Below are positions 1 to 64,000 of a DNA stretch of 64,000 nucleotides, one piece after another. A program made the position numbers and the translations under genes. The notes beneath the pieces were generated by a model. It was not told where the DNA came from, did no database searches, and saw only the letters and a program-made list of their open reading frames with translations. The DNA is taken from the NCBI GenBank assembly GCA_016932385.1, contig JAFGCY010000096.1:1-64000 (forward strand), read 5' to 3'. Position 1 is the first letter of the stretch. The number at the start of each line of letters is the position of its first letter. This DNA comes from a bacterium. GTDB taxonomy: Bacteria; 4484-113; JAFGCY01.

Positions 1-111
1 ATCGATTGCCGTCAGCGGCCGGATCAACAGCTCGTACTTCGGGCGGCTTAACTGCTCCGCCAGCTGCTCTTTGATCACCCGTAATATATCTGCCGCGCTG
101 CTTACCTGCAT
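1..111 (-). CDS. dnaA: DnaA N-terminal fragment (cut by window edge)
   Basis: From an ATG at 111 the leftward frame stays open to the edge and encodes 37 residues, including VIKEQLAEQLSRPKYELLI and then RPL. A short helix followed by (S)xPxYExxIRPL is the usual pattern of domain I of DnaA, the initiator that melts the origin and recruits helicase. The AAA+ and DNA-binding domains lie outside the window, so the call rests on 37 residues plus context: the region just upstream carries several DnaA-box-like 9-mers, as is common for dnaA-linked origins. No clear Shine-Dalgarno precedes this ATG, and an in-frame GTG lies 12 codons further in. Confidence 0.6.
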   Translation of the reverse strand, partial: MQVSSAADILRVIKEQLAEQLSRPKYELLIRPLTAID

Positions 112-556
112 TAAAGGTTCAGTCCCTAACCGTTCTTCCTACCAGGACTGCCTTCCTCCCTCTGAAGTTCGCCTTTCCTTCTCGGTGCAATACAGTTTAT
201 CAACACTGTTAAACAGCTATCAACAACCACTTGTGATAGCCAACATTTTATCAACTGAACGCTAACCGGATTATTAGCTCCCTCGAATTCCAACAGGGCG
301 ATTAAAGCGGTTATCCACCGTTAATCCCCGATTACTAAATAATCCGACCTTACCTCTATTGCACGCATCTCGCCTTAAGAGCCGTTAGCATAGCAAACGA
401 AACAGCTGCTGGCAAGATGTTTGGCCAGACTTCCGGAATCTGTCCTATTCACGATCACAAGTCCGGCGATTTGTCAAGGCCTCTAACCATCTGACTTGCA
501 GTACTGAATTTGGGTTGCAGAGCGTCCGATACTCAAGTTGGTTGAGTTCTGGTAGT
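112..556. other. Candidate origin of replication (oriC) next to dnaA
   Basis: This 445-bp stretch has no convincing gene. On the + strand it carries four 9-mers close to the DnaA box TTATCCACA: TTATCAACA (197-205), CTATCAACA (217-225), TTATCAACT (248-256) and TTATCCACC (311-319). All have the same orientation and lie within about 125 bp. The part around 190-360 is richer in A/T than the surroundings. With dnaA on one side and the first rightward gene on the other, this is a typical place for oriC. I did not find an exact consensus box or an obvious AT-rich unwinding element. GC skew could not be computed. Confidence 0.5.
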
Positions 557-1303
557 ATGAATTTAATGGACAATCTAGCGAAAACGGCAGGCGGCTTGCT
601 CAGCCCTCGCGACTTGAGCGCTGAGGAACAGGAGAAGAAACGGCGGCTGATCGAGGCCGGCGAAGAAGCCTTTGACGCCGAGGACTACATGCGAGCACTG
701 GATTGTTTCCATCGAGCATCGATTCTCGACAGCTCGGACGGCGCGGTCTGGTGCACGCTGGCGATGGCCTACGCCAATCTGGATATGCCCCGCGAAGCCT
801 GGCGTTCATACAAGTTGGCTTTATTGGCGGATCCGGATGATGGCGAGACGCTGTGGTATGCCGCGGAGTTCCTGTTCAACATCGAGGATTTCTCGATCTC
901 CCGCGTGTTCCTGGAGCGCTACATTGCGATGGAAGGCGACGTTCGCAAACAGAGTGAGGCCCAGGAACTGCTCAAGGAAGTTCTCCGCCAAATCGGCGAC
1001 GATGACGAGATCCGCGAACGTCCACGCTACACCGGTTCGGATGATCCAGAGATCTTCGAAGATGATGACGAGGAGGACCTCGACGGTTTCGAGCTCGAAG
1101 ACGAGTTCGGCGAATCGGACAGCGACGATGAGGACCTAGACGACCTGTTCGATGCCCCTCTCGATGAGGACCACGAGTTCCAGGCCAACTTGAACCTTGA
1201 GCTGACAGGCATGCGCTCCAAATGCTCGAAGTGTTCAGTCGCGCTGCCACTCGATGCACCCTACTGCTATAACTGTCTGGCGCCGCATATTTATGGGAGC
1301 TGA
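557..1303 (+). CDS. TPR protein with acidic linker and C-terminal zinc ribbon
   Basis: About 248 residues, predicted cytoplasmic. Residues ~30-130 form helical repeats of TPR type (AFDAEDYMRALDCFHRASIL, then AMAYANLDMPREAWRSYKLA). Residues ~160-215 are a strongly acidic Asp/Glu linker. The C-terminus has two CxxC pairs (CSKCS... and CYNC) that could bind zinc. TPR units usually hold protein partners; no enzymatic motif is seen. The start is uncertain: ATG 557 is used here, but ATG 566 lies 7 nt after an extended -10-like TGGTAGTAT (550-558) and would give a leaderless mRNA. It is followed after 6 bp by a lipoprotein gene, probably in one operon. Confidence 0.75.
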   Translation: MNLMDNLAKTAGGLLSPRDLSAEEQEKKRRLIEAGEEAFDAEDYMRALDCFHRASILDSSDGAVWCTLAMAYANLDMPREAWRSYKLALLADPDDGETLWYAAEFLFNIEDFSISRVFLERYIAMEGDVRKQSEAQELLKEVLRQIGDDDEIRERPRYTGSDDPEIFEDDDEEDLDGFELEDEFGESDSDDEDLDDLFDAPLDEDHEFQANLNLELTGMRSKCSKCSVALPLDAPYCYNCLAPHIYGS

Positions 1304-1309
1304 TTAACC

Positions 1310-2065
1310 ATGAGATTCTGCTTGTTCGCGCTCTTATTGTTGAGCTGGCTGATTGCCAGCTGCGACCTGCTGTTCAGCTCCCAAGAACACATCGACCGCA
1401 CGCTCTGGCCGTTGCAGTCCGCGATCGAAGCTGAGCTCGGCCTGGCTGTCGATGCCGAAACCGATGGCCACGGGGACACCCCGGCGGGCTTGGTCGATCA
1501 CAGCTCCGAACCAACTGTTCCTCCGCCGGCCGCCCAGCCCACGCCCGAAACCGCCGCGGAACCAGGTAACGCGCCAGAGAGCGCGCCCGAGGATTCAGCC
1601 CCGGCTGTTGAGGAAACTGCCGAGTCGACCGTCCTTCCGCAAACCGCGCCCAATTCAGTCGCGGTCGTCTCCGTGGTCGACACGACATCGATTCCCACCG
1701 GTGAAGAGGAGCCCGATCCAGAATTGCTGGCGACGGCCCTCCGCCGTGAACGCGTCGTCCGCCAGGCCATCAACAACGCCCTGGTGGAAAACAAGCTGAT
1801 CAACGTCGTTCAACCGGACGAAGCCAATACAGAGTTGGCGCGCGCGGAAATCATCGCCAAGAATTCCGCCGCGTTAAGTACACCGCTGGCCGCCGAGATC
1901 GGCCAGGGAATCGGGGCCGCGGTGATCGTCTGCGCCCTGATCGACAAGCAAGGTGCCGAGGTGAATATCGTCGCCCAGCTGACCGTCAACGGCAAGCTGA
2001 TCTACCAGGACACGATCAAGGACTGGGAGATCGTTACGGCGGAGGAAGCCACCACAGAGGAATAG
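1310..2065 (+). CDS. Lipoprotein with LpoB/CsgG-like C-terminal region
   Basis: 251 residues. The N-terminus is a lipoprotein signal: a hydrophobic stretch with lipobox IAS before Cys18. Residues ~45-140 are a Pro/Ala/Glu/Thr-rich linker of low complexity. The C-terminal ~110 residues (from about residue 145) look folded, with a pattern of helix, 'NKLINVV' strand and 'IGQGIGAAVIVCALI' strand that recalls LpoB/CsgG-type outer-membrane lipoproteins. That resemblance is weak and is inference only. It probably shares a transcript with the upstream TPR gene (6-bp gap). The gene ends 3 bp before the convergent dtd stop codon. Confidence 0.65.
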   Translation: MRFCLFALLLLSWLIASCDLLFSSQEHIDRTLWPLQSAIEAELGLAVDAETDGHGDTPAGLVDHSSEPTVPPPAAQPTPETAAEPGNAPESAPEDSAPAVEETAESTVLPQTAPNSVAVVSVVDTTSIPTGEEEPDPELLATALRRERVVRQAINNALVENKLINVVQPDEANTELARAEIIAKNSAALSTPLAAEIGQGIGAAVIVCALIDKQGAEVNIVAQLTVNGKLIYQDTIKDWEIVTAEEATTEE

Positions 2066-2068
2066 GCT

Positions 2069-2524
2069 TTATCTCTTCTTCCTGGCGCGGCTGTCCAGCT
2101 GAATCGTGACCGGTCCTTCGTTGACGATCTCGACACGCATCCTGGCGCCAAACCGGCCGACACCGACCTTAATCCCCTGCCCCTGCAAGGCCGCGACCAG
2201 CTTCTCCAGCAAGCCCTCGGCCTCCGCGGGTTCCAATGCCGCGGTAAAGGATGGCCGGGTGCCGGAAGTAGTGTCGGCTGCCAGCGTGAACTGCGAAACG
2301 ATCAGCAGCTCGCCCCCGACATCGATCACGTTGCGGTTCATCTTGCCGGCAGCATCGTGGAAGACGCGCAGGGTCGCCAGCTTCCGTGCCATGAACTCGA
2401 CATCCGAAGCATCATCTCCCGCCAGCGCGCCCACGAACACACACAGCCCGTGGCCGATACAGCCGACGACCTGATCCTCCACGGTCACGCTGGCACTGCT
2501 GACGCGTTGGACCACCGCCCGCAT
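2069..2524 (-). CDS. dtd: D-aminoacyl-tRNA deacylase
   Basis: 151 residues, the normal length for DTD. The enzyme cleaves D-amino acids (and glycine from mischarged tRNA-Ala) off tRNA, a proofreading step in the cytoplasm. The start MRAVVQRVSSASVTVE is typical of the family. The catalytic loop SQFTLAADTTSGTRPSF and the Gly-cisPro motif in NEGPVTI are both present. The ATG at 2524 overlaps the rel stop codon by one base (TAATG), so translation is probably coupled. The rel-dtd pairing is common in bacteria. Earlier in-frame starts inside rel would add about 30 residues with no family similarity. Confidence 0.95.
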   Translation of the reverse strand: MRAVVQRVSSASVTVEDQVVGCIGHGLCVFVGALAGDDASDVEFMARKLATLRVFHDAAGKMNRNVIDVGGELLIVSQFTLAADTTSGTRPSFTAALEPAEAEGLLEKLVAALQGQGIKVGVGRFGARMRVEIVNEGPVTIQLDSRARKKR

Positions 2525-4836
2525 TACCCCCCCTTGCCATCCTTGCCGGCGGCGTTCTTGATCAGCCGCTTGGATTCGCGGACGTCCTGCAATGTCGCCA
2601 GTTCCGCCAGGCATTCCGCTAATTCGGCGTCGTCAGCCACCTCGACCACCAGCTGGAAGTGCGCATAGCGGTCCGATCCCAGCACCGTCGGCGCCATGGC
2701 GAATTCCGCGCCGCCCAGGTTGATATTGCGCGAGGACAATGTCCGCAGCACCTCGAACAGCAATCCGACGCGGTTTAGGCTGACGATCTCGATCCGCGCG
2801 GGATAGCGGATCTCGGAGTTGTCGATCTGCCAGGCTAATTCCAGCAACTCGCCGCTTTCCAGTTCGTCCTGCAGGATCGGGCAGGAAACCCGATGCACGT
2901 TGACGCGGCGCGTATCGCGGTCAAAGACGCCGTAGATTTTATCCCCGGGTACCGGCGTACAGCAGCGCATCAGCTCCGCCCGCCGGCGCAGCGGCTGGCC
3001 GCCCGCCTGGCGGACGTTCAAATCGGAAGCCAGCCCGATTAACGCGATCTCGGTGCCGTTTTGCGGGTCTTGCACCGCCGCCAGTTCTTCCTGGCGCTCC
3101 ACGCGCGACAGGTGGATTTCCTTGAGCTCGTCGACGATCTGATTGCACTGGAAGTAGCCCAAGGCCACCTTTTCGTATAACTCGTCGATACTGCGCACCG
3201 GCATCCGCCGCAACAGCTGCGCCAGCTTCTCGTTGGCCATCAGGTTCAGCGGATAGAGCCCCTCGCGTACGATGTACTGCCGCAGCACCGCCTGGCCGGC
3301 GGCGATGCGCTCGTTGCGTGAACGCTGCTTGTAATAACGCCGCAGCTTGAGCAGGCTTTTCGACGACTTGACCATCGCCAGCCAGCCGGGTTGTGGTTCC
3401 GCGTCGCCGTCGCGACCCTTGATCACTTCCACCATGTCGCCGTTTTGCAGCGCGTAGTCCAGCGGGACGACAGAACCGTTGACTTTGGCCTGGCGGATGG
3501 CATGGCCCAGATTGGTATGGATGTAGTAGGCGAAATCGATCGGGGTGGAGCCGGCCGGCAGGCTGACCACCTCGCCCATCGGCGACAGCACGAGGACCTG
3601 GCTGGCCAGGAACTCCTCGCGCGTCCGGGCGATGAATTCCTGGCTGCCGACGCGCTCGCGTGACAGGTCGCGGATAAAGTCCACCCAGGCCCGGTCCTTA
3701 ATGACATGCTCGGTCGGGCTGGAACTTTCTTTGTACCGCCAGTGCGAGGCAATGCCCTTGGTGGCGGAGTAGTCCATCTCCACAGTCCTGATCTGGCACT
3801 CCACGCGCATGCCTTCGTCCGAGATAACGGTCGTGTGCAGCGTCTGGTAGCCGTTGTCCTTGGGGCTGGCGATAAAGTCACGGAAGCGGTCGAAAACCGG
3901 ACGATAATGCTGGTGAATGATACCGAGCGCCTGATAGCAGTCCAGCGCACTGCCGTGAATGATCACGCGGATGGCCAGCAGGTCGGAGATCGACTTCTGA
4001 ATCTCGCTGGGCATCAGCTTCAACTTATTCATCTTGCGGAAAATGCTGAACAGGTGCTTGCGCCGGCCGTAAACGCGCTCAAGCATCAGTCCTTGCGCTT
4101 GCAGCATCTCCTGCACGCTCTCGATCATTTGCTCGATCTGGCGCTCGTACTGCTGGAAGACTGGCTGCATGGTCTGATGGAGTTCCTTGAACTCCCGGGG
4201 GTACAAGTACTGAAAGACCAGTTCCTCGAGTTCGGTGACCATCTGGCCCAAACCCAGCCGGCGGGCGATCGGGATGTAAAACTCCAGCGTTTCCAGGCTG
4301 ATCCGTTGTTGCTTATGCTCGGCCATCGCCTCCAGCGTCTGCATGTTGTGCAACCGGTCAGCCAGCTTGATTACGATCACCCGCGTGTCCCGCGTCATCG
4401 CGACGAACAGCTTCTGCAGGTTGCGGGCCTGCTCACTGGCCTTGTCGCGCCCGGTAAACCGCGCTAGAAAGTCGATCTTGGTAATCTTGGTCAGGCTGTC
4501 GACCATCGTCGCCACATTGTGGCCGAACAGCTGGCGGATCTGGTGCAGCCGGACAATCGTGTCTTCTACCGTATCGTGCAATAGCGCGCAGATCACGGAA
4601 TCCTCGTCCATGTTCAGATCGACGCAGATTTCCGCAACTTCCAACGGATGCATGATGTAAGGGGTGCCGTCCTTGCGAATCTGGCCTTCATGCGCTGCCA
4701 GGGATAGCTCAAATGCCTGGCGCAGCCGGTTTTCGTCGATCCGCGGATGGATCCGCCGCAGCTCGTCGCACATTACGGCGAACAGCAAATCCGCCTCGGC
4801 GTAGTTACGAGAAGTCGGCTGTTGCTTGCGTGGCAT
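2524..4836 (-). CDS. rel: Bifunctional (p)ppGpp synthetase/hydrolase (RelA/SpoT homolog)
   Basis: 770 residues with the full RSH layout. The HD hydrolase domain covers about residues 45-200 (HD dyad in ALLHDTVEDT, H87/D88). The synthetase domain is at ~240-370 (GRRKHLFSIFRKM and SPKDNGYQTLHTTV), the TGS domain at ~400-465 (VLVLSPMGEVVSLPAGSTP) and the ACT domain at the C-terminus (NRVGLLFEVLRTLSSRNINL). Because the HD motif is intact, it should both make and degrade the stringent-response alarmone. It lies between recJ (1 bp upstream) and dtd (1-base overlap) in a leftward run that starts at secD. No second RSH or small alarmone synthetase is seen in this window. Confidence 0.95.
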   Translation of the reverse strand: MPRKQQPTSRNYAEADLLFAVMCDELRRIHPRIDENRLRQAFELSLAAHEGQIRKDGTPYIMHPLEVAEICVDLNMDEDSVICALLHDTVEDTIVRLHQIRQLFGHNVATMVDSLTKITKIDFLARFTGRDKASEQARNLQKLFVAMTRDTRVIVIKLADRLHNMQTLEAMAEHKQQRISLETLEFYIPIARRLGLGQMVTELEELVFQYLYPREFKELHQTMQPVFQQYERQIEQMIESVQEMLQAQGLMLERVYGRRKHLFSIFRKMNKLKLMPSEIQKSISDLLAIRVIIHGSALDCYQALGIIHQHYRPVFDRFRDFIASPKDNGYQTLHTTVISDEGMRVECQIRTVEMDYSATKGIASHWRYKESSSPTEHVIKDRAWVDFIRDLSRERVGSQEFIARTREEFLASQVLVLSPMGEVVSLPAGSTPIDFAYYIHTNLGHAIRQAKVNGSVVPLDYALQNGDMVEVIKGRDGDAEPQPGWLAMVKSSKSLLKLRRYYKQRSRNERIAAGQAVLRQYIVREGLYPLNLMANEKLAQLLRRMPVRSIDELYEKVALGYFQCNQIVDELKEIHLSRVERQEELAAVQDPQNGTEIALIGLASDLNVRQAGGQPLRRRAELMRCCTPVPGDKIYGVFDRDTRRVNVHRVSCPILQDELESGELLELAWQIDNSEIRYPARIEIVSLNRVGLLFEVLRTLSSRNINLGGAEFAMAPTVLGSDRYAHFQLVVEVADDAELAECLAELATLQDVRESKRLIKNAAGKDGKGG

Positions 4837-4837
4837 T

Positions 4838-6472
4838 TCAGTCCGCTAATCCAATTAACCTTAGCATAATAGTCTGCCGGTTATTGTAATTATCCGGATC
4901 AAACTCCACGATGGGACTGACCGATGCTCCCACTTCCAACCGCCTAAACAGGTGGCTTTGATTAAACCCGACGACCCGGGCCTGGCGGACGCCGTCGGTA
5001 ACTTGCAGATTCAGATGGGTTTTGTCGCGCCCCATGTAACCCACGCGTGAGATGCGCACCCCGCTGAGTACGGCCCGGGGAGGATCGTAGTCCTGCCCGA
5101 AAGGTGCCAACCGCCATAAGTCGGCCTCAAAGGCGGCTGAGATCTCGCCCAGTTCGACCTGCTCGGTTGCCGAGACCACCTGAGTCTGGATCCGGCCGGC
5201 CTGCGCCACTGCGGCAGCCCAGGCTGCCTGGAATTCGCCCCAACGCGGCTTTGCCACTTTGATCCCCGCCGCCTGGGCATGGCCGCCGAAGGTGTGCAGT
5301 TGATCCTGACAACTCCGTAACGCCTGCATCACATCCACATCGGTTGCCCGGATACTGCCTGTAATCAGGCCACGTTCGCCTGGCGCATCGGTGCAAACGG
5401 CCACGGCTTTGTTGGTCAGTTCCGCCGCGCGGGCAGCCACGATCCCCAGGACCCCAGGATGCCAGTCGGCGTCGTACAGCGCCAAGCCGGCGGCCTGCTG
5501 CTGGCTTTCCGCCTGGATGATCGCCGCACGGGTAATCAAGTCCGTGGTTTGCTTGCGTTCATCGTTGAGCTGGGCCATCAGGGCGGCCAGTTGCCCGGCG
5601 CGCTCCCGGCTATCCGCAGCCAGCAGATCGAAGGCGATCTTGGCTGTTTTCATCCGTCCCGCGGCATTCAGCAGCGGGACAATACTGAAGGCCGCCTGGC
5701 GACCGGTCAGCCTCGTCAATCCGTGCAGCCCGCTGATGCGCAACAGCGCCGCCAAGCCGTAGTTCAGCGTCTCGGGCAGCGCCGCCAGCGCATGGTGGGC
5801 CAGGATCCAGTTCTGGGGAACCAGGGGCACGACATCGGCGATTGTCGCCAAGCCCGCCAGCTCTGTTTCATCCGGTTCGGGCGCTTGCGCCGCTGTCATC
5901 TCGCAACGCAGTCGCCTGAGCAGATGGTAAACGAGCCCGGCGGCGCACAACGGCGGCAGCCGCTGGTCCAGGTGCGAGTTCACAATCGGGGCGGGCGGCA
6001 GCTCGGTGCCACAGGTGTGATGGTCCAACACCGCCACCTGCAATCCGTGATCGACGGCATACCTGATTTCTTCGAGGTTGGCGCTGCCACAATCGACGGT
6101 GATCAGTGTCTGATAGCCTTGCTCGATGGCTTGCCGGACGATCCCCATGTCCAGGCCGTATCCATGCTGCATCCGGCTGGGGATGAAGCTGTTGCCAGGC
6201 ACGTCATGCGCGCGGAGAAAGCGGTAGAGCAGCAGCGTCGCGACGACACCATCGACGTCGTAATCACCGTAAACCAGCGTTGCGCGCTGATCGGTGATCG
6301 CGGTCCGGATGATCCGGCTGGCTTCCGGCCAACCCCGGCAGTCTTCCGGTACCAGCAGGGTGTCGCCGCCGACGGCCTGGGCGAGTAGCTCGAGCCGTTT
6401 TTCCAGTCCGGCATCCGGCGGCAACAGCCTTCTCGTAAGTGGCGCGATCGAGTGGCGGTTGGCCGCGGACAC
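4838..6472 (-). CDS. recJ: Single-stranded-DNA-specific exonuclease RecJ
   Basis: 544 residues, near the length of bacterial RecJ. It digests single-stranded DNA 5' to 3' in recombination and repair, using a two-metal DHH active site. Visible motifs are YGDYDVDG (residues 68-75), VDCGSAN, the VLDHHTCG signature around residue 150, and the DHHA1 motif GGHAQAAGIKV at about 395. A C-terminal OB-like part follows. The start is GTG at 6472, 3 bp after the secF stop codon. It sits in the order secD-secF-recJ-rel-dtd, which recurs in many bacteria. Confidence 0.93.
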   Translation of the reverse strand: MSAANRHSIAPLTRRLLPPDAGLEKRLELLAQAVGGDTLLVPEDCRGWPEASRIIRTAITDQRATLVYGDYDVDGVVATLLLYRFLRAHDVPGNSFIPSRMQHGYGLDMGIVRQAIEQGYQTLITVDCGSANLEEIRYAVDHGLQVAVLDHHTCGTELPPAPIVNSHLDQRLPPLCAAGLVYHLLRRLRCEMTAAQAPEPDETELAGLATIADVVPLVPQNWILAHHALAALPETLNYGLAALLRISGLHGLTRLTGRQAAFSIVPLLNAAGRMKTAKIAFDLLAADSRERAGQLAALMAQLNDERKQTTDLITRAAIIQAESQQQAAGLALYDADWHPGVLGIVAARAAELTNKAVAVCTDAPGERGLITGSIRATDVDVMQALRSCQDQLHTFGGHAQAAGIKVAKPRWGEFQAAWAAAVAQAGRIQTQVVSATEQVELGEISAAFEADLWRLAPFGQDYDPPRAVLSGVRISRVGYMGRDKTHLNLQVTDGVRQARVVGFNQSHLFRRLEVGASVSPIVEFDPDNYNNRQTIMLRLIGLAD

Positions 6473-6475
6473 TGT

Positions 6476-7597
6476 TTACCGCCGGCGCTGCCTTTTGACA
6501 GCCTTCTTCTTCTTCAGCAGGTCCTGGGCATCGCTGACGATATCCGAAACGGCGGAGTCTTCCGCATCAGGCACGTCCAGTCTGATGGCGGCGGCGGAGC
6601 CACCTCCCTCAGCTTCGGCCTCGATCTTCATCTTACCGCCGGTGATCCACAGCATCAGCGGCGTCGCAATGAAGATTGAGGAGTAACCGCCGCTGATCAT
6701 GCCGATCAGCATCGCGGTCAGGAAGTCGCGGATGTTCTCGCCACCCAGGATCATCAGGGCTACGATCATGATGATGACGGTAATGACCGTATTCAACGAG
6801 CGCATCAGCGTCTGGTTGAGTGACAGGTTGCAGATTTGCGCCAGCGGGTGTTTGTCACCGTATTCACGGGCGTTTTCACGGATCCGGTCGAAAATAATGA
6901 TCGTGTCGTTGATTGAATAGCCGATGATGGTCAAGATGACCGCGATGAAGCTGTCCGAAACCTCGAGCTGCAACACCGAGGTGAAGCCCAGGGTGATCAG
7001 CACGTCGTGGATCAAGGCGGCGATCGCCGCCAGGCTCATCTGCCAACGGCCGAACCTCAGCAGGATATAGAGCATGATCAGCACGCAGCCGATGATCAGA
7101 GCCAACACGGCATTCTGGATCAACTCGGCCCCGACCGTCGGCCCCACGAAATCCTGCTCGATCGTTTCCGGGTTCATGCTGCCTTCGGTGGCGCTATAAC
7201 CACCGTAGGCGGTGCCCAGCTCTTCTTTCAATTCCGTCAGCCGGCGGGTTTTCGATCGCGAGATTTCACCTTCGGTCTCACCTTCGCCGGCCACACGCAT
7301 CCTGATCGTGATAATGTGCGGATCGGTTTGATCGACCTGGACAACGGCTTCCCCGTCGGCGTATTTGCTCACGATCGTCTTGACGTTCTGCCCATCAAAC
7401 TCGGCTTCTTCCAGCAGGCGCAGAATCAGCTTCTCGCCACCGGTGTAATGGATGCTCAGATTGAAGGCGGAACCCTGGTTCACCTTGTTGAGCACCATGA
7501 ACGCGATACCGATGGCAATGACGATCATGCTGATCGTCAGCCAGACGGGCGCTCTCTCGACATAGCGGAAATACTTACCTTCCCTCAGGACGTCCAT
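6476..7597 (-). CDS. secF: Protein translocase subunit SecF
   Basis: 373 residues, integral inner-membrane protein. With SecD it uses the proton gradient to help proteins finish crossing through SecYEG. One transmembrane segment near residues 15-35 is followed by a periplasmic domain and a cluster of five segments from about residue 165. SecF signatures include LVQNAV-like 'ELIQNAVLALIIGC', 'GYSINDTIIIFDRIREN' and 'LNQTLMRSLNT'. The C-terminal ~40 residues are a basic Lys/Arg-rich tail (KKKKAVKRQRRR). It starts 10 bp after secD and is probably co-transcribed with it. Confidence 0.95.
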   Translation of the reverse strand: MDVLREGKYFRYVERAPVWLTISMIVIAIGIAFMVLNKVNQGSAFNLSIHYTGGEKLILRLLEEAEFDGQNVKTIVSKYADGEAVVQVDQTDPHIITIRMRVAGEGETEGEISRSKTRRLTELKEELGTAYGGYSATEGSMNPETIEQDFVGPTVGAELIQNAVLALIIGCVLIMLYILLRFGRWQMSLAAIAALIHDVLITLGFTSVLQLEVSDSFIAVILTIIGYSINDTIIIFDRIRENAREYGDKHPLAQICNLSLNQTLMRSLNTVITVIIMIVALMILGGENIRDFLTAMLIGMISGGYSSIFIATPLMLWITGGKMKIEAEAEGGGSAAAIRLDVPDAEDSAVSDIVSDAQDLLKKKKAVKRQRRR

Positions 7598-7607
7598 CGT
7601 TTAACCT

Positions 7608-8882
7608 TTATGAATAGAGCTTGGGCTGGCGCACTGAACGAACCAGCAGCTCCATAATGTTACGAGTTACAAATACAGCCGAGAACATCGACAGCAAGAT
7701 ACCGATACTCAGTGTCACGGCGAATCCCTTCACCGGTCCCGTGCCGAAGAAATACAACACCGCCGCGGCGATCAATGTCGTGACGTTGCCATCCAAGATT
7801 GCCACCCAGGCCCGGGCAAACGCTGACTCCATCGCGGCCACCAGCGTCTTGCCCCAGCGCAGCTCTTCCTTTAATCGCTCGAAGATGATGATGTTTCCGT
7901 CGATCGCCATACCGATCGACAGCAGGAAACCGGCGATGCCCGGCAGCGTCAGCGTGGCGTTGATCAGGCTGAAGTAGCCCATGACCAGCACAACGTACAA
8001 AGACAGTGCCACCGCCGCTACGACACCGGACAAGCGATAAAACACCAGCATGTAGATCAGCACGATAATGAAGCCGACCAAGCCCGCGATATAGCTTTTA
8101 TTGATGCTCTGCTGGCCCAGGGTCGGACCGACGACGGAACTGGACAGCGCCGTCAGCGGAACCGGCAAGGCACCGGCGTTGAGCTGGCGCGTGATCTTAT
8201 CAACCTCTTCAATCGTGAACTGGCCTTCGATAATACCTTTGCCACCCCAGATCGGACCGTTGATGACCGGGCTGGTCAACACCACGCCGTCCAGCAGGAT
8301 CGTCAGATACTTGTGGACGTGATTGTTCGTGAAACTGCCAAACGCGTTCGCTGCTTCCGGCTTGAACTCAAATCCGATTGTCGGCCGGTTATTGGGGAAC
8401 AACGTATAAGCGCTTTTCAGATCGGCACCGGTCAGGATCGTCACGTATTTCGCGTACTCTTCCTTGCGCTCCTTGGTGCCTTCGATATTGAAGTTGTCAC
8501 CGGCTTCGAACGAATCGTCCCCCGTATTGACGAACTCCAACAGCGCCGTCTCGCCGATGATTTCCAGAATCGCATCCGGGTTCCTTTCGCCCGGCACCTG
8601 CAGCAGGATCCGGTCCACGCCGACCTGGGTCAGCGAGATCTCCTTGGTGCCTTGCGGGTCGACACGGTTGCGCACCACGTATTGCACGCCGCGCATCTGG
8701 TCATCGGTCGGCTGCTGCCCGTTCTCGGGTTCTGCCCGCAGCAGGACTTCGACGCCACCGCGCAGATCCAATCCCAACGTGACAATTGGCGCGTGTAAAT
8801 TCAGCGACCGGTATAGCGGATTTATCAAGGCCACCACGATAACGATCGCGATAATTATCCAGTTCCAAGCTCGACGGCTCAT
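7608..8882 (-). CDS. secD: Protein translocase subunit SecD
   Basis: 424 residues, on the short side for SecD. An N-terminal membrane segment (residues 7-25) precedes the periplasmic P1 region with the family motif LGLDLRGGVEVLL. Six membrane segments follow from about residue 245 (VGFIIVLIYMLVFY, 'GMAIDGNIIIFERLKEEL', 'NVTTLIAAAVLYFFGTGPVKGFAVTL'). It acts with SecF in protein export. A Shine-Dalgarno (TAGGAG) lies 8-9 nt upstream of the ATG, and an extended -10 element lies about 45 bp upstream, so this is probably the first gene of the secD-secF-recJ-rel-dtd operon. Confidence 0.95.
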   Translation of the reverse strand: MSRRAWNWIIIAIVIVVALINPLYRSLNLHAPIVTLGLDLRGGVEVLLRAEPENGQQPTDDQMRGVQYVVRNRVDPQGTKEISLTQVGVDRILLQVPGERNPDAILEIIGETALLEFVNTGDDSFEAGDNFNIEGTKERKEEYAKYVTILTGADLKSAYTLFPNNRPTIGFEFKPEAANAFGSFTNNHVHKYLTILLDGVVLTSPVINGPIWGGKGIIEGQFTIEEVDKITRQLNAGALPVPLTALSSSVVGPTLGQQSINKSYIAGLVGFIIVLIYMLVFYRLSGVVAAVALSLYVVLVMGYFSLINATLTLPGIAGFLLSIGMAIDGNIIIFERLKEELRWGKTLVAAMESAFARAWVAILDGNVTTLIAAAVLYFFGTGPVKGFAVTLSIGILLSMFSAVFVTRNIMELLVRSVRQPKLYS

Positions 8883-8923
8883 CTGTTTATGCTCCTAAAA
8901 GGGCCGGCAAAAGTCGAACGGGT

Positions 8924-8932
8924 ATTCTAGCA
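8924..8932 (-). promoter_or_regulatory. Extended -10 promoter of the secD operon
   Basis: On the minus strand TGCTAGAAT occupies 8932-8924, an extended -10 (TG-N-TAGAAT). 17 nt upstream lies TTGCAC (8952-8947), a weak -35. The same 9-mer TGCTAGAAT occurs upstream of two other transcription units here (40953 and 49949). Confidence 0.5.
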
Positions 8933-8988
8933 CCGGTGAAGTACACGTGCAACAAACATTCAAATATCCGAACAGAGCTGGTTGGTCG

Positions 8989-11900
8989 CTAGACCCCCCG
9001 TGCCGCTAAATGCAATTCGCCCGCCGGAATTGACCCCAGTTCGGTAACCATCATCCGCTGCTCGTTGCCGCGCCTGATTGCCATCAGCAAAGCTCCCGCC
9101 GTATCCAGGCTGGTGATCACCGGAATATTGTGCTCGACCGCCTCGCGGCGAATCCGCCGGGCCTCCAACTCGGCCTTCTGATTGTCGCTGACCGTGTTGA
9201 TGACCAGTTGGAACCGGTTGCTTAAAATTTCGTCGACAATGTGCGGCCGCCCTTCCGACAGCTTGCGCACGCTGCGCGCCTCGATCCCGTGGCTGCGCAG
9301 AAACTCGGCCGTTCCCGCCGTGGAATAAACGGTAAAGCCCAACTCGGCAAATCCCCGAATGACCTCCAGTGCATCGTCTTTGTCCTGATCGGCCACCGTG
9401 GCCAGCAGCGCCATGTTTTGGCACTGATCCAGGGTCTGGACCCGAATTCCGGCGGCGCTCATCGCCTTCTTCAAGGCCGTCGGGTAGTCGCCGGCAATGC
9501 CCATTACTTCACCGGTCGACTTCATCTCCGGGCCCAGGTGGACGTCCAGGTCGGTCAGCTTCTGGAAACTGAAAACGGGTGCCTTGACCGCGACCAGATC
9601 ACCCACCGGCTGCAGGCCCAGCGGGAAGCCGCTGTTGGCCAGCGAGTCACCCATAATGCCCAGCATCGCCAGCTTGATCATCGGCACCCCGGTGATTTTG
9701 CTGATGAAGGGCACCGTGCGGCTGGCCCGCGGATTGACCTCGATTACATAGACCTCGTCTTCGCGGTCGACAACGAACTGGATGTTGATCAGGCCCTGGG
9801 CGTGGATTGCGCGCGCGATCTTCGTGGCGTAATCGACGACCTTGTCGATGATCTGCTGGTTGAGCGTCTGCGGTGGATAAACAGCCATCGAGTCGCCGCT
9901 GTGGATGCCGGCGCGTTCGATGTGCTCCATCACGCCGGGGATGATCACGTTGACCCCGTCGCTGACCACGTCGACTTCCACCTCGCGGCCGGGGAAGAAT
10001 TTATCGATCAACAGCGGCTGCCCCATGAAGGCGTGGCTGTTGTCCTTGATGTAAGTCACCAGGTATTCAGAGTTGTAGACGACGCGCATCGCCCGGCCGC
10101 CGAGGACATAGCTCGGCCGGACCAGAATCGGGTAGCCGATCCGCTCCGCGACGTCGATCGCCTTGGTGTAGTCCATGACGGTTCCGCCGGGCGGCCGCGG
10201 GATGCCCAGCCTTTCCATCAGCGCATCGAAGCGCTCACGGTCCTCGGTCTCATCGATCGCGTCCTGGGTGATGCCCAGAATACGTACGCCGGACTGGGCC
10301 AAGGGCGCCGCCAGGTTGATCGCCGTTTGCCCGCCGAACTGGCAGACCACGCCCAGCGGCTTCTCGCGCTTGATGATTTCGTGCACGGACTCGTAGCTGA
10401 GCGGTTCGAAGTACAGGCTGTCGGACACATCAAAGTCGGTAGAGACGGTTTCGGGATTGTTGTTGACGATGACAGCCTCGTAACCGAGTTCCTGCAGGGC
10501 GATCAGCGAGTGCACCGAGCAATAATCAAACTCGATGCCCTGCCCGATCCGAATCGGCCCGCTGCCCAAGACAAGCACCTTGCCCTTTTTGCCGGACTTC
10601 TGGCCCTTTTGCCGCTCGCTGATCAGCACATCGCTTTCTTCTGCATAGCTGCTGTAGAAGTACGGCGACTGGGCGAAGAATTCGGCGGCGCAGGTATCGA
10701 CCGCCTTGTAGGACGGCTCGGTATGCAGCTGGTGGCGTAGCATCGCGACCTGCGAATCGTCGACTTCCAGGATCCGCGCGGCCAGCTCATCGCTGAGCCC
10801 GCAGCGTTTCAGTTCCGCCAGCAGCTTGGAATCCATGACGCTGCCGGCCTTGCGCAGGTCCAGTTCCAGCTTGACCATCGCTTCGAACTTCTCGATGAAA
10901 TAGTGGCTCATGCCCGTCAGCCGGTGCAGATACTCGGCAGAGTAGCCGCGATAGATGGCCTCGAACAGCGCGAACACGCGCCCGTCGGTGGGCTCGGCCA
11001 GGAATTTGTGCAGGTCGCGGTCGCTGATGTCCTTCCAGCGGTTGGTGCGGAAGCTCCTAAGCTTGACCTCCAGGCTGGCCAGCGCCTTCAAAAACGCCCC
11101 CTCGAAGGAGCGATCGATACTCATCACTTCGCCCGTGGCTTTCATCTGCGTGCCCAGGTGCCGGTCGGCCTCGCGGAACTTGTCGAACGGCCACTTGGGG
11201 ATTTTCAGTACGACATAGTCCAGCGCCGGCTCGAAGCTGGCCATCGTCTGGCCCGTGACATGGTTGACTATCTCGTGCAGGCGCTTGCCCAGGGCAATCT
11301 TGGCCGCCACCCGGGCAATCGGATAGCCCGTGGCCTTGCTGGCCAGGGCGCTGGAGCGGCTGACGCGCGGATTGACCTCGATTACGTAGAACTTCAACTC
11401 CGAGGGATGCAGCGCGAATTGCACATTACAGCCACCCTCGATCTTCAGCCCGCGGATGATTTTCAGCGCGGCGCTTCTGAGCAGCTGGTATTCCACGTCG
11501 GAAAGCGTGAGGCTGGGCGCGACGACGATGCTGTCACCGGTGTGGACGCCCATCGGGTCGAGGTTTTCCATGTTGCAGACAGTGATGCAGTTGTCATCGG
11601 CGTCGCGCATCACCTCGTACTCAATCTCCTTCCAGCCGATCACGCATTCCTCGATCAGGATCTGGTTGTTCATGCTCTGCAGCAGGCCGGTTGTCACGTA
11701 ATCGATCAGCTCCTTCTGGTTAAATGCGATCCCCCCGCCGGTGCCGCCCAGCGTGTAGCCGGGCCGGATAATCAGCGGAAAACTCATCTTTTTACCGATC
11801 GCCATCGCCTCTTCGAAGCTTTCGGCAATGTAACTCTCCGGAATTGGCATGTCCAATTCCTGCATCGTGGCCTTGAACTGCTCGCGGTCCTCGGCGCGCT

Positions 11901-12264
11901 TGATCGTTTCGAAGCTCGTGCCCAGCAGTTTCACGCCGTACTTTTGCGGAATGCCGCATTGCCACAACTCGGTGGCCAGGTTGAGCCCGGTCTGCCCGCC
12001 GAGTGTCGGCAGGATCGCATCGGGCCTCTCGATGGCGATAATCTCCTCCAGGTGGGGAATATCCATCGGCTCGATATAGACTCGATCGGCCGTTTCACGA
12101 TCGGTCATGATCGTGGCGGGGTTGGAATTGACCAGCACCACCTCCACACCTTCCTCGCGCAGGCTGCGACAGGCCTGGCTACCGGCGTAGTCGAACTCGG
12201 CGGCCTGCCCGATCACGATCGGCCCGCTACCGATCACCATCACTTTGCGCACGGATTCATCCAT
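8989..12264 (-). CDS. carB: Carbamoyl-phosphate synthase large subunit
   Basis: 1091 residues, full length. It makes carbamoyl phosphate from bicarbonate, ammonia (delivered by CarA) and two ATP, for pyrimidine and arginine synthesis. Both ATP-grasp halves are visible: the first opens with KVMVIGSGPIVIGQAAEFDY and the second with KVLVLGSGPIRIGQGIEFDY around residue 560. The C-terminal MGS-type allosteric domain begins near residue 945 (STAGTAEFLRSHGIEARSV). An AGGAGT Shine-Dalgarno precedes the ATG at 12264. carA is not adjacent and not in this window. The gene diverges from the crotonase gene across 126 bp. Confidence 0.97.
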   Translation of the reverse strand: MDESVRKVMVIGSGPIVIGQAAEFDYAGSQACRSLREEGVEVVLVNSNPATIMTDRETADRVYIEPMDIPHLEEIIAIERPDAILPTLGGQTGLNLATELWQCGIPQKYGVKLLGTSFETIKRAEDREQFKATMQELDMPIPESYIAESFEEAMAIGKKMSFPLIIRPGYTLGGTGGGIAFNQKELIDYVTTGLLQSMNNQILIEECVIGWKEIEYEVMRDADDNCITVCNMENLDPMGVHTGDSIVVAPSLTLSDVEYQLLRSAALKIIRGLKIEGGCNVQFALHPSELKFYVIEVNPRVSRSSALASKATGYPIARVAAKIALGKRLHEIVNHVTGQTMASFEPALDYVVLKIPKWPFDKFREADRHLGTQMKATGEVMSIDRSFEGAFLKALASLEVKLRSFRTNRWKDISDRDLHKFLAEPTDGRVFALFEAIYRGYSAEYLHRLTGMSHYFIEKFEAMVKLELDLRKAGSVMDSKLLAELKRCGLSDELAARILEVDDSQVAMLRHQLHTEPSYKAVDTCAAEFFAQSPYFYSSYAEESDVLISERQKGQKSGKKGKVLVLGSGPIRIGQGIEFDYCSVHSLIALQELGYEAVIVNNNPETVSTDFDVSDSLYFEPLSYESVHEIIKREKPLGVVCQFGGQTAINLAAPLAQSGVRILGITQDAIDETEDRERFDALMERLGIPRPPGGTVMDYTKAIDVAERIGYPILVRPSYVLGGRAMRVVYNSEYLVTYIKDNSHAFMGQPLLIDKFFPGREVEVDVVSDGVNVIIPGVMEHIERAGIHSGDSMAVYPPQTLNQQIIDKVVDYATKIARAIHAQGLINIQFVVDREDEVYVIEVNPRASRTVPFISKITGVPMIKLAMLGIMGDSLANSGFPLGLQPVGDLVAVKAPVFSFQKLTDLDVHLGPEMKSTGEVMGIAGDYPTALKKAMSAAGIRVQTLDQCQNMALLATVADQDKDDALEVIRGFAELGFTVYSTAGTAEFLRSHGIEARSVRKLSEGRPHIVDEILSNRFQLVINTVSDNQKAELEARRIRREAVEHNIPVITSLDTAGALLMAIRRGNEQRMMVTELGSIPAGELHLAARGV

Positions 12265-12378
12265 GTCGGACTCCTGGGATGGACGCGCACCGGCCCTGCC
12301 GAACGAGGGTTCCTCCGCTGGCGCCGGTGGAATAGCAACTCACTAAAAGCTGATTATACACCCGCCTTCTTCCGGCAT

Positions 12379-12384
12379 TACAAT
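12379..12384 (+). promoter_or_regulatory. -10 element 6 nt before the crotonase start (leaderless type)
   Basis: TACAAT at 12379-12384 ends 6 nt before the ATG at 12391, so transcription would begin at or next to the start codon. A TATACA 18 nt upstream (12355-12360) could be the -35. No Shine-Dalgarno is present. Confidence 0.5.
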
Positions 12385-12390
12385 GTAAAT

Positions 12391-13179
12391 ATGGATACAC
12401 ACCGCAGCCTGGATGTTTATACTGAGAATTCCGTACTTTGGGTCTGGTTGAACCGGCCAGACATCCGTAATGCCTTCAACCCACAGATGATCGCCGAGTT
12501 GACCGAGGCTTTTCGCGCGATCGAACCGGATACCGCCCTGCGTGCGGTAGTCCTGGCTGGCCGTGGCAAGGTGTTCTGCGCCGGCGCCGATCTGAACTGG
12601 ATGCAGGAAATGGCGCGGTATACCCAGCAACAAAACCTCGCGGATGCCCTGGACCTGGCCGATATGCTGGCGGCCATTGACGCATGTCCGGTACCGCTGG
12701 TGGCGCGGGTGCAAAAAGCGGCCTTCGGCGGCGCGCTGGGGCTGATCGCTTGTTGCGACAGCGTGATCGCCACCGCGGATTCGCGGTTTGCCTTCAGCGA
12801 GGTGAGGCTGGGGATCAGCCCGGCAACGATTGCGCCGTATGTGTTCAACAAGATCGGCGCCGCCGGTACCCGCGACCTGTTCCTCTCCGGCGAGGTGTTT
12901 TCCGCCGACCAGGCGCTGCGCTGCTCGCTGATTCACGCGCTCGTGGAGGAATCGGACCTTGATGCGGCGCTGAACGCCAAATTGGCTGACCTGCTCAAGG
13001 CCGGGCCGGTCGCGGCCCGTCGCACCAAGCAGTTGATCAAGCTACTCAGTGGCAGAGTGTCCGGCGATCTGCGCCAGCAGACCGCCGAGTTGATCGCGGA
13101 ACTGCGTACTTCAAAAGAAGGCCAGGAAGGTTTGGGTGCCTTCCTGGCCAAACGTGATCCTAACTGGTTGAGCGGCTAA
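12391..13179 (+). CDS. liuC: Enoyl-CoA hydratase/isomerase family, methylglutaconyl-CoA hydratase-like
   Basis: 262 residues, the usual crotonase length. The CoA-ester oxyanion-hole segments are present: GRGKVFCAGADLNWM (~residues 58-72) and KAAFGGALGLIACCDSVIA (~110-128), followed by SRFAFSEVRLGISPATIAPYV. The LNWM and GISPATI(A/S)P(Y/F)V features are those I associate with methylglutaconyl-CoA hydratase (LiuC/AUH) of leucine breakdown, so I prefer that over a generic beta-oxidation hydratase. No other leucine-degradation gene is nearby, which weakens the assignment. The ATG is preceded by a -10 element rather than a ribosome site. Confidence 0.8.
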   Translation: MDTHRSLDVYTENSVLWVWLNRPDIRNAFNPQMIAELTEAFRAIEPDTALRAVVLAGRGKVFCAGADLNWMQEMARYTQQQNLADALDLADMLAAIDACPVPLVARVQKAAFGGALGLIACCDSVIATADSRFAFSEVRLGISPATIAPYVFNKIGAAGTRDLFLSGEVFSADQALRCSLIHALVEESDLDAALNAKLADLLKAGPVAARRTKQLIKLLSGRVSGDLRQQTAELIAELRTSKEGQEGLGAFLAKRDPNWLSG

Positions 13180-13191
13180 CACCGCCCGTTA

Positions 13192-14073
13192 TTACAGGCT
13201 GCTGCCGCTGCCCTGCTGATGCCAGTCAGCCGGGAACTGGAAATCCACATAGTAGTGGACATACTCCGGCAACAGGTACTTCACGACCTCGTCGCAGTAA
13301 TGCGGGTGGTACACCTTGAGGATGTAGTCCGTCGGATCGTCCGATTCCTCGCAGCAAACCTCTTTCAGCGAGCTCGTGCCGGTCGGATTCGGAACCACGA
13401 CTTCCATGTAATATGAACCGTCATCCTCGGTGACAGTCGCCTCGAGGAAGACACCTTCGTGGAAATATTGGACGAATGCGTTTGGCAGCTTTGCTCCGGT
13501 ATGCGCCTTGACCACGCCCTGGAAATCCTTGACGATGCCGATTTCCGGCGGTTCCACCAACTGGTAGCGGAAGATCAGCTTGAACCGCTGCGGAGTGGTG
13601 GCCGGTCCGGCCTCGCCGTCGCTGCTGACGAACACCGCGCTGATCCAGTAGCGCTCGTTCGGGCTCAGCTGAGCCCCTTTGAACTCGCTGATCTCGATGA
13701 TCTGGGGCGAACTTTCATAGGGCACAGTCACCGCGTCGATGTTCGCCGGCAACGTGCTGGGAATCGGGTCCAGATAGCCCTTAGCCTCATTGGCCGTCAG
13801 CGGATCGTCCTCATTTGGATCAAACTTCAGGCAGTAACGAATCACGCTGACGTCTGTGCCCGTCGGATTTGGATTGGTCACGACGATGCGGACATACAGG
13901 TCATCGTCCGACTGCGAAGTAACGTGGGATGCCGTATTGGCGCGCGTCACCTCGCCGTCCAGCTGGGGAGCAAGCGTAGGCGCGGGACCGTCAACGCCAC
14001 CCCCGCCGCCGCAACTAAGGGCGAAAACAGCGATTCCGGCCGCGATCATGCCGAAAACAATACGTCTGAACAT
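13192..14073 (-). CDS. Lipoprotein with carboxypeptidase-regulatory-like C-terminal domain
   Basis: 293 residues. Residues 1-21 are a lipoprotein signal (FALS before Cys21), followed by a Gly-rich run. The middle (~40-185) looks like a beta-sandwich; around 190-245 the pattern GVVKAHTGAKLPNAFVQY ... DDGSYYMEVVVPN is that of a carboxypeptidase-regulatory-like or 'CarboxypepD_reg' beta fold. Four Cys residues occur near the C-terminus (CCEE, CDEV and others). No catalytic motif is seen and the function is unknown. A GGAGG site lies 6 nt before the ATG. The 225 bp upstream (14074-14298) are A/T-rich with several promoter-like hexamers and one 5-bp hairpin, but no gene. Confidence 0.6.
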   Translation of the reverse strand: MFRRIVFGMIAAGIAVFALSCGGGGGVDGPAPTLAPQLDGEVTRANTASHVTSQSDDDLYVRIVVTNPNPTGTDVSVIRYCLKFDPNEDDPLTANEAKGYLDPIPSTLPANIDAVTVPYESSPQIIEISEFKGAQLSPNERYWISAVFVSSDGEAGPATTPQRFKLIFRYQLVEPPEIGIVKDFQGVVKAHTGAKLPNAFVQYFHEGVFLEATVTEDDGSYYMEVVVPNPTGTSSLKEVCCEESDDPTDYILKVYHPHYCDEVVKYLLPEYVHYYVDFQFPADWHQQGSGSSL

Positions 14074-14298
14074 TTCCTACCTCCATGCGCTGGTTTTGTG
14101 CTCCTGCGCGCCCGCTATATCATCGTACATGAGCACACGATACATTGTCCATAAAATCAACCATATTACAAGTTCACAATAATTATTAGTTATTAAATAT
14201 GAATCAAAGCTATGCTGAATCGACTCTGCTTCGAGTCTGAATTCCACGGGATACTCATTCCCAGATTGCCTGCGTGAGTCGCCGGGGGCCAGCCGATG

Positions 14299-16362
14299 CT
14301 AAAACCCCAGCAGTTGAGTTTCGATACTGCGCCGTCGGTCTTTCACGTACTGCTTCAGTTCGTCCACGCGATTCAGATAGCCATCTTCGTCGAATTGCCG
14401 GCAGGGATCGGCCAGGACATCCGCTAACACTTTATCAACGGCCACGTCGATCCTGTCCAGCACTTGTTCCTCGCTGAATGACCACTCCAGAGCTTCGGCC
14501 AGGCTGGCTTTAAACTCATCGCGCAACGCCGGCGACTTGTAATACAAGACTGTGATCTGGCTTTTGTTACAGGCGAAATCCAAAGGCTGTTCTGCGTCAA
14601 TCCGCTGGATCTTCTGGCCCTCGACCTGATCGAAGCGATGCATGTGCCCCCAGCTGAAATCAAGGTCCCAGGGAATGATCATCCATCTGCCCGTGCCGTA
14701 GCCATCGAAGTACAGGTAGAAGTTATGCATCCAGTTATCGTGGGCGCTGATCAACCGGCAGGCGACAAGGTAGTTGGTCAAGGCATCCAGGTCGACCAGT
14801 TGGCCCAGAGCCTCGGCTGGCTCGGCTGGGTCGCTTTGCATGATCGCGTCCAGCGCATCGGCCAACTGCGCCAAGCTATCGAAGCCAGGGCTGTCACCCA
14901 GCTGCTTTTCGAACTCGCCGCCGAAATCCTCGGCACACTCGCGCGGATACAGGGCGGCATTGTACTCGGCCTTGTACAGGTCGCCACGGTTGTCCAGGCC
15001 GCTGGCGGCCAACCACTCACCCCGGGGGTTCTCGACCTCCGTATACAAGCCGGCGAACCGGTCATTGATACGCAGATGAACAAAACGCGCGCGCGGCGTT
15101 GTCACACCCAGCTCCAACATCAGGTCATAGGCCAGCTTTTCGCGCAGCATCGTCGGATCGGTACAGACGGGATTCAGGTTAAGGATCCGGCGCTTGTAGC
15201 CCCATTCGGGATCGTCGTACGCTGTCTTCTTGTCCAGCTTCACCTTCCAGGCCATCTTGGGATACTGGCGGCTGTTCCGTCCGCGCAGGCGGACCTCGGC
15301 TTTTTCGAACTCCCGCCCGGCGATCGTAATGTCCGCCTTGCGATACTCCTCGGAGTATGGGTGTGATTGCAGAAAGTCCCAGTTCTTGTCGGAAAAGTGC
15401 AGCTCGTACACTGGCAGCTGCGTCTTGTAGGCTGCGATGGATCCAAGCTGCTGGGTGTATCCATCCGCTCCGGCCAGGCTAACCTGGTAATCGCCCTCCC
15501 CGGCCAGCTGCACGCGAAAACTGGCGATTCCAGCTGTAAACGGCGAGGATTCCAACACGCTGAAGCCCTGATTTTCGCAGCTCAACTCACAGGCGACGTC
15601 ATAGTCCGGACAGATCCGGCCGTTTTGATCGCAGGAAAACGCGTTGAATTCCAGCGGATAACCGCAGGCTGACCGTTGCGGCAGATCGGTTTGATAACTG
15701 AAGCAATAGCCAATTGCCAGGTCAAGTCCGACAATCACCCGATGGATCCGAACGCTGTTAGCCGATTCAACCTGGATCAGTAGATAGGCGAATCCTGCAT
15801 CGCTGATTACCTGGGCATCAGCCGGCACACACAAAGCTGTTTGCGAAATCTGGCCTGCCTGTGGACTGGAGCAGCCATCATCCTCAAGACTTGAATCGTT
15901 CTCGCCCATTGACCCGGTCGGCTGCCGATCTGGTTGGTCTACCGCATACCCCAGTGTGATCCACCGCGGCGACTGGAAATCAGCCAGTGAAACTAGACAG
16001 CTATTAGCCCTGGGGCGCTCCTCTTGGCTGTCCGGTTTCAACAACTCGATTTCGACGGAGTGGATCACATCGCCTTGGATCAGCCGGCCGATTCTGTATA
16101 CGACATAGCCAGGTTGAGCCCCGGGCTGCAGCGACGCGTCCTCCCATTTCCAGAAGGCCTCCCCGCCGGACTCGGCAAACCAGGCACCCGCCTGCTCGAC
16201 ACGACTGGTGGTAATCACCGGGGCTGCAGTTACTTCTCGCCGCGTTAACTCGGAAATCGAAAGCGGGGCGCGATGATTGGCTTGGTTGCCTGCATCCCCT
16301 TCACAACCACTGAGAACGGCCAGCAATATTACGAGGAGAAACGTTGCTCCGCGTGATCCCAC
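14299..16362 (-). CDS. CotH kinase-like family lipoprotein
   Basis: 687 residues. Lipobox LSG precedes Cys20, so the protein is probably membrane-anchored outside the cytoplasm. An N-terminal ~330-residue extension rich in Cys has no family I recognise. The CotH domain starts near residue 335 (YELHFSDKNWDFLQSHPYSE), continues with VRLRGRNSRQYPKMAWKVKL and ends around 600 with HNFYLYFDGYGTGRWMIIPW and DLDFSWG, the signature of this protein-kinase-like fold. Spore-coat CotH phosphorylates coat proteins; here a sporulation role is not implied. GTG start with AGGAAG upstream. It follows tRNA-Val by 44 bp and may share its promoter. Confidence 0.8.
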   Translation of the reverse strand: MGSRGATFLLVILLAVLSGCEGDAGNQANHRAPLSISELTRREVTAAPVITTSRVEQAGAWFAESGGEAFWKWEDASLQPGAQPGYVVYRIGRLIQGDVIHSVEIELLKPDSQEERPRANSCLVSLADFQSPRWITLGYAVDQPDRQPTGSMGENDSSLEDDGCSSPQAGQISQTALCVPADAQVISDAGFAYLLIQVESANSVRIHRVIVGLDLAIGYCFSYQTDLPQRSACGYPLEFNAFSCDQNGRICPDYDVACELSCENQGFSVLESSPFTAGIASFRVQLAGEGDYQVSLAGADGYTQQLGSIAAYKTQLPVYELHFSDKNWDFLQSHPYSEEYRKADITIAGREFEKAEVRLRGRNSRQYPKMAWKVKLDKKTAYDDPEWGYKRRILNLNPVCTDPTMLREKLAYDLMLELGVTTPRARFVHLRINDRFAGLYTEVENPRGEWLAASGLDNRGDLYKAEYNAALYPRECAEDFGGEFEKQLGDSPGFDSLAQLADALDAIMQSDPAEPAEALGQLVDLDALTNYLVACRLISAHDNWMHNFYLYFDGYGTGRWMIIPWDLDFSWGHMHRFDQVEGQKIQRIDAEQPLDFACNKSQITVLYYKSPALRDEFKASLAEALEWSFSEEQVLDRIDVAVDKVLADVLADPCRQFDEDGYLNRVDELKQYVKDRRRSIETQLLGF

Positions 16363-16406
16363 TTAGACTTCCTATAAGAAGCGTCCCGATCTTATCGTCC
16401 GGGTAA

Positions 16407-16483
16407 TGGTGGGCGCGGAGGGACTCGAACCCCCGGCCTTCTGGGTGTAAACCAGATGCTCTAGCCAGCTGAGCTACACGCCC
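16407..16483 (-). tRNA. tRNA-Val (anticodon UAC)
   Basis: Read leftward, the cloverleaf is complete: 7-bp acceptor stem GGGCGTG/CGCGCCC (one G-U pair), D-arm GCTC/GAGC, anticodon stem TCTGG/CCAGA with loop TTTACAC (anticodon TAC), and T-arm with GGTTCGAGTCC. The 3' CCA is encoded (16407-16409). Length 77 nt including CCA. It decodes GUA and, by wobble, GUG. Confidence 0.97.
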
Positions 16484-16500
16484 ATTCTCCCTTGAAACCT

Positions 16501-16516
16501 GCCGGCTTTTGCCGGC
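16501..16516 (-). other. Hairpin in the tRNA-Val leader
   Basis: GCCGGC-TTTT-GCCGGC is a perfect 6-bp inverted repeat lying between the tRNA promoter and the mature 5' end. It would form a compact hairpin in the precursor leader. Confidence 0.5.
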
Positions 16517-16529
16517 TGAGAACCACGGG

Positions 16530-16538
16530 ATTATACCA
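16530..16538 (-). promoter_or_regulatory. Extended -10 promoter of tRNA-Val
   Basis: On the minus strand TGGTATAAT (16538-16530) is an extended -10 with the full consensus hexamer. No good -35 is seen. Transcription would begin near 16523, giving a leader of about 40 nt before the tRNA. Confidence 0.6.
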
Positions 16539-16573
16539 ATGCCGCCGAAGAAACTCTATCCCTCGGCGGCATT
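16538..16573 (-). terminator. 11-bp inverted repeat downstream of ilvE (possible terminator)
   Basis: AATGCCGCCGA (16538-16548) pairs with TCGGCGGCATT (16563-16573) around a 14-nt loop. It lies after the ilvE stop and abuts the tRNA-Val -10 element. No U-run follows in the ilvE direction, so it could instead be an operator-like or mRNA-stabilising structure. Confidence 0.4.
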
Positions 16574-16594
16574 GTTACGTGTTGAACCGGTTTG

Positions 16595-17524
16595 TTAGCC
16601 GATGCCGGCAGCCTGTTTGGCTGCAGCCTGGGCGGGAATCTCGGTGTAATGTCCCGGCCGCATCGCATATTCCATCCACTTGCTTCTCAGCAGGGTGAAG
16701 ATCTTGCCCGGCTTGCGGTCGCCGATCGGCCGGCTGTCGATCTCGACCACCGGAATCAAGTCGGCCGCGGTACCGGTCAGCCAGCACTCATCCGCCGTGT
16801 ACAGGTCGTAAGTCAGGAAGGTGCCCTCCTCGACCGGAATCCCGTTTTCGTGGGCCAGTTCCATGATGCTGTCCCGGGTGATTCCCTGGAGGATGCCGTG
16901 GAAGGGGGCCGGCGTGAAGAGCTTGCCGTGCTTGACGAAGAAGATGTTGTCCGCCGTGCATTCGCCGACATAGCCTTCTTGTGTCAACATCACGCCTTCG
17001 TCAGCGTTGGCACGGTTGACCTCGATCAGCCCCAGGATATTGTTCAGGTAGTTCAGCGATTTAACCCGCGCCGGCAAGCTCTGGACGCTGTTCCGGCGGG
17101 TATTGCAAGTGATCACGTTAAGGCCTTTCTGGTAGAGCTCTTCCGGATAGAGCTTGATGGAGGCGGCAATGCTGAAAATCGTCGGCTGGCCTGAGCATTT
17201 CTTCGGGTTGATTCCCAGGTCACCGACTCCGCGCGTCGCCACGAGACGGACGTAGGAGACGCCCTCGTGCAGCCCGTTGACCGCGATCGATTCGCAGACG
17301 ATGTCCATCAATTCCTGTTCTGAATAGCCCAGGTTGATTTCCAGGAAATGCGCGCTGTCGAAAAATCGGTCGATGTGCTCCTTGAGCTTGAACACCTTGC
17401 CATCCCACGCCTTGATGCCCTCAAACAGGCCGTCGCCGTAGAGCAGGCCATGGTCAAAAACACTGACCTTCGCCTCTTCCTTGGTCACGTACTTTCCATT
17501 CAGCCAGATCAACATGTCCGACAT
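16595..17524 (-). CDS. ilvE: Branched-chain-amino-acid aminotransferase
   Basis: 309 residues, PLP enzyme of fold-type IV. It transfers the amino group between glutamate and the 2-oxo acids of Leu, Ile and Val. Family features are LIWLNGKYV at the N-terminus, VFDHGLLYGDGLFEGIKAW (~residues 23-41), the Schiff-base lysine within ARVKSLNYLNN (~155-165) and DEGVMLTQEGYVGECTADNI (~180-200). A GGGAGG site 6 nt before the ATG at 17524 decides the start. A separate promoter upstream suggests its own transcript, apart from the preceding leftward genes. Confidence 0.92.
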   Translation of the reverse strand: MSDMLIWLNGKYVTKEEAKVSVFDHGLLYGDGLFEGIKAWDGKVFKLKEHIDRFFDSAHFLEINLGYSEQELMDIVCESIAVNGLHEGVSYVRLVATRGVGDLGINPKKCSGQPTIFSIAASIKLYPEELYQKGLNVITCNTRRNSVQSLPARVKSLNYLNNILGLIEVNRANADEGVMLTQEGYVGECTADNIFFVKHGKLFTPAPFHGILQGITRDSIMELAHENGIPVEEGTFLTYDLYTADECWLTGTAADLIPVVEIDSRPIGDRKPGKIFTLLRSKWMEYAMRPGHYTEIPAQAAAKQAAGIG

Positions 17525-17584
17525 GCGATGCCTCCCGGGATATTATCTTGCGGATTGCCGGATGAACTCCGACGTGATGTTATC

Positions 17585-17593
17585 AGTATAGCA
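17585..17593 (-). promoter_or_regulatory. Extended -10 promoter of ilvE
   Basis: TGCTATACT on the minus strand (17593-17585) matches an extended -10. The predicted leader is about 55-60 nt and ends with the GGGAGG ribosome site. No strong -35 is visible. Confidence 0.45.
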
Positions 17594-17619
17594 ACTGCTC
17601 TGGTTCTGCGCCAGCATAA

Positions 17620-19752
17620 TTATGGTTCCGCTACCACCGGCCGGCGGTTTCCAAACCGCTCGGAATTGATCTCCGCCAGCCGCGTAAAACGCGCTTCTTC
17701 TATTACTTGCCCGAAGCTTCTGATCGGGGCGAGTTTAAAGCCGTGTCTGTGTCCGATTTCGGCGATCAGATTCACCTGCTCGGGCTTGATCTCCCTTCCG
17801 AGAGTGAAATTGCCGAACCGCTTCTCCAGGGCCAGCAACAGCGTTTCGGCCAGGCAGGCGTAGATTACACCCGGCGGCAACCCGATGTCGTAATTCAATT
17901 CGGCCCCTTCCGGTAAAAGGACCTCGCCGCTTTCGATCACGAGGATGTCATTCCGACGCTCGGCAGCCTGCTGCTTGATATCCGGCGGACGGGCAACGTC
18001 CAGCACCAGGCAGCCCGGCTTCAACTCCGCTACATCGATCACCGGATCCACCGACGATGTCGTGGTAATGATGCCATCAGCCAGCGGCAGGAAATCGCTG
18101 ACTTGGCGCGAGAGTTTGATCTTGCCTTTGAGCTTCGGGTTTTCCGTCTCAATAAACCGCGACAGGCTCAGCAATTTTTCCGGACGCGGGCTGACCATGT
18201 ACAGCTCAGCGACGCGCGGGGCTGTCAACCTGGCGCAGATGGACCCGATGCTGCCGGTGGCGCCGATAATCAGCAGCCGGGCCTTGTCGATCTCGATGCC
18301 GCAGCGCCCGGCGGCCTGTTCCAGCGTCAACAGCGTTGCCGCCACCGTATAGCTGTTGCCACTGGTGACACCGATCGGCGAGGACTTGCTGACCGTCAGG
18401 CCGGCGTCCCCGGCCACGCTGGTGTAAGCTCCCAGGCCCATCAGCTTGCAGCCATGCTCAGCGGCATCCTCGGCCACCTGCAGCAACCGTTTGTAGAGAA
18501 ACTCCTCGGGAAAGCGCATGATGGCCTTGCTGGTCATCGGAATGGCGTAGAGCACGCCTTCGGCCTTGGCGCCGGTAGCGCTGACTACATTGCGCAACGT
18601 GCCGACCGGCCAGGGCTTGATGTGCGCCACGGCGTCCTCGATCATCCGCCGCGGCACGAAGTGCTGCATGGCGCGCACTGCGGGAATCCGCTCGATGTAT
18701 TTGAACGACAGCGGATGGATGACAAAGCAGAATTTCGCCACTTCGTCACTCGGACTAAGCTCGATATTTTTCGGGGGCTGGGCCAGCTCCGGGGCTCGGG
18801 GCGGCAGTTCCACCAGGGCCAGATCCTCGCTGCCTTCGCGCTCGAGGTCGACAATATGTGGCGTCAGCGCCATAGCGTGCAACTGGTCCAGGAAGAAGTC
18901 TGTTTTATTGGTCGTATCGCCATCGCCGGCATACAGTTTCAAGGCCGCTTCCAGAACCGGTTGAGGAACGTAAGTACCGTCGATCACCGGCGTCAGGGAA
19001 ACAACATATTTGGCCTTGCGCTCGGCGAACATTTCCAGTTCAGCATCGTTGTGAATGTTCGTAAAGATGATCTTGCCGGCCAACGTGTCCGGCATATACC
19101 GCTGGAAATAGGAGATCCCGCCGACGATGACGGTCGACTGGCGGAAATAGCGCTGAAAGCGCGGCATAATCGGCGGCTTGCGCCGCGCCGAAGGCCAGAA
19201 CCAGTTTGCCGGCGTTTTGGCCACCGCCCGTGCCAGCCGCTTGGCCGTCGTGATAAATTTCTGCAGCGAGTAGATGGGGATTCCCAGCCGGAAACCGTAC
19301 AGCATGTCGCCAAACAGCATCCGGTTGGTGAAGTTACTCAGCACTTCAGCCGAACCGTAACGGTTCAGCCCGCAGAAAAAAAGCACCTGCTTGCCGCTGA
19401 TCTCATCTTTGAGCCGGTCGGCCGCCTGGCGCACCAGGTAGCGCTCCAAGCTGGCCTGCAAAGCCGAGCCGTCGCTGAACCGGTCCCCGTACTTGTTTAA
19501 ATCCAGGCTGCGCCAGATGAAGTCATGCCGGTAGGTTTCGTCGCCCAGGTAAAAGGAGGTCGCAATGCCTTCCAGGGCGACGGCATCATAGTCTTCCAGC
19601 GCCCGCCGGATCTCCTGGCGGATCAGATCGAGGTCCTGTTCGACCGGGATCACGTCCCAACTGATCGGCCCTTGCGGCAGATTGCAGCCGATATCATAGA
19701 TCGCGTTACGCGTCAGCAAACTCAGACAAGCAATTCGGCGCGGCTTACTCAT
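17620..19752 (-). CDS. Two-domain protein: 'quinate 5-dehydrogenase'-like domain fused to an acyl-ACP reductase (AAR)-like domain
   Basis: 710 residues. Residues ~1-295 resemble a family often labelled quinate 5-dehydrogenase (VLFFCGLNRYGSAEVL, FGDMLYGFRLGIPIYSL, YFQRYMPDTLAGKIIFTN); that label is not proof of activity. Residues ~340-680 resemble cyanobacterial long-chain acyl-ACP reductase: FVIHPL, KLMGLGAYTSVAGD (437-450), the nucleotide-binding loop GATGSIGS (497-504), and YACLAETLLL with Cys633 at the place of the acyl-accepting cysteine, then FGNFTLGREI and GHRHGFKLAPI. Inference: an NAD(P)H-dependent reductase acting on an acyl thioester or related compound. The ATG overlaps the glmM stop (ATGA), so the two are coupled. 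An earlier in-frame start inside glmM is less likely. Confidence 0.75.
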   Translation of the reverse strand: MSKPRRIACLSLLTRNAIYDIGCNLPQGPISWDVIPVEQDLDLIRQEIRRALEDYDAVALEGIATSFYLGDETYRHDFIWRSLDLNKYGDRFSDGSALQASLERYLVRQAADRLKDEISGKQVLFFCGLNRYGSAEVLSNFTNRMLFGDMLYGFRLGIPIYSLQKFITTAKRLARAVAKTPANWFWPSARRKPPIMPRFQRYFRQSTVIVGGISYFQRYMPDTLAGKIIFTNIHNDAELEMFAERKAKYVVSLTPVIDGTYVPQPVLEAALKLYAGDGDTTNKTDFFLDQLHAMALTPHIVDLEREGSEDLALVELPPRAPELAQPPKNIELSPSDEVAKFCFVIHPLSFKYIERIPAVRAMQHFVPRRMIEDAVAHIKPWPVGTLRNVVSATGAKAEGVLYAIPMTSKAIMRFPEEFLYKRLLQVAEDAAEHGCKLMGLGAYTSVAGDAGLTVSKSSPIGVTSGNSYTVAATLLTLEQAAGRCGIEIDKARLLIIGATGSIGSICARLTAPRVAELYMVSPRPEKLLSLSRFIETENPKLKGKIKLSRQVSDFLPLADGIITTTSSVDPVIDVAELKPGCLVLDVARPPDIKQQAAERRNDILVIESGEVLLPEGAELNYDIGLPPGVIYACLAETLLLALEKRFGNFTLGREIKPEQVNLIAEIGHRHGFKLAPIRSFGQVIEEARFTRLAEINSERFGNRRPVVAEP

Positions 19753-21104
19753 TTTCGCCCTTTGTCCCAATCCCCGAACGCGCGGCAGACCGCGGCATTG
19801 GCCGCTTGGCACCGCGCCCGATCCTGTGCTTCCGTCAGAATCCGCACGACGTCCTCGGTACCGGATGGTCGCAGGTAAAACCTGACGTCGCGATACTCTC
19901 GCTCAATGGCCGCCAGCCGACCAAGCAGGCTTTTGCTCTTGCGCCAGGCTTCCTTGTCCGACACCGACAGGTTGGTCAGCTGCTGCGGATACTCGGGAAA
20001 ACCGGCGACCAGCTGGCTGAGCGGCTGTTTAGTGCGCGCCGCCAGCGCCGCCAGCTGGGTACCGACCAGAATTCCGTCGCCGGTGGGTACTTTGTCCCGC
20101 AAAATGATATGACCCGACTGCTCGCCACCCAGATCCAGTTTCTGCCTCTTCATCTCCGCCAGTACTTTGATATCGCCCACCTCAGTGCGCACCAGGCGGA
20201 TTCCCAGCTCGCGCAGAGCCAGTTCCACGCCCATATTCGTCATGTGCGTCATCACCGCGGCCTTTTGCCGCCGATAACGGCTCAGCTGGGTGGCAAACAA
20301 CGCGATGATCTTGTCGCCGCTGACTTCTTTGCCGTTTTCGTCGACGGCCTTGATTCGGTCGCCGTCCCCGTCGAAGGCCAAGCCCAGGTCCGCCTTTTCT
20401 CGGCGCACGCGTCGGGCCAAACCCTTCAGGTTTGTCGCGCCGCAATTGACATTGACCCGGTTGCCGTCGAACCGGTCGTTGATCGGCACAACCTTGAATC
20501 CCAGGTGCGTAAAAACCAGCGGAGCCAACTCGGCCGTGGCGCCGCAGGCGCAGTCCAGCACCACGCGCAGCTTGCGTTGCGGCTTGGTGCGGCCCAAGGT
20601 TTTAACGGCGAAAGACCGGTAAAACGCGCTCGCATCATATTGCTCCACCTGGCCGAAGTTGCGCTGCTCCACCGCGGGAAGTTCGCCGCTGAAAATAAAT
20701 CGCTCCAACGCTGTTTCGGCTGTTGGATCGAGCTTGTAACCCTGCCGGTTGAAGAACTTCAGCCCGTTGTCCGGCACGGGATTATGCGAGGCGGTAATCA
20801 TTACCCCACCAAGGCAGCCTTGGCTAATGACCAGCAGAGGCACCAGCGGCGTCGGAACAATGCCCAGGTCCAGCACGTCGCAGCCACCGTAGGTAATCCC
20901 GCTGATCACGGCGCTTTTGAGCGTAGTTGTCGACAGCCGGCTGTCACCCGCCACGGCGAAAACCGGACGCTGGTTGGACCTATACCGCTGCCGGTCCGTC
21001 GCCAGAATTTGCGCCAAGCCGAACGCGGCCCGTAACGCAAGCTCGGGCGTCAGTTTGTCGCCGGCCCGTCCGCGGATGCCGTCGGTACCAAAGAGCTTCT
21101 GCAT
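19749..21104 (-). CDS. glmM: Phosphoglucosamine mutase
   Basis: 451 residues. It interconverts glucosamine-6-phosphate and glucosamine-1-phosphate on the way to UDP-GlcNAc and peptidoglycan. Visible landmarks are KLFGTDGIRGRAG at the N-terminus, the phosphoserine loop GVMITASHNP (Ser106), the metal loop FDGDGDRIKA and the C-terminal phosphate loop RPSGTEDVVRI. It begins directly after the cdaR stop codon, completing the cassette cdaA-cdaR-glmM. In Firmicutes GlmM binds and inhibits CdaA, so synthesis of the wall precursor and of c-di-AMP may be linked here too. Confidence 0.95.
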   Translation of the reverse strand: MQKLFGTDGIRGRAGDKLTPELALRAAFGLAQILATDRQRYRSNQRPVFAVAGDSRLSTTTLKSAVISGITYGGCDVLDLGIVPTPLVPLLVISQGCLGGVMITASHNPVPDNGLKFFNRQGYKLDPTAETALERFIFSGELPAVEQRNFGQVEQYDASAFYRSFAVKTLGRTKPQRKLRVVLDCACGATAELAPLVFTHLGFKVVPINDRFDGNRVNVNCGATNLKGLARRVRREKADLGLAFDGDGDRIKAVDENGKEVSGDKIIALFATQLSRYRRQKAAVMTHMTNMGVELALRELGIRLVRTEVGDIKVLAEMKRQKLDLGGEQSGHIILRDKVPTGDGILVGTQLAALAARTKQPLSQLVAGFPEYPQQLTNLSVSDKEAWRKSKSLLGRLAAIEREYRDVRFYLRPSGTEDVVRILTEAQDRARCQAANAAVCRAFGDWDKGRK

Positions 21105-22331
21105 TTATTGCTGTTCTCCGCTTGGGATAATTGTGACCTGCACGCTCTCGGGATCGATTTTAACCTGCCTGAGCCCCAGCGGCAAATGGACTTGCGGGAT
21201 CAACCGGTGCTCCCCGGCGCCGAGGTCGGCGACATCCAGGCTGGCCACAATATCGGTGACATCGTCCGATTCCAGCGGAGTCAAAGTCTCGGAGCGGATC
21301 GCAATCTCCGGCGGTGTCACGATGTAATCGAAGCCCTCGCGCTTGTTGACCAATTCGACATCGATCGCTTTGGCGCCGATTTCGTCGAACGACAGCAGCT
21401 GGACTGAAACGCGGCAGTCATGCGGCAGGCGCACCCCTTCCGGAATCGTGAACGGATAGATCAGGTCGACGGTCGTCGTGAAGCTCTCCGTCACATTAGT
21501 CAGATCGATCGGCGTGGTGGTAACCGCGAATACGCCCTCCTCCACGAGCTCGGCGTCAACCGGTATCGTCTGGGGATTGGCGATCAGCTTGTCCAGCAGC
21601 AGGTCCTCCGGCAGCCGGCCCTGGTAGCTCGGATAGACCTTGAGCACCTTGATCGACGCGATCGGCACCAGCTCCATGGCGTAGCGGACCTGAGCCGGCC
21701 TGACCACGAGTGCGGCGTTGGTGATCTGGAAATCGTTCTTATCGTAGAGCTTGATCGGCAACATCGTGCGCCGGATGTCCTGGGTGACTCCCGATACATC
21801 CGGCTCGACCTGGACAACGCTGATCCGTTCCACGACCGGCCGCGGTCCCGTGATCTCCACGCTGTGGTGGGACAGGTTTTCTTCGCCGATGTTGTAATGC
21901 TCATCCACCTCGCCTTGCCGGTCGATCTCGATCGGTTTGGTGACGGTGATCTTCTCATCGAGGATCACGCGGACGTGGGAAATGTCCTGATAAGTTACCT
22001 GGACATCGCCGACCTCGGGAGCGTTGATATTCACGTTGTATACGCCCGGCTCATCCAAACCTTCGAGATTGACGATGGCATTCCGCCGGCCGGGCAACTG
22101 GCGCACTTTGGAGTACTTACCGGTTACCTTGATACGGATCTGCTCCGGCAGGCTGTGGGGATCCGAGACAACCAGCGACTCATTGAGATTTTGGAGTTCC
22201 AGGGGGAACGTGAAGTTCTGGGTGAAGATCGGGTCAACCACCTTAATTACGTAGATCGACATGACCAGTGCCAGCACGATCGATAGCACTTTCAGCCAGA
22301 GGTTGTTCGTCAGACGTGCAAACAGGTTCAT
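21105..22331 (-). CDS. cdaR: CdaR, YbbR-domain regulator of diadenylate cyclase
   Basis: 408 residues. One N-terminal membrane segment (about residues 10-31, NNLWLKVLSIVLALVMSIYV) anchors an outward-facing chain of four YbbR-type beta domains; repeat marks include IRIKVTGKYSKVRQLPG and ITVTKPIEIDRQGEVDE. In Firmicutes CdaR interacts with CdaA and tunes c-di-AMP production. It sits between cdaA (9 bp upstream) and glmM (no gap), which is the usual order. The YbbR repeats diverge from one another, so the domain count is approximate. Confidence 0.88.
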   Translation of the reverse strand: MNLFARLTNNLWLKVLSIVLALVMSIYVIKVVDPIFTQNFTFPLELQNLNESLVVSDPHSLPEQIRIKVTGKYSKVRQLPGRRNAIVNLEGLDEPGVYNVNINAPEVGDVQVTYQDISHVRVILDEKITVTKPIEIDRQGEVDEHYNIGEENLSHHSVEITGPRPVVERISVVQVEPDVSGVTQDIRRTMLPIKLYDKNDFQITNAALVVRPAQVRYAMELVPIASIKVLKVYPSYQGRLPEDLLLDKLIANPQTIPVDAELVEEGVFAVTTTPIDLTNVTESFTTTVDLIYPFTIPEGVRLPHDCRVSVQLLSFDEIGAKAIDVELVNKREGFDYIVTPPEIAIRSETLTPLESDDVTDIVASLDVADLGAGEHRLIPQVHLPLGLRQVKIDPESVQVTIIPSGEQQ

Positions 22332-22340
22332 AATGTCAAC

Positions 22341-23156
22341 CTAAATAAACGCCGGCCGCGGTACGATACTGGCAAATGTTTCATTGGGTTCAACCACGGC
22401 TTTGAGTTGCTCGATGAATTGGGCTTCATCCAGCCCGCGCGCCAGGCGCCCGTTAAAGGCAACCGAAATCTCGCCGCTTTCCTCGCTGACCACGACCACG
22501 ACGGCATCGCAGCGCTCACTTAGGCCCACTGAGGCTCGATGTCGCGTCCCCAGTTCATCCGAGATGAACTTCGATTCCGAGATCGGCAGAAAATTGCCGG
22601 CGGACCAAATCCGGTCCTCCCTGATCACCACCGCGCCGTCATGCAGCGGATTATGTTTCTCAAACAGGCTCTGTATGAAGCGCTTGTCCGGCAAAGCCTG
22701 CAGTTCCGTGCCGGGGACAAGGTGCTCGATGACCGGCTCCTTGCGCTCGACAACGAAAATTGCGCCAATCCGTTTTTCGCTGAGCTCCTGGGCCGTCTTG
22801 GTCAGAATGTCCAGGATCGGGCTCTGTTCCTCGGCCTCCTCGCGCGTCATGAACCATTCCAGGAGCGCGTAGGTTTTGCCGGCACGTTCCAGCATCTTGC
22901 GGATCTCCGGAGCCAGGATCACCAACAGCGCCAGCGGACCATAGAACAAAATCTGGTCGAGGATCGTTTTCAGCGTAATCATCTGGAACTGGGTGCAGAC
23001 GAAGTACACGGCACCCAGTGTGATGATGAAGCCGATTACCACTGTGCCCTTGGTGCCACGGGCCGCGAGCAGCAAATAGTAAAACAAGGTCGCCACCGCC
23101 AGCATCTCGATCAGCTTGGGCCAACTGATGCTCAGAAACGCTGCGATTGCATCCAT
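22341..23156 (-). CDS. cdaA: Membrane diadenylate cyclase CdaA
   Basis: 271 residues. Three hydrophobic segments fall in residues ~14-85, followed by a linker helix and the DAC catalytic domain from about residue 100. Both active-site motifs are intact: DGA (173-175, in NPLHDGAVVI) and RHR (205-207, in GTRHRASVGLSE). The enzyme joins two ATP into cyclic di-AMP, a signal controlling potassium, osmolytes and cell-wall homeostasis. An AAAGGTGG ribosome site before the ATG at 23156 decides the start; a start 27 nt earlier would overlap the upstream gene. The order cdaA-cdaR-glmM is conserved. Confidence 0.93.
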   Translation of the reverse strand: MDAIAAFLSISWPKLIEMLAVATLFYYLLLAARGTKGTVVIGFIITLGAVYFVCTQFQMITLKTILDQILFYGPLALLVILAPEIRKMLERAGKTYALLEWFMTREEAEEQSPILDILTKTAQELSEKRIGAIFVVERKEPVIEHLVPGTELQALPDKRFIQSLFEKHNPLHDGAVVIREDRIWSAGNFLPISESKFISDELGTRHRASVGLSERCDAVVVVVSEESGEISVAFNGRLARGLDEAQFIEQLKAVVEPNETFASIVPRPAFI

Positions 23157-23166
23157 GGAACCACCT

Positions 23167-24009
23167 TTAAAATCTGCGCGCAAACGCGTAATGTGATTTG
23201 AAATAGGCCTCGCTGAGCGGCGTGATTACCACGCCGCCTTTACTCTGGCTGGCATGGATGAAGCGTCCGCCGCCGATGTAGATGCCGACATGGCTAAGGT
23301 ACCGCGTGTCCTTGTCATCACGGAAGAAAATGATATCGCCGGTCCGCAGGTTCTCGTGATCGATGTACCGGCCGTGCAGGGCCTGCAAGCTGGCGCGGTG
23401 GACCACGTCAATCCCCTGGTTGGCCAGGCAGACCTGCGTCAAGCCGCTGCAGTCGATACCGTCGGTCGTTGTACCGCCCAGCACGTATTTGGTACCCAGG
23501 TACTGCCGGGCATCCTCCACCAAACGCCGTCCGTTGATCACCGGCTGGTAGTCCACGTTGTAATCGTACTGCGCCGGGTATTTCTTGCCGTTATGCGCAA
23601 CCAGCATTTCCTCGCTGCCGTCCCCGCGGAGTTTCATCGATTCAATCTCCTCGTCCGGTGCCACCTGCCAGTAAGAGAGATCGACCTGCTCGGGCATCGG
23701 CATGCTGCCGCTGATATGCAGGTTCTCCGGCAGCGGTACATTCGTGATTTCCGCGGCGAAGAACGGAATGTAAAGGAACGACTGGGTTTCCTCGTCCATC
23801 AACAGGTAGAATTCATCCACTGAGGTAACGGATACGAACTCGTCGCCGACCTCGGCATAGCGGACGACTTCGGCGTCCGACTGGGCGCTGCGCAGCAACC
23901 CGGTGGAAGAATCGATCACGCGGATCATGCATTCGTCGGCCCACGCCGGCGCGGCCAAGCAGCACCAGGCGATCAGCCAGAGCCATCTGAACCCGCACCA
24001 CTTAGCCAT
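23167..24009 (-). CDS. Secreted NlpC/P60 peptidoglycan hydrolase
   Basis: 280 residues. A signal peptide (about residues 1-24, cut after AWA) is followed by a region resembling bacterial SH3 folds (~27-95) and a C-terminal NlpC/P60 domain from ~160. The catalytic cysteine is in DGIDCSGL (Cys187); His240 is in LSHVGIYIGGG and His252 in FIHAS. Such enzymes usually cut peptide bonds in the peptidoglycan stem peptide. It sits between rpsI (11-bp gap) and cdaA (10-bp gap), linking wall cleavage to the c-di-AMP and GlmM genes behind it. The exact cleavage site cannot be read from the sequence. Confidence 0.88.
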   Translation of the reverse strand: MAKWCGFRWLWLIAWCCLAAPAWADECMIRVIDSSTGLLRSAQSDAEVVRYAEVGDEFVSVTSVDEFYLLMDEETQSFLYIPFFAAEITNVPLPENLHISGSMPMPEQVDLSYWQVAPDEEIESMKLRGDGSEEMLVAHNGKKYPAQYDYNVDYQPVINGRRLVEDARQYLGTKYVLGGTTTDGIDCSGLTQVCLANQGIDVVHRASLQALHGRYIDHENLRTGDIIFFRDDKDTRYLSHVGIYIGGGRFIHASQSKGGVVITPLSEAYFKSHYAFARRF

Positions 24010-24020
24010 AGGCTTAGATT

Positions 24021-24419
24021 TTAGCGCTTGCTGAACTGGAACTTCTTGCGCGCACGCTTTTGGCCGTACTTCTTACGTTCCTTGGCCCGTGGATCGCGGC
24101 GCAGTAATCCCTTCTTCTTCAGCACATCGCGGTAATTAGGATTAAGATCGACCAGGAAACGGGAAATTCCCAATGCCAGCGCGTCGGACTGACCGGTGAT
24201 GCCACCCCCCTGCACGTTGGCAAACACGTCGTACTTGTCACCCAGATCGACGGCCTTGAGCGGCTCCTGCACCTTCAGCTGTGCGTTGATCGTCTTGAAG
24301 TATTCCGGAAGCGGCTTGTTGTTGACTTGGTAATTACCGCTGCCCGGACGCAAGATTACGCGGGCCACCGCCGTCTTGCGCCTTCCGACTGTGATTTTCT
24401 GGTGTTCAGTTTCCGACAT
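24021..24419 (-). CDS. rpsI: 30S ribosomal protein S9
   Basis: 132 residues. S9 signatures are GRRKTAVARVILRPGSG, the NVQGGGITGQSDALALGISR block and the basic tail ending in KKFQFSKR, whose last residues reach toward the P-site tRNA. It follows rplM by 20 bp, the conserved rplM-rpsI pair. Confidence 0.97.
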   Translation of the reverse strand: MSETEHQKITVGRRKTAVARVILRPGSGNYQVNNKPLPEYFKTINAQLKVQEPLKAVDLGDKYDVFANVQGGGITGQSDALALGISRFLVDLNPNYRDVLKKKGLLRRDPRAKERKKYGQKRARKKFQFSKR

Positions 24420-24439
24420 TTCCCAATACTCCTATGACC

Positions 24440-24892
24440 TTAAATCACCATCAGCTGTTCGCTACCGACCGTTTCAGGCTGTTGCGCCTGGTGCGGATGT
24501 TCTGAGCCGGTATAGACTTTCAGCTTGGTCATAAAACGATCACGCAATTTGTTCTGCGGCAGCATGCCTTTCACCGCGTCGCGGATTACGCCTTCGGGAT
24601 CCCGCGCCATCCGCTGCTCCAGCGTCCGTTCCTTGATCCCCCCCGGATAACCGCTGTGCCGGTAGTATTTCTTGTCCGCGAGTTTGCGGCCGGTCACCTG
24701 GATCTTCTCAGCGTTGAGCACCACGACGAAACCGCCGCAATCCTGCCCCGGCGTAAACTCCGGCCGGTTCTTGCCGATCAACAGCTTGGCCAAACCCTGG
24801 GCAAAACGGCCCAGGATCTGCCCTTCGGCGTCGACCACATACCACGGTCGCTCCAGATTGTCTTTCGTAAAATACGGCGTCTTACTCATCAT
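24440..24892 (-). CDS. rplM: 50S ribosomal protein L13
   Basis: About 150 residues; L13 marks are PWYVVDAEGQILGRFAQGLA, GGFVVVLNAEKIQVTGRK and GMLPQNKLRDRFMTKLKVY. Two adjacent ATG codons (24892, 24889) are possible; both overlap the truA stop (24882-24884), which implies coupled translation. A TTG at 24895 is less likely. An AAGGA site lies 5-8 nt upstream. Confidence 0.96.
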   Translation of the reverse strand: MMSKTPYFTKDNLERPWYVVDAEGQILGRFAQGLAKLLIGKNRPEFTPGQDCGGFVVVLNAEKIQVTGRKLADKKYYRHSGYPGGIKERTLEQRMARDPEGVIRDAVKGMLPQNKLRDRFMTKLKVYTGSEHPHQAQQPETVGSEQLMVI

Positions 24893-25643
24893 CAACGTCC
24901 TTCGTCGGATACTCTACGCTGACCAGCGTCAGCCCCTTGGCTTCCGCCGGCTTGAACTTGAGAGGCTCTTGGTCTGATAGCGCCCGTCGGATCTGATCCG
25001 GCGTAATGCTCCCCGCCGCCACGGCAAACAGCGCGCCCATCAATCTGACGATCAGATGGCGCAAAAACCGGTTGGCGACGAACCACCACTGGCATTCGCC
25101 GTGCGCTTCGGTCGTCCGGACTTCCTGCAGTGTGCAGAAGCTGTCCGCCGGGTTATTGCAACCCTTGCTGAAAGCGCTAAACGCCTGTCTACCGGGTAGC
25201 AGGGCCAAGGCTTCACGTACCGCAGCCTCATCCCAGGCGCCGAGATACTGCGCGCAATAGCGCCGTCGATCGACGGGAATATCTGCCTGACGGTAGAACC
25301 GGTAAACGTACGACCGGCTAATCGCATCGAACCGCGGGTGAAAACCAGGGTGAACGCGTTTCGCTTCACGGATCACGATGTCTTCAGGCAGTTGCGGATT
25401 AAGAATTACCGGCAGCTTTTCCGCCGGAAACTGCGGTCGTCCGTCAAAGGCGCATACATTGCCGTCGGCATGCACGCCGGCATCGGTGCGGCCGGCGAAC
25501 ATCAAGTGCACGGATGTGCCCAGGAGGCTCTCAAGTTCGTTTTTCAAGGTTCCCGCCACAGTCCTGAATCCCGGCTGTAGCTGGCTTCCGGCAAATCCGG
25601 TGCCGTCATAGCGTACCGTGAACCGGATACGCTGTTCATCCAT
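24882..25643 (-). CDS. truA: tRNA pseudouridine synthase A
   Basis: 253 residues. It converts uridines 38-40 in the anticodon arm of many tRNAs to pseudouridine. The catalytic aspartate lies in FAGRTDAGVHADGNV (about residue 53), and the N-terminus carries YDGTGFAGSQLQPGFRTVAG. Downstream motifs SYVYRFYR and FLRHLIVRLMGALFAVAAG fit the family. It lies between rplQ (2-bp gap) and rplM (overlap), a placement also seen in Firmicutes. Confidence 0.94.
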   Translation of the reverse strand: MDEQRIRFTVRYDGTGFAGSQLQPGFRTVAGTLKNELESLLGTSVHLMFAGRTDAGVHADGNVCAFDGRPQFPAEKLPVILNPQLPEDIVIREAKRVHPGFHPRFDAISRSYVYRFYRQADIPVDRRRYCAQYLGAWDEAAVREALALLPGRQAFSAFSKGCNNPADSFCTLQEVRTTEAHGECQWWFVANRFLRHLIVRLMGALFAVAAGSITPDQIRRALSDQEPLKFKPAEAKGLTLVSVEYPTKDVDDE

Positions 25644-25645
25644 TG

Positions 25646-26020
25646 TTATGCTTTTTCACTTGCCAGCGGCCTGGTCAGGGACAGCCGGACGATCAACGCG
25701 CCGTCGCCGCGGCGGTACTTCATCCGCGCGATTTGCGTATAACCGCTCGGTACTTCCTGCATGGCCGGCGCGACCCGCCTGAGCAGGTTGCGCAGGGACT
25801 GCTTGGTCGGCAACACGCGGGCGCACTGCCGGATGCTGCCCAAATCGCCACGCTTGGCCTTGCTGATCAGCTTTTCCGCCACAGACTGCACGGCCTTGGC
25901 CCGTGGCAGCGTTGTGTTTAGGTAACCGTGTTCGAATAAGGCTGAAACCTGGTTGTTGACGAGGGCCACCCGTTCGTCGGTCGGCCGTCCCAGTTTCCGT
26001 CTGCTTTTCTTGTGCCGCAT
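25646..26020 (-). CDS. rplQ: 50S ribosomal protein L17
   Basis: 124 residues. The L17 pattern RHKKSRRKLGRPTDERVALV and the block LNTTLPRAKAVQSVAEKLIS are present, with a typical beta-rich C-terminus (GYTQIARMKYRRGDGALIV). It follows rpoA by 8 bp, as in most bacteria. Confidence 0.96.
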   Translation of the reverse strand: MRHKKSRRKLGRPTDERVALVNNQVSALFEHGYLNTTLPRAKAVQSVAEKLISKAKRGDLGSIRQCARVLPTKQSLRNLLRRVAPAMQEVPSGYTQIARMKYRRGDGALIVRLSLTRPLASEKA

Positions 26021-26028
26021 TATCGAAG

Positions 26029-27009
26029 TTACTCCGTTTCCTTAAGGTACAGCTCCATTTCCGCCAGCTTATCGACGATCTCCACGAGGCTCTTCTCACC
26101 GAAGTTCTTGAAGCTCATCAGCTGGTCCGCCGAGCATTCCGTCAGTTCGGCAACCGTTCGGATGTTGGCGTTGCGCAGGCAGTTGGCCGCGCGCCCGGAC
26201 AAGCCCAGTTCGTCGATGTGCATCGCCAGCTTGGCCTGCAACTCGGCATCCACGGGCTCCTCTTCCGGAACATAGCTCATCATGGAGCTTTGCTGATCGG
26301 TAATCCAGGTCAGATAGCGCTTTAACTCCGCCGATCCCTCGCCGAGAACGGCGTCCGGTGACTTGGTGCCGTCGGTCTCGATGGTCAGCATCAGCTTCTC
26401 GAAGTCCGTCGCCGAGCCGACGCGGGTGTTGTCCACCGCGTAGGCGACCCGGTCGACCGGGCTGTAGTTGCAGTCCAGGGTAATCACGCCGATCGGCGCG
26501 TCTTTCCGCTTCAGTTCCGTCGCCATCCGGAAACCGCGGCCGCGGGTCACCGTCGCGACGATGTCCAGGCTGGCATCTTTGTTGGTCAGGGTGCAGATCA
26601 CCTGCTCCGGATTGAAGATCTCCACCTCCGGATTGCTCTGGAAATCCGCCGCCGTGACAACACGTTCGCCCTTGACGGACAGGTGCAGCATCTGGCTGTG
26701 CTCGCGGCACAGCAGGTTCACCTTGATGCGCCGCAGGTTGAGCAACAGCTCAATGCTGTCTTCCAGTACGCCGTCGATGGCCATGTACTCATGTGGCAAG
26801 CCTTCGATCTTGACGTAGGTGATGCAGCAACCAACAATGCTGGAGAGGATCGTCCGCCTGATCGCATTGCCCAAGGTTGCGCCAAATCCACGCGGCAGCG
26901 GTTCGATGGCGAAGGTGGCGCTGTTCTCGCCCTCTTCCTGCACCTTACGCATGCTGAGTAGATTAAAGGCCTCAGCGTTATCGATGAACCCGTTGGTCAG
27001 CAGTTCCAT
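26029..27009 (-). CDS. rpoA: DNA-directed RNA polymerase subunit alpha
   Basis: 326 residues, normal length. The N-terminal domain (~1-230) that nucleates polymerase assembly shows FAIEPLPRGFGATLGNAIRR and TILSSI; the C-terminal domain (~250-326) that contacts UP elements and activators shows LGLSGRAANCLRNANIRTV and LMSFKNFGEKSLVEI. It follows rpsK by 15 bp. rpsD, which lies between rpsK and rpoA in many phyla, is absent here. Confidence 0.97.
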   Translation of the reverse strand: MELLTNGFIDNAEAFNLLSMRKVQEEGENSATFAIEPLPRGFGATLGNAIRRTILSSIVGCCITYVKIEGLPHEYMAIDGVLEDSIELLLNLRRIKVNLLCREHSQMLHLSVKGERVVTAADFQSNPEVEIFNPEQVICTLTNKDASLDIVATVTRGRGFRMATELKRKDAPIGVITLDCNYSPVDRVAYAVDNTRVGSATDFEKLMLTIETDGTKSPDAVLGEGSAELKRYLTWITDQQSSMMSYVPEEEPVDAELQAKLAMHIDELGLSGRAANCLRNANIRTVAELTECSADQLMSFKNFGEKSLVEIVDKLAEMELYLKETE

Positions 27010-27024
27010 CTGTGTTCACCCCAC

Positions 27025-27420
27025 CTATACTCGGCGACGTCCACGCGGCCGGCAACCATTATGCGGAACCGGCGTCAAATCCTTGATCTTCTTGATACGC
27101 ACGCCTAAATTGGCAATCGTCCGGATCGCCGCTTCCTTGCCGGATCCCGGACCGCGCGAAAATACGTGCACCTCCCGCAGACCGGCGTCCATCGCCCGGC
27201 GTACGGCGGTCTCGCAAGCAATACCCGCGGCATAGGCTGTGCCCTTCTTGGCTCCCTTGAATCCTCGTGCACCGGAACTGGACCAGGCGAATACGTTGCC
27301 ATCCTCATCGGTGACCGTCACGATCGTGTTGTTAAAGGTCGCCTGGATGAATACATTGCCGTACGGGATATTCTTCTTCTCTCGCCTGCGTCCACCACTG
27401 CGCTTTTGAGTCTTAGCCAC
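27025..27420 (-). CDS. rpsK: 30S ribosomal protein S11
   Basis: 131 residues. The S11 core is clear: [38 protein letters not shown] and [20 protein letters not shown], ending with [12 protein letters not shown]. It follows rpsM by 23 bp. S11 lines the platform near the mRNA exit. Confidence 0.97.
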
Positions 27421-27443
27421 TTCTCAGTCCTTAATCCTTGTTA

Positions 27444-27830
27444 CTACTTCTTACCCGGACGTTTCTTGCCGGCCACGGCCTGGCGACGCGGGCCCTTGCG
27501 CATCCGTGCATTCGTATGGGTCCGCTGCCCGCGGACCGGCAGGCTGCGCAAATGCCGCATCCCGCGATAGCACTTGATCTCCACAAGGCGCTTGATATTC
27601 AGCGTAACTTCCTTGCGTAGATCGCCTTCCAGCAGCAGACCCATCTCGTGGATCGCTTCACGGATGGTGTTCTCCTGGTCGACAGTCAAATCCTTGGTCT
27701 TAGTATTCCAATCAATGCCGCAGCGATTGAGGATCTTCTGGCTGGTTGAGCGACCGATGCCAAAGACGTACGTCAGCGCGATTTCAATGCGCTTGTTTGC
27801 GGGCAGCTCAACGCCTTCGATACGTGCCAT
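27444..27830 (-). CDS. rpsM: 30S ribosomal protein S13
   Basis: 128 residues. S13 marks are [38 protein letters not shown] and [19 protein letters not shown] with the basic tail [18 protein letters not shown]. It follows rpmJ by 4 bp. Confidence 0.97.
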
Positions 27831-27834
27831 GTGG

Positions 27835-27951
27835 TTAGCCCTGCCTTTGCTTCATCCGTGGATTCTTCTTGTTGATCACGTACAGGCGGCCCTTGCGCCT
27901 GACGATCTGGCAATCTTTTGTGCGTTTTTTGATGGATGCCGATACTTTCAT
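27835..27951 (-). CDS. rpmJ: 50S ribosomal protein L36, form lacking most zinc ligands
   Basis: A 38-residue protein read directly from the sequence: it opens [20 protein letters not shown] and continues [18 protein letters not shown]. The length and the RRKGRxxVI and KQRQG blocks identify L36. Zinc-binding L36 has three Cys and one His; here only one Cys (residue 14) remains, with Thr, Asn and Met at the other places. This resembles the zinc-free L36 form. It lies between infA and rpsM, its usual position. Confidence 0.93.
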
Positions 27952-27954
27952 GTA

Positions 27955-28176
27955 CTACTCCAGCCGCCCCACGATCCTAGCCTTGGCCGCGCCAGCAGGC
28001 GCAATCTCACAACGCACGCGAGTGCCCGGCTCGATCACCGTGAAGCGAACTTTTATTTTAGCACTTATTTCTGCTAAGATGCAATGCCCCCCAGGAATTT
28101 CCACGACAAACTTTCCCCCATCCGCAGTGGACTTTACGACTCCTTCCACCAACCGTAACTGACGTGCGCTTGTCAC
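27955..28176 (-). CDS. infA: Translation initiation factor IF-1
   Basis: 73 residues, the normal IF-1 size, one OB-fold: LRLVEGVVKSTADGGKFVVE, CILAEISAKIKVRFTVI and EPGTRVRCEIAP. IF-1 covers the A site during initiation. The sequence is divergent at its C-terminus, where the usual SPYDLTRGRI reads APAGAAKARI. The start is GTG at 28176, which overlaps the map stop by four bases (GTGA); no ATG is available. The map-infA-rpmJ context supports the call. Confidence 0.85.
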   Translation of the reverse strand: MTSARQLRLVEGVVKSTADGGKFVVEIPGGHCILAEISAKIKVRFTVIEPGTRVRCEIAPAGAAKARIVGRLE

Positions 28177-28985
28177 AAAGCGCCTCCCTGGAAGGCCTGG
28201 GCGGCCCGATCGTCGGTATGGTCGGTCAGGATGAATACCTCGCCATCCCACAGCGTAACCGTATGCTCGTAGTGGGCCGCCAGGCTGCCGTCCATCGTCT
28301 TGTAAGTCCATTCGTCCGCGGCCAGCAAAATCATCTCGCTGCCGGTAGTCGCCATCGGCTCGATCGCCAGGACACACCCGGCCCCCAGAACCGGGCCGCG
28401 CAGGCCGGTATCGAAATTGTAGATAGTCGGTTCTTCGTGCAGTTCGAAACCGACACCGTGCCCGGTCAGTTCGCGCACGATCCCCAGCTTGAACTCCTGC
28501 AGAACATTCTGGACCGCCCGACTGACTTCGCGCAGTCGCGACCCCTCGGCGACCGCGTCGATCCCGGCGTACAAGCTTTGCTCCGTGCCGCGGCATAGCC
28601 GGCTCTTCGCGTCGTTGCCTTGCTGGTCGTAAGCCGCTGCGCCCTGGGAGGTGACAATCCAGGACTTGGCGGTATCGGCAATCCGGTGCTTATAAGTCAC
28701 CCCGAGATCGATGCTGACCAGGTCGTCTTCCTGGATGACACGTTCGCCGGGAATCCCATGCACGATCTCGTCATTGATGCTGACGCAGACCGCGGCCGGG
28801 TATCCGCGGTAGCCCAGGAACGTCGGCTGGGCTTGATGCTGTTCAATAAACCTGCGCGCTGCCTGGTCCAGTTCGCCGGTCGTGACACCCGGCTTGATAA
28901 TCTGGCGGAGTTCATCGTGCAACCGGCTGGCGATTTGGCCGCTTTGCCAGATCAGCGCAATATCTTCGTAGCTCTTCAGCTGCAT
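28173..28985 (-). CDS. map: Methionine aminopeptidase, type I
   Basis: 270 residues. It removes the N-terminal Met from new proteins. The five metal ligands of the pita-bread fold can be placed: two Asp (in SIDLGVTYKHRIADTAKSW), His in GHGVGFELHEEP, Glu in AIEPM and Glu in HYEHTV. The segment between the second Asp and GHGVG is ordinary in length. It follows adk by 10 bp and overlaps infA by 4 bp. Confidence 0.95.
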   Translation of the reverse strand: MQLKSYEDIALIWQSGQIASRLHDELRQIIKPGVTTGELDQAARRFIEQHQAQPTFLGYRGYPAAVCVSINDEIVHGIPGERVIQEDDLVSIDLGVTYKHRIADTAKSWIVTSQGAAAYDQQGNDAKSRLCRGTEQSLYAGIDAVAEGSRLREVSRAVQNVLQEFKLGIVRELTGHGVGFELHEEPTIYNFDTGLRGPVLGAGCVLAIEPMATTGSEMILLAADEWTYKTMDGSLAAHYEHTVTLWDGEVFILTDHTDDRAAQAFQGGAL

Positions 28986-28995
28986 CCGCCCGACC

Positions 28996-29637
28996 TTAAA
29001 CTCCCAGTAGCTCAGCTACGGCCCGGCTAACGTCTTCAATATCGTAGTCGCCGTCTATCGTGTGCAGCTTGCCGGCCTGGCGGTAATAATCCAGCACGGG
29101 CTTCGTTTCTTCCAGGTAAACCTTGAGACGCGTGCCGAAGACCTCTTCCGTGTCGTCCTTGCGCTGGGTGAGTTCCGCGCCGTCATTATCACAGATCCCG
29201 GCCTGCTTGGGCGGCTTGCTGATCAGGTTGTAGATCTCGCCGCACTTGGAACAGAAACGCCGGTTGACGATCCGCGCAAGCAGGTTGTCCTCGTCGATCT
29301 CCAGATACACCGCGTAGTCCAGGTCGTCGCCGTATTCTTTGAGCCCCTCGTCGAGGACTTCGGCCTGTGCCAGGTTGCGCGGAAAACCGTCGAACATGAT
29401 CCGCTCTGCGTCGGCCTCGCGCAGGAACTTCAGGATCATTTCCTTGATGATCTCGATCGGTACCAGCTTGCCGGCATTGGTGAACGAAGCGATGCGCTGG
29501 CCCAGTTCACTGCCGCTGGCGATTTCTGCGCGCAGGCGCGAACCGGTGTCGAAATGGAAAAAGCCATGGTTATCGTGCAAAATGTCGGCTTGCGTCCCCT
29601 TGCCACTGCCTGGCGGGCCCAGAAATACGATAATCAC
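28996..29637 (-). CDS. adk: Adenylate kinase with zinc-type LID
   Basis: 213 residues. It balances ATP, ADP and AMP. The P-loop GPPGSGKGTQ is at residues 7-16, MFDGFPRNLAQAE follows at ~80, and the LID domain (~125-160) carries RRFCSKCGEIY with a later Cys and Asp, a C-C-C-D zinc site. The start is GTG at 29637, fixed by AAAGGAGG 7 nt upstream; longer in-frame reading has no similarity. It lies 89 bp downstream of secY. Confidence 0.93.
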   Translation of the reverse strand: MIIVFLGPPGSGKGTQADILHDNHGFFHFDTGSRLRAEIASGSELGQRIASFTNAGKLVPIEIIKEMILKFLREADAERIMFDGFPRNLAQAEVLDEGLKEYGDDLDYAVYLEIDEDNLLARIVNRRFCSKCGEIYNLISKPPKQAGICDNDGAELTQRKDDTEEVFGTRLKVYLEETKPVLDYYRQAGKLHTIDGDYDIEDVSRAVAELLGV

Positions 29638-29726
29638 CGTGCTGCCTCCTTTGCCAGTGCGTGCGCGCCTTCTCGCGTCGCCGCCGACCTCACAACCATC
29701 ACCCCGCAATTGCGCGGTGGTAGCCC

Positions 29727-31040
29727 CTACTTCCCGAAGCCACTGTAATGGCGCATGATCATATGCGCCTGCATCTGCTGGACTGTATCCAGCGCCACGC
29801 CCACCACGATCAGGAGGCTGGTGCCGCCGATCCAGAAGCTGTTGATCGTAACGTTTGTCATCGTCTGGACAACCATGTTGATGACGACTGGCAGAATCGC
29901 CACTAGGCCGAGGAACGTCGCGCCAAACACGGTGACGCGATGCAGCACCTTGTCGAGGAACTCGAAAGTCTGCCGGCCGGGCCGCACACCGGGGATAAAG
30001 CCGTTGTTCTTCTTCAGGTTTTCCGCGATATCCTGCGTATTGAAAGTCACGGCCGTGTAGACGAACGTGAAGATGTACACCAACAGGAACTGCACGATCA
30101 GATACCAGCCGGAATTCTGGAAATTGCTGATAAAGGCGTTGCCCTGCGCCACCCAATCCCAAGAACGCGGCAGCAGCTGGAAAAGCGTCTGCGGGACCAT
30201 TAACACCGAGATTGCGAAGATAATCGGGATGACGCCGGCCTGGGTCAGCTTGATCGGCAGGAAAGTGCTCTGCCCGCCGTAAATTTTACGGCCGATCTGC
30301 CGCCGCGCGTATTGCACCGGAATCCGCCGCACGCTGAGTTGTACGAAAACGATCGCTGTCGTCACGATCACGGCAAAGACCAACAGCAGCAATAGCGCCA
30401 CCATGCGCTGGTTCTGCAACTGCGCCGCGGACAGCTCTGACCAGATCGCCCCGGGAATACTGGCGACAATTCCCAGCGTAATAATCAGCGACACACCGTT
30501 GCCAACACCTTTTTGGCTGATCTCGTCACCGAGCCACATTAAAAAGCACGTGCCGGCCGCCACGCTGAACAACGCGGTCATCGTCGGCAGGGTCAGCAGC
30601 TCCTGCGGGCTGCCGTAGAACATAACCATCATGCCGGCGCCCTGGAAGAATGCTAAGCCCAGCGCCAAATAGCGCGTCCACTTGCTGATCTTCTTCCGCC
30701 CTTCCTCGCCTTCCTGCTGGATCTCTTTAAGCTTTGGATCGACAGCGGTCATCAGCTGCATCATGATCGAGGCGTTGATATAGGGCATAATCCCCAGCGC
30801 CAAGATCGAAAATTGCTTCAACGCCCCGCCGGAAAAGAGGTCAATGAGATTGAAGATGCCGCCGCTACCCGCCGCGCTTTGGAAGAAGTTCCGCACCAGC
30901 GTCATGTCGATGCCCGGCGCTGGAATATGTGTGCAGAAAACGAAGATCAACAGCGCGTAAAGGACAAACTTCAGCCGCTTCTGCAGTTCCGGAACGTTCC
31001 AGGACTGGATCAGCGTTTGCGGGTTGGCACTCGCACTCAT
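29727..31040 (-). CDS. secY: Preprotein translocase subunit SecY
   Basis: 437 residues with ten predicted membrane segments. Family marks include HIPAPGIDM near the N-terminus, FSGGALKQFSILALGIMPYI, IMMQLM, and the C-terminal segments ending IMRHYSGFGK. SecY forms the protein-conducting channel and works with SecD/SecF encoded elsewhere in this window. The ATG overlaps the rplO stop by 4 bp. Confidence 0.97.
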   Translation of the reverse strand: MSASANPQTLIQSWNVPELQKRLKFVLYALLIFVFCTHIPAPGIDMTLVRNFFQSAAGSGGIFNLIDLFSGGALKQFSILALGIMPYINASIMMQLMTAVDPKLKEIQQEGEEGRKKISKWTRYLALGLAFFQGAGMMVMFYGSPQELLTLPTMTALFSVAAGTCFLMWLGDEISQKGVGNGVSLIITLGIVASIPGAIWSELSAAQLQNQRMVALLLLLVFAVIVTTAIVFVQLSVRRIPVQYARRQIGRKIYGGQSTFLPIKLTQAGVIPIIFAISVLMVPQTLFQLLPRSWDWVAQGNAFISNFQNSGWYLIVQFLLVYIFTFVYTAVTFNTQDIAENLKKNNGFIPGVRPGRQTFEFLDKVLHRVTVFGATFLGLVAILPVVINMVVQTMTNVTINSFWIGGTSLLIVVGVALDTVQQMQAHMIMRHYSGFGK

Positions 31041-31489
31041 TCCACTACCTCACATGTACCGCCTGCAGCTTCCACGCGGGCCTTGGCCTTGTGGCTGTAG
31101 GCATGCAGCTTGAAAGTCAGCTTCTTGTTGAATTCCCCGTCGCCGAGTAATTTTACGCGCAAGCCGCGCTTTTTCGACGGCAACAGGCTATGCTCGTCCA
31201 GGAACGCCAGGTCGATGACAGTCCCGTCGGCAACCTCCGCCAGGTCACCCAAGTTAACCGCATAATAACGGATTTTGCGATGGTTCTTGAAACCGCTGAA
31301 CTTGGCGAACTTGCGGATCGCCGGCGTGCGACCGCCCTCGAAACGCGGATGGATACTGCCGCCGCTCCGCGATTTTTGGCCGGTCTGGCCGCGTCCGGCG
31401 GTTTTACCACGCCCGCAGCCGACACCCCGGCCCCGCCGGCGACGCGGCTTCTCGTTGCTCGGATGAGTAAACTGTTCAAATACCGGCAT
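31037..31489 (-). CDS. rplO: 50S ribosomal protein L15
   Basis: 150 residues. The Gly/Arg-rich N-terminal extension (RRRGRGVGCGRGKTAGRGQT) and the C-terminal KLTFKLHAYSHKAKARVEAAGG block identify L15. It begins 2 bp after rpsE; rpmD (L30), which usually lies between them, is missing. Confidence 0.96.
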   Translation of the reverse strand: MPVFEQFTHPSNEKPRRRRGRGVGCGRGKTAGRGQTGQKSRSGGSIHPRFEGGRTPAIRKFAKFSGFKNHRKIRYYAVNLGDLAEVADGTVIDLAFLDEHSLLPSKKRGLRVKLLGDGEFNKKLTFKLHAYSHKAKARVEAAGGTCEVVE

Positions 31490-31491
31490 GG

Positions 31492-32223
31492 CTAGACCTT
31501 ATCCTCTTCGGTTTCCTCGGCGGGTGCGGCAATCTCAGCGTCCGCTGCAGCCCCGGCCGGCGCGGTCGTCTGCGCCGCAGCATCGTCAGCCTTGGGCTTA
31601 CTCAAACGATCCTCAGCCGCCCGCTTGGCCGCTTCTTCCTCGGCGGTAAACTCTTCGATGATCTCAGCGGCAGCGCTCTTCTGCTTCTCGGATGTGAACT
31701 TACCGTGCTTATCGACTTTTTCACCGCCCCTGAGCTTCTTGATCCGCTCGGGCGATTCGATCATCTTCAGCGCTTCGAAAGTCGCCCGCGCACAGTTGAC
31801 CGGATTCGTCGAGCCGATGAACTTCGCGGTGACATCCTCATAGCCGGCCAGCGCCAGAATCGGCCGCGCACTGCCGCCGGCGATAATGCCGTGTCCCTTG
31901 GCCGCCGGACGCAGCAGCAGCGTGCTGGAACAGAACACGCTCCTGACCTCGTAAGGGATGGTCGAGCCGGCCTTGTAGACATTGATCATGTTACGCTTGG
32001 CTTCGTCGACACCCTTCTTGATCGCGTCGACAACCTCGCCGGCCCGGCCGTAACCGAGACCGACGCGGGACAGGCCGTCGCCCACCGCAACGAGAGCAGT
32101 GAAGTTGAATTTGCGTCCACCCTTGACCACCTTGGCCACCCGGTTGATGTGGATCACTTCTTCCTTAAACTCGCTTTCCTGCTCTTCGCGAATATTCCGG
32201 TTATCACGTCGCTGATAGCTCAT
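31492..32223 (-). CDS. rpsE: 30S ribosomal protein S5 with long C-terminal tail
   Basis: 243 residues, about 75 more than usual. The standard S5 core (residues ~20-170) shows VIHINRVAKVVKGGRKFNFT, GLGYGRAGEV and AAKGHGIIAGGSARPILALA. The extra C-terminus is rich in Ala, Glu and Lys, low in complexity, and probably disordered. S5 acts in decoding fidelity and in mRNA entry. It follows rplR by 9 bp. Confidence 0.96.
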   Translation of the reverse strand: MSYQRRDNRNIREEQESEFKEEVIHINRVAKVVKGGRKFNFTALVAVGDGLSRVGLGYGRAGEVVDAIKKGVDEAKRNMINVYKAGSTIPYEVRSVFCSSTLLLRPAAKGHGIIAGGSARPILALAGYEDVTAKFIGSTNPVNCARATFEALKMIESPERIKKLRGGEKVDKHGKFTSEKQKSAAAEIIEEFTAEEEAAKRAAEDRLSKPKADDAAAQTTAPAGAAADAEIAAPAEETEEDKV

Positions 32224-32232
32224 GTTGATCCC

Positions 32233-32601
32233 TTAAAACTCCAGTCCTGCTTCACGCGCCGCATCCGCGAGCGCCTTGACACAGCCATGGTACCGGCTGC
32301 CGCCGCGATCGAACACGACGGTCGTAATGCCGGCTTCCTTGGCCTTCGCGGCGATAGCCTTGCCGACCAGCGCGGCGACTTCGAGTTGCTTCTTGCCTTC
32401 GGCTTCTTTCTTCAGCGCATCCTGCAGGCTGTTGGCCGCGGCGACGGTTTTGCCGGCCACATCGTCGATCAGCTGCACATAGATGTAACGGTTGCTGCGG
32501 AAGACCGCCAGGCGCGGCCTTTCCGCCGTGCCCGAGACATGCCTGCGCAGCCGCTTATGCCGCAGCATCATCATGGCGCGTCTGTTTTTTTCCATACCCA
32601 T
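32233..32601 (-). CDS. rplR: 50S ribosomal protein L18
   Basis: 122 residues. L18 marks are [39 protein letters not shown] and [20 protein letters not shown]. It binds 5S rRNA in the central protuberance. Spacing to rplF is 2 bp. Confidence 0.97.
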
Positions 32602-32603
32602 CG

Positions 32604-33137
32604 CTACACTCCTGACTTGCCAGCTTTGCGCCGGATGAACTCGCCGACATAGTGGATGCCCTTACCCTTGTACGGCTCGACCGGCTTGGTGCCGCGGATC
32701 TGCGCGGCCATGAAACCGACCTTCTGCTTGTCGATACCGGCCACCTCGCAGCGGATACCCTTGATGTCCACCGAAATCCCCTCGGGAATCGGCAGCCTGA
32801 CGGGATGGGAAAAGCCGACGTTGAGGACGACGTCCTTGCCCTGGACTTCCCACTTGTAACCCGTACCGGTCAGTTCGAGGTTCTTGGAAAAACCTTCGGT
32901 GACACCGACGACCAGGTTATTTACCAGCGCCCGGGCCAAGCCGTGGTCCGCGCGCTGCTGCGGCCGGTCACCGTCCCGCTTGAAGGTGATCACGCCGTCT
33001 TCGATCTGATACCGGACCGCCGGCGGAATCGTGCATTCCAGCTGGCCCTTGGGGCCTTTTACCGTGAATAGATTCTCCGCGGTACTAACTTCCACGCCGG
33101 AAGGTATCTGTATTGGCTTGTTACCTACTCGTGACAT
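32604..33137 (-). CDS. rplF: 50S ribosomal protein L6
   Basis: 177 residues: [17 protein letters not shown] at the start, the repeated L6 fold, and the C-terminal [20 protein letters not shown] with [16 protein letters not shown]. It sits near the sarcin-ricin loop where elongation factors bind. Gap to rpsH is 9 bp. Confidence 0.97.
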
Positions 33138-33146
33138 TGCCTGCTC

Positions 33147-33566
33147 CTACCACACCTTGACCAGCAACTCGCCGCCAACATTGTGCTTGCGCGCTTCCCT
33201 GTCGGAAATCACGCCGCGGCTGGTCGACAGGATGCTGATACCGAAACCGCCACGCACCTTGGGCAACTCCCGCCGGCCGATGTAGACGCGGCGGCCCGGG
33301 CGCGAAATGCGCTCGAGCTGGCTCAACGGGCTGATCCGGTTGAGATCGTCAGCGTAGCGCAGTGTAACCTTGAGACGCTTGAACTTGCTGCCGCTCTTGT
33401 TCTCGACCATGATCTCTTCCCAGCCATCGATAAAGCCCTCTTCGGACAGGATCCGGCAGATTTCGGCCTTCATCTTGCTGTAGGGAGCCTCAACCATACC
33501 TTTCTGCGAGCGGATACCGTTCCGCAGAATGGTTATGAAATCAGCGATAGGATCTGTTACGCTCAT
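33147..33566 (-). CDS. rpsH: 30S ribosomal protein S8
   Basis: 139 residues. S8 marks are MSVTDPIADFITILRNGIRS, SRPGRRVYIGRRELPKVRGG and GISILSTSRGVISDREARKH. In enteric bacteria S8 represses the spc operon by binding an mRNA site near rplE; see the hairpins between rplE and rpsN just upstream. Confidence 0.97.
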   Translation of the reverse strand: MSVTDPIADFITILRNGIRSQKGMVEAPYSKMKAEICRILSEEGFIDGWEEIMVENKSGSKFKRLKVTLRYADDLNRISPLSQLERISRPGRRVYIGRRELPKVRGGFGISILSTSRGVISDREARKHNVGGELLVKVW

Positions 33567-33588
33567 TGCTCCTGATCTCTCCTTGGTC

Positions 33589-33774
33589 CTACCACGAACT
33601 CTTTGTTACGCCGGGAATCTGCCCCTTGAGCGCGAGCTCGCGGAACATGTTGCGACACATGCGGAAATAGCGCATAAAGCCCCGGGGCCGTCCGGTCAGC
33701 TCACAGCGGTTGTGCTGCCGCGTGCTGAACTTCGGCTTCCGCTTCCATCGCTCTATCTTGCTCTTCTTAGCCAC
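33589..33774 (-). CDS. rpsN: 30S ribosomal protein S14, short form with two of four zinc cysteines
   Basis: 61 residues, the length of the short S14 that normally binds zinc through two CxxC pairs. Here each pair has lost its second Cys: CELT and CRNM. The C-terminal [18 protein letters not shown] is typical of the family. The spc order rplE-rpsN-rpsH is standard. Confidence 0.95.
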
Positions 33775-33786
33775 ATTTCCTCCTGC

Positions 33787-33828
33787 GGTCTATCCCCAGA
33801 CCATTCCGTGAAACTTATCTTTCACGGA
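33787..33828 (-). other. Two tandem hairpins in the rplE-rpsN spacer
   Basis: TCCGTGAAA (805-813 of the 33-kb block) pairs with TTTCACGGA (33820-33828) around a 6-nt loop, a perfect 9-bp stem. Next to it GGTCT/AGACC (33787-33803) forms a 5-bp stem. No U-run follows in the reading direction, so these are not intrinsic terminators. They could be a binding site for a ribosomal protein or an RNA-processing site. Confidence 0.45.
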
Positions 33829-33836
33829 CACGCCCA

Positions 33837-34412
33837 CTAGGCCACCTTGGCCGTGCTGTCGTAATCGTTGAACGGCATGCCCAGCATCGCCAACAGGTGG
33901 GCGCCTTCAATATCGGTCTTGGCCGATGTCACGATCGTGATTTGCATTCCCTTCAGGAACGCGATTTCGTCGAATATGATTTCCGGGAACACCAACTGGT
34001 CTTTCATGCCCAGGTTGTAATTCCCGCGGCCGTCGAAATTCTTCACAGTGACGCCCTGGAAGTCGCGCACGCGCGGCAGAACTACGTTCATCAGCTTGTC
34101 CAGGAAGTTCCACATAACGTGCTTGCGTAGTGTCACCATGCAGCCGATCTTCATTCCCTGGCGGATCTTGAAGTTGCTGATAGACTTCCGCGCCTTGGTG
34201 ACCACCGGCTTCTGGCCCGTGATGATTTCCACCGTCGATACGGCATTCTCCAGCGCCTTGGGATTGTCTCGCCCTTCGCCGACGCCGATGTTGACGATCA
34301 CCTTGGTGATGCGCGGGACCTCCATCAAGTTCTTGTAACCGCGCTCGGTCTTCAGCCGATCCCGGACGTCCTTCTCGTACCTTTCCTGCAGTCGACCTTT
34401 CTTCAGATGCAT
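33837..34412 (-). CDS. rplE: 50S ribosomal protein L5
   Basis: 191 residues. Marks are [39 protein letters not shown] and [21 protein letters not shown]5 binds 5S rRNA and contacts the P-site tRNA. Gap to rplX is 3 bp. Confidence 0.97.
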
Positions 34413-34415
34413 TGC

Positions 34416-34775
34416 TTACTCCGAATCGATAAGCTGCCCGCTGACCTTTGCATAGCGGAGCGACTTACCCTTGACCTCTTTACGCCCGACGCGCGTGGGG
34501 CGGTTCGTGCTTTTATCGACCACCATGACATTGCTGATATTCAGCGGCATGGCGACTGTAATAATTCCACCTTGCGGTTTCTTCTGCGAGGGCTTCTGAT
34601 GCTTCTTGTATTCGTTGATGCCTTCGACGATGCACGTCGATTCCTTGACGTCCACGCTGACGACCTTGCCGCGGCGCCCTTTGTCTTTGCCGGCGATCAC
34701 GAGCACTTCGTCGCCGCGCTTGACTTTCGCCTTCGGTACTTTGGTCTGGACCTTGCCTTGTATCTTCTTGGCCAT
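34416..34775 (-). CDS. rplX: 50S ribosomal protein L24
   Basis: 119 residues with the KOW motif VKRGDEVLVIAGKDKGRRGK near the N-terminus and GIITVAMPLNISNVMVVDK later. L24 starts large-subunit assembly. Its ATG shares one base with the rplN stop (TAATG). Confidence 0.97.
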   Translation of the reverse strand: MAKKIQGKVQTKVPKAKVKRGDEVLVIAGKDKGRRGKVVSVDVKESTCIVEGINEYKKHQKPSQKKPQGGIITVAMPLNISNVMVVDKSTNRPTRVGRKEVKGKSLRYAKVSGQLIDSE

Positions 34776-35146
34776 TAGAGCACCTCCGGTGCCAGCGAGA
34801 TAATCTTCATGAAGCCCTTTTCGCGCAACTCACGGGCAACGGGACCGAAGACACGCGTGCCGATCGGGTTGAATGACTCTTTGTCGATAATCACCGCGGC
34901 GTTGTCATCGAAGCGAACCATCGAACCATCGCGCCGCAGCATCGGGAACTTCTGCCGGACGATCACAGCCCGAACCAACTGGCCTTTCTTGGCCGTGCCG
35001 CGCGGCGTAGCCTGCTTGACCGTGCCGACGATGATGTCGCCAACGTTGGCGGTTTTCTTCCGGCTCCGGCCCAAGACGCGGATGCACAGGAGCTCTTTGG
35101 CTCCCGTGTTATCCGCTACGACTACTCTAGTTTCCTGTGTAATCAT
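34775..35146 (-). CDS. rplN: 50S ribosomal protein L14
   Basis: 123 residues. Marks are [40 protein letters not shown] and [21 protein letters not shown]14 lies at the subunit interface. It follows rpsQ after a 63-bp spacer with a hairpin. Confidence 0.98.
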
Positions 35147-35183
35147 CTTTCACTCCGCTAATGCTGGAATTCGCTATCTGGCA

Positions 35184-35206
35184 CGCGACGGGCGTAAGCC
35201 CTCGCG
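35184..35206 (-). other. Hairpin in the rpsQ-rplN spacer
   Basis: CGCGA plus GGGC (35184-35193, one bulged C) pairs with GCCC plus TCGCG (35198-35206) around a 4-nt loop. This is a strong 9-bp stem in the mRNA between two ribosomal genes and is not followed by a U-run. Confidence 0.4.
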
Positions 35207-35209
35207 CCG

Positions 35210-35464
35210 CTAGGCTCCTCCCGGGGCTTTGCGGATGATTTCCTTCAACACCCAGCACTTGTGCTTGGAGATCGGCCGCGATTCCTCGATCCGCACGAAA
35301 TCACCTTCACCGGCGCTGTTCTCTTCGTCGTGCACCATGAACTTCTTGCGAATGCGCACGTACTTCTTGTACAGCGGGTGCTGCTTCATGCGGGTAACCT
35401 CGACCACGATTCCCTTCTGCATCTTGTCACTGACGACGATTCCGGTCTTCTGCTTGCGCGGCAT
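35210..35464 (-). CDS. rpsQ: 30S ribosomal protein S17
   Basis: 84 residues. S17 marks are [40 protein letters not shown] and [20 protein letters not shown]. Gap to rpmC is 2 bp. Confidence 0.96.
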
Positions 35465-35466
35465 CT

Positions 35467-35703
35467 CTACTTGGCCTCCCCGGCACTCGGCTTCTTAGCC
35501 ATTTCCTTCTCGCGCATGATCGTCATCACCGCGGCCAGGCGGCGGCGACTCTCACGCAGCACACGGTAGTTCTCCAGCTTGCCCGAACTCCGCTGAAAGC
35601 GGCTGGTGAACATCGAAGCCTTCAGCTCCGCGATGCGATCTCTCAGTTCTTTGACCGAAAGGTCGCGCAGCTTCTCTTGTTTAATCCACTTCGTAACGCT
35701 CAT
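35467..35703 (-). CDS. rpmC: 50S ribosomal protein L29
   Basis: 78 residues. The L29 helix pair is visible as [20 protein letters not shown] followed by [20 protein letters not shown]. The ATG at 35703 overlaps the rplP stop by one base (TAATG); a longer start inside rplP adds only 11 unrelated residues. Confidence 0.93.
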
Positions 35704-36122
35704 TACCGAAGCTCCAATTTCTCGACGATGCGCCACTTGACGGGCAGCTTGTGACCGGCCCGGATCAGGGCTTCCTTGGCCATTTCGGGGTTGTCCTGCA
35801 CGTGAACCTCAAACAGGATCTGGCCCGGCCTGACGACCGCGACGTAGCCCTCCGGATTACCCTTGCCCGATCCCTGGCGGGTTTCCGCCGGCTTCTTGGA
35901 ATAAGGCTTGTCGGGGAAGATCCGAATCCACATCCGCCCGAACTTTTTGACGACGCGGTTGATCGCCACGCGCGAACTCTCGATCTGGTTCGCGGTGATC
36001 CAGCGTGGTTCCAGCGTCATCAGCCCGAAGCTGCCGTACAGCACATCGCAGCTCCGATAGGCCTTGCCCTTCATCCTGCGCCGTTGCGTCTTGCGGTAAC
36101 GTACTCTACTCGGCGTAAGCAT
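35703..36122 (-). CDS. rplP: 50S ribosomal protein L16
   Basis: 139 residues. Marks are [40 protein letters not shown] and [21 protein letters not shown]16 supports the A-site tRNA elbow. It starts with a one-base overlap with rpsC. Confidence 0.97.
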
Positions 36123-36784
36123 TAGCTGACACCTTCCTTCGCTTTCTTCCTGGGGATCACGTCGCCGGTGTAAATCCAGACCTTAACGCCGATCGCGCCG
36201 TAAATCGTCCGCGCGACGCCGCAGGAATAGCTGATCTTGGCGCGCATCGTATGCAGCGGAATCCGACCGCGGCGGTACCATTCCGTCCGGCTCATCTCCG
36301 CGCCGTTCAGCCGCCCAGCCACCATCAGCTTGACGCCCTTCGCGCCGGCCTGCAGGCAGCGCTTCATCGTCTGGCGCAGCACGCGGCGGAAGTTGATACG
36401 CTTCTCGATCTGGGTGATGATGTTGCCCATCACGACTTCGGCGTTGAGATCCGGCTGGGTCTCCTCGTAGAAGTCCAGGTGCACGTCCTTGGCGCTGGGC
36501 ACCAGCCGCGTGATCTGCTTACGCAGTTCCTCGCGCCGGGCGCCGCCCTTGCCGACCGCGATACCGAGGCGGACGACGTAGCAGTTGACGATAACCTTGC
36601 CGACGTAGCGCTTGATCTCGATCTTGCTGCACTGCGCTGTAAACAGTTCCTTGTCCAGGAACTTCCGGACGCGAATATCCTCGATCAGGTAATGACCGTA
36701 TTTGTTCTTGTCCGCGTACCAAGTGCTGTCCCATGACTCAACGAGTCCCAGGCGGAATCCCTTTGGATGTGTCTTTTGGCCCAC
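36122..36784 (-). CDS. rpsC: 30S ribosomal protein S3
   Basis: 220 residues. Marks are [20 protein letters not shown], the KH-domain block [20 protein letters not shown], and [21 protein letters not shown]3 lines the mRNA entry tunnel. Gap to rplV is 2 bp. Confidence 0.97.
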
Positions 36785-36786
36785 GT

Positions 36787-37227
36787 TTACTCCTTAGACT
36801 CCTTGGCGTCTTTGCTCTTCTGAGCGGCCGCGCGGCTCTTCCGCTTCGGCTTCTCCTCCGCTACTTTCGCGGCGGCGATTTTCTCGGCCGCGCCCTGCTT
36901 CAGATCCAGTTCAATTGTCACGTGGCTCGAGCGCTTGAAAATCCGGTAAGCGCGGCCCCGAGCCCGCGGATGGATCCGCTTCATGGTCGGACCCTGGTCG
37001 ACGAAAACGTTGCTGACAAACAAATACTCCGGCGCCAGGCCGTTGTTGTTCTGGGCATTGGCGATCGCGCTCTTCAACAGCTTGCTCAGCGCCTGACAGG
37101 TGGGGCTGGGCTGCAAATCCAGGATCGCCGTCGCGCGGTCCACCGGCTCGCCCTTGATCGTGTGGGCGAAGCGCCGCACCTTGAGCGCGGGAACGCCGAG
37201 GTTTTTCAGGCGCGCGTATGTTTTCAT
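36787..37227 (-). CDS. rplV: 50S ribosomal protein L22 with charged C-terminal tail
   Basis: 146 residues. The L22 core (~15-115) shows ALSKLLKSAIANAQNNNGLA and GPTMKRIHPRARGRAYRIFK. The last ~30 residues are a Lys/Ala/Glu-rich tail beyond the usual end. L22 reaches into the exit tunnel. Its ATG overlaps the rpsS stop by 4 bp. Confidence 0.95.
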   Translation of the reverse strand: MKTYARLKNLGVPALKVRRFAHTIKGEPVDRATAILDLQPSPTCQALSKLLKSAIANAQNNNGLAPEYLFVSNVFVDQGPTMKRIHPRARGRAYRIFKRSSHVTIELDLKQGAAEKIAAAKVAEEKPKRKSRAAAQKSKDAKESKE

Positions 37228-37502
37228 CGCTTGGCCTTCCTTTCATCCTTGCTGTGGCTGCGGAAATTCCGCGTGGGCGCGAACTCGCCGAACCGATGTC
37301 CGATGTGATCCTCGGTGACGAACAGCGGCACCCACTTCTTGCCGTTGTAAATCTCGAAGTTGTGGCCCAGGAACTCAGGCGTAATAACGCAGGCGCGCTT
37401 GTACACGCGGATCACCTGCCGATCACCCGTCTCGTTCAGCTGTTCAACCTTGTTGAAGATTCCCGGATGAACATACGGCCCTTTTTTAATTGATCTGCTC
37501 AT
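37224..37502 (-). CDS. rpsS: 30S ribosomal protein S19
   Basis: 92 residues. Marks are MSRSIKKGPYVHPGIFNKVE and VPLFVTEDHIGHRFGEFAPT RNF split across the conserved C-terminus. S19 with S13 forms part of the 30S head. Gap to rplB is 18 bp. Confidence 0.97.
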   Translation of the reverse strand: MSRSIKKGPYVHPGIFNKVEQLNETGDRQVIRVYKRACVITPEFLGHNFEIYNGKKWVPLFVTEDHIGHRFGEFAPTRNFRSHSKDERKAKR

Positions 37503-37520
37503 CTACTCGGCTGCTCCTTC

Positions 37521-38354
37521 TTACTTGACCCGCCGGTCCTTGACGAGATAATTGCGCGCCTTGCTCTTACGGCGCGTCCTATAGCCCTTGGCAATCACGC
37601 CCGTGGCGCTGCAAGGCGCGCGCCCGCTGTTGGTCCGGCCTTCGCCGCCGCCATGCGGGTGGTCGACCGGGTTCATCACCGTACCGCGGACATGCGGCCG
37701 GCGGCCCAGGTGGCGCTTGCGTCCGGCCTTACCCAGCTTAACGTTGTCGTGATCGAGGTTGCTGACTTGGCCGATGGTGGCGCGGCACTTGCGCGGCACC
37801 CGCCGCATTTCGCCACTGGGCAAGCGGATGATCGCATCCTTGCCTTCCTTGGCCATCAGCTGCGCCGACGCGCCCGCCGCGCGGACCAGCTTGCCGCCCT
37901 GACCGGGCAACAACTCGATGTTGTGCACCATGGTTCCGTCCGGCATGCTGTCCAACGGCAGCGTGTTGCCCACGCGGATCTCGGCGGCCGGACCGCTGGC
38001 GACGTAGTCGCCCACTTTCAGGCCTTCTGGCGCGATGATGTAACTGAGCTTGTTGTCCTCGATATACGAAACCAAGGCGATAAATGCGCTGCGGTTCGGA
38101 TCGTACTGGATCGACTTGACTTCGGCGCGGCCTTCGTCCTTACGGCGGCTGAAGTCGATGATCCGGTAGTGCTGGCGGTTGCCACCTCCGCGACAACGTA
38201 CGGTCACGTGGCCCTGGCTGTTACGCCCGCCGCGCTTCTTCTTCACCTTGAGAAGCTTCTTCTCAGGCTTGTCCCCGCTCAGGACGTCACTGTAGTCTAT
38301 CGACGTCATCCCACGGCGGGAGGGTGTGTATGGTTTGTAATTCTTCATCGCCAT
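37521..38354 (-). CDS. rplB: 50S ribosomal protein L2
   Basis: 277 residues. The peptidyl-transferase-near block [20 protein letters not shown] is intact, with its conserved His, and the N-terminal RNA-binding part shows [20 protein letters not shown]. Gap to rplW is 17 bp. Confidence 0.98.
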
Positions 38355-38371
38355 GTTGCGCTCCCGTCCTG

Positions 38372-38671
38372 CTAGACAGCCTCACTCAGTTCTGGAATCA
38401 TTTCGCCTTCCGCCAAGGTGACCACCGCCTTGCGGCGCTTGCTGGTCTTGTATATGAAACGCCCCGCACGCTTCGGCTTACGGGGCAGATTGATGATGTT
38501 CACGTCGGCAACTTTGACGCCAAAGCGCTCACTCACCGCGCGCTTGATGTCGGTCTTGGTCGCCCGATCCGAAACCTGGAACAGGTATTTACCGTGCTCC
38601 ATCATCAGCTCGTTGCTTTTTTCGGAAATGATTGGGGCGATCAGGATATCGGCATAATGAAACTCTCCCAT
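38372..38671 (-). CDS. rplW: 50S ribosomal protein L23
   Basis: 99 residues. Marks are [40 protein letters not shown] and [21 protein letters not shown]23 sits at the tunnel exit and is the docking site for trigger factor and SRP. One-base overlap with rplD. Confidence 0.96.
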
Positions 38672-39345
38672 TATGCGTCACCTCCATCTTCCACGTCGTC
38701 GCCAGCTTCGGTCGGAGCGGCTGTTTCTTCCTCATCCGCCGGCTCATTGTGCTGGTTCAGATATTTCTTGAATTCATCCAGCGCGGTCTGGCTGAAAACC
38801 AAGCGGCTGCTTTCCACCAGATCGCGTACATTGAGGAAACGCGGCGCCACCAGCCGGACGTTCCAGATATTGCGCGCGCTGCGCCACAACAGCGAATCGG
38901 GCGACGCCACCAGGCAGATCGTTTCGTACTCGCTGAGCTTGGCCACGATCTCCGCCGCTTCCTTGGTCTTCGCGATCTTCTCGAAGTCCTGGCCCTGGAC
39001 CACGTACGCCGTTTCCGCCTCGATATGCAGTAACACCGCGCTACGCAAAGCGCTCTTGCGGATGTGCTTGTTCAGGCCGGTCTTGCGCAGCCGATGCAGC
39101 GGCGGGAAGGCCAGACCGCCGCCCGTCATGTGGGGGTTGGTCTGCTCGCCCTGCCGCGCGCGGCCGGTACCCTTCTGCCGGTACCACTTCGCGCCCGTCG
39201 CCTGCACGTCGGACTTACGCTTCTTTCTGGCCGTGGCCGGCAAGCCGTGCCGGACCTGGCGCAGATAGCTTTCCTGCACGTGGAACTGGTTCGGGGTGCT
39301 AATGCCCAGCTCCGGCAGTTCCTTTAATTTCACAGTCCTCGCCAC
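38671..39345 (-). CDS. rplD: 50S ribosomal protein L4
   Basis: 224 residues. Marks are KRKSDVQATGAKWYRQKGTG, RARQGEQTNPHMTGGGLAFP and the later FEKIAKTKEAAEIVAKLSEY. In enteric bacteria L4 also represses the S10 operon by acting on its leader; the leader here is structured as well. A short acidic tail ends the protein. Confidence 0.95.
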   Translation of the reverse strand: MARTVKLKELPELGISTPNQFHVQESYLRQVRHGLPATARKKRKSDVQATGAKWYRQKGTGRARQGEQTNPHMTGGGLAFPPLHRLRKTGLNKHIRKSALRSAVLLHIEAETAYVVQGQDFEKIAKTKEAAEIVAKLSEYETICLVASPDSLLWRSARNIWNVRLVAPRFLNVRDLVESSRLVFSQTALDEFKKYLNQHNEPADEEETAAPTEAGDDVEDGGDA

Positions 39346-39348
39346 AGC

Positions 39349-40017
39349 TTAACCCTCCTCGACCTCTACAACCTGTTCCGCGCGCTCGGTCCGCATGGTA
39401 ATGAACACGGTGGCGCCATTCGGCCCCGGCACACTGCCCGTGACGGCGACCAAGTCAAGCTCCGCGTCGTATTCGAACACCGTGGCGCCCTTGATCGAAA
39501 CCGTCTGGTTACCCATCCGGCCCGGCCGGCGGCTGCCCTTGAAGACCCGGGCGGGATCAGTCGCGTTGTTACTCATCGGCCGCCGGTTATCGGGATCGCC
39601 GTGCGTCCGCGTCTGACCGGCAAAGCCCCAGCGCTTCATCGCGCCGGCGAAACCCTTACCCTTGCTGGTTCCCGTGATCTTGATCTCGTCCCAGTTTTTC
39701 ACTGTGTCCTGCGCGGCAATCTTTTGCCCGAGTTCCATGCCTTCGAGATCCGCGGGCTCAACGCGCGATTCGTAGAACTTGCGATAGGCTTCCGTCACGC
39801 CGGCCTTGGCGAGAATACCTTTAAGCGGCTTGTTCAGCTTCTTATCGGCGACCTTCTCGTAGGCAACCTGGACGGCACAGTAGCCATGGGTTTCCGGGCG
39901 CTTGATCTCCGTGACCACAACCTCCAGCGGCTGCAGCAGGGTTACCGGCACCGTCGTACCGGCTCCGTCAAACGCACTGGTCATCCCTATTTTTTTGGCT
40001 GGTATACACTTGATCAT
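39349..40017 (-). CDS. rplC: 50S ribosomal protein L3
   Basis: 222 residues from ATG 40017. Marks are KCIPAKKIGMTSAFDGAGTT, KITGTSKGKGFAGAMKRWGF and GSRRPGRMGNQTVSIKGATV. The start at 40017 has GGGG 6 nt upstream; a TTG at 40029 would add four residues. L3 is an early assembly protein near the peptidyl-transferase centre. Confidence 0.96.
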   Translation of the reverse strand: MIKCIPAKKIGMTSAFDGAGTTVPVTLLQPLEVVVTEIKRPETHGYCAVQVAYEKVADKKLNKPLKGILAKAGVTEAYRKFYESRVEPADLEGMELGQKIAAQDTVKNWDEIKITGTSKGKGFAGAMKRWGFAGQTRTHGDPDNRRPMSNNATDPARVFKGSRRPGRMGNQTVSIKGATVFEYDAELDLVAVTGSVPGPNGATVFITMRTERAEQVVEVEEG

Positions 40018-40065
40018 CTTTAGCCCCAATCAGCAGGCGCTCCTGCGCCAGTGCGAAAAGGAATA

Positions 40066-40371
40066 CTACAGCTTCAACTCGACATCCACGCCACTGGGCA
40101 GGTCCAGCGAGCTCAGGTGCTCGACTGTCTGGCTGGTGGGATTGAGAATGTCGATAATGCGCTTGTGCGTCCGCATCTCAAAATGCTCGCGCGATTTCTT
40201 GTCAACGTGTGGGCTGCGCAATACGCAGAAGATCCGCTTCTCGGTGGGCAGCGGAATCGGACCCACGACTTTCGCGCCACTGCGCTCAGCAGTGGACACG
40301 ATTCTCTCCACGCTTTGGTCAAGGATCTTGTGATCAAAGCTCTTCAACCTGATCCTGATTCGCTGTGCCAT
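40066..40371 (-). CDS. rpsJ: 30S ribosomal protein S10
   Basis: 101 residues. Marks are [40 protein letters not shown] and [20 protein letters not shown]. First gene of the leftward ribosomal array; an AGAGAGGAAA site lies about 11 nt before the ATG. The genes usually found before it (rpsL, rpsG, fusA, tuf) are not here. S10 (NusE) also joins antitermination complexes. Confidence 0.97.
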
Positions 40372-40539
40372 TTGGTTCGATTTCCTCTCTGCTTACAGCT
40401 AAACTGTTTCGGCCTTACGACACAACAAAGGCCAGCCCGTAGGCGGCCTTTGTTAACTTTTTCCTTCGCCGTGTCGCGACACTTTCCATTAAGGAGGAGT
40501 TACCGCTCCACACCGAGCTACCAACCCCTGGCAGCGGGA
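40372..40539 (-). promoter_or_regulatory. Structured leader of the S10 ribosomal operon
   Basis: The predicted transcript leader is about 168 nt. It contains, from 5' to 3' on the minus strand: a small hairpin (GGAG/CTCC, 40496-40509), a pyrimidine-rich CTCCTCCTTA (40500-40491 region) that mirrors the anti-Shine-Dalgarno of 16S rRNA, a 12-bp perfect palindrome GTGTCGCGACAC (40471-40482) and a 10-bp stem (40424-40433 with 40445-40454). No U-run follows the last stem in the operon direction. The layout suggests autoregulation, as in other S10 leaders. Confidence 0.45.
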
Positions 40540-40545
40540 ACGATG

Positions 40546-40574
40546 ACTTTAACACATATCCCCGATCATCGCAA
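40546..40574 (-). promoter_or_regulatory. Promoter of the S10 operon
   Basis: On the minus strand TTGCGA (40574-40569) is separated by 17 nt from TAAAGT (40551-40546), which is preceded by TG one base away, an extended -10. Transcription would start near 40539. Confidence 0.5.
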
Positions 40575-40846
40575 GACCTTGCGGACTAGATAATTGCAGT
40601 CCGGAAGATTTCACCCGGAAGGTCCCGAGCTGGACGTTTTACCGGTTACCGAGTAGGTCCTGATCGATTCGCTGATCTGCGCAGGTTGCGGCAAGTTTAT
40701 GTATCCTGCGGGGAGCATGGTTTATTTACGCAATAGCGACAATTCATACAATCGTTATGCCCGTTGGAATTTCGCTTCATCTGGTTGCCAACGGGATAAG
40801 CCCATGACGTGCCGCTAAATGAGCCGTTGGGTAGCTCGGTGAATTA
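40575..40846. other. Gene-free stretch between the divergent S10 and S24-repressor promoters
   Basis: I see no gene here. One inverted repeat stands out: CCCGTTGG (40760-40767) and CCAACGGG (40788-40795) around a 20-nt loop, with a third partial copy GCCGTTGGG at 40823-40831. It does not fold into any RNA family I recognise. Confidence 0.4.
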
Positions 40847-40875
40847 TTGCCAAACAACACAAGTTGTGTTATAAT
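40847..40875 (+). promoter_or_regulatory. Promoter with overlapping palindromic operator, upstream of the S24 repressor
   Basis: TTGCCA (40847-40852), a 17-nt spacer and TATAAT (40870-40875, extended by TG at 40867) form the best promoter in the window. The spacer and first -10 base are covered by AACACAAGTTGTGTT (40856-40870), a perfect 15-bp palindrome around a central G. A dimer bound there would block polymerase, so autorepression is likely. Confidence 0.65.
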
Positions 40876-40952
40876 ACACATGATGGCAATACTATTCAAT
40901 CGGGTTTGACGGATTTTTAAGCAGGAAAGTACGGTCGACCTGTTTTCCGATG

Positions 40953-40990
40953 TGCTAGAATTTAACAGAGTGCAAATCATTTAGCACTCT
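40953..40990 (+). promoter_or_regulatory. Second promoter-like element and hairpin in the repressor leader
   Basis: TGCTAGAAT (40953-40961) is an extended -10 without a clear -35. Just after it AGAGTGC (40967-40973) and GCACTCT (40984-40990) form a 7-bp inverted repeat with a 10-nt loop. A further small stem AGGCG/CGCCT lies at 41004-41020. The leader from the upstream promoter to the ATG is about 170 nt, long for a regulator gene. Confidence 0.4.
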
Positions 40991-41052
40991 GGCGGTGAAT
41001 CCAAGGCGGCTTTTGCGCCTCGGTGAAAATACTGAATTACCAGGAGACCTAT

Positions 41053-41832
41053 ATGCCCAAGGTAACAAGCAATGAGGGTAAGCCTTATGCTGAAATTGGA
41101 ACATTACTGCGCAATCTGCGCCTGCGTCGGGGTCTAAGCCAGTTCGAGCTGGCCAATGCCGCGGGGATCAACAACAGCTACCTGTCCCGCATCGAGAACG
41201 GGGAGCGCCGCCCCTCGCCGAAGATTCTGAAGCGCTTTTCCGAGATTCTCGAGCATCCATATGACGATCTAGTCGTTAAAAGCGGGATCCTCAGTGAGGA
41301 GTTCGTTCGCTCAACCGCTCCCGCGATCCAGCAGGCCCCCATCGACACCACAACTGAAGTCCTGCAGAAAATAATCCAGAATATGCAGCACGGCCAGATG
41401 CCGTTGGCTGGCACGCAACCTGCAGCCACCAGCCGCGCCGTCCCGGTGTTCGATACAGTGCCGGCGGGATTACTGAAAGAAGCCAATGTTGTCGAGGCCT
41501 ACGACGATGTCGAAAAGCTCGTGCTCAACGAGGCCGAGTTGGGTTACGATCCCAAGGCCTTTGCGTTGATCGTCAAGGGCGACAGCATGGTCGATGCCGG
41601 CATCCTGGACGGCGACGTTTTGATCATCAGCCCCAATACGCCGGTCCAGAACGGGCAGATCGGCGTGGCCCAGATCAACCGGCGCACGACCACCGTCAAG
41701 CGGATTTATGTGGAAAACAACGTCGTGATCCTGCATCCGGCGAATTCCGAATATAAGCCGCAAGTCCTCGCTCCGCCCGACGAGGTCGAAATTCTCGGCA
41801 AGGTGATCCTGGTCCGGCGCAAGATGTTCTAG
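41053..41832 (+). CDS. XRE-type HTH repressor with self-cleaving S24 (LexA/CI-like) domain
   Basis: 259 residues. Residues ~15-72 are a Cro/CI-type helix-turn-helix (LRLRRGLSQFELANAAGINN, SYLSRIENGERRPSPKIL). A linker leads to an S24 peptidase domain at ~125-259: candidate cleavage pair Ala138-Gly139 (VPAGLL), catalytic Ser178 in VKGDSMVDAGI and Lys216 in RTTTVKRIYV. Such proteins cut themselves when RecA filaments form and so release DNA-damage genes. The start is fixed by AGGAGA 5 nt upstream of ATG 41053. No phage genes are near, so a chromosomal SOS-type regulator seems more likely than a prophage repressor. Its own promoter carries a palindrome. Confidence 0.88.
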   Translation: MPKVTSNEGKPYAEIGTLLRNLRLRRGLSQFELANAAGINNSYLSRIENGERRPSPKILKRFSEILEHPYDDLVVKSGILSEEFVRSTAPAIQQAPIDTTTEVLQKIIQNMQHGQMPLAGTQPAATSRAVPVFDTVPAGLLKEANVVEAYDDVEKLVLNEAELGYDPKAFALIVKGDSMVDAGILDGDVLIISPNTPVQNGQIGVAQINRRTTTVKRIYVENNVVILHPANSEYKPQVLAPPDEVEILGKVILVRRKMF

Positions 41833-41854
41833 GCTAGCTGGTGAACGGCACAGG

Positions 41855-41860
41855 TATAAT
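41855..41860 (+). promoter_or_regulatory. -10 element of nfu
   Basis: Perfect TATAAT between the repressor stop and nfu, with no good -35. It leaves a leader of about 23 nt that carries AGAGGAC 5-6 nt before the ATG. Confidence 0.45.
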
Positions 41861-41889
41861 ACGCCAGTAGCATAATCAGAGGACATCAC

Positions 41890-42147
41890 ATGGACAACAG
41901 CAATCAGCCGGGGGCGCAGCAGGCCTTCGAAGAGCAGCTACGCGCGATCCTGGAGAAAGTGCGCCCGTTTTTGCAGATGGATGGTGGCGACATTGAACTG
42001 GTCGCGATTGAGGATCGCAATGCCCTGGTGCGTCTGAAAGGAGCTTGCCATGGCTGTCCCAGCGCCACATATACACTGAAGATGGGCGTCGAGCAGGCGA
42101 TCCGCAAGGAAATCCCCGATTTTGGCGAATTGATCCAGGTCGATTAA
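41890..42147 (+). CDS. nfu: NifU-like C-terminal domain protein (Fe-S cluster carrier)
   Basis: 85 residues, a stand-alone NifU C-terminal domain. It shows VRPFLQMDGGDIELVAIEDR and the CxxC pair in LKGACHGCPSATYTLKMGVE, which bridges a 4Fe-4S cluster between two monomers before transfer to client enzymes. Full family length, cytoplasmic. No isc or suf genes are near. It lies 57 bp after the S24 repressor gene, with its own -10 element. Confidence 0.93.
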   Translation: MDNSNQPGAQQAFEEQLRAILEKVRPFLQMDGGDIELVAIEDRNALVRLKGACHGCPSATYTLKMGVEQAIRKEIPDFGELIQVD

Positions 42148-42157
42148 GCGGATCGCA

Positions 42158-42187
42158 TTCACAGCAATCGTACTCCGGCGCTAAAAT
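42158..42187 (+). promoter_or_regulatory. Promoter of the Yip1 gene, leaderless type
   Basis: TTCACA (42158-42163), 18-nt spacer, TAAAAT (42182-42187). The -10 ends 6 nt before the ATG at 42194, so the message would have almost no leader. No Shine-Dalgarno is present. Confidence 0.5.
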
Positions 42188-42193
42188 CGGCTT

Positions 42194-42907
42194 ATGCGAG
42201 CAGTCGCCAACATGCTGGCCACCCCCTGGCAAATCCTGGTGTCCCCCACCAACACCTGCCAGCAGCTGATTGCCACGCCCCAGTGGTGGCCGGCGTTCAT
42301 GACCCAGTGGATTCTGGTGCTGTTGAGCAGCCTGGTCGTACGGTCGCCGATGCTGGAACTACTCGAATCGGCGGGTGTTGGCGGCGGCCGCGACCGGCTG
42401 ACGCCCTCGCTGGTCATATCGCTGGCTCTCTTGCTGTTTTTCTGGCTGATCATCTGCAATCTTTTAGCCGCCGCGCTGCTGAAGCTGGCGGCAGCCCTCG
42501 TCGGCGGCCGGGTTGGCTATCGGCTTTGCCTGGTCGCCGTCACCCACGGGTTTATGCCCATTGCCCTGGGCTACGTACTTTCGGCGATCACCTTTCTGAT
42601 CATCCAGCCGTTGAGCGTCAATCCGATCGAGGCCGTTACACTGTCGATCAAGCCCTACAGCTTCGGCCTGGCCACACTCGCGCCCCATTTGTTCCCGCCA
42701 GCAACATTTGCCTGGTTTTTGGCGTCGTATCTTGATGTGCTCGGGCTGTGGGCCCTGGTACTCATCGTCACCGCCAGCCTCCGGTTCCTGGGATTAAGTA
42801 AAACACAGGCGATTTGGCTTGCGGGTGAACTGATGCTACTATCCTTTGCCGTTATTACTGGATGGTGGCAAATAACTCAGCGTTGGCTGCTTAGTATTGG
42901 CGGCTGA
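42194..42907 (+). CDS. Yip1-family integral membrane protein
   Basis: 237 residues with five to six predicted membrane segments (about 37-55, 74-98, 110-135, 170-200 and 208-232). The opening MLATPWQILVSPTNTCQQLI, where a segment is read as 'P..Lv.P...f..l', and the overall layout match bacterial Yip1-domain proteins. These have no defined biochemical role but are often found beside ABC exporters. It is followed after 16 bp by the MacA-like adaptor gene, so a link to that export set is plausible. Confidence 0.75.
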   Translation: MRAVANMLATPWQILVSPTNTCQQLIATPQWWPAFMTQWILVLLSSLVVRSPMLELLESAGVGGGRDRLTPSLVISLALLLFFWLIICNLLAAALLKLAAALVGGRVGYRLCLVAVTHGFMPIALGYVLSAITFLIIQPLSVNPIEAVTLSIKPYSFGLATLAPHLFPPATFAWFLASYLDVLGLWALVLIVTASLRFLGLSKTQAIWLAGELMLLSFAVITGWWQITQRWLLSIGG

Positions 42908-42923
42908 GTCGGAGGAAGGCTCA

Positions 42924-44276
42924 ATGTGGCGTAAGGTAGGGTGCATCGCACTGATCGTTGTCGTCGTGGCGATTATCGTCGCGGTTGTGATCCAGCAAAC
43001 CAAGGGGGACGGTGGATTCAGCTTCCACGTCGGATCCAAAGGCAAAACGCAGGACGAGGACAAGAAGTCCGATTTCGAGACTGCCCGCATCGATAACCTG
43101 AAGCTGACCGTCGAAGCGACGGGCAGTACCGAGCCAATCGCCGATATCGATGTAAAAAGCGAAGCCACCGGGCGGATCACCGAGTTCTTCGTCGAGGAAG
43201 GCGACCTGGTCAGCAAAGGCGACCTGATCTGCAAACTGGACCAGAGCAATCAGCTGCTGGTGGTCGATGCCCGCGAAATCGCCCTGAAGCAGGCCAAACT
43301 GGCTTATCAGGAAACGCAGGAAGCCACATCCCTCACCAGCCAGTCCTCCTATGAATCAGCCTATGTAAGTGCCGAAGCCAACCTGCGTTCCGCCCAGGAA
43401 GCCTGTGACAATGCCGCTGTCTCGTTGGATCGAATTCGGGAGCTTCACGGCAAGGGCTACGCCACCGACCAGGAATTGGAGAATGCCCAGCTCAGTTTGA
43501 CTTCAGCGCAAACGACGCTGGATTCCGCCCAGGTTGCGTTCGATGATGCCAAAACCAAACTTGAATCATTCAAAAACACGAGTAACACGAACCAGATCGA
43601 ACAGGCCCGTCTGAACATGAAAGGTGCGGAGGTTGCGTTGGCCGAAGCGCGGAAACAACTCGGCGACAGCGTGATCACCAGCCCGATCGACGGCATCATC
43701 CTGGAAAAATCGCTCGATGTCGGCGACAGCGTCGTCAGTATCAACAGCGCTTATGGCGGTGGCACATCGATCGTCAAAGTCGCGGACATGGGCAAGATCC
43801 AGGTTCGTACCAGTGTCGACGAAATCGACATCGGCAAGCTCTCCGTCGGCCAGACGGCCGTTGTCACGGTCGACACTTACGCCGACCGCGAATTCACGGG
43901 TACAGTTACCAATGTTTTTCCCCAGGGCGTTACCACCGGCAGCGGTTTGATCAGCTTCATTGTCATGGTCGAGGTCGACAACACCGACAGTCTGCTGCTC
44001 GGCAACATGACGGCGTCCGTGCAAATCGAAGCCCAGGTGATTGAGGATGTCCTGCTGGTTCCCCTGTCCGCGACCCGTGCGGGCGAAAAGCCCGATACCA
44101 ACATCGTCTACGTCCTGAAGGAAGGCGAGGATCCGGACGATCCCAAGGCCGAGACCGAAGAGCGTGAGGTCAAGCTCGGCGATACCGATTTCGTCGACGT
44201 GGTCATTCTGGAAGGCTTGGAAGAAGGCGATTTGGTCAAGGTCCGTGGTTTCGCGACTCAGTTCCAGTTTGATTAA
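42924..44276 (+). CDS. MacA/HlyD-like periplasmic adaptor protein
   Basis: 450 residues. A single N-terminal membrane segment (about residues 5-24) is followed by a lipoyl-like half (VEATGSTEPIADIDVKSEAT), a coiled-coil hairpin (~100-215, with many Ala, Gln and Glu), the second lipoyl half (ITSPIDGIILEKSLDVGDSV) and a beta-barrel domain with VRTSVDEIDIGKLSVGQTAV. Adaptors of this type bridge inner-membrane permeases to outer-membrane ducts in tripartite exporters. A GGAGGAAGG site before ATG 42924 decides the start. Two MacB-type permease genes follow. Confidence 0.9.
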   Translation: MWRKVGCIALIVVVVAIIVAVVIQQTKGDGGFSFHVGSKGKTQDEDKKSDFETARIDNLKLTVEATGSTEPIADIDVKSEATGRITEFFVEEGDLVSKGDLICKLDQSNQLLVVDAREIALKQAKLAYQETQEATSLTSQSSYESAYVSAEANLRSAQEACDNAAVSLDRIRELHGKGYATDQELENAQLSLTSAQTTLDSAQVAFDDAKTKLESFKNTSNTNQIEQARLNMKGAEVALAEARKQLGDSVITSPIDGIILEKSLDVGDSVVSINSAYGGGTSIVKVADMGKIQVRTSVDEIDIGKLSVGQTAVVTVDTYADREFTGTVTNVFPQGVTTGSGLISFIVMVEVDNTDSLLLGNMTASVQIEAQVIEDVLLVPLSATRAGEKPDTNIVYVLKEGEDPDDPKAETEEREVKLGDTDFVDVVILEGLEEGDLVKVRGFATQFQFD

Positions 44277-44309
44277 CGGAGTCCAGGCGACCGTCGCCGG
44301 CGAATAGCT

Positions 44310-45543
<1,234 letters not shown>

Positions 45544-45551
<8 letters not shown>

Positions 45552-46794
45552 TATCTACGTGCTGATCTGGACCTCCTTGCGCCTGGCGATGCGCCAACTG
45601 GTCCGCAACAAGGTGAGAAGCTTCCTGACGATGCTCGGGATTCTGATCGGTATCGGCTCGGTGGTGGCAATCGTCTCACTGGGCGAAGGCTTGAAAGCGA
45701 TGTTTGTGGGCGAGATCGCCACGCAGGCCAACGCGGATTTGATCTGGATTATGCCGGACGCGCCGATGCAGCCCGGCCGTCTACCCCGCGGTGTCAAGCT
45801 GTTCAACAACCACGACATCGACATGATCGGCAAGTCCGATTACATCGTCGACACCTACGGCGTTCACATGATGGAGAGCGTGGTGGTTAAGCACGGCTGG
45901 CGCAGTGAGAACGTGCAATTGGTCATGGCCAATTACGACTATTTCCCCAGCGACGGCTGGATTGTCGAGCACGGCCGGATGTTCCTCGATTCCGAGGATC
46001 GGGCCCGGGCGATGGTTTGCCTGGTGGCGAGCGATATCGATGAGACGCTCTACGACAAGCACGAAAATCTGCTCGGTTCCTACCTGCAAATCAATGGCCA
46101 GCGCTTCGAAGTCATCGGAGAGATGAAAGAGCGCAGCGCGATGGCCGGCGGAAGCACCGCCAACAAGATGGTGTTCGTGCCACTAGCCACGGGACAGGAT
46201 CGGCTGGCCGGTACCGATGATGTGTATTGTATCGCCGCCAAGGTTCGGGACACGCGCGAATTGCAGGAGGCCAAGGAAGATATCGCCACGCGCCTGCGTG
46301 CCAGCCGGCGGATCCGTAGCGGCGCGGACGATGACTTCCAGATCACCACGACCGACGACTGGGCCAACTTCGCCAACGGCTTCGTCAACACGCTGATCAC
46401 TGTGTTCGGCATCGTCGCGGTGATCGCGCTGTTGGTCGGTGGGATCGGCGTGATGAACATTATGCTGGTCAACGTGCGCGAACGCACGCGCGAGATCGGC
46501 CTGCGCAAAGCTCTGGGCGCTACGGCGACGCAAATCACCTGGCAGTTCCTGGTCGAATCGATGACCCTGACCACGCTGGGCGGCGTCCTCGGCATCCTGA
46601 TCGGCTATGCGCTGGGCCTGGGCGTCGCGCTGATCATGAAGAGCCTGTGGGACGTGTTCTGGTGGCCCAGCGTCCCGATGGTCTGGATCCTCGCCGTGGT
46701 CTGCACCGGCCTGGGGCTGGGCCTGGCCTTCGGCGTCTACCCCGCCTGGCGGGCCGGTCTGCTCAATCCGATCGATGCCTTGCGCTACGAATAA
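45544..46794 (+). CDS. MacB-type ABC transporter permease (second)
   Basis: 416 residues, a diverged copy of the gene before it: KVRSFLTMLGILIGIGSVVA at the N-terminus, a MacB_PCD domain, then LVGGIGVMNIMLVNVRERTR, REIGLRKALGATATQITWQF and the ending NPIDALRYE. Like its partner it has no nucleotide-binding domain. The ATG lies inside the last codons of the first permease. The ATPase for the pair is not in the window, since mutS2 follows directly. Confidence 0.9.
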
Positions 46795-46827
46795 CCGCCC
46801 GACTGGCAGCCTTCGCGCGCTAAAGGG

Positions 46828-46833
46828 TAAAAT
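46828..46833 (+). promoter_or_regulatory. -10 element 6 nt before the mutS2 start (leaderless type)
   Basis: TAAAAT at 46828-46833 ends 6 nt before ATG 46840. The -35 is poor (CTGGCA, 19 nt upstream). No Shine-Dalgarno precedes the ATG. Confidence 0.45.
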
Positions 46834-46839
46834 CCACGC

Positions 46840-49281
46840 ATGGGCGCCAAGCAAACTTACGCCAACCTCGACTTCGACCGGCTGCTGGAACAGCTTTCCG
46901 GCTATGCCGGCAGCGAGTTGACGCGCGCCCTGATTCGCGACATCGATGTTGTCTTCCACCCGGCGCGGATCGAGGAGAACCTGGACCAAACCTCCGAGGC
47001 GCTCCGGTTCCTGGACGAGAAGGCCTCGGTCAACCTGCCCGCCTGGTCGGCGGTCGAGGACCTGTCCGAGCTCTGGAGCCGCCTGTCCGCCGGCGAGTTG
47101 GTCGACTCGCAGCAAGCGCGTACGCTGCTGCGCTTCTTCGGGGTGTGCGATGACTTCGATCGGTTGCTCAAGCACATGTCGATGGAGCTGTATCCCCGGC
47201 TGGTTGACGCGGCGGCGGCTTGGCAACCGCTGGCGCAGCTCAGCAGCCACGCCCGGCGCATCTTCAATGACGACGGCGACGTCCGCGACTCGGCCAGTCA
47301 GGAACTGACGCGCATCCGTAGCAAACTGCGGCAGTTCGAATCGCAGGTGAAAGGCGCGATTCACGACATCCTCGCCACCGTCCGCGACAACAGCGGCGAG
47401 GAAGCGCTCCTCACCATCCGCGGCAACCGCTTCGTGGTGATGATGCCGCGCACCATGTCCAAGGTGTATGCCGGCAACATCGTGGATGTGTCCGGCAGCG
47501 GCCACAGCATTTACTTCGAGCCGGCCGCGATCAGCGGAATGAACGCCGACCGCCAGCACCTGTTCCTGGCCGAGGACCAGGAGGTGCGGCGGATCCTGTA
47601 CGAGTTCAGCATGCAGGTCGGCGCCCATCACGCCGCGCTGACCGCCAACCTGTCGATCATCGTTCGCTTCGACTATGTCTTCGCCCGGGCGCGCTATGCC
47701 CGGGCGCTAGCGGCCACGCGTCCGCGCTACAGTAAGAGCGGCGAACTGGAACTGCGCCGCGCCATACATCCGCTGATCTTCAAGGACTTCATTCCCGAGG
47801 ATGTGGTCTTTACCGGCGAGAAATGCCTGGTGGTCTCGGGCGTCAATGCCGGCGGCAAGACGATCCTGCTCAAGCTGCTCGGCCTGTATTGCCTGATGGC
47901 GAGCCTGGGCTGTTATGTGCCGGGGCAGGCCCTGCTGCCCGAGATCAGCGGCTTGTTCGCCGATATCGGCGACGACCAAAGCGCGCTGGCCAATCTGTCG
48001 ACTTTCACCGCGCACCTGCATTTCCTGCAGGAATTGTGGAAAACGCTGGATGAGACCGGCCCCCACGACGCTCCGGTCCTGGTGCTGATCGACGAGATCG
48101 GCACGGGCACGGAGCCGGGCGAAGGGGCCGCCTTCGCCTACGGCATCATCGAAGGCATGCTGCGGCATCCGGTCAAACTGGCGGTCACCACTCACTATGA
48201 CCTGCTGAAAACGCTGGCCTTCGAGCGCGACGACGTGAAAAACGTCTGCCTGGAATTCGATACCGAGGAACTGACACCGACATATCGCGTCCTCGACGAC
48301 CAACCCGGCCAGAGCTTTGCCTTCGCCATCGCCCGTCGCTGGGGTATTCCGGCGGATGTCCTCGATTCCGCCCAGCAGCTGATCGGCAAGGAAGAACAGA
48401 AAATGGGTTCGATCATCGGCGAGCTGGAAGGCCTGCACCGCGCGGCTGAGCGCAGCCGCAGCGAAGCGGCGGCCCAGGCCGCCGAGCTGGCCGAGATCCG
48501 CCGGCGCAATGAGGAATTGACCGAGGAGCTCAACGAGGCCAAGAAGCGCTTCGCCCAGCACGCCGAACGCGTCAAGCAGGACCTGGAGCACCGGATCGAC
48601 GACCTGCTGTCCGAAACCAAACAGAAGCTCAAGAACAAAGCCCGCCAGGCGGCCCGCAAACGCGACGAGTTCGTCAAAGCCGCCAGCAAGACGGCCGGCG
48701 TCGCCCGCCGCCAAAAGGAAGAAGTGGCGGAAGTGGTCCAGGAGGTGTTGACCGACCTGTCGATCGACCTGGGCGCGGTCAGCGACCTGCCGGAATACAT
48801 GGCCGCCGGCGATCTCGTGATCGACATCCAGTCCGGCGTTCGCGGGGAGATCGCCAGCGTGGACGAGTCCAAGGGCGAAGCCGTCCTGACCGTTCGCGGC
48901 AAGAAACTCAGCGTCAAGCTGAACCGGCTCAAGAAGATCACGGACGGCGCGGTGGATAGTTACGATCCGCTGAAAAGCTATCGCAAGGGAATCAAAGCCG
49001 CCGCCCCATCCGCCAATTACCAGCCGCCGGAACGCGAGTCGCTCGACACGCTGGACCTGCACGGCTTTACAATCGAGGAAGCCAGCGAGGCGTTGGACGC
49101 CTTCATCTCCAGCTGCCTGCTGGCGGGGATCACGACGATCCGCGTGATGCACGGGGTGGGCACCGGCCGCCTGCGCGCCTTTGTCCAGGACTACCTCAAG
49201 CGCGAGAAGCAGATCTCCAATGTGCGGCACGCTCCGACCAACGAAGGCGGAGTCGGCGTCACGCTGGCGGATTTCGCCTAG
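46840..49281 (+). CDS. mutS2: Endonuclease MutS2
   Basis: 813 residues, full length. A MutS-like core and clamp lead to the ATPase: Walker A in SGVNAGGKTILLKLLG (~residue 332), Walker B in VLVLIDEIGTGTEPGEGAAF (~420). A long coiled coil (~510-640) and a C-terminal Smr domain (~735-813) follow, with LDTLDLHGFTIEEASEAL and RVMHGVGTGRLRAFVQDYL. MutS2 limits recombination and, in some bacteria, rescues collided ribosomes through its Smr domain. It lacks the mismatch-recognition domain of MutS1. Confidence 0.95.
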   Translation: MGAKQTYANLDFDRLLEQLSGYAGSELTRALIRDIDVVFHPARIEENLDQTSEALRFLDEKASVNLPAWSAVEDLSELWSRLSAGELVDSQQARTLLRFFGVCDDFDRLLKHMSMELYPRLVDAAAAWQPLAQLSSHARRIFNDDGDVRDSASQELTRIRSKLRQFESQVKGAIHDILATVRDNSGEEALLTIRGNRFVVMMPRTMSKVYAGNIVDVSGSGHSIYFEPAAISGMNADRQHLFLAEDQEVRRILYEFSMQVGAHHAALTANLSIIVRFDYVFARARYARALAATRPRYSKSGELELRRAIHPLIFKDFIPEDVVFTGEKCLVVSGVNAGGKTILLKLLGLYCLMASLGCYVPGQALLPEISGLFADIGDDQSALANLSTFTAHLHFLQELWKTLDETGPHDAPVLVLIDEIGTGTEPGEGAAFAYGIIEGMLRHPVKLAVTTHYDLLKTLAFERDDVKNVCLEFDTEELTPTYRVLDDQPGQSFAFAIARRWGIPADVLDSAQQLIGKEEQKMGSIIGELEGLHRAAERSRSEAAAQAAELAEIRRRNEELTEELNEAKKRFAQHAERVKQDLEHRIDDLLSETKQKLKNKARQAARKRDEFVKAASKTAGVARRQKEEVAEVVQEVLTDLSIDLGAVSDLPEYMAAGDLVIDIQSGVRGEIASVDESKGEAVLTVRGKKLSVKLNRLKKITDGAVDSYDPLKSYRKGIKAAAPSANYQPPERESLDTLDLHGFTIEEASEALDAFISSCLLAGITTIRVMHGVGTGRLRAFVQDYLKREKQISNVRHAPTNEGGVGVTLADFA

Positions 49282-49294
49282 CGGTTCGGCGCGG

Positions 49295-49831
49295 TCAGCG
49301 CAGCCGGTAAACCGTCAGCTCGACCTGCAGCAAATCGCTGCCCGGGCGGGTTTCCACCACGGCTTCCACCGACATCTCCTCGTCGGCGTAGTCCATGCCG
49401 TAGCCGGTGGGAATGCTGACATGCTGGGTCTGCCGCATTCCAAGGTCCATGAAATGCTGATGGTAGAAATCGTGGACGATGTCCTTATCCGCGTCGATCT
49501 GGCCATGCACGAACCACTTGTCCATCGGCTCACCCTCGGTGGATTGAGCCGTGCCGCGCTCGGTCTCCAGGATCTCCAGCCCGGGGTAGATCGGCACCTT
49601 GTCGCAGGGGAAGTCGAGTGCCAGGCCCAGTTCCTCGTTAAGCTGCTGGCGCTCCTGGGCCGACATGCCTTCGCGCGGCTGCGGCCGCAGGTAATATACC
49701 GCGGCGATGATCAATCCCAGGCAGACCAGCACCACAATCGCGATGCCGGCCGTGCGCCCAATCGACGGGCGCTTTTCGTTCTGTTCACCGTTGTTATCCG
49801 CGCTGTTACCGTCTGTCTTGTTAGCTGTCAT
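49295..49831 (-). CDS. Membrane-anchored protein of unknown function
   Basis: 178 residues. A hydrophilic N-terminus rich in Asn (1-25) is followed by one membrane segment (~27-48, AGIAIVVLVCLGLIIAAVYY) and an extracytoplasmic domain of about 130 residues. That domain contains DFPCDKVPIYPGLEILETER and later DFYHQHFMDLGMRQTQHVSI, a pattern of alternating strands and helices without known catalytic motif. The arrangement 'DxxPxYPG..' is one I have seen in uncharacterised lipoproteins, but I do not assign a function. It converges on mutS2 (13-bp gap) and has its own promoter. Confidence 0.6.
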   Translation of the reverse strand: MTANKTDGNSADNNGEQNEKRPSIGRTAGIAIVVLVCLGLIIAAVYYLRPQPREGMSAQERQQLNEELGLALDFPCDKVPIYPGLEILETERGTAQSTEGEPMDKWFVHGQIDADKDIVHDFYHQHFMDLGMRQTQHVSIPTGYGMDYADEEMSVEAVVETRPGSDLLQVELTVYRLR

Positions 49832-49875
49832 GCGCTCTCGAACCGGCTGGTTTTGCTTATTTTTAAGGCCAACCG

Positions 49876-49881
49876 ATTATA
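49876..49881 (-). promoter_or_regulatory. -10 element of the membrane-anchored unknown
   Basis: TATAAT on the minus strand, with TTGGTC 16 nt upstream as a weak -35. The leader would be about 38 nt. Confidence 0.45.
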
Positions 49882-49948
49882 TAGTATCCAATTCGGGGAC
49901 CAAGCTGCATCGTAGCTCTGTCATATGCGACCTGCATCGAGGTCACTA

Positions 49949-49957
49949 TGCTAGAAT
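49949..49957 (+). promoter_or_regulatory. Extended -10 promoter of the UshA-like gene
   Basis: TGCTAGAAT, identical to the element before secD. Just upstream GACCT-6-AGGTC (49929-49944) is a small palindrome placed where a -35 would be, so it could be an operator. Confidence 0.45.
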
Positions 49958-49991
49958 ATGATGTTATTAACATTTTATCAACAGGGCAGTC

Positions 49992-52418
49992 ATGCTGAGG
50001 ACAATTGGTAGTCTATTTGGAGCTTTTATCGCTTTGCTCCTGGTTCTACCCAGTGCTGCTGGCGCGGCTACAGATAACATATCCATACTGTACACGGCAG
50101 ACACCCAGGGCAGACTCAGGAGTTTCAACCAGGGCTCGGATAAGCCCATCGGTGGCATCGCCAAGCGAGCGATCTTCTTCCAGGAGAAACGACGGCATAC
50201 CAGTATGACCTGGCTGACGCTCGATACCGGCGATGCTTTGTCCGGCACGGCCTTGGCTGATGTGTTTGACGGCTATGTCGTGATCCAGGCGATGAATCGC
50301 TTGAAGTACGACGCGATGGGCTTGGGCGTCCACGACTTCGACTTCGGAATCGAAGCGCTCAAACAGCGCATCGGCGAAGCCGAATTCCCAGTGTTGTCCG
50401 CCAATCTGAAGTACATCGACACGGGCCAACCGTTCACCACCCCCTATGCCATCCTGGAAAAGAACGGTACGCGCATCGCGATTTTCGGGCTGATCACCGG
50501 CGATTTGGGCAACCGCGTCGCCCCGGCCAATTTCACCGGCCTGCAGGCGCTTGATCCCGTGGAAACCGCACGGATCCTCGTGCCGCAGCTCGAGAGCCAG
50601 GCCGACGTGATCATCGCCTTGACCCATATGGGGATCAACGAGGATATCCGGCTGGCCAGCGAGATTCGCGGCATCGACGTTATCATCGGCGGAATGAGCC
50701 ATTCCGAGTTGCAAGTACCCCTGAAGTTCGAGGACACTTTGATCGTCCACTGCGCGGAGTACGGCCGCAACGTCGGCCTGCTGAAGCTGAGTTTCGACCC
50801 GGCCCAGAACTACCGCCAGGTTTTCTTCTTCAACGACCTCGAGCCGATGGCCGGCAAATGGGTCGAGAACTCGGACTATGTCGCCTGGCTCGACAGCTAT
50901 AACGAGCAGCTGCGCCAGCGCATGGATGTGATCATCGGCAGTTCGGCGATGGAGATGAGCCCGCTTAAGATCCGCAGTGCCGAAACGCCGCTGGGCAACT
51001 ACGTTACCGATATCCTGCGTGAAAAGACCCGCGCCGACGTGGCGATTCTGCCGGCCGCCTTTTTCGTGGATTCGCTGCCGGAAGGGCCGATCACCCTGGG
51101 CGACCTCTATTCCGCCCTGCCCTTCGATCATTACGCCGAGTTGCTGGAAGTCACCGGCGGCGAGCTGCAGGAGATCCTGGACGAGGCGTCCGATCAGATC
51201 GGCAAGCCGGGCTTCCCACAGGTCAGCGGAGTCAGCTTCGGGATCCTCGGCGGCAAGGCCTATACGGTCACGGTCGGCGGCCAGCCGCTGGATTTATTCA
51301 GCACTTACCGCGTCGCCACCTCGGATGCCCTGTCTGAAGGCAACTACGGCTATTCGCGCCTGGGCACGGTCTCGCGCCGCATCCATACGGGTCTTCTGAT
51401 CCGCAACATCATCCGCGAACGACTGGCCACGGGCCAAATGGCGCAATCCTCGATTTATCAGCGCGTGCAGTTCCACGCCTACGATTCGGCCATTGCGACG
51501 TCAACCCCGCCGCCCAGCACCGATATCACCCAGCCACCCACCGAATCGACTTACCAACCACCAACGGAAACAACCCCGCCTCCGGCGGATACCACGCCGC
51601 CGCTGGACACCACACCGCCGGCAGATACCACACCTCCGGCGGATACCACGCCGCCGCTGGACACCACACCACCGGCAGATACCACACCTCCGGCCGACAC
51701 CGCACCGCCGGCAGATACCGTGCCCCCGAGTGATCGACCTGCCGATTCCGGTACTCGCCCGGTTACGGACGAAATGCCACCGGATGAGGGAACGTCTCCG
51801 GAAAGCCTGGATTCGTTGCGGTACGACCGCAACGGTCAGCCGATCGGCGAGCCGGTGGTCGTCGAGGATGTCGCGCTGGAAGACACCGGATCGGATGTCA
51901 TCGCCGAACCTCCGGCGGAGACCATGCCACCGACCGAAACGACCACGCCGCCCGTGACCGGTGATCAGCCGGCTACGCCGTCTGATACAACTTCCCCGTA
52001 CACACCGACCACGGATTCCACCAGCGAGCGCGTAATCGGTACCGCGCGCAATACGATCGAAGGTCTGGGTTACCTGTTTACGCTGGTCAGCGTCGAAGGT
52101 GCCTACGAATTCCGGTTGCAGATCAGCAACACGACCAACCAGCCGCTCGAAGTGAACTACGACAGCGGCGCCAAGTTCGACTTCCTGGTCATGCATGAAA
52201 CAGACCTGCTGTGGTCCTACAACAGCGGTCGCTTCTTTGTGCAGAGTCCGGAATCACAGACGCTGGCGCCGGGCGAGGTGATCGTCTTCAGCGGCGAGTG
52301 GGATGGCTTGGCCAACGATGGCTCGCTGCTGCCGCGCACGACCCTGCGGTTCGACGCCGAGTACTTGCTGAGCGCCGGTCCGATCCGCCTGCAGTTCACC
52401 GCTGCATTGCCGCAATAA
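49992..52418 (+). CDS. UshA/5'-nucleotidase-like protein with altered metal ligands and C-terminal BsuPI domain
   Basis: 808 residues. A signal peptide (1-25) precedes a calcineurin-like metallophosphoesterase domain (~29-280) and a 5'-nucleotidase C-terminal domain (~300-490). A Pro/Thr-rich linker (~500-680) follows, then a BsuPI-type beta domain (~690-808, FRLQISNTTNQPLEVNYDSG). Compared with UshA, Asp37, Asp81 and His212 are kept, but three ligand places differ: Gln39 for His, Val113 for Asn in the GNHE motif (GVHD here) and Met235 for His. Nucleotidase activity is therefore doubtful. It is exported and may bind wall or surface through its linker. amj follows after 3 bp. Confidence 0.8.
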   Translation: MLRTIGSLFGAFIALLLVLPSAAGAATDNISILYTADTQGRLRSFNQGSDKPIGGIAKRAIFFQEKRRHTSMTWLTLDTGDALSGTALADVFDGYVVIQAMNRLKYDAMGLGVHDFDFGIEALKQRIGEAEFPVLSANLKYIDTGQPFTTPYAILEKNGTRIAIFGLITGDLGNRVAPANFTGLQALDPVETARILVPQLESQADVIIALTHMGINEDIRLASEIRGIDVIIGGMSHSELQVPLKFEDTLIVHCAEYGRNVGLLKLSFDPAQNYRQVFFFNDLEPMAGKWVENSDYVAWLDSYNEQLRQRMDVIIGSSAMEMSPLKIRSAETPLGNYVTDILREKTRADVAILPAAFFVDSLPEGPITLGDLYSALPFDHYAELLEVTGGELQEILDEASDQIGKPGFPQVSGVSFGILGGKAYTVTVGGQPLDLFSTYRVATSDALSEGNYGYSRLGTVSRRIHTGLLIRNIIRERLATGQMAQSSIYQRVQFHAYDSAIATSTPPPSTDITQPPTESTYQPPTETTPPPADTTPPLDTTPPADTTPPADTTPPLDTTPPADTTPPADTAPPADTVPPSDRPADSGTRPVTDEMPPDEGTSPESLDSLRYDRNGQPIGEPVVVEDVALEDTGSDVIAEPPAETMPPTETTTPPVTGDQPATPSDTTSPYTPTTDSTSERVIGTARNTIEGLGYLFTLVSVEGAYEFRLQISNTTNQPLEVNYDSGAKFDFLVMHETDLLWSYNSGRFFVQSPESQTLAPGEVIVFSGEWDGLANDGSLLPRTTLRFDAEYLLSAGPIRLQFTAALPQ
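51591..51698 (+). repeat. Two 54-bp tandem repeats in the Pro/Thr linker
   Basis: Units 51591-51644 and 51645-51698 are nearly identical (a few substitutions near the end and centre). Each encodes three six-residue blocks of TTPPxD type. Shorter, degenerate copies continue on both sides (about 51570-51730). Such tracts vary in copy number by slippage. Confidence 0.85.
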
Positions 52419-52421
52419 CCG

Positions 52422-53258
52422 ATGATACCTCCGGGCATGCTAAAACCGGTGGTCATCGCCGGCGTGCTGCTGGCTACGATGAGCATCATCGATACGCTCT
52501 CGTACGGCGTGCGCACGGCGGGCGTGCTGGCCAGGCGTCTGGCGATCAGCTTGGCGCTGTTCAACGTGCTCGTGATCATCTCCCGAACGAGCAACCTGGC
52601 CCAGGCACCGATCCTGGGCAACTTCCCCGATAAAGTCGACCAGGGGGCGTACCTGGCCGGTGACGTGCTGACGGCGTTGCGAATCGATCTGGGCTTCATC
52701 ATCGCCGGCGTGATTATCGGAGCGCTGATTACCCCGACGGTTATCAACATGCTGCGCCGCGCGATCGAGGTCATGGAGGAAAAAGGCAGCCTTCCGCCGA
52801 CCGTCTTCTACGGCCTGAAGCGCTGCTGGCGGATCGGCCAATATCTGCGGCCGCCGTTCAAGCCCAGTTATTTGCACTACTTCAACTTCCGCAACATGCC
52901 CACCGGCTTTTTGCTCTTCAACGTTTTTGTCACATGTTTCTACAGCATCGGCGTGATGAGTACCGTGCTGGCCGCCAGCTATGACCATTCCGTCGCCGGT
53001 ACGACAACCATGCTGTCCGGTATCGTCAACGGCATCGCCACCATGCTGCTGTTCATCATCGTCGACCCACCCGCTGCCGTGGTAATCGACCAGGCCATCA
53101 GCGGCAAGCGCCCGGTCGCCGACGCGAAAACGATGAACCTGTTGCTGATCATAACCCGGCTCGCCGGTTGCGTCCTGTCCATCCCGCTGCTGCCGTTCAT
53201 GGCCCGATACGTGCTGGCGGCAGCCCACTGGGTCGACACTTATTTCGCGGCGGGATAA
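52422..53258 (+). CDS. amj: Lipid II flippase of the Amj family
   Basis: 278 residues, about six membrane segments. The family signature IDTLSYGVRTAGVLARRLAI followed by ISRTSNLAQAPILGN is clear, as is the later MLSGIVNGIATMLLFIIVDP. Amj (formerly YdaH) moves the peptidoglycan precursor lipid II across the membrane and can replace MurJ in Bacillus subtilis. The start at ATG 52422 lies 3 bp after the preceding stop; ATG 52437 is an alternative. The link to the UshA-like gene suggests an envelope role for both. Whether MurJ is also present cannot be seen. Confidence 0.85.
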   Translation: MIPPGMLKPVVIAGVLLATMSIIDTLSYGVRTAGVLARRLAISLALFNVLVIISRTSNLAQAPILGNFPDKVDQGAYLAGDVLTALRIDLGFIIAGVIIGALITPTVINMLRRAIEVMEEKGSLPPTVFYGLKRCWRIGQYLRPPFKPSYLHYFNFRNMPTGFLLFNVFVTCFYSIGVMSTVLAASYDHSVAGTTTMLSGIVNGIATMLLFIIVDPPAAVVIDQAISGKRPVADAKTMNLLLIITRLAGCVLSIPLLPFMARYVLAAAHWVDTYFAAG

Positions 53259-53264
53259 ATCCAG

Positions 53265-53270
53265 TACAAT
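53265..53270 (+). promoter_or_regulatory. -10-like element before the V4R-like gene
   Basis: TACAAT between the amj stop and the next ATG. It would give a leader of about 19 nt without a strong Shine-Dalgarno. The -35 is not clear. Confidence 0.35.
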
Positions 53271-53295
53271 AGTTGCACGAAGAACGCAGATAGCC

Positions 53296-53880
53296 ATGAG
53301 TATTGAAGGGGAAAAACTGGAACGGTTCAATCCGTTGGTCCTCTACAACATTCTAGACGCCGTCCGGCGCTTCGAGCCCGACTTCTATGCCCACCTGTGC
53401 CGCAGCTACCACTTGGACGCCGACCGGATCCTGGGGCTGTTCTCGGAGGTCGAGACGCTGGGCGGCGGCCAGCTGAGCTGCATCGTGCGCGACCTGCGCG
53501 CCCATCAGGCCTACCACGACATCGTTTATCTGGCCGGCCGCAACACCTGGCTGAGCTGGCAACAGCAACAACACCTGCGCCCGCCCATTTTCAGCACGGG
53601 CCAGAATAAGCTGGCCACGCTGATCAAGCAGCAACTGCCGGAGTTTTTGGGACAGGCCAGCTATATTCTGATGCTGCGCGGCAGCGTGCAGTTCCTGGAG
53701 ATCCGCGACTCGGTTTTCACCCGTGAAGTCAAGCACGACCGCCCGCTCTGCGGCTTCTACTCGGGCTTTCTGGCTGAGCTCGCCAACTTTTGCGGCCTGG
53801 AACGGGCCACGGCGACCGAGGTGCGCTGTTGCGTCCAGGACCCGGATGCGGCGACCTGCCTGTTCCAGATCGGCACGTAA
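53296..53880 (+). CDS. Putative V4R-domain protein
   Basis: 194 residues, no signal peptide or membrane segment. The C-terminal part CGFYSGFLAELANFCGLERA followed by TEVRCCVQDPDAATCLFQI has the spacing of the V4R (4-vinyl reductase) domain, a small-molecule-binding fold also seen in heme-NO-binding-like sensors: Y/FxxG, E..C..G..C.F. Three Cys lie in the last ~30 residues. The N-terminal ~90 residues (LYNILDAVRRFEPDFYAHLC) resemble the helical start of such sensors. Ligand and role are unknown. It lies between amj and kdsD. Confidence 0.6.
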   Translation: MSIEGEKLERFNPLVLYNILDAVRRFEPDFYAHLCRSYHLDADRILGLFSEVETLGGGQLSCIVRDLRAHQAYHDIVYLAGRNTWLSWQQQQHLRPPIFSTGQNKLATLIKQQLPEFLGQASYILMLRGSVQFLEIRDSVFTREVKHDRPLCGFYSGFLAELANFCGLERATATEVRCCVQDPDAATCLFQIGT

Positions 53881-53915
53881 CTCGACGGCGATTGGTCACC
53901 CGTTCAGATGTCATT

Positions 53916-53921
53916 TATAAT
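53916..53921 (+). promoter_or_regulatory. -10 element 6 nt before the kdsD start (leaderless type)
   Basis: TATAAT ends 6 nt before ATG 53928; TTGGTC 18 nt upstream (53892-53897) may serve as -35. No ribosome site precedes the ATG. Confidence 0.55.
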
Positions 53922-53927
53922 CCGACC

Positions 53928-54965
53928 ATGTCAGCAGAACAACGCTCGTTCCTGGATACGGCGCGGCGGGTACTCGACCTCGAGGCGCAGGCCATCGCGG
54001 CCCAGCGCGACTTGCTCGATGAAAGCTTCATCACAGCCTGCCAGTTGATCCTGGCCTGCCACGGCCGGGTGATCGTCACGGGCATGGGTAAAAGCGGGCA
54101 CATCGCCCAGAAGATCGCCGCCAGCCTGACCAGCACCGGAACGGCGGCCCACTTCCTGCATCCCGCCGAAGGCGTCCACGGCGACCTCGGCGTGATCCAC
54201 CGCTCCGACCTGCTGCTGGCGATCTCGCAGTCCGGCGAGACCAACGAGATCCTCGGCATCCTCGGCCCGGTCAAGCACATCGGCGTCCCGGTGATCGCCA
54301 TTACCGGCAATGCCGGCAGCACGCTGGCCAGGAACGCTTCGGTCACCCTGCTGCTCGCCGACGTTCCCGAGGCTGACCCGCACAACCTGGTGCCGACGAC
54401 GACCACGACACTGACCCTGGCGATCGGCGACGCGCTGACCGTCGCCCTGATGGAATCGCGCCAGTTCACCCCGGCGGATTTCGCCGTATTCCATCCCCAG
54501 GGCATGCTGGGCAAGCGACTGACTCTGCATGTTCATGACTTGCTCGCTGGCGCGGAGACCAACCCGGTCGTTTCACTGGAAGCCTCCTTCGGCGAAGCGC
54601 TCGAAGTGATCACCAAGCACATGCTGGGCGGGACCAGCGTGGTCGACGCCGACGGCAAGCTGGCCGGTATCATCACGGACGGCGACATTCGCCGGATTAT
54701 CCGCCGTTTCGTCGAAAAGGGCGGCACGGTACGCGAGGCGATAACAGCCAACGTCGCCGAGTTGATGACCAGGTCACCCAGTTTCGTGCAAAGCGACGCC
54801 TTGGCCTATGACGCCTTGAAGATGATGGAAAACCACCAGCCGCGACCGATTTTCCTTTTGCCCGTCGTGGATACGCTCCACCGCCCGGTCGGCATGCTGC
54901 ATCTGCACTCGCTGGTCCAGGCCGGGTTCAAATCGACGGCCAACGGCGAATCGAGCGATCGTTAA
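53928..54965 (+). CDS. kdsD: Arabinose-5-phosphate isomerase (KdsD/KpsF/GutQ)
   Basis: 345 residues. The SIS sugar-isomerase domain (~35-180) has GRVIVTGMGKSGHIAQKIAA, HPAEGVHGDLGVIHRSDLLL and ISQSGETNEI; two CBS domains follow (~205-330, with GGTSVVDADGKLAGIITDGD). The enzyme turns ribulose-5-phosphate into arabinose-5-phosphate, the first step to Kdo of lipopolysaccharide. Its presence supports an outer membrane. The 3' end overlaps the convergent TetR gene by 4 bp. Confidence 0.93.
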   Translation: MSAEQRSFLDTARRVLDLEAQAIAAQRDLLDESFITACQLILACHGRVIVTGMGKSGHIAQKIAASLTSTGTAAHFLHPAEGVHGDLGVIHRSDLLLAISQSGETNEILGILGPVKHIGVPVIAITGNAGSTLARNASVTLLLADVPEADPHNLVPTTTTTLTLAIGDALTVALMESRQFTPADFAVFHPQGMLGKRLTLHVHDLLAGAETNPVVSLEASFGEALEVITKHMLGGTSVVDADGKLAGIITDGDIRRIIRRFVEKGGTVREAITANVAELMTRSPSFVQSDALAYDALKMMENHQPRPIFLLPVVDTLHRPVGMLHLHSLVQAGFKSTANGESSDR

Positions 54966-55564
54966 CCGACAAACCGCTGGCTTAAGCAATCCAGCCCGGT
55001 CTCAACCGTTGACCGCAGATTGGCGAAATCGCGGACACTTTGGTGGTGCATGATCGCGCCCTCGATCAGGCAAAAGATCATCTGGCCGTACCGCCGCGCA
55101 TCCACCGCACCTGACAGCCGCCCGCCTTTTTGGAGGCGCTCGACTTCAGTCGCGAAAGCATCGATCACTCCACTCAGCACCTTGCCGATCGCGAGGCGGA
55201 ATTCGCCCTCCATTTCGCTCTGCTCCAACGCCAGGATCACCACCGGATTGCTCGGAGCATCCGTATTGATGACGCTGTCGATGATCGAACCGGCCAACTG
55301 CTGAATGTTCACCCACGGATCGCGATTGCGCTCGACCACGGAGCCCAGCCACTCCGCGACGAGTTTCTCTCCACGTTCGTTAAGTACTGTCAGTCCTAGC
55401 TCGTCTTTGCTGGCGAAATAGTAGTAGAAATTGCCTTTTTGAACCCGGGCTGAAGTCAGTACTTCGAGCAACTTGGTGCGGCTGAAACCCTTTGAAAACA
55501 TTAGGTTGGCGGCACTATCTAGAATTCTCGCTCTGGTAGCCAAGGCCTTTCTGGTGTAGCCCAT
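54962..55564 (-). CDS. TetR-family transcriptional regulator
   Basis: 200 residues. The N-terminal helix-turn-helix (~10-57) shows ILDSAANLMFSKGFSRTKLL and VQKGNFYYYFASKDELG, the TetR signature. The C-terminal ligand-binding part is helical and closest in style to the AcrR/NemR/YxaF group; the ligand is unknown. AGGAG precedes the ATG. It diverges from thiD across 105 bp, where it may bind. Confidence 0.88.
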   Translation of the reverse strand: MGYTRKALATRARILDSAANLMFSKGFSRTKLLEVLTSARVQKGNFYYYFASKDELGLTVLNERGEKLVAEWLGSVVERNRDPWVNIQQLAGSIIDSVINTDAPSNPVVILALEQSEMEGEFRLAIGKVLSGVIDAFATEVERLQKGGRLSGAVDARRYGQMIFCLIEGAIMHHQSVRDFANLRSTVETGLDCLSQRFVG

Positions 55565-55641
55565 AATTACTCCTAGTCCTCATCAGCACTCTTATGAAAC
55601 AGTATCCCAGCCTCTGTTCTAAAATGCAACTACTTAATCAG

Positions 55642-55667
55642 GTGTTAACCAAGTTGTATAGTGTTAA
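55642..55667 (+). promoter_or_regulatory. thiD promoter flanked by GTGTTAA direct repeats
   Basis: GTGTTAA occurs at 55642-55648 and 55661-55667, and TATAGT (55657-55662) lies between and partly under the second copy. The -10 ends 7 nt before ATG 55670, close to the leaderless spacing. The repeats are a candidate binding site for the divergent TetR protein. Confidence 0.4.
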
Positions 55668-55669
55668 GC

Positions 55670-56518
55670 ATGCACAACGACGTACCTGACAACCGCCACC
55701 CCGTGGCCTTGACGATCGCCGGCAGCGACAGCGGAGCCGGAGCCGGCATCCAGGCGGACCTGAAAACCTTCGCCGCCCACGGGATCTACGGTTGCAGTGT
55801 TATTACCCTGGTTACAGCCCAATCCACTCAATCTGTCGATGCGGTTGAGCTGCTCCCACCGGAATTGCTCGTGAAACAGCTTGAGACCGTGGTCCAGGAT
55901 TTTAAAATCGGCGCTCTAAAGACCGGCGCGCTGGGCAGCGCGGAGATCATTAGAACTCTGGCCGGTTACCTGCATGAGCACCCGCTTAACAATTTAGTAG
56001 TCGATCCGGTGATGATCAGCAAACACGGCCATGCGCTCCTGGCGGACGACGCCGCGGAATCGCTGACCCGGGACCTGTTGCCGCTGGCTCGGATCGTCAC
56101 GCCGAACCTGCAGGAAGCGTCCGTACTAGCCGGCCTGGGGTCCATTTCCAGCCGCGCCGAAATGATCGGTGCCGCCGCCGCCATCGCGCGGTCCGGTTGC
56201 CCGATTGTGGTCGTCAAAGGCGGGCATAATGCGGGCGAACCCGTCGACCTGTTCTGGGAGGACGGCCGCGAATCCTGGCTGGACAGCCCGCGTATCGATA
56301 CCCCGCACACGCATGGTACCGGGTGCACGTTCAGCGCGGCGATCGCCGCCAATCTGGTGCGCGGCCTTAAGCCGCTCGACGCCGTCCGCGAAGCTAAGGC
56401 TTACATCAGCGGCGCGATCGAACACCACCAGCTGTTCGGCCGGGGGCTCAATCCCGTCAACCACTTCTGGCGACTCGACCCGGCCTTCGGCTCGGGCCAA
56501 TCACTCGGCCAAAGATAA
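55670..56518 (+). CDS. thiD: Hydroxymethylpyrimidine/phosphomethylpyrimidine kinase
   Basis: 282 residues. It phosphorylates the pyrimidine precursor of thiamine (HMP to HMP-PP). Ribokinase-type motifs are ALTIAGSDSGAGAGIQADLK (~residues 13-32), VVDPVMISKHGHALL (~105-120) and TPHTHGTGCTFSAAIAA with the catalytic region GTGCT (~208-225). ATG 55670 is preferred over GTG 55661 because of the -10 position. No other thiamine gene is nearby. Confidence 0.93.
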   Translation: MHNDVPDNRHPVALTIAGSDSGAGAGIQADLKTFAAHGIYGCSVITLVTAQSTQSVDAVELLPPELLVKQLETVVQDFKIGALKTGALGSAEIIRTLAGYLHEHPLNNLVVDPVMISKHGHALLADDAAESLTRDLLPLARIVTPNLQEASVLAGLGSISSRAEMIGAAAAIARSGCPIVVVKGGHNAGEPVDLFWEDGRESWLDSPRIDTPHTHGTGCTFSAAIAANLVRGLKPLDAVREAKAYISGAIEHHQLFGRGLNPVNHFWRLDPAFGSGQSLGQR

Positions 56519-56523
56519 GCTGC

Positions 56524-56529
56524 TAAAAT
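56524..56529 (+). promoter_or_regulatory. -10 element 6 nt before the prepilin peptidase start (leaderless type)
   Basis: TAAAAT ends 6 nt before GTG 56536, just after the thiD stop. Any -35 would lie in the end of thiD and is weak. No clear ribosome site. Confidence 0.4.
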
Positions 56530-56535
56530 CAGCAG

Positions 56536-57393
56536 GTGGAATTACCGATCTACACGTACGCAGTTATCTTTCTCTTCGGGCTGTGTTTCGGCAGTTTCTT
56601 CAATGTGGCGATCTACCGCTGGCCGCATGAAGATCCGAAAGAGCGCGAGTGGATCAGAACCCCCAGCCACTGTCCCAAGTGCGGAGCCCGTATCAAATGG
56701 TACGACAACATCCCGCTGTTCTCCTACCTGATCCTGCGCGGCCGCTGCCGCAGCTGCCAGCAGCCCATTCACTGGCGGTATCCGCTGATCGAACTGGGGA
56801 CGGCGCTGTTGTGGCTGCTGACCGCCTGGCTGACGACAACGTACGGTCTGAGTAACGTCCCCGTGACGGCGATCACGATCTGGCATGTTCTATTCATGAT
56901 CGCCTTCGCCAGCCTCTACCTGCTGACCTTCGTGATCGACCTGAATACCAGCCTGATCCCCGACCAGATCACGATCACGCACTTCGTCCTGGCCTGGGCC
57001 TTCATGTGGGTCTGCCACGGGGCGACGATCAGCCCGGGCTGGCAATCCAGCCTGATCGGCATGTTCGTCTTGTCGGCGTTCTTCCTGCTGTTTTACTTCT
57101 TCCGCGGGATGGGCCTGGGCGACGTTTTTCTGGCGATCGGTTTCGGCGCTATTTTCGGCTGGAAGCTCGTGATCGTGACCGGCTTCGCCGGCATCATGCT
57201 GGGCGGCATTGTCGCGATCATCATCATCGCCGTCCTGATGGCCAGGGGCAAGTACAAGATGGGGCTGCCGATCCCGTTCGGCCCGTTCCTTGCAATCGGC
57301 GCTTATGTCTGCCTGTTCTTCGGTGCAGCGCTGCTGGATTGGTACCTGGGCTTTTTCCCGAAGCTGTCCACCGCCCTGGCCGGCTGGCTGTAA
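56536..57393 (+). CDS. pilD: Prepilin peptidase (type IV leader peptidase)
   Basis: 285 residues, seven to eight membrane segments. The N-terminal FGLCFGSFFNVAIYRWP and a cytoplasmic loop with two CxxC pairs (CPKCGARIKWYDNIPLFSYL and CRSCQQ) are typical. The two catalytic aspartates lie in FVIDLNTSLIPDQIT and in GMGLGDV, the GxGD motif. It cleaves and methylates type IV pilin or type II secretion pseudopilins. GTG start, probably leaderless. No pilin genes lie in the window. Confidence 0.93.
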   Translation: MELPIYTYAVIFLFGLCFGSFFNVAIYRWPHEDPKEREWIRTPSHCPKCGARIKWYDNIPLFSYLILRGRCRSCQQPIHWRYPLIELGTALLWLLTAWLTTTYGLSNVPVTAITIWHVLFMIAFASLYLLTFVIDLNTSLIPDQITITHFVLAWAFMWVCHGATISPGWQSSLIGMFVLSAFFLLFYFFRGMGLGDVFLAIGFGAIFGWKLVIVTGFAGIMLGGIVAIIIIAVLMARGKYKMGLPIPFGPFLAIGAYVCLFFGAALLDWYLGFFPKLSTALAGWL

Positions 57394-57403
57394 GCGCCGG
57401 CCG

Positions 57404-58612
57404 CTAGCCTTCCGTCCCCTCGAACCGCACGGCGCACAGCGTGACGTCATCTTTGAACACGGGCAGATCGCCGAAAGTGCGCGCCTCGCGCACCAACGCG
57501 TCCACCAGTTCCTGCGGCTCCTTGAAGGCATAGCGTTTGAAGACGTCGACCACGCCCTTGGTCTCGAACATCTCGTTGGCCGCGTTCTTGTGCTCGGTGA
57601 TGCCGTCCGTGATGACCAGCGCCACGTCGCCCTTGTGCGGCGTCAGCTTGACCTCGGTGTACTTTTCCTCGGCGATGAAACCCAGTGGCGTATTGGTGCT
57701 TTCGAACTGCTTGATCTTGCCCGAGTCACGGTCGAAATACAACATCGGAATATGGCCGGCATTGACGATGCTCAGCTCGTTCTTCGCCGGTGAGTATTGC
57801 ATGTAGACCGCGGTGAAGTAGTAGCCCTCGATCAGGAAGCTGGTGGCGACCCGGTTGATCTGCTCCATCAGCTGGGCCGCGCCCAGCCCGCGCCGCGTGG
57901 TCGTCATGAACAGCATCTTCAGCTGCGCGGCCAACAGCGCGGAGGGAATACCGTGCCCCGAAACGTCCGACATCAGGATGTGCAGCAACCCGTCGTCATC
58001 CTTGATGTAATCGATATAGTCGCTGCCGAGGTTCTCGGAGTCGGTATGCTCGAAATGCAGCTTGACGCCGGCGATCACGTTGCTCTGCGGCGGCTGCAGC
58101 GAGCGTTGCAGGTTGCGCGCCACGGACAGGTCGTGCTCGATCCGCGCCAGGTATTGCTCGAGCACGCGGTTTTTCTGCATCAGCGTCTGGTTGGCGCTCT
58201 CGATCTCCTTGCGCAGCTTGACCACTTGCAGCTGCAGCTCGACACGGGCGATCAACTCGCCGTTGTCGATCGGCTTGGGCATATAGTCGTTAGCGCCGAT
58301 GCGGAAGAACTCCACCCGGTCCTTGTATTCGGTCATCGTGGACACCACGATGATCGGGATGGAGCTGGTGCGCGGGTTGCGCTTGAGGATCTTGGTGACT
58401 TCCACGCCGTTGAGCACCGGCATGATGATATCGAGCAGCACCAAATCGATATCGCCCTCGTCGGCCAGCGCCAGCGCGTCCTTGCCATTCCTGGCTGTCA
58501 CGACATCGTAACCGTGCTGCTCCAGGCAACTGAGGGTCTGATTCAGGAACGCGGGCTCGTCGTCCACGACGAGAATCCGCTGTTTGCCGGTCTGTGAATC
58601 GTTGTGCGCCAT
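57404..58612 (-). CDS. Response regulator with PP2C-type (RsbU) phosphatase output
   Basis: About 402 residues. The receiver domain (~12-130) has RILVVDDEPAFLNQTL, the phospho-acceptor Asp in LVLLDIIMPVLNG and the Lys in NDYMPKPIDNG. A coiled coil (~135-185) links it to a PP2C/SpoIIE phosphatase domain (~195-400) with LLHILMSDVSGHGIPSALLA. Such proteins dephosphorylate anti-anti-sigma factors in response to a histidine kinase. Neither kinase nor anti-sigma genes are next to it. ATG 58612 is used; GTG 58630 is possible. Confidence 0.9.
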   Translation of the reverse strand: MAHNDSQTGKQRILVVDDEPAFLNQTLSCLEQHGYDVVTARNGKDALALADEGDIDLVLLDIIMPVLNGVEVTKILKRNPRTSSIPIIVVSTMTEYKDRVEFFRIGANDYMPKPIDNGELIARVELQLQVVKLRKEIESANQTLMQKNRVLEQYLARIEHDLSVARNLQRSLQPPQSNVIAGVKLHFEHTDSENLGSDYIDYIKDDDGLLHILMSDVSGHGIPSALLAAQLKMLFMTTTRRGLGAAQLMEQINRVATSFLIEGYYFTAVYMQYSPAKNELSIVNAGHIPMLYFDRDSGKIKQFESTNTPLGFIAEEKYTEVKLTPHKGDVALVITDGITEHKNAANEMFETKGVVDVFKRYAFKEPQELVDALVREARTFGDLPVFKDDVTLCAVRFEGTEG

Positions 58613-58658
58613 CCAGCCGAATGTTACCACAGTTGGTATAAAAGCGTTATCCGCCGCA

Positions 58659-61178
58659 TTATTCCTCGTCTAAACCCAACTCGCCGAGCAAGGCAGTCTG
58701 TTCAGCGGCCTGCTGGCTGAACTTGATGCGGGCGGTCAAGGTGGTATTGAGTTCCGGCCAGGCCAGCGTGATTTCCACGTTTTCGGCTTCCACCAATTCG
58801 GCCATCAGCAACTCGTAAGTAATGTCGTCTAAGTTGACCTTGTCGCGCTTATAAGCCAATTGCACGGCCTGGCGGTCACCGACCAGTACCGCACTCGCCT
58901 GGGTTCTGAATTTATCGAGGTTCAGCCCGAGCAACAGGTGGCTGGTCGAGGTCTCGACTGCGCTGAGTTGCAGCATCGGCGGCAGCTCGCCGTTGGGGAT
59001 CAACACCAGTTCGAATCCGTCGGGGCCGATCAGGCAGCGCTCCTGCGCAACTTCGAACTGCAGCCCGGAATATGGTTCCGTGTGCGCCCGGACCGGAATG
59101 TTGGCGGTCAGAACCGAGTCAGGACTCAACTCCAGCCTGGTCTCCACCGCGATCGTCAACCCGTCCTCCCAGTCCGATATCCCGCTCCAAGCGGCCAGCT
59201 CCTGCGTGATTACCAGCTGCGAGCCTTCGCGGCTGACGCTGACTCCCTGCCCCGCCCGATCGGCGGCCGGCGAGAAGGTTGGTGTGATCACGTCCGGTTC
59301 GCGGATGACCAGCGGCGAGAAGTCGACAATCCACCGTAGTACTTCGGGCTGGAGCTGCCCGCTGCCCGCATCGAGCCTCAGCGACTCGGTCGCCGGCGGC
59401 AACAGCCGCGCCTGCGGCGGCTCCGCCGCCAGTTCCAGCATGGCGGCGATGGTCTGTCCGCGGTTATAGCTGAACTCGACGAGCAGATCACCGGGTAAGA
59501 AGTTCCCGTTAAAGGTGCCAACCGCCGCGCCGGACTCCGTCCGCCGGAACGCCAGTTCCCCGCTCAGTGCCAAGTTGCTGAACACCTGCTGCACCAGCCC
59601 ATCCCGCGGCAGCAGGTTGAATTCGCCGGTCAACAGCGCCGGGTCCCAATCGCCCGCCGGCGCTTCGATGTTGACAACCAGACTCGACACGCCCGCGTTC
59701 GACCGGACCGTCGCACCGGTGGCTTGCCAGCTGTCGGTCGTCCGGCCGGCGGGTTCCTCCGGCTTGGCTGCGGGCTGTTCGCGTTCAAGCCCGCTTGGCA
59801 CCGGTGTTTCCAGATGGGCCGCCGGTTCGCCGGCCACCTGCAGCTCTGCCATGAATGGCGCCAACTCATTCTGCGGATCGGTAATCGCGAATCGGCAGTC
59901 CGCGCCGACCTGCCAGCCGGCCTCGGGCGGGCCGAACAGGCAGGTGAAACTGCCGGTACCGGCGCCAAGGAATAACAACGGACATTCGGCGCCATCGGCC
60001 CTTAACACCAGGTTCAGCCTTTCGATCAATGTGGCGCGCAGGCCCGACCCGTTCACGACCAGGCTGGCGGGCGAGCTGCCAGCCGGAATGACGAGTGGCG
60101 CCACCGAATCGATGACCAGTTGCCCGGCCGGCGGCGTCAGGATCGGTCCGCCGCTGGCTGTATCCGTCTCCGGTTGGATCGGCGGTGTCTCGACGTCCGG
60201 CGGTTGAGAATCGGGCTCGACCGGCGGGCTCTCGCCCTGGCTGCGAATTGCCACTTCGCCCTCATAGATCGTTTCCCCGAGCCGGCGGACCAGCAGCTTG
60301 TACTCGCCGATCGGCAACGGGCCGTTGAACGACAATTCGACCGTGCTTTCCGGCGTGATGACCTGGCCGGCGCATTTAACCGTCATTTCCGCCGAACTCA
60401 ATTCGGCCTCGATCCCCTGCAGGAAGCCGGCCGTCAGATCGGTACCCAGCAGCTGCAGCTTGTAGGGGATCTCATCGCTGGCCAGGACGGCCGGCGAGTG
60501 GCCCACCAACAGCGCGGTCGGCGTCTGGATCGTGATTTCGACTAGGTAAACCGGTTTGCCGTCCAGGTGGATCGTGCCCTTGATCACTCCACCGGGAATG
60601 TCGCCGGTAACCGCGCACAGCACCTGGCCGTACCCGCCCTTGCTGAAAATCGTGGTCAGCCGGTTGATCTCGCGGTCCTGCTGTTTCCACTCCATGCTCA
60701 GGTGCGAGACAGCCTCTTCCGTGATCGACTCGCCGGTCAACAGGAGCGCGAAGCCTTCCGTCGCCTCCGCGATGACCTTCGGATCGTAGTCGCGGAAGAC
60801 CGGGGTGATTACGTCGCTGGCGATGGTGAGTAAGCCTTCCGCGAAGACCTCATCGCCGAGATGGTTGTAAAGCAGCACGTTATAGCTGCCCGGCGTCACC
60901 AAGCTCGGCACTTTGATCTGCGCGATGACCTCGGTTTCGCTGGCCGACAGGATGTCGAGTAGCGCGATCTGCTGCGGATAGAACTCCAGCGCCACGGTGC
61001 CGGTCGGCAGGTTCTCGCCCGTGATCGTCAGCAGGACGGTGTCGCCCTGCTGGATGGTCGCGGGATTAATCGAGGTGATCACACGTTGCTGGGCCAGCGC
61101 CGGCACTGCCCAGGCGACCAGCACCACCAGAACCGAGGTTAACAACAACAGGGCTTGCTGGCGATGTCGGTCAGCCAT
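58659..61178 (-). CDS. Large exported protein with IPT/TIG-type domains
   Basis: 839 residues. A signal peptide (1-30, ending ALAQ) is followed by a clear IPT/TIG beta domain (ITSINPATIQQGDTVLLTIT) and by similar modules near residues ~95-310, which repeat the themes 'DxIxPVFRDYDPKVIAEATE' and 'VLASDEIPYKLQLLGTDLTA'. A Pro-rich linker (~310-345) leads to a second TIG-like start (LVIDSVAPLVIPAGSSPASL) and a beta-rich remainder. No catalytic motif or membrane anchor is visible. The ATG overlaps the OstA-like gene's stop by one base, so the two products may work together in the envelope. Confidence 0.6.
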   Translation of the reverse strand: MADRHRQQALLLLTSVLVVLVAWAVPALAQQRVITSINPATIQQGDTVLLTITGENLPTGTVALEFYPQQIALLDILSASETEVIAQIKVPSLVTPGSYNVLLYNHLGDEVFAEGLLTIASDVITPVFRDYDPKVIAEATEGFALLLTGESITEEAVSHLSMEWKQQDREINRLTTIFSKGGYGQVLCAVTGDIPGGVIKGTIHLDGKPVYLVEITIQTPTALLVGHSPAVLASDEIPYKLQLLGTDLTAGFLQGIEAELSSAEMTVKCAGQVITPESTVELSFNGPLPIGEYKLLVRRLGETIYEGEVAIRSQGESPPVEPDSQPPDVETPPIQPETDTASGGPILTPPAGQLVIDSVAPLVIPAGSSPASLVVNGSGLRATLIERLNLVLRADGAECPLLFLGAGTGSFTCLFGPPEAGWQVGADCRFAITDPQNELAPFMAELQVAGEPAAHLETPVPSGLEREQPAAKPEEPAGRTTDSWQATGATVRSNAGVSSLVVNIEAPAGDWDPALLTGEFNLLPRDGLVQQVFSNLALSGELAFRRTESGAAVGTFNGNFLPGDLLVEFSYNRGQTIAAMLELAAEPPQARLLPPATESLRLDAGSGQLQPEVLRWIVDFSPLVIREPDVITPTFSPAADRAGQGVSVSREGSQLVITQELAAWSGISDWEDGLTIAVETRLELSPDSVLTANIPVRAHTEPYSGLQFEVAQERCLIGPDGFELVLIPNGELPPMLQLSAVETSTSHLLLGLNLDKFRTQASAVLVGDRQAVQLAYKRDKVNLDDITYELLMAELVEAENVEITLAWPELNTTLTARIKFSQQAAEQTALLGELGLDEE

Positions 61179-62272
61179 CAATTCCCGATTAGCCCCCCCA
61201 ACTCCTCTCGCGAGACCGGCTCGATCCCGGCGCTCTGAGCCAGATTGAACTCCACGGCGGTATTGTCGGCCATTTCCATTTTAAAATCGTTGCCGATCCG
61301 CTCGATCCGCATCTTGTCAGCGTAGATCGGCGTGCCGTAGTAATCGATACTCACGCCACCACTCAGATCGACAAACGCAACGCCTTGCTCGTCCACCAGG
61401 GCCTTGGTAAATTCGGCGCTGTACAGCAGCTGCTCGCCTTCGTGCAGGTAGTGGCCCGACAACCCGCTGAACAACACGACGGCGTTGCTCATCAGCCCGG
61501 CGGTGTCCGATAGTTCCAGGTCCGTCAGTTCGAGTTTACGGGCCGTAAAAGCGGCCTGGCTGGAGGTGCCGGTCAGGTCGTCCATGACCAGCTGGACCAG
61601 ATGCCCGTCGTCGTCCAGCGAGCCGGAGAAACCGCTGCCGGTTACGAGCAGTTCCTCCAGCTGGAATGGCAGATCGCCCTCGGCGGCTTGCCAGCTGGCC
61701 GGAGCCAGCACCAACGAAAAGGGGCTGTCGCTTTTCACGATACCGGGTTGCGCCAGGAAGTCGATGTCGCCGGCGATCAGCTTGCTGCCATCGGCGTCGG
61801 TCAACTCGCACGGGCCAAACACCGTGACATCGATCGCTTCCGCCGACAACGAGCTGGTATCGGCGGGCAGCTTGCCTTGGACTTTGCGGGTGCGGAATTC
61901 CAGCCCGTTGAACTGGTCCCTGCCCGTGATATTGCCGGTCAATTCCAGCAGACCGCGATCTTTGTCGAAGACCAATTCGTCCGCCGTGACTTCACTGCTC
62001 CCCAGCCTGATCGTCACACCGCCCGTCGCCCGGGCGATTTTAGTCGCGCGGTCGTAGCGCAATTCGTAGGTGTCGAACTTGATCCCGGCCAGTTCGAAGG
62101 TCACGCCATCCGCCCACAGCGTAACGACGTTGCCGTCGACGATCTCATGCCGCGAATAGCCCGATGACCAGAATTCCAGTACCGATTCCAGATCATCCTC
62201 ACCACTCTGCGCCCAGGCCAGCGATATCACTGACAGCAAGGCAAGCAGGCCGGCCAGGACAATCCTATTCAT
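61178..62272 (-). CDS. OstA/LptA-like periplasmic protein
   Basis: 364 residues. A signal peptide (about 1-22, cut after AWA) is followed by repeated short beta strands with a jellyroll look: GNVVTLWADGVTFELAGIKF, YDRATKIARATGGVTIRLGS, EVTADELVFDKDRGLLELTG. This is the pattern of OstA/LptA/LptD N-terminal domains, which carry lipopolysaccharide across the periplasm. The C-terminal ISIDYYGTPIYADKMRIERI repeats the theme. It is longer than LptA (~180) and lacks the LptD barrel. The ATG lies inside the upstream NYN gene's last codons (8-nt overlap). Confidence 0.7.
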   Translation of the reverse strand: MNRIVLAGLLALLSVISLAWAQSGEDDLESVLEFWSSGYSRHEIVDGNVVTLWADGVTFELAGIKFDTYELRYDRATKIARATGGVTIRLGSSEVTADELVFDKDRGLLELTGNITGRDQFNGLEFRTRKVQGKLPADTSSLSAEAIDVTVFGPCELTDADGSKLIAGDIDFLAQPGIVKSDSPFSLVLAPASWQAAEGDLPFQLEELLVTGSGFSGSLDDDGHLVQLVMDDLTGTSSQAAFTARKLELTDLELSDTAGLMSNAVVLFSGLSGHYLHEGEQLLYSAEFTKALVDEQGVAFVDLSGGVSIDYYGTPIYADKMRIERIGNDFKMEMADNTAVEFNLAQSAGIEPVSREELGGLIGN

Positions 62273-62804
62273 ACAACAGCACTTCCGAATCCAGTGGGAT
62301 GTATTCCGTAGCCGTATAGCGCAACTCTTCGGCGGTCGACTCCGGGAACGCATAGACCTCGCAGCGCAGGCCCTTGGCCTTCAGGTGCCGGACCAGCTCA
62401 CAGAAATCGCCGTCGCCGGAGACCAGCGCCATCACATCGATGCGGTCGCTCATGCTCAGTGTATCGATCGCGATCCCCATGTCCCAGTCGCCCTTGGCCG
62501 ACCCATCCGGCCGGACCTTCAGCTCCTTGCTCTTCACTTCGAAGCCGATCTGGTGCAGGAAATTGATGAACCCGCTCTGGTCCACGTCCGGTGCCTGCAC
62601 GATATAGGCGATCGCCCGGACCAGTTCACGGCCGGTGACGACCTTGCGCAGCAGCGACTCGAAATTCAGTTTGCGCTGGTACAGCGCCTTGGCTGAATAG
62701 AACATGTTCTGCACGTCGACGTAAACCGCCAACCGCTGATGCATGTGGATCGGCCGCCGGTAGCTGCCGCCCGTTGACTCACGGGTGGGAAAACTAGAAC
62801 TCAT
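62265..62804 (-). CDS. NYN-domain (LabA/DUF88-like) protein
   Basis: About 179 residues. The PIN-like NYN fold shows LAVYVDVQNMFYSAKALYQR, SAKGDWDMGIAIDTLSM and VMALVSGDGDFCELVRHLKA; the acidic residues in these three motifs form the expected metal site of a ribonuclease. Start chosen at ATG 62804, which has GGGAG 5 nt upstream; ATG codons further upstream overlap the S41 gene. It is coupled to the OstA-like gene behind it. Its RNA target is unknown. Confidence 0.85.
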   Translation of the reverse strand: MSSSFPTRESTGGSYRRPIHMHQRLAVYVDVQNMFYSAKALYQRKLNFESLLRKVVTGRELVRAIAYIVQAPDVDQSGFINFLHQIGFEVKSKELKVRPDGSAKGDWDMGIAIDTLSMSDRIDVMALVSGDGDFCELVRHLKAKGLRCEVYAFPESTAEELRYTATEYIPLDSEVLLYE

Positions 62805-62820
62805 TTTGGCTCCCTGATCA

Positions 62821-64000
62821 TTACTCCCCTTGCTCTTCATTCTCGGTATCCGGCTCCTCTGTTTCATTCTCCTCGGGGTGGTCCGCGCCGTTGTTCATCG
62901 CGGCGACGGGCATATGCTCTTCTGCTTCCGGCTCGACCCGCCCCTCGTCGGGGACTTCTTCGCCACGGGCCAGCCGGTCCGCCACGTCGGTGGCTTTATC
63001 GACGATCGTGTCGTTATCACGCACGTACTTGATCAGCTCGGCGCGCAACTGGCGCAGCTCCTCCGTTTTCTCGCGGACGACCTGCTCCATCCGTTTCAAT
63101 TCCGGCTCGTCCTGCAGCCGGTTGTCGATCGTGAACCAGATATCCGGCTCGATCCCGACGCCGTGGATATCGTGACCGTTCGGCGTCATGTACTTGCCGA
63201 TCGTGATCGCCAGCGCGTCCTTGACGACCTCCTGCTTGTAGGACTGGCCGTCTTCGTCCTTCATCTCCTCAACCGTTTTCTCCATCGGCGTCACCGCCTG
63301 GATCACGCCCTTGCCGTAGCTCTGCGTGCCGACGATCGTAGCCAACCCGTGATCCTTCAGGGCGCCGACCAGGATTTCGCTGGCGCTGGCCGAGTTCTCG
63401 TTGATCAGCACCACCAGCGGCAAGTCGTACTTCTTGACATCCGGATTGGCGTAAATCGCCGTGTGCTCGTCGTTGCGCTCGACGATCTCCACCACCACAC
63501 CTTCGTCGATGAACCGCTCGGCGATATCCACCGCCGGTTTCATCAGGCCGCCGGAGTTGTTGCGCAAATCGATCACCAGCGCCTGCATGCCCTGCTCCAG
63601 CAGCTCATCTACCGCGCTGAAAAAGTCCTTGTCCGTCTGCTCGCCGAAGTTGTTGATCCGTAAGAACCCGGTCGTGCCGTCCAGCATTTTAATATCGCTG
63701 ATGCTGCTGAATGACACCTCACGGCGCTCCACCGTGAAGTCGTAGTATTCGTTCTCGGTCGCGCGGTAAACCGTCAGCTTGACCTTGGTCTCCTCCTTGC
63801 CCTTGATCCGCGTGGCGACCTCGGGCAGGATCATGCCGAACGTGTCCTCATCGTCGACCGCCGTGATGATGTCCTGGGGTTCGATCCCCGCTTCCTCGGC
63901 GGGCGTGTTGGGAAACACGCTGCTGATTTCCGGATAGAAGCCGTCGGGCGTGGTACCCATCAGGATGCCAATGCCGGCATACTCGCCCGAGGTCTGGGCG
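62821..64000 (-). CDS. ctpA: S41 C-terminal processing protease (5' end outside the window)
   Basis: At least 393 residues; the frame is open to the right-hand edge, where TSGEYAGIGILMG (the start of the PDZ region) is read. The PDZ domain continues with VFPNTPAEEAGIEPQDIITA. The tail-specific protease domain has LVIDLRNNSGGLMKPAVDIA, the catalytic Ser in INENSASASEILVGAL and the Lys in GTQSYGKGVIQ. A Glu-rich acidic tail ends the protein. Family members trim periplasmic proteins. It is the first visible gene of a leftward set with the NYN, OstA-like and IPT genes. Confidence 0.92.
   Translation of the reverse strand, partial: AQTSGEYAGIGILMGTTPDGFYPEISSVFPNTPAEEAGIEPQDIITAVDDEDTFGMILPEVATRIKGKEETKVKLTVYRATENEYYDFTVERREVSFSSISDIKMLDGTTGFLRINNFGEQTDKDFFSAVDELLEQGMQALVIDLRNNSGGLMKPAVDIAERFIDEGVVVEIVERNDEHTAIYANPDVKKYDLPLVVLINENSASASEILVGALKDHGLATIVGTQSYGKGVIQAVTPMEKTVEEMKDEDGQSYKQEVVKDALAITIGKYMTPNGHDIHGVGIEPDIWFTIDNRLQDEPELKRMEQVVREKTEELRQLRAELIKYVRDNDTIVDKATDVADRLARGEEVPDEGRVEPEAEEHMPVAAMNNGADHPEENETEEPDTENEEQGE

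Follow-up and report, generated by a model that had tools for sequence, protein, structure and literature searches.

A PigE/AAR-type thioester reductase domain and an uncharacterized partner family, fused in UBP7 and paired across bacteria

The fusion gene and its surroundings in UBP7

The window analyzed here is a stretch of 64,000 nucleotides, in which all the genes discussed below lie on the minus strand. At positions 17620 to 19752, a single open reading frame encodes a 710-amino-acid protein consisting of two halves, hereafter N and C. The N half (residues 1 to 304, positions 18841 to 19752) belongs to an uncharacterized family and is predicted to adopt a two-lobed alpha/beta fold. It is followed by a linker (residues about 305 to 337, positions 18742 to 18840), for which model confidence is low at residues 306 to 327, and by the C half (residues 340 to 698, positions 17659 to 18735), assigned by profiles, PDB matches, and fold to the thioester reductase domains of the acyl-ACP reductase (AAR)/PigE type. 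The C half carries the LMGLGAYTS motif (residues 437 to 445, positions 18418 to 18444; read from the sequence and the homologue alignment), the GATGSIGS nucleotide-binding loop (residues 497 to 504, positions 18241 to 18264), and three further landmarks read from the translation and kept in homologues, i.e., YACLAETLLL (residues 631 to 640), FGNFTLGR (residues 646 to 653), and HRHGFKLAP (residues 668 to 676). The first of these three includes Cys633 (positions 17854 to 17856), the predicted acyl-cysteine.

Upstream of the fusion gene lies glmM (positions 19749 to 21104), whose TGA is overlapped by the ATG of the fusion gene in an ATGA (...AAAATGAG...), preceded by a ybbR/cdaR-like gene (positions 21105 to 22331), assigned by operon position and reading, and by a cdaA-like diadenylate cyclase gene (positions 22341 to 23183), assigned by reading. 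The open reading frame, the ATGA overlap, and all of the AAR landmarks had been described in an earlier note on this DNA and were borne out here. The next gene downstream is ilvE (positions 16595 to 17524), encoding a branched-chain aminotransferase. Downstream of ilvE, a gene for a 687-amino-acid protein (positions 14299 to 16362, minus strand) resembles, by eye, a CotH-type kinase lipoprotein.

UBP7 is a small candidate phylum, sampled here by ten species, and an orthologue of the fusion gene was found in all ten genomes, as eight complete fusions and two copies cut by contig ends. The genes cdaA, ybbR, and glmM lie upstream in 6/6 UBP7 loci with enough flank. The distance from glmM to the fusion gene ranges from an overlap up to 2 kb, and a metallo-hydrolase-like gene is inserted between them in three loci. 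Of the suggested tie to envelope precursor supply through glmM, what stands is the shared synteny below cdaA-ybbR-glmM in UBP7; the spacing is not conserved, and the contexts in other lineages are different. We therefore rejected coupling to glmM as the key to the function of the fusion and read this link as no more than local synteny.

The reductase half and the partner half

The C half matches the reductase part, and that part alone, of the PigE profile NF053554 (NCBIfam; E = 1.3e-60, residues 340 to 698 against model positions 1 to 359, 205.7 of 850 bits), and the class III aminotransferase domain that is the fusion partner in PigE is absent from the 710-amino-acid protein according to the same profile. 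The match to the AAR profile TIGR04058 is also significant (residues 462 to 673, E = 6.5e-21) but covers profile positions 127 to 335 only, with 75 bits against a curated equivalog cut-off of 449.7 bits, so that the C half is not an AAR sensu stricto. The PDB sequence search gave the same order, with PigE (4ppm) at 1.7e-40 and AAR (6jzq) at 2e-16, and it placed Cys633 opposite Cys294 in the AAR chain, which in the Synechococcus enzyme is the acyl-cysteine. Cys633 and G497 to I502 of the loop are invariant in 76 fused homologues. The AlphaFold model built from these homologues (pLDDT 88.6, pTM 0.84) has as its best fold matches AAR with NADPH and a stearyl group (6jzy; TM 0.83 normalized to AAR, E = 9.5e-20) and the carmabin terminal domain TAD. 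From the alignment and the fold match together, Cys633 is predicted to lie near the bound nucleotide. By these comparisons, the C half is a PigE/AAR-type thioester reductase, nearer to the reductase domain of PigE than to cyanobacterial AAR. Hence, the proposal that residues 340 to 680 are AAR-like holds for fold, sequence, and the Cys294-aligned Cys633, whereas the AAR cut-off is not reached and PigE is closer. Since the AAR match is confined to the last two thirds of the profile, the acyl-binding part differs, and the C half may act on something other than a long-chain acyl group. A weak likeness to glutamyl-tRNA reductase was also seen in the NCBIfam and PDB searches.

With the PigE reductase domain and TamH, the C half shares the alignment over the full 340 to 698 stretch and the catalytic cysteine, as well as the standing of a noncyanobacterial acyl-thioester reductase, but PigE and TamH chains carry a class III aminotransferase where the fusion carries the unrelated N family. 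It differs from cyanobacterial AAR, beyond the partial profile match, by the extra N half and by its presence in UBP7 without the aldehyde-deformylating oxygenase (ADO). The carmabin TAD (9e4s, 9e56) is of the same fold class (TM 0.66 to 0.75 to the target), and in 9e56 a cysteine of this domain is disulfide-linked to dephospho-coenzyme A; it differs as part of a peptide synthetase line and has about 19% identity. Thioester reduction by PigE was seen in cell lysate, the purified protein alone being inactive in vitro, and PigE Cys296 overlays AAR Cys294 (PMC8341465). TamH is a second such acyl-thioester reductase from a noncyanobacterium (PMC9594044). The suggestion that such a route would be new outside cyanobacteria thus falls, as PigE and TamH already reduce acyl thioesters.

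The N half, by contrast, resembles no named family. The Pfam and PDB sequence searches gave chance-level matches only, and no NCBIfam model matched. It had been read as a quinate 5-dehydrogenase, a label that found no profile support: the quinate/shikimate 5-dehydrogenase profile was absent from the N half up to E = 1 and, with the limit raised to E = 10, from eight further N proteins, and PF01488 touches only the C half (residues 487 to 600, E = 1e-4, below its cut-off). The two-lobed model is confident (pLDDT 93.6), but its fold matches are weak, with TM mostly 0.3 to 0.5 to sugar-binding proteins, AAR, and dehydrogenases, including glutamate dehydrogenase and malic enzyme, and the viral fold library gave no match. 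The idea of two related units in one chain is supported as to the two-part fusion and not as to the relatedness, for the profile-profile comparison of N with C gave probabilities of 0.2% and 0.4% and their fold resemblance is weak (TM about 0.4 to 0.5), which argues against N as a second AAR-like unit. An acetate/butyrate-kinase-like (ASKHA) identity, considered from the reading of an SLGSSxRD stretch, was likewise rejected, with no PDB sequence match and no such fold among the matches listed.

The SLGSSxRD stretch, which stand-alone N proteins and others of the family conserve, is missing from the fused N half of UBP7. This half also lacks the glycines expected at residues 36, 39, and 246 and the aspartate expected at residue 212 (numbering of the window protein) and retains D94, G95, D149, G211, P221, K227, and P255. 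Moreover, all ten UBP7 genomes contain a second, stand-alone, intact N gene (L014 to L023). As the fused copy has lost conserved residues while an intact copy is kept in every genome, the fused N half of UBP7 is probably structural rather than catalytic. In the genome of the window (G000), the stand-alone N gene lies on contig C113 (L025, positions 8065 to 8970) and has the motif lost from the fused copy. The neighbors of the stand-alone gene vary among UBP7 genomes.

Distribution of the two halves across bacteria

A contig scan for homologues, run with an alignment query, gave 73 fused N-C genes among the best 80 loci; the remainder are three pairs of neighboring separate genes (L108, L114, and L115), three contig-cut loci, and one locus with no detected N. 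In the maximum-likelihood tree, the UBP7 proteins form one clade (support 100/98), nested in a clade of fused forms (100/99) from Wallbacteria, Chloroflexota, Acidobacteriota, Myxococcota, and Calditrichota, and the separate-gene forms fall mostly outside it. Given this single, well-supported, multiphylum clade, the N-C fusion is old and widespread in bacteria and not peculiar to the genome of the window.

Outside the fused forms, N and C occur as separate genes, often adjacent. Among 385 genomes, C was found in 53, N in 43, and both in 42 (Fisher p = 1.2e-44). In the lone genome with N but no C (G006), the N copy is truncated by the end of its contig, and C without N was found in 11 of the 385 genomes. 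By GTDB family, with 257, the highest family code encountered, used as the total number of families, C is present in all 24 families that have N (Fisher p = 3.6e-26). N thus occurs only where C is, yet C occurs without N, so that N depends on C and not the reverse. In plasmid records, the C matches were mostly PigE-like aminotransferase fusions, and a search of the same records for N found nothing.

The fusions and neighbors of C in other lineages are largely acyl or lipid enzymes. In Thermaceae, a PlsY-type acyltransferase (PF02660) and C share one fused chain, with matches in 50/50 genomes searched, nearly all over the full fusion length; most of these 50 genomes keep a separate PlsY paralogue of normal size, and all 50 have a stand-alone N. 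One such PlsY-C fusion (L185, positions 6365 to 8026) is from genome G027, placed in Thermus through its superoxide dismutase, of which the nearest PDB entry, 1mng, is a T. thermophilus protein. Class III aminotransferases are fused to C in G054, G128, and G265 (L178, L180, L182, and L183), and N, a class III aminotransferase, and C form operons of separate genes in G287 and G150 (L188, positions 4698 to 8435, and L189, positions 5994 to 9857), the former (G287, L188) with a polyketide-cyclase/lipid-transport gene. Three Chloroflexota loci that are close relatives of one another (L086, positions 5080 to 8666, L095, and L097) have a wax ester synthase gene overlapping the N-C gene at its 3' end, and in one acidobacterial locus (L082, positions 3 to 3659) such a gene follows the N-C gene closely; the Chloroflexota cases belong to one recent clade and thus represent few independent events. 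Other neighbors encode NAD epimerases, alpha/beta hydrolases, an acyltransferase, an iron alcohol dehydrogenase, and a patatin. In two loci (L190 and L191), the N-C gene pair lies directly upstream of greA and lysS, and greA follows C in 6 of 53 loci examined, for no evident reason.

Proposed reaction and lipid products

We consider it rather probable that N and C make up a two-part acyl-thioester reductase that produces a lipid-derived aldehyde, with N as the obligate partner domain. This reading is based on the conservation of Cys633 and of the loop, the N-C partnership, the acyl and lipid enzymes among the fusions and neighbors, and the precedent of PigE and TamH. The C half very probably converts activated fatty acids to reactive aldehydes. 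By analogy with AAR and PigE, the acyl group would move from acyl-ACP (or acyl-CoA) to Cys633, where the thioester would be reduced by NAD(P)H held in the GATGSIG loop and the aldehyde released. N would work only together with the reductase, most likely by docking the acyl donor or by guiding the aldehyde to the following enzyme, and the aldehyde would most likely feed an unusual lipid. Homology, fold, residue conservation, co-occurrence, fusions, and neighbors were computed here, and it is from them that we infer which reaction takes place in the UBP7 organism and on which substrate, what N does, and what is finally made.

For UBP7, an alkane route was discarded, as ADO (PF11266) was absent from all ten UBP7 genomes while the positive control was detected. 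No wax ester synthase (WS/DGAT) was detected in UBP7 either, in a search whose control was also silent, and a wax ester route inside UBP7 was set aside with that reservation. No dedicated aldehyde-using partner was found adjoining the UBP7 fusion gene.

The overlapping wax ester synthase genes in Chloroflexota, together with the synthase near the acidobacterial locus, suggest another division of labor, since this enzyme requires an alcohol: C would make the aldehyde and N, as an NAD(P)-dependent aldehyde reductase, would convert it to a fatty alcohol that goes into wax esters or into ether lipids, the pair being a four-electron reductase. The two-lobed alpha/beta fold of N and its weak matches to AAR, glutamate dehydrogenase, and malic enzyme are consistent with this. 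However, N has neither a GxxGxxG motif nor a dehydrogenase profile match, it persists where C is joined, by fusion or in an operon, to an aminotransferase, which needs the aldehyde and not the alcohol, and the synthase went undetected in UBP7 (with the silent control). We regard such a reductase as unlikely. As suppliers of aldehyde or alcohol to a wax ester synthase in Chloroflexota, the N-C genes could be compared with the fatty acyl-CoA reductases FarA, AcrB, Acr1, and FcrA. Of these, Acr1 is an SDR-family enzyme and FcrA a homologue of HMG-CoA reductase, and a review describes none of the four as a reductase of the AAR type joined to an N half (PMC11948995).

The aminotransferase-C fusions and the N-aminotransferase-C operons point instead to a lipid amine, with the aldehyde transaminated as happens with PigE and TamH; in UBP7, this step would fall to the adjacent IlvE or to a class III aminotransferase. 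Of nine UBP7 genomes with an ilvE gene, seven have it directly downstream of the fusion, and Thermaceae, all of which have C and N, contain glyceroyl-alkylamine lipids (PMC3398001, PMC9636437). Nevertheless, the IlvE of the window scores above the housekeeping cut-off (TIGR01122, 287.5 bits against 245.55) and is the sole branched-chain aminotransferase homologue in its genome, which led us to reject it as a dedicated partner, and the class III homologues of UBP7 do not adjoin the fusion gene. We regard a lipid amine as slightly less likely still than the alcohol. By a narrow margin, the least probable of the three is that C has a small nonlipid thioester or a substrate resembling tRNA, or that it regulates the cdaA-glmM operon without redox activity: the unmatched acyl-binding N-terminal part of AAR, the likeness to glutamyl-tRNA reductase, and the position downstream of cdaA-ybbR-glmM could fit, but conservation extends to Cys633, the GATGSIG loop, and the PigE-type core in its entirety, and the enzymes joined to C elsewhere are acyl or lipid enzymes.

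The two-part aldehyde-forming reductase remains our preferred reading. We found no paper on the N family or on the N-C pairing among the open-licence papers searched, and the pairing appears to be undescribed, the noncyanobacterial AAR-like reductase itself being already known. The lipids of Thermus and Deinococcus contain a long-chain alkylamine, described in passages that name no gene for it (PMC3398001, PMC9636437); this alkylamine might be linked to the N-C system, and the PlsY-C fusion of Thermaceae is a candidate enzyme for the alkylamine step in the glycolipids of Thermus.

Our analysis replaces a misleading dehydrogenase label for the N half with a strict genomic pairing, that of a reductase of known kind with an unannotated family, which together make a seemingly unnamed two-part system. 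It also offers gene candidates for the aldehyde- or amine-forming step behind the alkylamines of Thermus and the wax alcohols of Chloroflexota. More tentatively, and with less confidence than in the reaction itself, N and C could constitute a two-component enzyme, widespread but so far undescribed, that forms fatty aldehydes with N as the obligate activator of AAR-type reductases, and that would supply the alkylamine of Thermaceae (with PlsY-C), the wax alcohols of Chloroflexota, and a lipid of UBP7.
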